A DNA stretch of 22,726 nt from positions 1-22,726 of IMG/VR virus record IMGVR_UViG_3300006802_006922; one strand, given 5' to 3'. A program made the translations under genes and the position numbers. Source of the stretch: a virus. The notes below the pieces were generated by a model. The model saw nothing but the letters and a program-made list of their open reading frames with translations, had not been told where the DNA came from and did not search any database. Shown here one piece after another: positions 1 to 22,726 of the stretch (within the stretch, counting starts at the first letter, position 1; each line of letters begins with the position of its first letter).

Positions 1-114
1 AATTTCTAATATATAATATGTAAAGCCTTCACTAATTCCACCTATAGTAGGAGCAATAAACACAATTGGTTCGTCTACAATTAGTGCAGAAGTATCTGCA
101 CAAGTTAAGTAGTT
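1..114 (-). repeat. YYV module copy 12, cut by the window edge
   Basis: The last visible codons read LTCADTSALIVDEPIVF, then PTIGGISEGFTYYILEI, and stop at base 1. The FTISET half would lie in the next bases outside the window. The giant gene therefore continues. Confidence 0.7.
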
Positions 115-3100
115 TAATAATTCATCATATGCAACTACAGTAGGTGTATCTTGGTCATAAGTTTCAATATTAGGAGTATCTTCGTCAAATGTACCTTCTT
201 GGTGTGTAGTTGATGTCACTACAACAGATGTAAAGACACCGCCTGATAAACCTGCTATACCATACTGTGATGTTAGATACTGTCTATCTGTACTGTTATA
301 TGTTAGTACAGAAATCTTTGCCCCGTTTGCTGGTGGAGACAAGAACAAAATAGTATTCGACCCTGGATTAATTTCGTATGCTGACGCTGTTTGACGTAAA
401 CCGTTGATTTCTACTATTGCATTATGTGGATTTTTATCTCCATTAAAGTTTGGTAATTCAAACGATGCTTGTGAGCCATTACCAACAAACTCAGCAATTT
501 CTGGTAGGGTGTAACCATATTGAGTTCCACCTGTTTCACCAAAGAACGAGTAAACAAAGTAATCATCTTCGTTGTTGTATGAGCCAGGAGCCGCTAAAAT
601 AAGTTTTGCTTGTATACCGTTAGGTTGTATTCCAATTGCATAATCATTTGTAACATATGTTGAAATACCTGATGCGTTAGACAATGTAACTACCGGGCCG
701 CCTAATGTTTCAGAAATAGTAAATTCATTACCGTCTACGATAGACTTGATATAGTAGTATTGGTTAGGAGTAATATCACTACCAAACATATCTGCGGCAA
801 AGATAATCCTAGAACCTACAATCAAGCCAGCAGTTGTACCAGTTGTGATAGCATTGTTACTTGCTTTTGTTCTACTAATAGTATTTGTTTTACCTAAGAC
901 TAATCGTTGACCGTTGTGATTCACAACTGGATCTGTCCAAACAGTGCCTGTGCCTGTTTGAATATTACAAATCATTGATCCAGTAGCATCTGTTAGTGAT
1001 TTAACTGGTCCCGCTAAACCTGTCGATGTGCTGTAAGTTTCAGATACAGTAATAGAATTAGTAGCAGTAGAAATTGACTTCACATAGTATGTTGTTTCGT
1101 CAGCAATGCCACCAAACACAACACCTTGGAATGTGATTGGATCGTTCTGAACAAAATCACTTACGTCTACGAAAGTAATTGTATCACCAGTTGAACTGGT
1201 TTCAATTGCTTCTACTTCAATAGAGTGTGACCCAGTTCTGATTAAACCTGAACCTTGGAATCGAGGTGCACTGTAATTAGCGTTTAAGTAAATATCATCA
1301 AATCCAGTTTCTTCAACTTCTCTGATTACATCAGTATCACTAGAACCTTTAACTAACTGATTACCATTACCAACTTCATAAACATCAATGCGTAGTCCAG
1401 TTAGAGGGAAGAAAGGTAGAGGATTATCTAACGTAATTGTCTTGTTAATCCAATCTACTGTATACTCAGATGTTGCTAATCCAGTACCTAATCCTGTTGT
1501 ATGATCGATTGTTTGCAGGTTAAGTTGTGCAGGATATTGTACATAGTTTTCAAAACTGTATTCTGTTTGAAATTCTGTTTCTGGGTATACTTCACGTGTA
1601 ACAACATTAAAACCAGTATGTGAGTACTGGGTAACGTCCCAGTTCGTTCCTGGACGTGTAGTTACTGTCATAGTTAAATTGTCTTTGACTAATCCAGGTA
1701 CTAATTCTTCTGGACCATAGCCATATGGGAAGTCTGCGCCCTTGACATCGTAGATAGGTTCTGCTATGGTAAAGAATGATGAATCTGTCCAAGTTATACC
1801 GTCATCATCAGACTCAATAATTATATTGTTATCGCCGACTACTACCCACATATTATCATCAGCATTATATTCAATGCCTCTTAGATCATATGTAGTGTTG
1901 GACGTTTGTTGTGTCCAAGAGTACATGTCAGTAGATGTTTGAATTTGACCATTTGCACCCACTGCCATCCACATACTATTAGCATACTTGATGTCATATA
2001 ATGTATTGCTTAGGGTAGGATCTAAATGATACATTCTTGTTTGTTCAGGTATTGAATCCTCTAGTAATGTGACTAAAGAAGTTAATCCTGAATCGGTGTA
2101 AAACTGTATTTGTGTTGCTGAAAGAACATCTATATAATAAGCATCACCTGCTGTTAATCCACCAAATGATTCAGTAACCGATACTCTTGCACCTGTTGCA
2201 AATCCAATAGTTGCGTTTACGTTTAGAATGTCTAGCGGTTCGTTAATAGACACACAACTAGTTTCACGTAATCCAATCCAGCTACCACCGTTGTCTGACT
2301 GATATATAATACCGTCTTCACCAACTGCTAATATATAAGAGCCATTAGAATCTACTCCATTCAAACCTAATGGAGTAAATGAAGGGCCGTCTTGCCAGAA
2401 TTGGCCTTCAGTATCAAAAGAGTATGCAATAATATTAGTGTCTACTAGTTGTGCTTCTGGTCCTGTGTAATCCCAACGCAAGCCTTTGCCCACTGCTACA
2501 AAACCTGTGTAACCAGATGCTACACCATAAGAAACACCGTTTAGTGACACTTGGAAAATAGAATCGTATGTTTTTCTTTCTGTCCATATATAAGTATCAG
2601 AACTTTGTACAATGCTTTGTCCTGCGCCAACAAAGAATCCAGCACCATAACCTACACTGTTAAGTGGTATTGCGGCAATTGACAATGATGTTGAGTCATA
2701 TGGATTAGTATCGTAGGGCAATTTACCATATGGCGTAAACCAACCGTTTGTTGTCCATGTGATGCCGTCATTACTTCTAAACACTGGTGTAGCAGTATTT
2801 GTTGAAGTCATAACGTACAAACCGTTACCACGTGTCAAATCTGTTAATCCAACAGGAACATTTGATACTTTATTAACACCCCATGAACTTCCTGATTCAG
2901 AACGCAATACTCCTGAATAGTTTTCTAAATTAGATGCACCTAAGTAAGTAGTACCGTCCCAAAGAACTGATCTAATTTCTACGCCTGTTGGATAGAAAGG
3001 CTGATCTTTTAATATAGTATCAACTTCAAATTGATCTTCAGGTGCAAATGCATTACCTAAATAAACTGAGTTTGGATATGTGATGCCTTCAAATAATTGA

Positions 3101-6100
3101 GTTAAATCTGTACCTGGCATATTAATATCTGGAGCGTAGAAACCCTCTGCTCTGTCTAATGCATTTAGTAACCTATCTCCAGATCCGATTTCTTCCCACT
3201 TACCAATTACAAATTCTGTATCATTGTTAGAGATAACACAGCGATAAACTCTATTGAGATATTTTACAATAGACTGATTAAAGTAGAATGGCTCAGGTAA
3301 GAATGCATAACTGCCTGCTTTAGAAAGTGTTAAGTCAGTTAATGCAATTGTTGTAACTACGTTTACTGGAGTGCCGTTTGGTGTGTCTGATACTTGCACC
3401 TCATTGGTTACTGTATCGATATCAGTAATGTAATAGGTAGTTGACGTTTCTACATCAATCGTATTAGTTGGCACTGTTCCCATAAATACAACTGCATCGT
3501 TATCACTAAAACCAGATACATCGTCTAATGTAATCTTGTCTGATCCTGATGTACAGCCTGTTACATTCGCAGTTGTAAATCCTTTAAAGGGGAAACCAAT
3601 TCCGCTAACAGGAACTGTCATTAATGGATCGCTATAAACTTCAACTTGCGTTGCGTTTAAAATCTTAAAGTAATAATTTTTTACTATATCATTAGGATCG
3701 CCTTCAATAATTAAACTTGTAATTGCTCCATTAGTGTCAATAGTATTAACTATTAACGTAACGTCATTGGCTGGTGAAGTGCCTCCTACTTCGTCTCCGG
3801 AAATCGTAATTTTGTTAGTAAGTGCATAACCTGATCCTGCAGTGCTTATAACAGCCCTGTAGCCACCTAAAATAAATCCTATGTCAAACTCTGCGATAGC
3901 CTGCGGTGTTTGAGTTAATGTCATAGCAATAGCAGTATCAGTTAAGGTAACTGGTGCGCCGCCTGGTGTTGCAGATACTCTAATATATGGACTACCGACA
4001 CCTGTCATTGGTCCGTTGTCTGCTCTGAGTATAAATGTTGTTCCGCCTGCTACTTCTGTCAGTGTAAAATGAGTTGCATCTACAATGGCCTTTACATAGT
4101 ATTCTGTTCCAATAACGATACCACCTAGACCAACACCTGAGAATATTATTGGCATACCAATCCACAATGATGAAGTATCTACACATGTAATTTGATTTGT
4201 AGAAGATGATGTACTTGAACAATCAACTTCGATAAAGGTAGAATCGTCTTCAGGATCAGAAAATTCAGTTACATAGTAAACAGTGCCCGATGTGATTCCG
4301 CCCTGTGTTGCATCGAATACGACAGGCATATTAATATAAAAGTTATATGTGCCTTTGTCTTGCATACTTAATGCAATTCTGTCATTAGTATCTTCTGCGA
4401 CATCACCTGCAATGGTTGCATATGCAGTTCTTTGGATAGTGTCAGTTAATACACCAGAATCAATATCTGTGTAATAAGAAGATGTATCATACATTGTAAA
4501 CAACTGACCATCAATTTGGCCAGGGGCAACAGGAAGTGACACATTCATTGTCATTGCGCCTGTTGCAGTAGTCAATTGTAATACATCTTTTTGATTTGTT
4601 AATAAAGCAGAACCGGTTGAAACTGTGGTCAACACCAATGGAGTTCTGTTAATTTGTGTTGCAATTTTTAATTCTGTGCCTGACACAATTTCATTAACAT
4701 AGTATAAAGCACCTGATTCTATACCGCCGTAACTTGTCAATGGATTACCTGATGCATCGACCATTGTGTTAAAGATAATTGGATCATTAACACTGAATCC
4801 TGTAGTGTCTTGTACTGTGATGATATCTGTAGTTGCTGTCGTGCCTTCGACCGTAGTTTTTACTGGATTAGGATCAGCAGATATCGTAATATTTTCATTA
4901 TCGACAACTGTTGTTACATAGTAAACATCATCTTCAATGATGCCCCCAAACACATTTCCTGTAAAGAATAAAGGAATACCAATATAGAATCTATCTGTTC
5001 CACCTGTGCCTATAGCACTTTGAGGAATAGTAATGGTATTAATATCTTTTGTAGTAGCGGTTGCAGTTAGCAGTCCAGGATAATTTAATGTTAATACTGC
5101 GGTGTCTAAAACTTCACCAACAATACAAGACATACCGGCAGAGCCTGCTGTTCCATCAGTTAATGGTAATGTACTGCCGCCTTCAGTTTCAGAAATTGTA
5201 AAGTCTGTAATGTTAATAATACTGTCTACATAATATACTTGATCTGCTATAATGCCGCCTATTGTTGCACCTGTAAATTTAATTGGCATACCAACATAAA
5301 AACCAATAGTAGAACCTGATGAGTTTAATTCTCCGTTGTTTTCATCGTATGGATCTAGTCTAACTGCATTATTTGCATCTTCTGTAAGTTCTACTTTACG
5401 CACAAATGATGACCAAGTAACTTGATGATTATTTTCTGCGTTTGCTACTTCAAAGACTACTCCCTGAGCAGATGCTAATAAACTATCAATTGGTGGTTGT
5501 GTAGATTGTAAATCAATTGATGATGATGCAATATTTTCACTATTAAAATAACTGCCGGCGAAGAAAGATCCATAGAACGTACCTTCTTCCCAATCTGAAA
5601 TTTGAGAGTTATACGTTGTTCTATCAAATCTAACTGTTGTATTATTTTCTCTGATCGGGTATGCACTTGATATTGCTGTTGCTCTTGCACCTAAATTTAA
5701 TGCAAAATTACCGTCAGTTGACCCAGCAGTAAACTCTATTCTGTTTGTTTCTCTAACTGCATCTCTATAACTTGAGTATAATGCTACAATAGTTGTAGGC
5801 ACTATTTCTAAAACATTTATGTAATACCATTGTCCGTCGACTAGTCTATCAATAGTGCCGCCGTCTGGATCTGCAACATATTTTATAATGTCACCTGTTT
5901 GTAAATTAGGTGCAAACAATCTGATTGTATGCAAACTAGAGTTTACATCTTCTAATGTAAAGAATAGTTGTTGAGACGGGTCAATTCTAATTTCTGGTAA
6001 TACAGCATACCCTGATCCGGGATTTACAACTTTCACACTAATAACATCATCCACGCTCATTACTGCTTCTAACTGAGCCTCTTCTCTGGGTTCAGGGTAG

Positions 6101-9100
6101 ATAGATGTATCAATGTATGCTGTAACTTTAGGTGGTTCAGTGTAGCCTGAGCCGCCGTCTAATACAACAACAGGGGGCAAATTAATAAAGATTTTAGCGC
6201 CCGGTATGTGTGCAACCGGAGTTGTGTCGTTAATACCCCTAGACAATCCACCTAATAAATTTAATGCCCTATCAACATAAGCATAGCCAATTTGTTCTTC
6301 GTCAATTGTAATAACACCATTAATTGGGAAACCCTGTGCGTTATCGACAATTAAGAATGTTGAACCTAATGTGATATACGCACCAAGTGATGTAATCTCA
6401 TATTCAGTTTGACCTGTCAATGACACTCCGTAGTTGTTAGACCAGTTAGTGTATTGTGGTAAAGACCATATTGGATTAGTATACAAGAACTGTGAATCCG
6501 AATCTGCTCCTTGATATACTAATTCAGGTGTTATGTATTGTCCTGTGCTTGAATTATATTGTGCAGGCAAATCAAAGTCTGTAACTTCTCCTTGATAAAC
6601 ATCAGTACCGGTGTACTTGAATAAAAAGTCTTTAATAACAACGTGATAAGGTTTGACTTCGTTTAAGTATCCTGCTAAAAATTCTTGGTTGTCTGATTGG
6701 AAGTTTTCTATAGGTTTTAGTTCCCTTATCGTGTGCGTTACGTCAACCAAAGAAGTTTTGTTGAGCCATGGCAGATAATTCTGTGACTCATCTGTTTCAC
6801 TATTGATGTATTCAAACAAAATAATTAGTGATTTGTTTCTGTGTTCTACAAGTTCATCAATATAAATTTGTTCATTTAATGCTCTAACAATCCAACGTGT
6901 TTCTTCACTTGGATATTCGTCAAAAGATGCAGTGTCAAAGAAATTGTCACCGAATCCTGTTTTACCTGCGGCATAATCCCACAAGTAAGTCTTAAATTTT
7001 ATTGTGCCGTTTTCTAAACCGATGCGTGTCCAAACACCTGTACCGTCATAACGATACATTTCCCACTTACCTTCACCGTTTTCATCAACAGTAACAATAG
7101 TATTTCGTGCCACATTTAATTTTGCAAGATCGGCATACATTGCTACAGTTTGTGTAGACTTGGTATTGTTATTATATTGAACTTCTGTTGACGGGGTAGG
7201 CAACCACCAGTTAATGTATTCCCAATAATCAGTAGTATTATAGTATTCTCCTGTTTGGAACAAGAACGATGCTTCTCGTCTAGTTTCAGCAATAGGATAC
7301 TGTGCAAGAATAGTGTTTGCGTATTCTAAGTAGTTTTTAAGTGCAAAGAATCTGTTAAAGAAGAAACTTTGTCTTGGTCTTGCCAACACACCTGACTGCA
7401 CTGCTTTTGGTAAGTATGGATTAGGAACAACTCCACCTACCTCATCGACTCCTGACATAGAATCTAACATTCTGTCATATAGACCTTCGGGTCTATTAGT
7501 TGCAGTTTCGGGACCAAACTTGGGCAGACCCGGCAAGAAGTCATCAGCAGAGTTTGATCTAATTAAATTAAACTCTTGGTGCGGTTGATCGTCACTTAAT
7601 CCAGTTGCAAAACCAACATGTAATACTGAATCGTTTGCATTAAGAAACGGCTGTGCGTTGTACAATGCAAACGTGTTAGGTAACAACGGTGCAAAGAAAG
7701 GTATGCCTGTATTTTTAGGATTAATAATATAATCTTGTAACGTTCTGTCACTTAATGTTTTGCCAATCTGTTGATTAATAATATTGCTGTTACGCACCCA
7801 ATAATAGTACATTGGCGTAACAACACCTGATGCATTTAACCTTGATTCTATAACATATTGAGTAATATCTTTAGGTGTTCCTCTTCCTGTGTAACCGTCT
7901 GGTGGAACATTGCTTTCAATCCAAGTACAAACATAAACGTCAGATCCAGGAAAAACTCTACCCCAATATCTACTGTTATAAGTTACATCATTTTGATGAT
8001 AGTTCATCCAGCGTACTTTAGATGTGTCGAACCACATTTGGCCAACTTGATTAACACCCCAAGTCATACCAGAACTTCTTACTCTGCCGCCGTCAGAATT
8101 ATATGTTGCAGGATCTATATTGCTAACATAATCTAAGTTTTGTCTAATAGCACCCAATAATTTATTTTGCATTGGATCTGGATAATCAAAATTGACTAGT
8201 GTATTATTTGTTTCTGCACTATATAACTGAACGTTTTGAATTTTTTCAATGTCAACGATAGGAGCAGATTCTCTGTAAATTCCCCAGTCTTTAAGACCAG
8301 TGCTATTTCTATAGACATTAATCTGTCCTGATATGTCTGTGTAAGAATAATTAGGTGTTCCGATAACTACTTGATTATCGTTAAAGTCTAATGCTGTTCC
8401 ATAATATGGCTGATATCCATAGTTTTCGTCAAGTGAGTTACAATGTTGTGCATACACAAACTGTCCTGGATCTGCTAAACTACCATTATAATTGGCAAGA
8501 TAATCAAACATATATACGGCGCCAGCGTTTGGATAATCATCTACGAATCTTGTTGCATTATTATTAAACACTGTGTCGTTATGTAAATTTTCGTCATCAA
8601 CAAAATCAAACGTTGTACCTAAATATCTTGTGCTTGCAGGTGCAGAAATAACTACAGAGTCACGGTCATTAAATTTAATTGTGCTTCCAAACAGTGTTCT
8701 GGATTTACCATGGGGAGGTAAAATTGTTTGCGTTTCTGTATATAAACTAATACCTAATTCTGCAAACAACTCATCATCAGTTTGTTGTAGTTTTAGTTTT
8801 TCATTGATTACACTTAAGCCAGGTGATATTGTTGACAATATTAATTTATTATCACTAGCCGATGCTGTAATGTTTGTAATTCCGTTGTTGTTAATTTGTG
8901 TTGCAACTTGCTGTGCGTTACTGCCTCCTGCCAATGGTATGCGATAGCCGTTAATTAATAACACCCGACTTGTTGTTAAAGAACATTCTTCGGTGCCTAC
9001 TACTGAACCATATTTTGCTCCGGCGTCAGTGTATCTGTGTACTGCGCCATCGATTGTTTCTTCACCGTTTTCGACAATTTCTCCAGGAGCACCAAATAAT

Positions 9101-12100
9101 ATTTCGTTTGCTGAATTCGTTATAGCAGTGTCGTAACCAAACTGTATACCAACTCTGTTTGTGTTAGGAGCGTCAACTGTTTGTGCCCACTGAAACTCGT
9201 TGCTTTCTACTGTAAGTATGTCGCCCGCTCTTAATATAGAGTAATATCTAAGATTAGTTCCTAAAACAGCATAATTATTGTCATTTACTATAGTGCCATT
9301 TACTTTTGCTGTAATTGCTTCTGACTGCACATATGCAGTAAACGTTACGCTAGGCGTATCTGTGAGCGTCACAGGGGTCGTTGTAGAACGAGTTGTCTTT
9401 AACGATATTGTATTACCAACTATATCTTCAATGTAATAAACTGTTGATGAAGATATCCCTGAATCTCCGAAATCAGCGCCATCAAATACAACAGGATCAT
9501 TGACGTTCATGCCAGTAGTTGACGCTAGTGTAATATAATTTGATGCAACCACTGTTGCTGAACTACTTGTTACAGTAGGTGTAAATGCAATTGGGAACTG
9601 TTGGTACTGATCTTCTCCATTAGTGTATTGTGATTCTATATTTTGAATCAACCGCTGATAGATATAACCATTACCAAAGTTAGTTAAATTACTTGTTCCT
9701 GTTTTGTAAGGTGCTCCTACTGCAAGAGTGTCACCGTTGTAGTCTGTAGAAACAGAGAAACCAAAGTTATCACCTGCTACTGCTCCCTGCGTTGCACCAT
9801 CAATTATAATTGGTGTAGTGTTGTAAGTTACTTGATTCGCAATACCTGTACCTGAACCAACTCCAGTAGCAATAAACGTAATACCTGTTTTTCCTTCAAC
9901 AGCACCGATCGATTCCCAATCAGTGTCACCTACTTCAGTAATTTCATATGTTTGTCCTGCAACAAAGAAGCCTGCTTCAAAAGGAATTCTTTGTTTGCGG
10001 TAGATATAAACTTTATTATCTGATGGATAACCTGCAAAAATCCAATTTTTATCTTTGGATATAACAACGTCTGTACCTACACCACTTGGCACAGAAATAG
10101 CAGGTTGATATTCTACAATATCATCTGTTAGAACTGTATTGTTTAACGTGTAAATGTGTAAGTTAGGTGTACCTGTTGGCTCTGAAACAATATACATATT
10201 GTCTGATGCTGATAAACTTGTACCAAAAGATATACCACCTGTTAACAGACTACCTGTGTCTTCATCAAAATTATTTGTTGTTTCATTGTAACCATAACGA
10301 TAAACTTTTCCAACGTCAGCATCGCCGATTAAGTATCCCATTCTTGGGCCGTACGCAACAGCACTACCAAATGAGATGCCGTCTGCTCTATCTAGTTCGT
10401 TTAGTTGTGTATAGTTAATAGACTTTCTATAAACTGCCCAGTCTCCGTTTTCACCTTCGTCTACCCAAACTGTGTTTTTAGTAAATTCTGCTTCAAGTAA
10501 ATCTGTATCTGGAATATTAGATGGTTTTGCTACACGCTGACTAATAAATGTAAGGCCCAATCCAGAATTAGTAACCTGTACAGGTTGTGCGTCTCTTAAT
10601 GTAAGGTTAATATTGATTGTGAAAGCATCTACTATAGCGATGGCTACATAATAACCATCAATCTCAGGGCTAACATTTATAAAACAAATTGTGTCAAGTT
10701 TCTTAAGATTGTGTCTATCTTCAAATCTAATCTGTGTTACTTTTTCTCCTAAGAATTGTGCGCCTGTAACTCTGGAAACAGGTTTCCACGTAAACACTCT
10801 CCACTTTTCTTTGAAATTTGCTATCCAGGCATAATCTCTAACATAAAAGGCCCTAATAGGTACACCAAGATCCTTTGAGTTTCTTGCCCTTCTTAGTCCA
10901 GCATAAGTGTATGATGCCATTCGTACATCATCATAGTTCACATAACCTGCAGTTGGATATAAACTATCTGCATAACTACTATTTGTTGTTAACAAGACAT
11001 TAGGGTCAGTAACAGGTCTTGCATAATTATACAAATTATGAATAGAAACTTCTTGCATGGCGCCTGGTGTGGGTGTTCCGTTTGTTATGCTAACGATGCC
11101 GGGGTTTCCTGTTAACTTAGATTGATTAACTTTAAAGTCAACAAAGTTGCTATTTAAGGTACCACCAAACTGTCCAGATAGAATAGCCCAGTTTTCATAA
11201 ACATCATAGTCTATACCACCCTGTGGTAAATTTGCACCTTTGAATGCAGAAACAGCATTAGGTGTTCCTTTGTTTTTAATTAAGTTTTTGTAAACGTTAA
11301 CTTGTGTAATGTCAGTCAAATCTACAAGAGCAAGATAATCTCTTGGTCTATAACCAATCAATGAAAACGATAATTGATCTGCATCTTGTTCTAAGTTTGC
11401 TGTATTAGTGTTGTAATACAGTGTTTGTTCATATGAACGTGTTGATGAATTCGGCAACAAACCTTTTTGTATTTCATCATAATCTGTAACAAGCCATTCT
11501 GTTTCTTGGAACTTAGATGCTGGCTGAATTGTTTTTAATGCCGTCCAGTATTTGTTTTTGTAAGTAACAATCATTCCTTTGGCATACTTTTTGCCAACAG
11601 CCCAGGGTTCGATGTTGTCCTGATTTAAAATAAATCCAGAAGCAAACATTGTTCCGTTCCACTCTGCGGTTTTAACTCCACGCATATAGATACGATTTTG
11701 CCTTAAGCCAGTAATTAAATTATAAATGACATCATTAAAGACGGTTACGTTATCAAAAACAATACCGTGTTCAAAGTTACTTAAGTTAACTTGTAGGTAA
11801 GACATAGCATCACCTGAATTTAATGTTTTAACATTAAACTCAGTATCTAAACGTGTAATTGCCAAATCATTTGTTTTTATAGGGTATAAATTTTGGTTTA
11901 ATATAAAGTTATTCTGTGTAACTGTTAATGGCTGAACAATCTGACTTTCTCTATTAATTTTTAAATTTTGAGCCGCAGGGTTCAAAGTAATAATTGACCC
12001 GTTTTCCCAGCCTGTTTGTGACCAATATAAAAACTCTTTAGTAATAAAGTCCCAGTTAATTTCAACACCGGAGTCGATTTCATCAAACACCATGCCTTTG

Positions 12101-15100
12101 CGTCTTAAATAACTTGAATAACCTGCTAAGAAAGTTGCAACTTCTTGTGGCGTGTAGAATATTGTGCCGTATGGGACTAGAGTTTCTTGTGTTTCACTTG
12201 TAGTAAATTCATTAGGTATTTTTACAGTAATTTCATCTACTGTAATTTGTCTATTATTTCCATTGTTAACTGGTTTATCAATTACAAAAAATGCTTGGCT
12301 TTGTGAATTGCCGTATACTCTCCAACCGTCATTTGTAATTTGTAAAACAACAGCGGAATATTTGATTGTATCTTCTGGTTGATTATCGTGTAACAACACA
12401 GCATAACTTTCATCTGGAATTAACAAGGATGCGTTATTAGAGTTAGGTGTGCCTTTTTCTACAAAGAATTTTAATAGTGTTTTATCACTATAGCCAGCAA
12501 GACGATAAATCAATCTAACATCTAAGTTGTTGAATAGATCAGTAAGTGATGTAGTTGCATCTACACCTCTTACTTTTTCATAATCAACAATCCAGTTTAA
12601 GTAACTTGTTTTTGGTGTTCCAGAACCATATACTTGAATATCATTAATAATTAAATGAGTTCTGTTGTCTACAAGATATTGTTTAAATTCTGTATTATAT
12701 TTGTAATTGTCTAAATCAACTGCTAAATTAAACAATTGAGCAGGTTTAGTCAATGCAAAAAGTTTTATTAAATCAAAAGGCCAAGTAGAACTTCTACGAT
12801 AAGATAATTCTGCTGATGCAACGTCACCCACTTTCCAATCTCGTCTAAATGTATTAGAATTGTATTGTCCAATAATTGCGTCCATGGGAGAACGTAGGTT
12901 GCCTTGTGCGTCTACTGGTATGATTTTACTTAAACCAGGACGAGCAACCTTTTCATCAGTAATTGGGTCACCGTTGTTCCAAATATAACCTGCTTCTAAG
13001 TCTGCCCATAAAATATCATTGTTGCTTGTATATGGTGCAGGTCCGTAACGATCTGTCCACCAATCAGGCATATTAGCAAAACCTAACATTTCCCATGGTG
13101 CAGTATTTGGCTGGAATGAATCATAGAAGTATTTGTATAATCCTCTCCAATAGCCTTGATACACAGGAGTGTTTGTTAGTTTATTACCTGCGGCTGTATA
13201 GTTATAACTAAACTGATTTGTAGAAGAATATCCTTGTTGTGTTTTATAATTAATTCTGTTTGATCCTGCCCAGTTCAAAAACATAGGTGAATACATTTTT
13301 AAGAAGTCTTCGTTAGAATATGTGCCTTCTCTAAAGAAGCCAGGCATAATTTCGTATTCGTTAATAGGAACTTCGCTAGAAAGTTTAATGTTGTTATAAA
13401 TTCTTTGTTCAAATTCAAGCATCAACTGATCTCTAAAATCAGTTAAGCCATATTCTTCGCTGTAGTCTCCATAGAGGGTTGTATACGAACCATCGTGTCC
13501 TTGAATAACATAAACGGGTGTTGAATAGTTTGTTGCTAATATTACTTGTGGTATAAACTTAGGATACAATCCCAACTTAGTTGGAGTGTTTGGAACATAT
13601 GAACCATATGTTTGATTGTATTCTTTGATCGTAATTACATCATTTGGCTGTAACAATACAGTTACATTTAATGATGGAGAAGTTGTAGAAACTGTATAGT
13701 CTCTGTCTTTAATTAGTTGTGTAGTTACCTGAGTACCTTGAACCGTTCTGGTAAGATATACCAATACACCGCTATAGTTTGCAGTTTCAAAATTATAAAT
13801 TTTTGTTAAAGGATAAACTGATTCTTGTAAAGCATTAGCAAACGTATAGTTGTTTGATTGATATGGTGCTTGAGAGGGCATCATATCACTCCAGAAGAAA
13901 GGATCAATTTCTGATTTAGCAGATGTTACTGCGTCTAATGTTTGATCCAGTATATAGGATGCAGAAAATCGCTGTTCCCAATCAATGTCTGATGCAGTCT
14001 TAACTAAAAGTTGTTTGTATTGTACATATGACTCACTATTAAATTGCAATGCATCAAAAATATTATGCTCTGATTTGCGTGAGAACGTGCCTGGTAACAC
14101 AAGTGAGGCAGAGTTTTGAATAATCTTAGTACCATATGGTACAAGATTTCCTAAATCTCTATAATTATTAGATCCAAAAATTGCACCTTCAATGCTTGGT
14201 GCATTTACAAAAATGTTTTGATATTGTGATCTTACGTCACCGATATTAACTGTGGTTAAATCTCCATTAAATGGATTGTTATTCAAGTTAATAGGTATGC
14301 CATAATATGCAGTGTCACTAACTTGATCACTTAATAGTAAAATTTGAATAGGTGTATCGTCAACAGGTGCTGTGTTTAAGGTGACAACCGTAGTCTTATC
14401 TGTACTAGTAACAACATAATCTGTTGGCAACACAAAGACGTTGTTTATATAAACTTGTATTCTAGGCCATTTGGCAGTATTGTCTGGATCTTCAGGTAAA
14501 ACAGCAATATCACAAGTGAACTGGGCTGTGGTCCCTTTTGTATATTCTAGTTCAAATATTTGATATTGAACTGAGGGGGCAACTGCTGTTTGCCAACCCA
14601 ATTCTCTTGTAAAGTCTGCATTGGTTGTGTAGTCGTACACGTAACCAGTATTAACTTTTTGTTCTATCGGCTCGGTGCCTGTTACATAAGAAAAACTTTG
14701 ACTGTTCAGTGCTACGTCAAAACTAATATCACCCACATTGTCTATATTAGAATAACTAAGAGGGAAACCTAATACAGTGTCGTTTGCGCCTGTACCAATT
14801 CCATATGCAAATAATTTATTGCCTATAAATGATGTACCTTGATAATAGTCAGCATCACCGAATGAAATACCGTTGTTATCAAATACATCAAACAATGGTG
14901 CTTGGTTAACAGTTAGTTTTTGTTGTGCTTCTGACCAGTACTGACCATCAAACCAAAAAGTTGAACCCTGATAATTGTATCCTCTTAGTGATACGGTTTG
15001 ATCATTTTCTTCAACTGGACTATCTTCTGATTCAGTCAATGTTATAACTGTTGGTCCACCGGTAGATAATTTTGAAAATCCTACTATCCAAATTTTATTT

Positions 15101-17538
15101 CTAACGCTAATGTTAGTATCGGCAGCAAAAACAATTCTTGCGCCTGGGAATAATGCATATTGATCTACTGTGGTGTCACTACCTACAATAGATGAATTTA
15201 TTGTTTCTGCAAAAGTTGCTGGACTAGCCCAAGAAACTTCTAATATAGTATTGCTACCAACTATATCAATACTGTCGATTTGTGTATTTGTTGGTAAAAC
15301 ATTTGTTGAGTCTGTGATATACATTCCAACTTGAAATGCAGTATATACATTTGACGTTGGTACAGTAATCGTAGTTGTAGTATTAGAAGTCACTGCACTA
15401 ATTGTAGCAGTATAATCCGTGTACGTTTCAACGTCTGGATAATAAGACTGTTGATTTGCTACTTTTGTAAATGCATTGGTTGTTCTTGTGTCGATAAAGT
15501 CTACTGGATTTTTAGAAGCCGCACCAGAATTAAAAAGTTTTAAGTTTGGATAAAACTCAATGATAGGACGTTTTGCTTTGTTTGTTCCAGTAGCATACGT
15601 TGTAATAATAGTTGGGTCTTCGTTATACTGTGCTGTAGCATTAATAACTTCTATATGGAACCATCTGTTTGATCTAGACCAAGCATTATTATTAATAGAG
15701 TTTCTAGCAATAGTAATGTAATCAGGATCGACGGGTATAAAAAGTTCTGTATCAAAATTACCAATCGAATATGGAAGAGTATCGTATGGAATATAATTGG
15801 CGCCAGTAAAATCTTCTGGACACAATAATTTATTAACAGGAACAAGTTCAATACTTGTACCTACTCCCTCTACATAATATTCCCCATTCAAATAACTAGA
15901 AGGAACTACATCTCCGTCAAACTGTACTTTTAATCCGTTAGTAAATACTACTCCGTTTGTTGATGTAAATGTTTGTTGTCCTAAAATGTCTTCGTTGACG
16001 TTTAGTGTGTTTGTTAAATTGCTTTCAATTAATCTAATAACACCAACTTTATTTGGATTAACTCCATCCTGATAATACAATGTATCTAGTAACGCTGACA
16101 AGTATGGAATTTGTAAAATAATACCGTCTGCACTTCTATAAAAATCTAAACCAATATATTCTGTACCGTATATTACAGTAATTTTTTCTTCTGTAGGAAT
16201 AACTCCTGACGGTATTAATCTAATTGTTGGGTCTGTAGGATCTCCTACATATGTAATAGTATAAAAGTTTTCTGATACTGCCGAGTAAAAACCTTCTTCA
16301 AACAATCCTTCATTTACATTTGCTACCATTTCGCCTGTGCCAGCAAGTAGTGGTAACGTAATGCCACCTAAAGTTTCACTAATAGTAAATGTAGTTGAAG
16401 ATATAATATCTTTTACATAATAAATTTTGTCTACACTTAATCCACCTAACAACGGTAGACCGTCTGGCTGAGTAAAAGTAACTGTTTGGTTTTCAATTAA
16501 GCCTGAAGTATCGCCTGATGCTAATACTAGTTGTGACGTTGTTGTTTGATCAATTGATAGTGTTACTGGTGCTACAATTTCAGGAGATACTAAGTTTACA
16601 TCATAGTTTGCACCGTTCTCATCAAAAAATGCCTGTACATAACCTATTTCATCTGGATCTTCTGTATCATAAAACATCACTGTTAAACCGTCTAGTGATG
16701 TTACTCCATCAATGCCCCCAATCTCAGATAACAATTTTCCGTTTATGTTTTCAAACAGTTCGTTTGTTACAACATCGACGGTGTTGTTACCTGGGAAAAC
16801 AAATTGATCTTGTGCCGAACGACTAGGTACAGTAAATGTTACGTAGCCTTGATTAGCACCGTTATTAGATACGCCTAATATATCTCTTGTATATTGATTG
16901 CCATCGTATCCAGTTACTCCGGGTACACCTTGAATCCAAAAGCCTGTTTCTTGGTTAACTGCAAATCTGTATGTTCCGCCACGTAGTAATGTGATTGTAG
17001 GGTTGAGAGATCCTGATGCCGCGCCTGATGGTCGAATATTATATGCTTGAGGTAAATCTGATACAATGTAATCGGTTTCTGCAAATACTGTAGCACTTGC
17101 TACAGTAACAACAGGAGGACCTTCTGGTATCCAATAGTATTCATTGAAATTAATTAATTTATCTAAATTAGTAAACGAATCCCATGAATAAAATTCGCTC
17201 TGAAATAATTTAGAATTGTCAAGTGTTACTGAGCCTTTTAATTTTAACGCATCAATGATTCCAGGATACGTTACAAAGTCTTGTGCGACAGATTGATTAT
17301 TTTTTAAAAAAGCAACGCCCGGGGCTAATTGATAATCTGTTCTTGTTTTTGTAGGCTCTGTTACATAGAAATCTTTTGCATTGACACCGTAACCAAATTT
17401 GCTACCCACATAACCTTGCAGTGTTTCATTTTTTGGTGGGTTAACTAATTGGTCAAGGGTTGCACCCAAAAACTCTGCGTTTGAGGGAGTTTTGAATATT
17501 TCTGGTAGAAACTCAAGTGTTCTAATTCTATGACTCAT
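1..17538 (-). CDS. Giant modular virion structural protein at the gp7 position (C-terminus beyond window)
   Basis: The frame opens at ATG 17538 and runs to base 1 without a stop: 5846 codons, over 600 kDa, still incomplete. The start is chosen because AAAGG lies 7 nt upstream and the N-terminus is well formed (MSHRIRTLEFLPEIF). Visible parts by residue: N-terminal region 1-150; aromatic-rich core about 1100-2300 with PWEMLGF near 1480 and RSSTWPF near 1583; carbohydrate-binding-like segment 1975-2017; FG-GAP propeller 2373-3080; GSGY loops near 3800-3850 and 4570; Asp-box propeller 4880-5250; at least twelve YYV modules from 327 to the edge. No signal peptide or membrane segment was noticed. 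It follows gp6 by 10 bp, the place of T4 gene 7 (wedge initiator, 1032 aa), so a baseplate-attached structural or host-contact role is inferred. It could instead be a tail-fibre-like adhesin unrelated to gp7. The gene call is very secure; the function is not. Confidence 0.95.
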   Translation of the reverse strand, partial: MSHRIRTLEFLPEIFKTPSNAEFLGATLDQLVNPPKNETLQGYVGSKFGYGVNAKDFYVTEPTKTRTDYQLAPGVAFLKNNQSVAQDFVTYPGIIDALKLKGSVTLDNSKLFQSEFYSWDSFTNLDKLINFNEYYWIPEGPPVVTVASATVFAETDYIVSDLPQAYNIRPSGAASGSLNPTITLLRGGTYRFAVNQETGFWIQGVPGVTGYDGNQYTRDILGVSNNGANQGYVTFTVPSRSAQDQFVFPGNNTVDVVTNELFENINGKLLSEIGGIDGVTSLDGLTVMFYDTEDPDEIGYVQAFFDENGANYDVNLVSPEIVAPVTLSIDQTTTSQLVLASGDTSGLIENQTVTFTQPDGLPLLGGLSVDKIYYVKDIISSTTFTISETLGGITLPLLAGTGEMVANVNEGLFEEGFYSAVSENFYTITYVGDPTDPTIRLIPSGVIPTEEKITVIYGTEYIGLDFYRSADGIILQIPYLSALLDTLYYQDGVNPNKVGVIRLIESNLTNTLNVNEDILGQQTFTSTNGVVFTNGLKVQFDGDVVPSSYLNGEYYVEGVGTSIELVPVNKLLCPEDFTGANYIPYDTLPYSIGNFDTELFIPVDPDYITIARNSINNNAWSRSNRWFHIEVINATAQYNEDPTIITTYATGTNKAKRPIIEFYPNLKLFNSGAASKNPVDFIDTRTTNAFTKVANQQSYYPDVETYTDYTATISAVTSNTTTTITVPTSNVYTAFQVGMYITDSTNVLPTNTQIDSIDIVGSNTILEVSWASPATFAETINSSIVGSDTTVDQYALFPGARIVFAADTNISVRNKIWIVGFSKLSTGGPTVITLTESEDSPVEENDQTVSLRGYNYQGSTFWFDGQYWSEAQQKLTVNQAPLFDVFDNNGISFGDADYYQGTSFIGNKLFAYGIGTGANDTVLGFPLSYSNIDNVGDISFDVALNSQSFSYVTGTEPIEQKVNTGYVYDYTTNADFTRELGWQTAVAPSVQYQIFELEYTKGTTAQFTCDIAVLPEDPDNTAKWPRIQVYINNVFVLPTDYVVTSTDKTTVVTLNTAPVDDTPIQILLLSDQVSDTAYYGIPINLNNNPFNGDLTTVNIGDVRSQYQNIFVNAPSIEGAIFGSNNYRDLGNLVPYGTKIIQNSASLVLPGTFSRKSEHNIFDALQFNSESYVQYKQLLVKTASDIDWEQRFSASYILDQTLDAVTSAKSEIDPFFWSDMMPSQAPYQSNNYTFANALQESVYPLTKIYNFETANYSGVLVYLTRTVQGTQVTTQLIKDRDYTVSTTSPSLNVTVLLQPNDVITIKEYNQTYGSYVPNTPTKLGLYPKFIPQVILATNYSTPVYVIQGHDGSYTTLYGDYSEEYGLTDFRDQLMLEFEQRIYNNIKLSSEVPINEYEIMPGFFREGTYSNEDFLKMYSPMFLNWAGSNRINYKTQQGYSSTNQFSYNYTAAGNKLTNTPVYQGYWRGLYKYFYDSFQPNTAPWEMLGFANMPDWWTDRYGPAPYTSNNDILWADLEAGYIWNNGDPITDEKVARPGLSKIIPVDAQGNLRSPMDAIIGQYNSNTFRRDWKVGDVASAELSYRRSSTWPFDLIKLFALTKPAQLFNLAVDLDNYKYNTEFKQYLVDNRTHLIINDIQVYGSGTPKTSYLNWIVDYEKVRGVDATTSLTDLFNNLDVRLIYRLAGYSDKTLLKFFVEKGTPNSNNASLLIPDESYAVLLHDNQPEDTIKYSAVVLQITNDGWRVYGNSQSQAFFVIDKPVNNGNNRQITVDEITVKIPNEFTTSETQETLVPYGTIFYTPQEVATFLAGYSSYLRRKGMVFDEIDSGVEINWDFITKEFLYWSQTGWENGSIITLNPAAQNLKINRESQIVQPLTVTQNNFILNQNLYPIKTNDLAITRLDTEFNVKTLNSGDAMSYLQVNLSNFEHGIVFDNVTVFNDVIYNLITGLRQNRIYMRGVKTAEWNGTMFASGFILNQDNIEPWAVGKKYAKGMIVTYKNKYWTALKTIQPASKFQETEWLVTDYDEIQKGLLPNSSTRSYEQTLYYNTNTANLEQDADQLSFSLIGYRPRDYLALVDLTDITQVNVYKNLIKNKGTPNAVSAFKGANLPQGGIDYDVYENWAILSGQFGGTLNSNFVDFKVNQSKLTGNPGIVSITNGTPTPGAMQEVSIHNLYNYARPVTDPNVLLTTNSSYADSLYPTAGYVNYDDVRMASYTYAGLRRARNSKDLGVPIRAFYVRDYAWIANFKEKWRVFTWKPVSRVTGAQFLGEKVTQIRFEDRHNLKKLDTICFINVSPEIDGYYVAIAIVDAFTININLTLRDAQPVQVTNSGLGLTFISQRVAKPSNIPDTDLLEAEFTKNTVWVDEGENGDWAVYRKSINYTQLNELDRADGISFGSAVAYGPRMGYLIGDADVGKVYRYGYNETTNNFDEDTGSLLTGGISFGTSLSASDNMYIVSEPTGTPNLHIYTLNNTVLTDDIVEYQPAISVPSGVGTDVVISKDKNWIFAGYPSDNKVYIYRKQRIPFEAGFFVAGQTYEITEVGDTDWESIGAVEGKTGITFIATGVGSGTGIANQVTYNTTPIIIDGATQGAVAGDNFGFSVSTDYNGDTLAVGAPYKTGTSNLTNFGNGYIYQRLIQNIESQYTNGEDQYQQFPIAFTPTVTSSSATVVASNYITLASTTGMNVNDPVVFDGADFGDSGISSSTVYYIEDIVGNTISLKTTRSTTTPVTLTDTPSVTFTAYVQSEAITAKVNGTIVNDNNYAVLGTNLRYYSILRAGDILTVESNEFQWAQTVDAPNTNRVGIQFGYDTAITNSANEILFGAPGEIVENGEETIDGAVHRYTDAGAKYGSVVGTEECSLTTSRVLLINGYRIPLAGGSNAQQVATQINNNGITNITASASDNKLILSTISPGLSVINEKLKLQQTDDELFAELGISLYTETQTILPPHGKSRTLFGSTIKFNDRDSVVISAPASTRYLGTTFDFVDDENLHNDTVFNNNATRFVDDYPNAGAVYMFDYLANYNGSLADPGQFVYAQHCNSLDENYGYQPYYGTALDFNDNQVVIGTPNYSYTDISGQINVYRNSTGLKDWGIYRESAPIVDIEKIQNVQLYSAETNNTLVNFDYPDPMQNKLLGAIRQNLDYVSNIDPATYNSDGGRVRSSGMTWGVNQVGQMWFDTSKVRWMNYHQNDVTYNSRYWGRVFPGSDVYVCTWIESNVPPDGYTGRGTPKDITQYVIESRLNASGVVTPMYYYWVRNSNIINQQIGKTLSDRTLQDYIINPKNTGIPFFAPLLPNTFALYNAQPFLNANDSVLHVGFATGLSDDQPHQEFNLIRSNSADDFLPGLPKFGPETATNRPEGLYDRMLDSMSGVDEVGGVVPNPYLPKAVQSGVLARPRQSFFFNRFFALKNYLEYANTILAQYPIAETRREASFLFQTGEYYNTTDYWEYINWWLPTPSTEVQYNNNTKSTQTVAMYADLAKLNVARNTIVTVDENGEGKWEMYRYDGTGVWTRIGLENGTIKFKTYLWDYAAGKTGFGDNFFDTASFDEYPSEETRWIVRALNEQIYIDELVEHRNKSLIILFEYINSETDESQNYLPWLNKTSLVDVTHTIRELKPIENFQSDNQEFLAGYLNEVKPYHVVIKDFLFKYTGTDVYQGEVTDFDLPAQYNSSTGQYITPELVYQGADSDSQFLYTNPIWSLPQYTNWSNNYGVSLTGQTEYEITSLGAYITLGSTFLIVDNAQGFPINGVITIDEEQIGYAYVDRALNLLGGLSRGINDTTPVAHIPGAKIFINLPPVVVLDGGSGYTEPPKVTAYIDTSIYPEPREEAQLEAVMSVDDVISVKVVNPGSGYAVLPEIRIDPSQQLFFTLEDVNSSLHTIRLFAPNLQTGDIIKYVADPDGGTIDRLVDGQWYYINVLEIVPTTIVALYSSYRDAVRETNRIEFTAGSTDGNFALNLGARATAISSAYPIRENNTTVRFDRTTYNSQISDWEEGTFYGSFFAGSYFNSENIASSSIDLQSTQPPIDSLLASAQGVVFEVANAENNHQVTWSSFVRKVELTEDANNAVRLDPYDENNGELNSSGSTIGFYVGMPIKFTGATIGGIIADQVYYVDSIINITDFTISETEGGSTLPLTDGTAGSAGMSCIVGEVLDTAVLTLNYPGLLTATATTKDINTITIPQSAIGTGGTDRFYIGIPLFFTGNVFGGIIEDDVYYVTTVVDNENITISADPNPVKTTVEGTTATTDIITVQDTTGFSVNDPIIFNTMVDASGNPLTSYGGIESGALYYVNEIVSGTELKIATQINRTPLVLTTVSTGSALLTNQKDVLQLTTATGAMTMNVSLPVAPGQIDGQLFTMYDTSSYYTDIDSGVLTDTIQRTAYATIAGDVAEDTNDRIALSMQDKGTYNFYINMPVVFDATQGGITSGTVYYVTEFSDPEDDSTFIEVDCSSTSSSTNQITCVDTSSLWIGMPIIFSGVGLGGIVIGTEYYVKAIVDATHFTLTEVAGGTTFILRADNGPMTGVGSPYIRVSATPGGAPVTLTDTAIAMTLTQTPQAIAEFDIGFILGGYRAVISTAGSGYALTNKITISGDEVGGTSPANDVTLIVNTIDTNGAITSLIIEGDPNDIVKNYYFKILNATQVEVYSDPLMTVPVSGIGFPFKGFTTANVTGCTSGSDKITLDDVSGFSDNDAVVFMGTVPTNTIDVETSTTYYITDIDTVTNEVQVSDTPNGTPVNVVTTIALTDLTLSKAGSYAFLPEPFYFNQSIVKYLNRVYRCVISNNDTEFVIGKWEEIGSGDRLLNALDRAEGFYAPDINMPGTDLTQLFEGITYPNSVYLGNAFAPEDQFEVDTILKDQPFYPTGVEIRSVLWDGTTYLGASNLENYSGVLRSESGSSWGVNKVSNVPVGLTDLTRGNGLYVMTSTNTATPVFRSNDGITWTTNGWFTPYGKLPYDTNPYDSTSLSIAAIPLNSVGYGAGFFVGAGQSIVQSSDTYIWTERKTYDSIFQVSLNGVSYGVASGYTGFVAVGKGLRWDYTGPEAQLVDTNIIAYSFDTEGQFWQDGPSFTPLGLNGVDSNGSYILAVGEDGIIYQSDNGGSWIGLRETSCVSINEPLDILNVNATIGFATGARVSVTESFGGLTAGDAYYIDVLSATQIQFYTDSGLTSLVTLLEDSIPEQTRMYHLDPTLSNTLYDIKYANSMWMAVGANGQIQTSTDMYSWTQQTSNTTYDLRGIEYNADDNMWVVVGDNNIIIESDDDGITWTDSSFFTIAEPIYDVKGADFPYGYGPEELVPGLVKDNLTMTVTTRPGTNWDVTQYSHTGFNVVTREVYPETEFQTEYSFENYVQYPAQLNLQTIDHTTGLGTGLATSEYTVDWINKTITLDNPLPFFPLTGLRIDVYEVGNGNQLVKGSSDTDVIREVEETGFDDIYLNANYSAPRFQGSGLIRTGSHSIEVEAIETSSTGDTITFVDVSDFVQNDPITFQGVVFGGIADETTYYVKSISTATNSITVSETYSTSTGLAGPVKSLTDATGSMICNIQTGTGTVWTDPVVNHNGQRLVLGKTNTISRTKASNNAITTGTTAGLIVGSRIIFAADMFGSDITPNQYYYIKSIVDGNEFTISETLGGPVVTLSNASGISTYVTNDYAIGIQPNGIQAKLILAAPGSYNNEDDYFVYSFFGETGGTQYGYTLPEIAEFVGNGSQASFELPNFNGDKNPHNAIVEINGLRQTASAYEINPGSNTILFLSPPANGAKISVLTYNSTDRQYLTSQYGIAGLSGGVFTSVVVTSTTHQEGTFDEDTPNIETYDQDTPTVVAYDELLNYLTCADTSALIVDEPIVFIAPTIGGISEGFTYYILEI
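650..876 (-). repeat. YYV module copy 11 (residues 5555-5630)
   Basis: The copy reads TTAGLIVGSRIIFAADMFGS, then NQYYYIKSIVDGNEFTISET and LGGPVVTLSNASG. The FTISETLGG segment is identical to that of copy 1, more than 5000 residues away in the same chain. Confidence 0.75.
960..1213 (-). repeat. YYV module copy 10 (residues 5442-5527)
   Basis: The copy reads TGDTITFVDVSDFVQNDP, ITFQGVVFGGIADETTYYV, then ITVSET and a closing SLTDATGSM. It is close to the consensus, with a slightly longer stretch after SET. Confidence 0.75.
1789..2901 (-). other. Asp-box (BNR-like) beta-propeller region of the giant protein
   Basis: Residues about 4880-5250 carry six Asp-box-like turns: RSESGSSW (2881), RSNDGITW (2755), QSSDTYIW (2584), QSDNGGSW (2278), TSTDMYSW (1915) and SDDDGITW (1789), where the number is the W codon position. 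Each is preceded by strands such as GFFVGAGQSI, YILAVGEDGII or WVVVGDNNII. This is the pattern of sialidase/Ycf48-type propellers, one blade per Asp-box. A full YYV module is inserted between the fourth and fifth turns. Confidence 0.75.
2058..2262 (-). repeat. YYV module copy 9, inserted in the Asp-box propeller
   Basis: Residues 5093-5161 read INEPLDILNVNATIGF, then SFGGLTAGDAYYIDVLSATQ and end in LVTLLED. The module follows the Asp-box turn ending SWIGL and precedes the next propeller strand (YDIKYANSMWMAVG), so it looks like a loop insertion. Confidence 0.65.
3345..5385 (-). repeat. Cluster of six YYV modules (copies 3-8)
   Basis: Six copies lie in 2 kb: 5128-5385, 4864-5085, 4590-4863, 4220-4428, 4000-4222 and 3345-3570. 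Each has a polar start ending in T, a G-x-P-φ-x-F segment, GGI, then YYV and a strand such as FTISE or FTLTE. Copies 4 and 5 adjoin directly, as do 6 and 7. A spacer of about 430 bp with a GSGYAL loop separates 7 from 8. At the DNA level the centre of each copy on the + strand keeps a short acata(g/a)ta-like string, but the rest is diverged, so the duplications are old. Confidence 0.8.
8828..8964 (-). other. Flagellar hook-IN-like motif in the giant protein
   Basis: Residues about 2859-2904 read INGYRIPLAGGSNAQQVATQ, then IN, then NITASASDNKLILS. The layout φxINGxxI, A-Q-x-V-A-x-x-IN, ITA and KLxLS matches the 'hook IN' motif seen in flagellar hook-associated proteins and in some phage tail and fibre proteins. 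Confidence 0.5.
9338..9588 (-). repeat. YYV module copy 2 (residues 2651-2734), inside the FG-GAP region
   Basis: The copy includes GMNVNDPVVFDGADFGDSG, then STVYYIEDIVGNTISL and a closing TPVTLTD. It is more diverged than the clustered copies (YYI instead of YYV, no SET) and lies between two FG-GAP blades. Confidence 0.6.
11488..11615 (-). other. Carbohydrate-binding-module-like segment in the giant protein
   Basis: Residues 1975-2017 read W-A-V-G-x-x-Y-x-x-G-M-I-V-T-Y-K-N-K-Y-W-T-A and end in ETEWLV. This spacing of W, Y, G, V, Y, YW and a final W is the pattern of small CBM5/12-like (chitin-binding type 3) folds. Such folds are common on phage tail proteins as glycan-binding modules. The call is by pattern only. 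Confidence 0.5.
16319..16560 (-). repeat. YYV module copy 1 (residues 327-407)
   Basis: This is the first clear copy of the repeated module. It runs from TTTSQLVLASGDTSGLI through LLGGLSVDKIYYVKDI to STTFTISETLGGITLPLLA and a closing GTGEM. It stands alone near the N-terminus, far from the main cluster. A diverged relative (LNGEYYVEGV) may lie at 15838-16020. Confidence 0.7.
17090..17538 (-). other. N-terminal region of the giant protein
   Basis: Residues 1-150 form a compact, non-repetitive, mixed region (MSHRIRTLEFLPEIF, then NAEFLGATLDQLVNPP, GSKFGYGVNAKDFYV and NFNEYYWIPEGPPVV). It differs from the repetitive remainder. By position next to gp6 it is a good candidate for the part that docks onto the baseplate. 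From memory, similar N-termini occur on very large structural proteins of marine T4-like phages, but I could not check this. Confidence 0.5.
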
Positions 17539-17545
17539 TTACATA

Positions 17546-17550
17546 CCTTT
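17546..17550 (-). promoter_or_regulatory. Ribosome binding site of the giant gene, overlapping gp6 stop
   Basis: AAAGG lies 7 nt before ATG 17538 and shares bases with the TAA stop of gp6 (17549-17551). This decides the start and suggests that ribosomes finishing gp6 help load the giant gene. Another ATG at 17544 lies only 1 nt after AAAGG and is followed at once by TAA, so it is not a usable gene start. Confidence 0.7.
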
Positions 17551-20500
17551 AAGACTTTAGTGTTTCTGGCGTTAAGGCTGCCACAACAACAATGTCATTA
17601 GTAGTTGCCGCATTAGCAAATATTTCGTACGGTTTGCATTTGATTTCATACAAGTCCCCAAATTGTGATTCTGGATCGTTTGGAACTAACACTACTGAAC
17701 TTAAATACTCACCTAATTCTTCATGTAAATATGCACTCAATTCAGAGAAAAAGAACGTGTCTCCAAAATTCCAATAATTAATATCAAAATATGAGTCCAT
17801 AGCCGTTAACACTGCACTTCTAATCTCACTATTACTTGCATTGGTGTTTGTTGCTTTTACTACTTTTATAGTTGCTTGTAAAGAAGGATCTGCCTTAGCA
17901 CCAAACAAAGGTTTAAACGTGACACTATTTAATATCACTGAATCTGATAACATTTTATAATCTTGTATCTGCGGATATTCTGCACTCAATTGACTAAGAG
18001 TTGGCTCTGTTGGTTTTTTAACAGTATTCGTAGTGTCTTTGATCCAATTTTGGTAGTCTGTGTAATAAGCATTAGTTACCAAATACATATCAATAATATT
18101 AGTAGTAGCAGGATCAATGCGTGTTGTGTTATTTGCATTGTGTCGATATTGGAACGATAAGCCTTGTCTTCCTGGCTTAACTGAATAGTCTGTTTGTTCT
18201 ACTAACACATAAAAAGGTGTTACTACAGTAGGATCTTGTACTGTTTGATAGAATTTATTTTCTGTATACGCATAGAATAATTCTCCTTCAGGGTACTCAT
18301 ATTTTACAACTTCGATTTGACTCTTTGTTGCAAAATTATAAACAATGTCTGAACTAGGAACAATAATTTCTCTTGTCAAATTGACAGGGTCAGTTATGGT
18401 TCTAAAGAATACATACACACCTATATTAGCACCGTTATTAACATAACCTGTGATGTCGTTAAAGAAATCAGGATCTAAAATTAACTGCCGATTGTTTACA
18501 TCTGTTGCCGCAACTTCAACTTGGAAATCATTTACATAACCGTCGCTTTCAACAGTTTGTCCTAAAATATTAACTTTAGTGTCTGCACCTAATGCATTGG
18601 TAGAACCAAATTGTGGATTAATACCTAATACACTAACAAAATCTTGTATAATTTTTCCAGTAAACGGATCGTATACCAGTTCATTTGGACTAAACGTAAA
18701 ACGAATGTCGTCTGCACTACCAAAATAATAGGTAAGTGATTTGTATGTTACAGTGTATCTGTTGTTACCTAAACTTGTAAACTTGACAAAATAGTTTGGA
18801 TCAGTAAATGTACTAATCGACCAGCGTTCTTGGTTTATTAATTTAGAATTATTGAATACTAAAGTAAAATCTTGTTGTAATTCTATTTTTAAAATACATT
18901 CTTGTATAATCTGAGGTGATAACGAATTGTCAAATACTGGAATAATTTGTGACAGTATTACGCCGTCAGGTACATAACCATTTAATGTAACTGGGCCTTG
19001 TCCGTTTGCGAATGTTCCTTGACCGTTGTTATTACCATCGTCAACAATGTTTAATACAGTTGACCAAATATATGTAGAGTCGCCGGGTCCTGGCACTCCT
19101 ACTTTTAATCTATTTTCGCTAGTAAAATAATACCCAGTTGGTGCAGTGAATTTTAATATTGAACCAGCAGTAACATATTTTGCATTTGTTGTTGTAAATG
19201 TGCCTAGCGGCGCCGGATTTTCTACTTCTCCGGTAAGTGAATATAAGTAACCGGTTTCATGTGTAGAATCAACCGAACTTACTTTCCAATATAATGCAGG
19301 ATCACCTGTGCCTGGATATGCATATCTAGGGTAATTTTGAATATAATATTGTGTCGCTCTATTCAGTGCTAAAACAGAGGCTAAATCGTCTGTAAAAAAC
19401 TGAATGATGTCACTTGTGTTTTGTACTTGTAATGTGAGGAATCCGTCAGTATCAGATTGATATAGTGCTCCGTCAGCACCAAAAGAATTTGTACTAGAAT
19501 ATTTTCCTGTTGGATCTAGTAAATCTAAATTTTTAGAAACACCAATAGAACTTCTGTTTACTGCTTTAGATTTAATAATAGAATTATACAGCGTATAAGG
19601 GAAGTTAGTGTAATCTTCTCCGTTTACCATTCTATTTTGAGTATAGTATCTTGTTGGGGCACGTTGCTTAATAGAATCTAAAGACTCTCTAGCCTGTGCA
19701 TTAGACACTGTAAGAGGTAACGTCAATGAAACAGTTAATGTTTCTCGTCTACCTTTTCTACTAATGTATGTCATTGTAACTGAAATACCGTTCATTTCAG
19801 AAGGATCAATTTGATATGTCATTGCATTGCTTGATCTTACATATGCTCTAAAATTACCAACAGGTATTTTTGAAAATACACCATCGCCAAATACATAAGT
19901 TACTTGGTCATTAGTACGTGAATTTACAGAAAATATATTTTTGTTTGATGATTCTGTTTGCAAGTATGCATCCGAATAAACATTATCAACTTGTTTCCAC
20001 AACGTCCTAGTAGTGTCCGAGTTTAATTGATATAACCAAGTATCAGTTTGATTGATGCCAGGAATATCAATGTCTTGTGTTTCGTTTGCTATAGCCTGCT
20101 GAAATGTAAAATCGTTAGTTTGCAAAGTGCCTTGTTTAAAATAAAACATAAAGCCTGTGTTTGGACTTCCATATCCTAAACCATCGTTTCTTAGTAAAAC
20201 GTTAAACATACCATTAGGGCTAGGTGGTATTTCGTATACATAATCTTCGTTTATTGATGTTGCACTTACTAACTCAAAGTTCATTGATTGTGCATCGACC
20301 ACTGACGTAAAGGGCACGATTGGCAAACTTCCTTCAGGAATACGCATTGTATATTCTGATGTTTGTACACCCATTATGTCTGATGAATTACCGGGTTTGC
20401 CTATTTTTTGTGAATCAATTAAAGTAGCATTTAAAATAGTATTAAATTGATCTACCCACTGAGTGTTTGACGGATCATTCCAAACAACAGTTTTGTTGCT

Positions 20501-20911
20501 TAGACTTGCTCCATTCATGTCAGATACGTTTTCTGTTGTTCTAAGTGCAGTGATTTTCATATAACCAGATGCACATGTATTTCTTTTTGGAGTATAACTA
20601 ACTAGGTCTGCAAGTTTAATAACTGAATCTCTACGTTCAGCAGTATCAATAAAGTTTTCTCTGGTATTAAGATCATTTCTGAATGCAAGACCTTGACCCA
20701 TAAAAGCCATAACATCAAGCAAAGCAATAAACTCTGATGATTCAATATAATCATTATACGTCTCTGGATAGTATAGACGTAGGTAATCTATAAAACTTTT
20801 TCTGAGGGTTTCGTAGTCATAACTTCTGAAATCTGCTTCTCTAAACGTCTGATAGATTGCTTTCCAGTCGTTAACTCCGAATAATCCTGATTGCCTTGAA
20901 CTTGTAGCCAT
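17549..20911 (-). CDS. gp6: Baseplate wedge subunit gp6 (T4-like), enlarged
   Basis: Encodes 1120 aa. In T4, gp6 forms the inner ring of the baseplate that holds the wedges together around the hub. The N-terminus (residues 1-115) is typical of the family: a helical segment with DYETLRKSFIDYLRLYYPE, then an ALLDVMAFMGQGLAFRND block and a YTPKRN.CASGYMKI segment. Near 425-437 is VNGEDYTNFP, a motif shared by gp6 and baseplate J-like proteins. The C-terminal 100 residues contain a J-like region (about 1025-1077, ending LSSVVLVP). T4 gp6 is 660 aa, so about 460 extra residues are present, probably within the Ser/Asn/Gly-rich middle (about 480-900). The start ATG has AAGAGA 6 nt upstream and a GATAAATA box 21 nt upstream. 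The TAA stop overlaps the ribosome binding site of the giant gene, suggesting translational coupling. Assignment is from recognised family sequence; no search was run. Confidence 0.93.
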   Translation of the reverse strand: MATSSRQSGLFGVNDWKAIYQTFREADFRSYDYETLRKSFIDYLRLYYPETYNDYIESSEFIALLDVMAFMGQGLAFRNDLNTRENFIDTAERRDSVIKLADLVSYTPKRNTCASGYMKITALRTTENVSDMNGASLSNKTVVWNDPSNTQWVDQFNTILNATLIDSQKIGKPGNSSDIMGVQTSEYTMRIPEGSLPIVPFTSVVDAQSMNFELVSATSINEDYVYEIPPSPNGMFNVLLRNDGLGYGSPNTGFMFYFKQGTLQTNDFTFQQAIANETQDIDIPGINQTDTWLYQLNSDTTRTLWKQVDNVYSDAYLQTESSNKNIFSVNSRTNDQVTYVFGDGVFSKIPVGNFRAYVRSSNAMTYQIDPSEMNGISVTMTYISRKGRRETLTVSLTLPLTVSNAQARESLDSIKQRAPTRYYTQNRMVNGEDYTNFPYTLYNSIIKSKAVNRSSIGVSKNLDLLDPTGKYSSTNSFGADGALYQSDTDGFLTLQVQNTSDIIQFFTDDLASVLALNRATQYYIQNYPRYAYPGTGDPALYWKVSSVDSTHETGYLYSLTGEVENPAPLGTFTTTNAKYVTAGSILKFTAPTGYYFTSENRLKVGVPGPGDSTYIWSTVLNIVDDGNNNGQGTFANGQGPVTLNGYVPDGVILSQIIPVFDNSLSPQIIQECILKIELQQDFTLVFNNSKLINQERWSISTFTDPNYFVKFTSLGNNRYTVTYKSLTYYFGSADDIRFTFSPNELVYDPFTGKIIQDFVSVLGINPQFGSTNALGADTKVNILGQTVESDGYVNDFQVEVAATDVNNRQLILDPDFFNDITGYVNNGANIGVYVFFRTITDPVNLTREIIVPSSDIVYNFATKSQIEVVKYEYPEGELFYAYTENKFYQTVQDPTVVTPFYVLVEQTDYSVKPGRQGLSFQYRHNANNTTRIDPATTNIIDMYLVTNAYYTDYQNWIKDTTNTVKKPTEPTLSQLSAEYPQIQDYKMLSDSVILNSVTFKPLFGAKADPSLQATIKVVKATNTNASNSEIRSAVLTAMDSYFDINYWNFGDTFFFSELSAYLHEELGEYLSSVVLVPNDPESQFGDLYEIKCKPYEIFANAATTNDIVVVAALTPETLKS

Positions 20912-20917
20912 AGTTAT

Positions 20918-20923
20918 TCTCTT
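20918..20923 (-). promoter_or_regulatory. Ribosome binding site of gp6
   Basis: AAGAGA ends 6 nt before the gp6 ATG at 20911. It is a partial match to the Shine-Dalgarno consensus but has correct spacing and supports this start. Confidence 0.5.
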
Positions 20924-20932
20924 GTATTAATA

Positions 20933-20940
20933 TATTTATC
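20933..20940 (-). promoter_or_regulatory. Late-promoter-like -10 box GATAAATA upstream of gp6
   Basis: On the minus strand this reads GATAAATA, one base from the T4 late promoter box TATAAATA. It lies 21 nt before the gp6 start, leaving room for a short leader that contains AAGAGA. T4 late promoters consist essentially of this box and are read by a phage sigma factor (gp55) with the sliding clamp. The placement in a 53 bp gap favours a real late promoter driving gp6 and the giant gene. The assignment rests on one short motif. Confidence 0.5.
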
Positions 20941-20947
20941 ATTATGG

Positions 20948-20963
20948 AAAAACCGAGTTTTTT
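20948..20963 (-). terminator. Weak A/T hairpin with T tract between gp25 and gp6
   Basis: Just after the gp25 stop, the minus strand reads AAAAAC-TCG-GTTTTT, a 6 bp stem with one G-C pair and a 3 nt loop whose 3' arm is itself a T run. It could act as a weak intrinsic terminator ending the gp25 transcript before the GATAAATA box restarts transcription. The stem is weak, and the motif may be chance in AT-rich DNA. Confidence 0.3.
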
Positions 20964-20964
20964 A

Positions 20965-21423
20965 TTAGACAGTGTACGCAGTGTTTGAGCCTTGGTCAAA
21001 GAACACCGCTAAATCATTGGCAGTAACGAAGGGATCAACGGACAACTGCATTGCTAATAAAATGCCATTTTCTTTGGTATATACACTAACTGTGTTTACA
21101 TAAAGACGAGGATCTAATGATGCTACTCTACGAACTTCGTTTTGTATTGCATTAACAACATCAATAGTATTAGGTTCAAATACAAAGTCCCAAAGAGTTG
21201 TGCCGTAGTTAGGTTTTCCTACTTTTTCGCCCTTACGTATATTCAATGCATTAACAAAATCTTGTATAATTAAACTTGCATCGGTAAGACGAAACTTTTT
21301 TCCAAATACTATGCCACCTTGAGGAATTATTCCGTCGCCTACTGTATTATAACGAGTAGTGGTTGTGGAATAAGTTCTAGTCTTATTTGCGTTTTTTGTA
21401 GAAAATCCTATGTATTTTGCCAT
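20965..21423 (-). CDS. gp25: Baseplate wedge subunit gp25 (gp25/TssE family)
   Basis: Encodes 152 aa; T4 gp25 is 132 aa. gp25 sits on gp6 in the wedge and nucleates sheath assembly, and the type VI secretion protein TssE is its relative. The diagnostic part is residues 50-90: a helix (SLIIQDFVNALNIRKGE) followed by GKPNYGTTLWDFVFEPN, matching the family pattern of a basic 'RxGE' turn, a P-x-(Y/F)-G-T loop and a conserved E-P (residues 83-84). The helix after it (TIDVVNAIQNEVRRV) and the final strands also fit. The first 30 residues are Ser/Thr-rich and look like an extension. ATG 21423 is the start; the upstream Shine-Dalgarno is poor (GGGA about 12 nt away), so translation may be coupled to the gene before it, whose stop is 17 bp upstream. 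Followed by gp6 after 53 bp, consistent with a baseplate cluster. Confidence 0.9.
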   Translation of the reverse strand: MAKYIGFSTKNANKTRTYSTTTTRYNTVGDGIIPQGGIVFGKKFRLTDASLIIQDFVNALNIRKGEKVGKPNYGTTLWDFVFEPNTIDVVNAIQNEVRRVASLDPRLYVNTVSVYTKENGILLAMQLSVDPFVTANDLAVFFDQGSNTAYTV

Positions 21424-21428
21424 GATAC

Positions 21429-21436
21429 TATTTATT
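21429..21436 (-). promoter_or_regulatory. Possible late-promoter box AATAAATA directly before gp25
   Basis: The minus strand reads AATAAATA ending 5 nt before the gp25 ATG. It resembles the T4 late box, but a transcript starting about 6 nt downstream would begin at or near the ATG itself. It would therefore give a leaderless message or be non-functional. Treated as tentative. Confidence 0.25.
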
Positions 21437-21440
21437 CCCG

Positions 21441-22726
21441 TTATGCACTGTCAAAGTTGTCTCTTGGATCATTTTGATCGAGGTCTCCACCACCACCGCC
21501 ATCATCGCTTTCATCTTCTGGAGGAGGAGTTGCATCTTCGTCATTTGTTTGATTTTCATCTTCACCAACAACAGCATCTACTGTGTTTTCTTCTACATTT
21601 GCTCCATCTTCATCTGCAGGAGGTGACCAACTAAATTCATCTAAATAAGGATTACTTGAACTAACCGGACCTTGCATCCACACAAATTGAGTTCCGTTAA
21701 ACACCCAATATCCTGATGCGGTTAAATTATCTGCGGCTGTCCATGTCCTATCCCTATACTCCTGGGCCGAGTAGGACCATCCGTCTTCTACCGTTAAACT
21801 TGACCCAGGTACTGAACTATCACCGATAAATCCGGTCGAGGACCATTTGCCACCGGGGGAGAGAGTGTAGGTCCATATGCGCCCTGATGAAAGAGACAGG
21901 CCAGTTATCTCATCTAAATTAGTAACTATCCCTTTTCCAGAGAAATCGTTCGGGGTGACAATATTTTGCGTTTCAAAACCACTTGAATATTGAGACGTAC
22001 TATTTGCATAACTAGAATGAACACTGTCGTAATTTCTTGGGTCAAATGCATTAAACTGTGAGTCAAACCAATAATTATATAATGCTACGTTGTTAGCCAC
22101 CGCCTCTTGTTGATCTATTGTGTCAGCCGCACTTGAAGTATTATTGCCATATACTTGATTTGTATCATTTATTGCCGCATTCTTCACTTGATCTTGTGCT
22201 TGTTTAATCTTAGCGATTGCAGGATCAGTTACCGGAGTTCCTGTACTTGGAGCAGTAGGTGCAGCCTCTTCAGCCGCTTCATATGCTGTAACCGCTGTTG
22301 TGTATGCAGTATATGCAGTGTCGTATGCCGCTTTAGCGGCTATAACAGCCGCGGCGTCTGACCCATCTGCTAATGCAACAGAGTATGCTGACTGTGCTGT
22401 TGCTAAAGCCTGTTGTGCTGTTAACACTGTGTTTCGTGCAGTCAATAATGCTTGATTTGATCTTTCTAAACCAATTGCTTTCTGTATGTCTCCGGTGTCT
22501 ATAAAACCTAATAAATTAGGTCTAGGTACTAAATTAGGACCTATTGTGTTATTAATAAGACTTGTAAGCCCGGCTCTGTTAAATGTATTGATACCGATAC
22601 TTGGTAATTTAGCAGAATCACCCGAGGCTGATGTTAATGATCTGAGTGCTCCTTTAACAGTTGCGGCAAATTCTCCTACCGGAGCTTGGGATCCAACACT
22701 AGAAACAAAGGAACTTGTTAGTCCTC
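21441..22726 (-). CDS. Ala-rich, acidic-tailed putative virion protein (N-terminus beyond window)
   Basis: The frame is open from the right edge to TAA at 21441-21443, giving 427 full codons; the start is outside the window. A TTG at 22445 is in frame but is not a convincing start, because upstream codons are open and protein-like (for example LVPRPNLLGFIDTGD). In-window residues 90-165 are an Ala-rich, probably helical or coiled stretch with repeated A-Y pairs. A Trp/Ser/Gly-rich part follows (about 255-365), ending in SGYWVFNGTQFVWMQGP. The last 65 residues are highly acidic (GEDENQTNDEDA, PPPEDESDD, then five Gly). The Trp-rich part is coded by DNA clearly richer in G+C than the rest. Lying directly upstream of gp25 in a baseplate block, it is probably a virion or hub-associated protein. 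I do not recognise the family, and I see no lysozyme motif in the visible part. Confidence 0.85.
   Translation of the reverse strand, partial: GLTSSFVSSVGSQAPVGEFAATVKGALRSLTSASGDSAKLPSIGINTFNRAGLTSLINNTIGPNLVPRPNLLGFIDTGDIQKAIGLERSNQALLTARNTVLTAQQALATAQSAYSVALADGSDAAAVIAAKAAYDTAYTAYTTAVTAYEAAEEAAPTAPSTGTPVTDPAIAKIKQAQDQVKNAAINDTNQVYGNNTSSAADTIDQQEAVANNVALYNYWFDSQFNAFDPRNYDSVHSSYANSTSQYSSGFETQNIVTPNDFSGKGIVTNLDEITGLSLSSGRIWTYTLSPGGKWSSTGFIGDSSVPGSSLTVEDGWSYSAQEYRDRTWTAADNLTASGYWVFNGTQFVWMQGPVSSSNPYLDEFSWSPPADEDGANVEENTVDAVVGEDENQTNDEDATPPPEDESDDGGGGGDLDQNDPRDNFDSA

Follow-up and report, generated by a model that had tools for sequence, protein, structure and literature searches.

Gene content of the window

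The analyzed window (22,726 bases) is a whole IMG/VR virus record, and its main genes are encoded on the minus strand:

1..17538, minus strand: giant baseplate-region protein carrying the modules described below, an open reading frame of 5,846 aa, open at the contig end
17549..20911, minus strand: gp6-like baseplate wedge protein (PHROG 10646, E 4.5e-263; PHROG 219, E 1.4e-26)
20965..21423, minus strand: gp25-like baseplate wedge protein (Pfam GPW_gp25, 33.9 bits at a cut-off of 27.2)
21441-22724, minus strand: partial protein, weakly similar to a PHROG of tail fibres (E 1.9e-6)

PHROG 10646 and PHROG 219 are both labelled baseplate wedge subunit. The giant open reading frame sits directly downstream of the gp25-like and gp6-like genes, as is the case for gp7 of phage T4. 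Both of its halves match PHROG 10938, "virion structural protein" (E 5.9e-202 and 9.2e-50), whose category in PHROGs, head and packaging, points away from a baseplate placement. Proteins of 3,323-4,555 aa align with it in seven cultured jumbo phages. In PA5oct, 121Q, and Phosso, they are directly preceded by genes of gp25 and gp6 size that are annotated as baseplate or baseplate wedge, with an intron-associated gene inserted between the two in 121Q; in RaK2 and Atu_ph07, only the larger of the two upstream genes bears an annotation of this type. The counterpart of the larger gene in Vibrio phage 2.275 is annotated as a CBM 5/12 protein, and in SCTP-2 a 9.3-kb unannotated neighbour takes the place of the baseplate genes. 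Judging by gene order, the giant protein would be the positional counterpart of T4 gp7; because a profile of its core (11 sequences) found nothing in the PDB at E 1, we infer the gp7 identity from position. The giant protein is a probable tail-base protein of uncultured jumbo phages.

The giant protein has further features of its own. Residues 1979-2001 (window positions 11536-11604) give a weak CBM_5_12 match (16.0 bits, below the cut-off of 26.2). In Pseudomonas phage PAC2, the homologous protein bears the annotation chitin-binding type-3, which may or may not concern the same residues. Three GSGY motifs at residues 3796, 3841, and 4568 (window 3834-6153) have similar surroundings, suggesting another small repeat.

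The YYV module, a widespread and old repeat family

An earlier note on this DNA, made from the sequence alone, proposed a repeated module with a YYV motif, present in at least 12 copies in the one chain. A search of the giant protein with a profile of 11 hand-cut copies identified 11 full copies and one cut copy. The envelopes of this profile set the limits listed here and agree with the places given in the note (around residue 330 and at window positions 3345-5385, 960-1213, 650-876, and 1-114):

16297..16566, minus strand: module 1, residues 325-414, single, in a stretch with no counterpart in the cultured homologues
9313..9579, minus strand: module 2, residues 2654-2742, probably between FG-GAP-like propeller blades
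5110..5370, minus strand: module 3, residues 4057-4143
4846..5058, minus strand: module 4, residues 4161-4231, its last strand, by the strand list of the model, possibly doubling as the first of module 5
4579..4863, minus strand: module 5, residues 4226-4320
4231..4416, minus strand: module 6, residues 4375-4436, short, continuing directly into module 7
3976..4236, minus strand: module 7, residues 4435-4521
3298..3579, minus strand: module 8, residues 4654-4747
2014..2271, minus strand: module 9, residues 5090-5175, probably between Asp-box-like propeller blades
946..1224, minus strand: module 10, residues 5439-5531
631..894, minus strand: module 11, residues 5549-5636, the copy that was folded singly
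1..147, minus strand: module 12, residues 5798-5846, cut by the contig end

The biased composition of these segments and the lack of a Pfam model for them are what might be expected if the similarity were only that of generic Thr/Gly/Val-rich beta sequence. This explanation is rejected by three controls, which leave it practically untenable. Each of the 11 full copies was recovered at 26.9-64.5 bits by a leave-one-out profile built from the other ten, as against 10.7 bits for the best of 2,000 composition-preserving shuffled stretches of the giant protein. The hand-cut segments overlap in two neighbouring pairs (by 15 and 29 residues), and the scores of these four copies may have profited from it; the seven copies without overlap still span 26.9-64.5 bits. 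In the homologous giant proteins of the seven cultured jumbo phages, the best domain found with the seed profile scored 10.9 bits, and even this one is possibly a true weak relative, as it reaches 17.8 bits with the profile A1. Finally, hhalign scores did not exceed 23.4 in 96 control windows of the giant protein (those of 142 with fewer than 25 residues overlapping a module); the module windows scored 60-146, values that are high by construction because the profile contains those copies or their orthologues. The YYV module is thus a true repeat family.

Two further, diverged relatives suggested by the earlier note fared differently. The segment at 15838-16020 (residues 495-585) scored 6.2 bits with the seed profile and 12.0 bits with the enlarged one, levels reached by 25 and 2 of 5,000 shuffles, respectively, and is a borderline candidate. 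The segment at 15205-15420 (residues 700-790) scored 0.5-0.6 bits and was rejected. Half-like spots near residues 2255-2345, 3855-3955, and 4590-4660 (0.6-6.0 bits) were not counted as copies.

No Pfam or NCBIfam model matched any of the 12 copies or their consensus, and no description of such a domain in phages was found in the open-licence literature. The family, for which the earlier note knew no name, has none at the level of domain models, although it has named relatives at the level of the fold, namely, the E1 FCCH domain and the I-domain of the P22 coat protein.

Modules 3-7 served as queries in a scan of 2.9 million viral contigs, which yielded 17 loci. Whole-record searches of 11 of these records found 14 copies in seven of them and 15, 9, 19, and 11 copies in the others; the giant protein is split over two frames in one of these records and is cut in another, and the uncut giant frames have 5,924-6,609 aa. 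With four copies as queries, another scan produced 289 pattern matches, and 219 of them were confirmed. Judging by copy spacing, the best 80 of these 219 loci appear to represent the same giant protein, which has no bearing on the other 139. On the loci of both scans together, the profile produced 812 matches in 100 reading frames, with some contigs counted twice; YYV or YYI is present in 709 of the 812. Among bacterial and archaeal genomes, a single scan gave 45 pattern matches, none of them confirmed, with patterns so narrow that absence from these genomes is not shown by it; the plasmids scanned contributed one weak match.

Across the relatives, the positions of the copies are largely conserved, but some slots are absent or newly occupied. 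In a tree of 94 copies from eight proteins (without copies shorter than 52 residues, among them the cut copy of the window), the nearest neighbour of a copy was never another copy of its own protein (0/94). Nearly all copies grouped by slot, with one copy of the record L017 falling outside its slot; for module 1 of the window the tree contains no orthologue, as the loci start beyond it. The adjacent pairs 4/5 and 6/7 could raise the suspicion of a recent local expansion through tandem duplication in this gene. This explanation is rejected by the tree and is highly improbable also in view of the identity of the other copies to module 7 (17-37%) and of the DNA of the window, in which no tandem repeat was found. 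As the copies are homologous, duplication did happen, which bears out part of the earlier proposal that the module spreads by internal duplication. Because no nearest neighbour lies within the same protein, the expansion predates the divergence of these phages, and internal duplication belongs only to the distant past; moreover, the module is also found inside the loops of other domains. Among seven orthologues, the 13 modules have a mean identity of 0.53, compared to 0.67-0.68 for two core segments: the modules evolve faster than the core. Other added parts of the giant protein (0.50-0.60) diverge to a similar extent.

Location outside the conserved core and in other virion proteins

Of the 5,846 residues of the giant protein, 2,464 align to at least one of the seven cultured homologues, and the aligned core consists of four blocks, residues 3-193, 501-698, 791-2240, and 3079-3703. 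All 12 modules lie entirely outside these blocks. As a chance control, 134 of 5,846 circular shifts of the module set avoid the core blocks equally well. In PA5oct, the stretches that flank residues ∼194-516, the region around module 1, are adjacent to each other.

The earlier note placed some of the copies inside two propellers. For module 2, an FG-GAP_2 match above the Pfam cut-off precedes it at residues 2586-2627, and blade-like motifs recognized by eye lie at residues 2386, 2434, 2485, and 2590 and then at 2796, 2949, and 3046. Module 9 is flanked by Asp-box-like blades at residues 4854-5059 and 5180-5219, also recognized by eye; here the profile evidence, a PSII_BNR (Ycf48-type) match at residues 5187-5264, is below the Pfam cut-off. 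Both modules are likely to sit between the blades of two propellers.

The module is not confined to the giant protein. Seven large relatives (259-364 kb) carry 14-21 copies each, 10-14 of them in the giant protein and the remainder in three to five other reading frames each. One of these frames, in the record L123 (positions 1511-4027), encodes an 839-aa protein with He_PIG Ig domains and adjoins the gene for a 424-aa protein with two modules. With the flanks joined, the He_PIG match in the 839-aa protein scores 30.1 bits over profile positions 6-95; the left flank alone scores 20.6 bits over positions 6-64, and the right flank alone gives no match. The YYV module interrupts an He_PIG Ig-like domain of this second protein. 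Relatives of the 839-aa protein were confirmed in 221 viral contigs, and in the best 80 of them (including some near-identical contigs) the insertion site is filled with a module match in 80 of 80, the flanks being about 270-300 bases apart in 79 and 465 bases apart in one. As an empty site was not found among these best 80 of 221 relatives, mobility of the module is deduced from its nested position.

Another phage motif of the giant protein, at residues 2531-2565 (window 9844-9948), reads YEITEVGDTDWESIGAVEGKTGITFIATGVGSGTG. A similar stretch lies near the C terminus of a 463-aa module protein encoded in the record L124, and because of this second occurrence YEITEVGDTDWESIGAVEGKTGITFIATGVGSGTG may be another plug-in unit.

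Among named phages, a tblastn search with modules 4-7 gave no match at E 0.001, and two single copies gave 2 and 1 partial matches at E 1. The profile consensus matched 46 of 50,697 records at E 0.1, many of them weakly, including virion proteins and tail fibres of cyanophages, a tail spike of a Gordonia phage, Microbacterium phage proteins annotated as minor tail or hypothetical, and a cyanophage protein encoded beside the tail terminator gene. Six records fetched from this list contained one copy each by profile; cyanophage Syn1 and Microbacterium phages, each with a single copy, are the closest named carriers among them. By the same profile approach, matches were seen in 7 of 13 named records: in all six chosen by their tblastn match and in one (weakly) of the seven jumbo phages chosen for the core. 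That one is Vibrio phage 2.275 (17.8 bits, E 8.4e-4); at E 0.01, no module match was present in the whole records of the other six cultured jumbo phages, and sub-threshold traces were seen in 121Q and RaK2. The consensus also matched parts of PHROG 5838 (virion structural), 9370 (tail fiber), and 7765 and 4711 (both unknown) with E of 1.3e-4 to 1.5e-3. Each of these families describes whole proteins rather than a domain, and single copies match them only weakly (E 0.004 and up). As the earlier note had anticipated, relatives thus occur in other tail proteins, in keeping with use of the module as a building unit. By its sequence matches, the module would be an accessory domain, found in otherwise different virion proteins and, bar the weak match in Vibrio phage 2.275, absent from the homologues of its carrier's core.

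Predicted fold, role, and comparison with known systems

Module 11, modelled as a single copy from 130 aligned copies (120 of 129 non-redundant copies plus 10 copies of the window; the nine dropped copies all came from the near-identical record L002), was predicted with six strands (pLDDT 85.7, pTM 0.75). In a five-copy model of modules 3-7 (48 aligned orthologues; pLDDT 85.3, pTM 0.41), strand order and spacing recur from module to module, with five strands in module 6. These two models, of one single copy and of one five-copy stretch, support the small compact beta fold common to the copies that was foreseen in the earlier note. The fold is predicted to be a small six-stranded beta-barrel, its closure being deduced from the strand lists. 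In the list for the five-copy model, one strand serves both modules 4 and 5, and another one probably serves modules 6 and 7. Because of the pTM of 0.41 of this tandem model, the arrangement of the modules, and hence a rod, is uncertain.

A Foldseek search of the PDB retrieved E1 enzymes first (E 0.024, TM 0.58), with ATP synthase rows interleaved from E 0.028; no match was under E 0.001. In VIA-align, E1 FCCH domains accounted for 39 of 50 rows, with Z up to 8.4 (values of about 8 fall in the range that this tool calls a common arrangement), and the other rows included the tail tubes of FCWL1, T1, and Mystique, the endosialidases of phi92 and NF, and the P22 coat protein. The fold search with the tandem model, which covered mainly module 5, returned the E1, tube, P22, and phi92 matches with an rmsd of 2.2-2.9. 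Fourteen viral models in BFVD passed E 0.001, followed by the "baseplate wedge initiator" of cyanophage Bellamy (3.0e-3) and the tail fibre of S-TIM5 (5.3e-3); phage proteins named lectin/glucanase-like and ChiC_BD are among the BFVD matches. In profile searches of the PDB, the P22 coat protein family was the only match at first (E 0.026); with a larger alignment, an antibody came first (E 0.18), and P22 had E 0.24. By modest model-based evidence, the nearest solved folds would therefore be E1 FCCH, then the surface domains of siphophage tail tubes, the P22 coat I-domain, and the endosialidase barrels.

These data are best accounted for, at a probability of roughly 0.6, by an insertable barrel that decorates the giant protein outside its older conserved core and has an exposed accessory role at the periphery of the baseplate. 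Such a barrel, a beta domain of 75-90 residues, could be accommodated in a surface loop of a different domain or joined head to tail with further copies. One copy would be near the N terminus, one between the blades of each likely propeller, and the rest in a long C-terminal arm. Some neighbouring modules appear to share a strand, and the arm would then be a stiff rod instead of a flexible string of beads. The barrels would most likely serve as spacers, stiffeners, and exposed contact surfaces, and the variable loops of single copies may have acquired binding sites. An exposed domain that enlarges the baseplate rim, extends its reach, and provides it with contact surface would fit the faster evolution of the modules, their insertions, and the pattern of conserved residues. 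In the 130 aligned rows, Phe is conserved in 95%, two Tyr residues in 100% and 87%, and Gly in 82-85%. All residues common to more than half of the copies are hydrophobic, Gly, Pro, Thr, Ser, or Asn, and no conserved charged or catalytic set is seen across the 130 copies. The insertable reading is also backed by the matched phage folds, as these include two inserted domains, the T1 tube domain and the P22 I-domain.

Alternatively, the modules might bind cell-surface or capsule sugars by their variable loops and form a multivalent adhesion arm by which the phage stays attached to its host. The matched folds include the barrel of a K1F-type endosialidase (endoNF, 3ju4); passages of PMC12632334 count the K1F barrel among three binding sites for polysialic acid and ascribe host discrimination to its loops, and K1F endosialidase is listed as an Asp-box propeller protein in a portion of PMC2716378, which resembles the position of module 9 between Asp-box-like blades. 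The lectin/glucanase-like and ChiC_BD names of the BFVD matches point the same way. However, no conserved aromatic or charged set is seen besides the YYV tyrosines, which lie in a predicted strand; the fold serves other roles in E1 enzymes, the P22 coat, and the tail tube; and the K1F barrel itself, again according to passages of PMC12632334, is largely permissive to mutation. By analogy, sugar binding by single copies can be considered a fair rival to the accessory-barrel reading, and an adhesion arm as a whole, such as the glycan-binding unit that the earlier note allowed for, seems possible but rather unlikely.

With a predicted fold, boundaries, and a profile, this unnamed domain of uncultured jumbo-phage virion proteins allows chains of about 6,400 residues to be parsed. 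It also suggests a route from a baseplate protein of 3,300-4,600 residues, as in the cultured relatives, to the giant one, by adding parts built around one plug-in domain. Host-sugar binding by the arms becomes directly testable on single 90-residue domains.

Comparison with known systems connects phage surface domains to a fold that also occurs in ubiquitin-activating (E1) enzymes. The first catalytic cysteine half-domain of these enzymes (FCCH; PF16190) is the top fold match of the YYV module, in a middling range (Z up to 8.4; Foldseek E 0.024), and belongs to a catalytic context that the YYV carriers lack. The E1_FCCH model of Pfam (cut-off 29.5) matched none of the 12 copies, nor their consensus, even at E 10, and was not found in the window; membership of the module itself in this or another Pfam family was accordingly rejected. 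In GenBank, such proteins bear the annotation "E1 FCCH domain-containing". In the 11 further records, the cut-off is passed only by a different, neighbouring domain, never by the YYV module, and in two orthologues:

L005:15764-16030: domain between modules 13 and 14 that passes the E1_FCCH cut-off (34.5 bits)
L016:15770-16036: the same domain (33.3 bits)

In L003 and L018, this domain scores 19.2 and 19.4 bits, under the cut-off. Its profile link to the YYV module is weak (hhalign probability 8, score 19.6, exceeded by 4 of 96 control windows), and the module would for that reason be described as having an FCCH-like fold rather than as an FCCH member.

The I-domain of the P22 coat protein is a six-stranded beta-barrel inserted in another fold, according to sections of PMC11243222 and PMC9965877. 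Compared with the YYV module, it gives an hhalign score of 33.8, above all 96 control windows (maximum 23.4), at a probability of 74-83, and with module 5 a VIA-align Z of 6.6 and an rmsd of 2.9; the sequence link is marginal in the PDB profile searches (E 0.026 and 0.24). The P22 domain is present in one copy, in a coat protein of the HK97 fold, whereas the YYV carrier is encoded beside gp6-like and gp25-like baseplate genes and has its aligned counterparts in large proteins encoded at the corresponding position in jumbo phages.

The outer domains of siphophage tail tubes (T1 gp41, FCWL1, and Mystique) match module 5 with Z of 7.3-8.4 and rmsd of 2.3-2.7 but the singly folded copy with rmsd of 5.3-6.7. 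In T1 gp41, the match to module 5 covers residues 16-97; the outer domain itself, which its authors describe as Ig-like, comprises residues 16-94. It interrupts the sequence of the tube beta-sandwich and projects to the outside (PMC11945409). There is one outer domain per tube subunit, and these proteins are absent from the PDB sequence-search matches of the module; gp57 of cyanophage KBS-S-2A, encoded next to the tail terminator gene, does contain a sequence relative of it. The endosialidase barrels match with Z 6.4 and rmsd 2.2 over 72 residues (endoNF) and with Z 7.3 and rmsd 4.0 (phi92). They lie beside a propeller, like module 9, and have a reported sugar site, whereas binding by the YYV module would be an analogy of fold; PDB sequence searches gave no match to them. 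Ig-like domains, treated as small beta domains of phage structural proteins in parts of PMC5259590, are alike in kind, but He_PIG is a Pfam family different from the YYV module.

All these domains, the YYV module, the P22 I-domain, the tube outer domain, the endosialidase barrel, and E1 FCCH, could be branches of one old insertable beta-barrel superfamily that spread by insertion into loops and that uncultured jumbo phages turned into a construction kit for a giant baseplate arm. We regard this idea as speculative and rather doubtful, as the P22 I-domain profile and the neighbouring FCCH-hit domain align with an hhalign probability of only 0.2. The fold of the YYV module is of a known kind; what is unusual about it is the number of copies and their arrangement.
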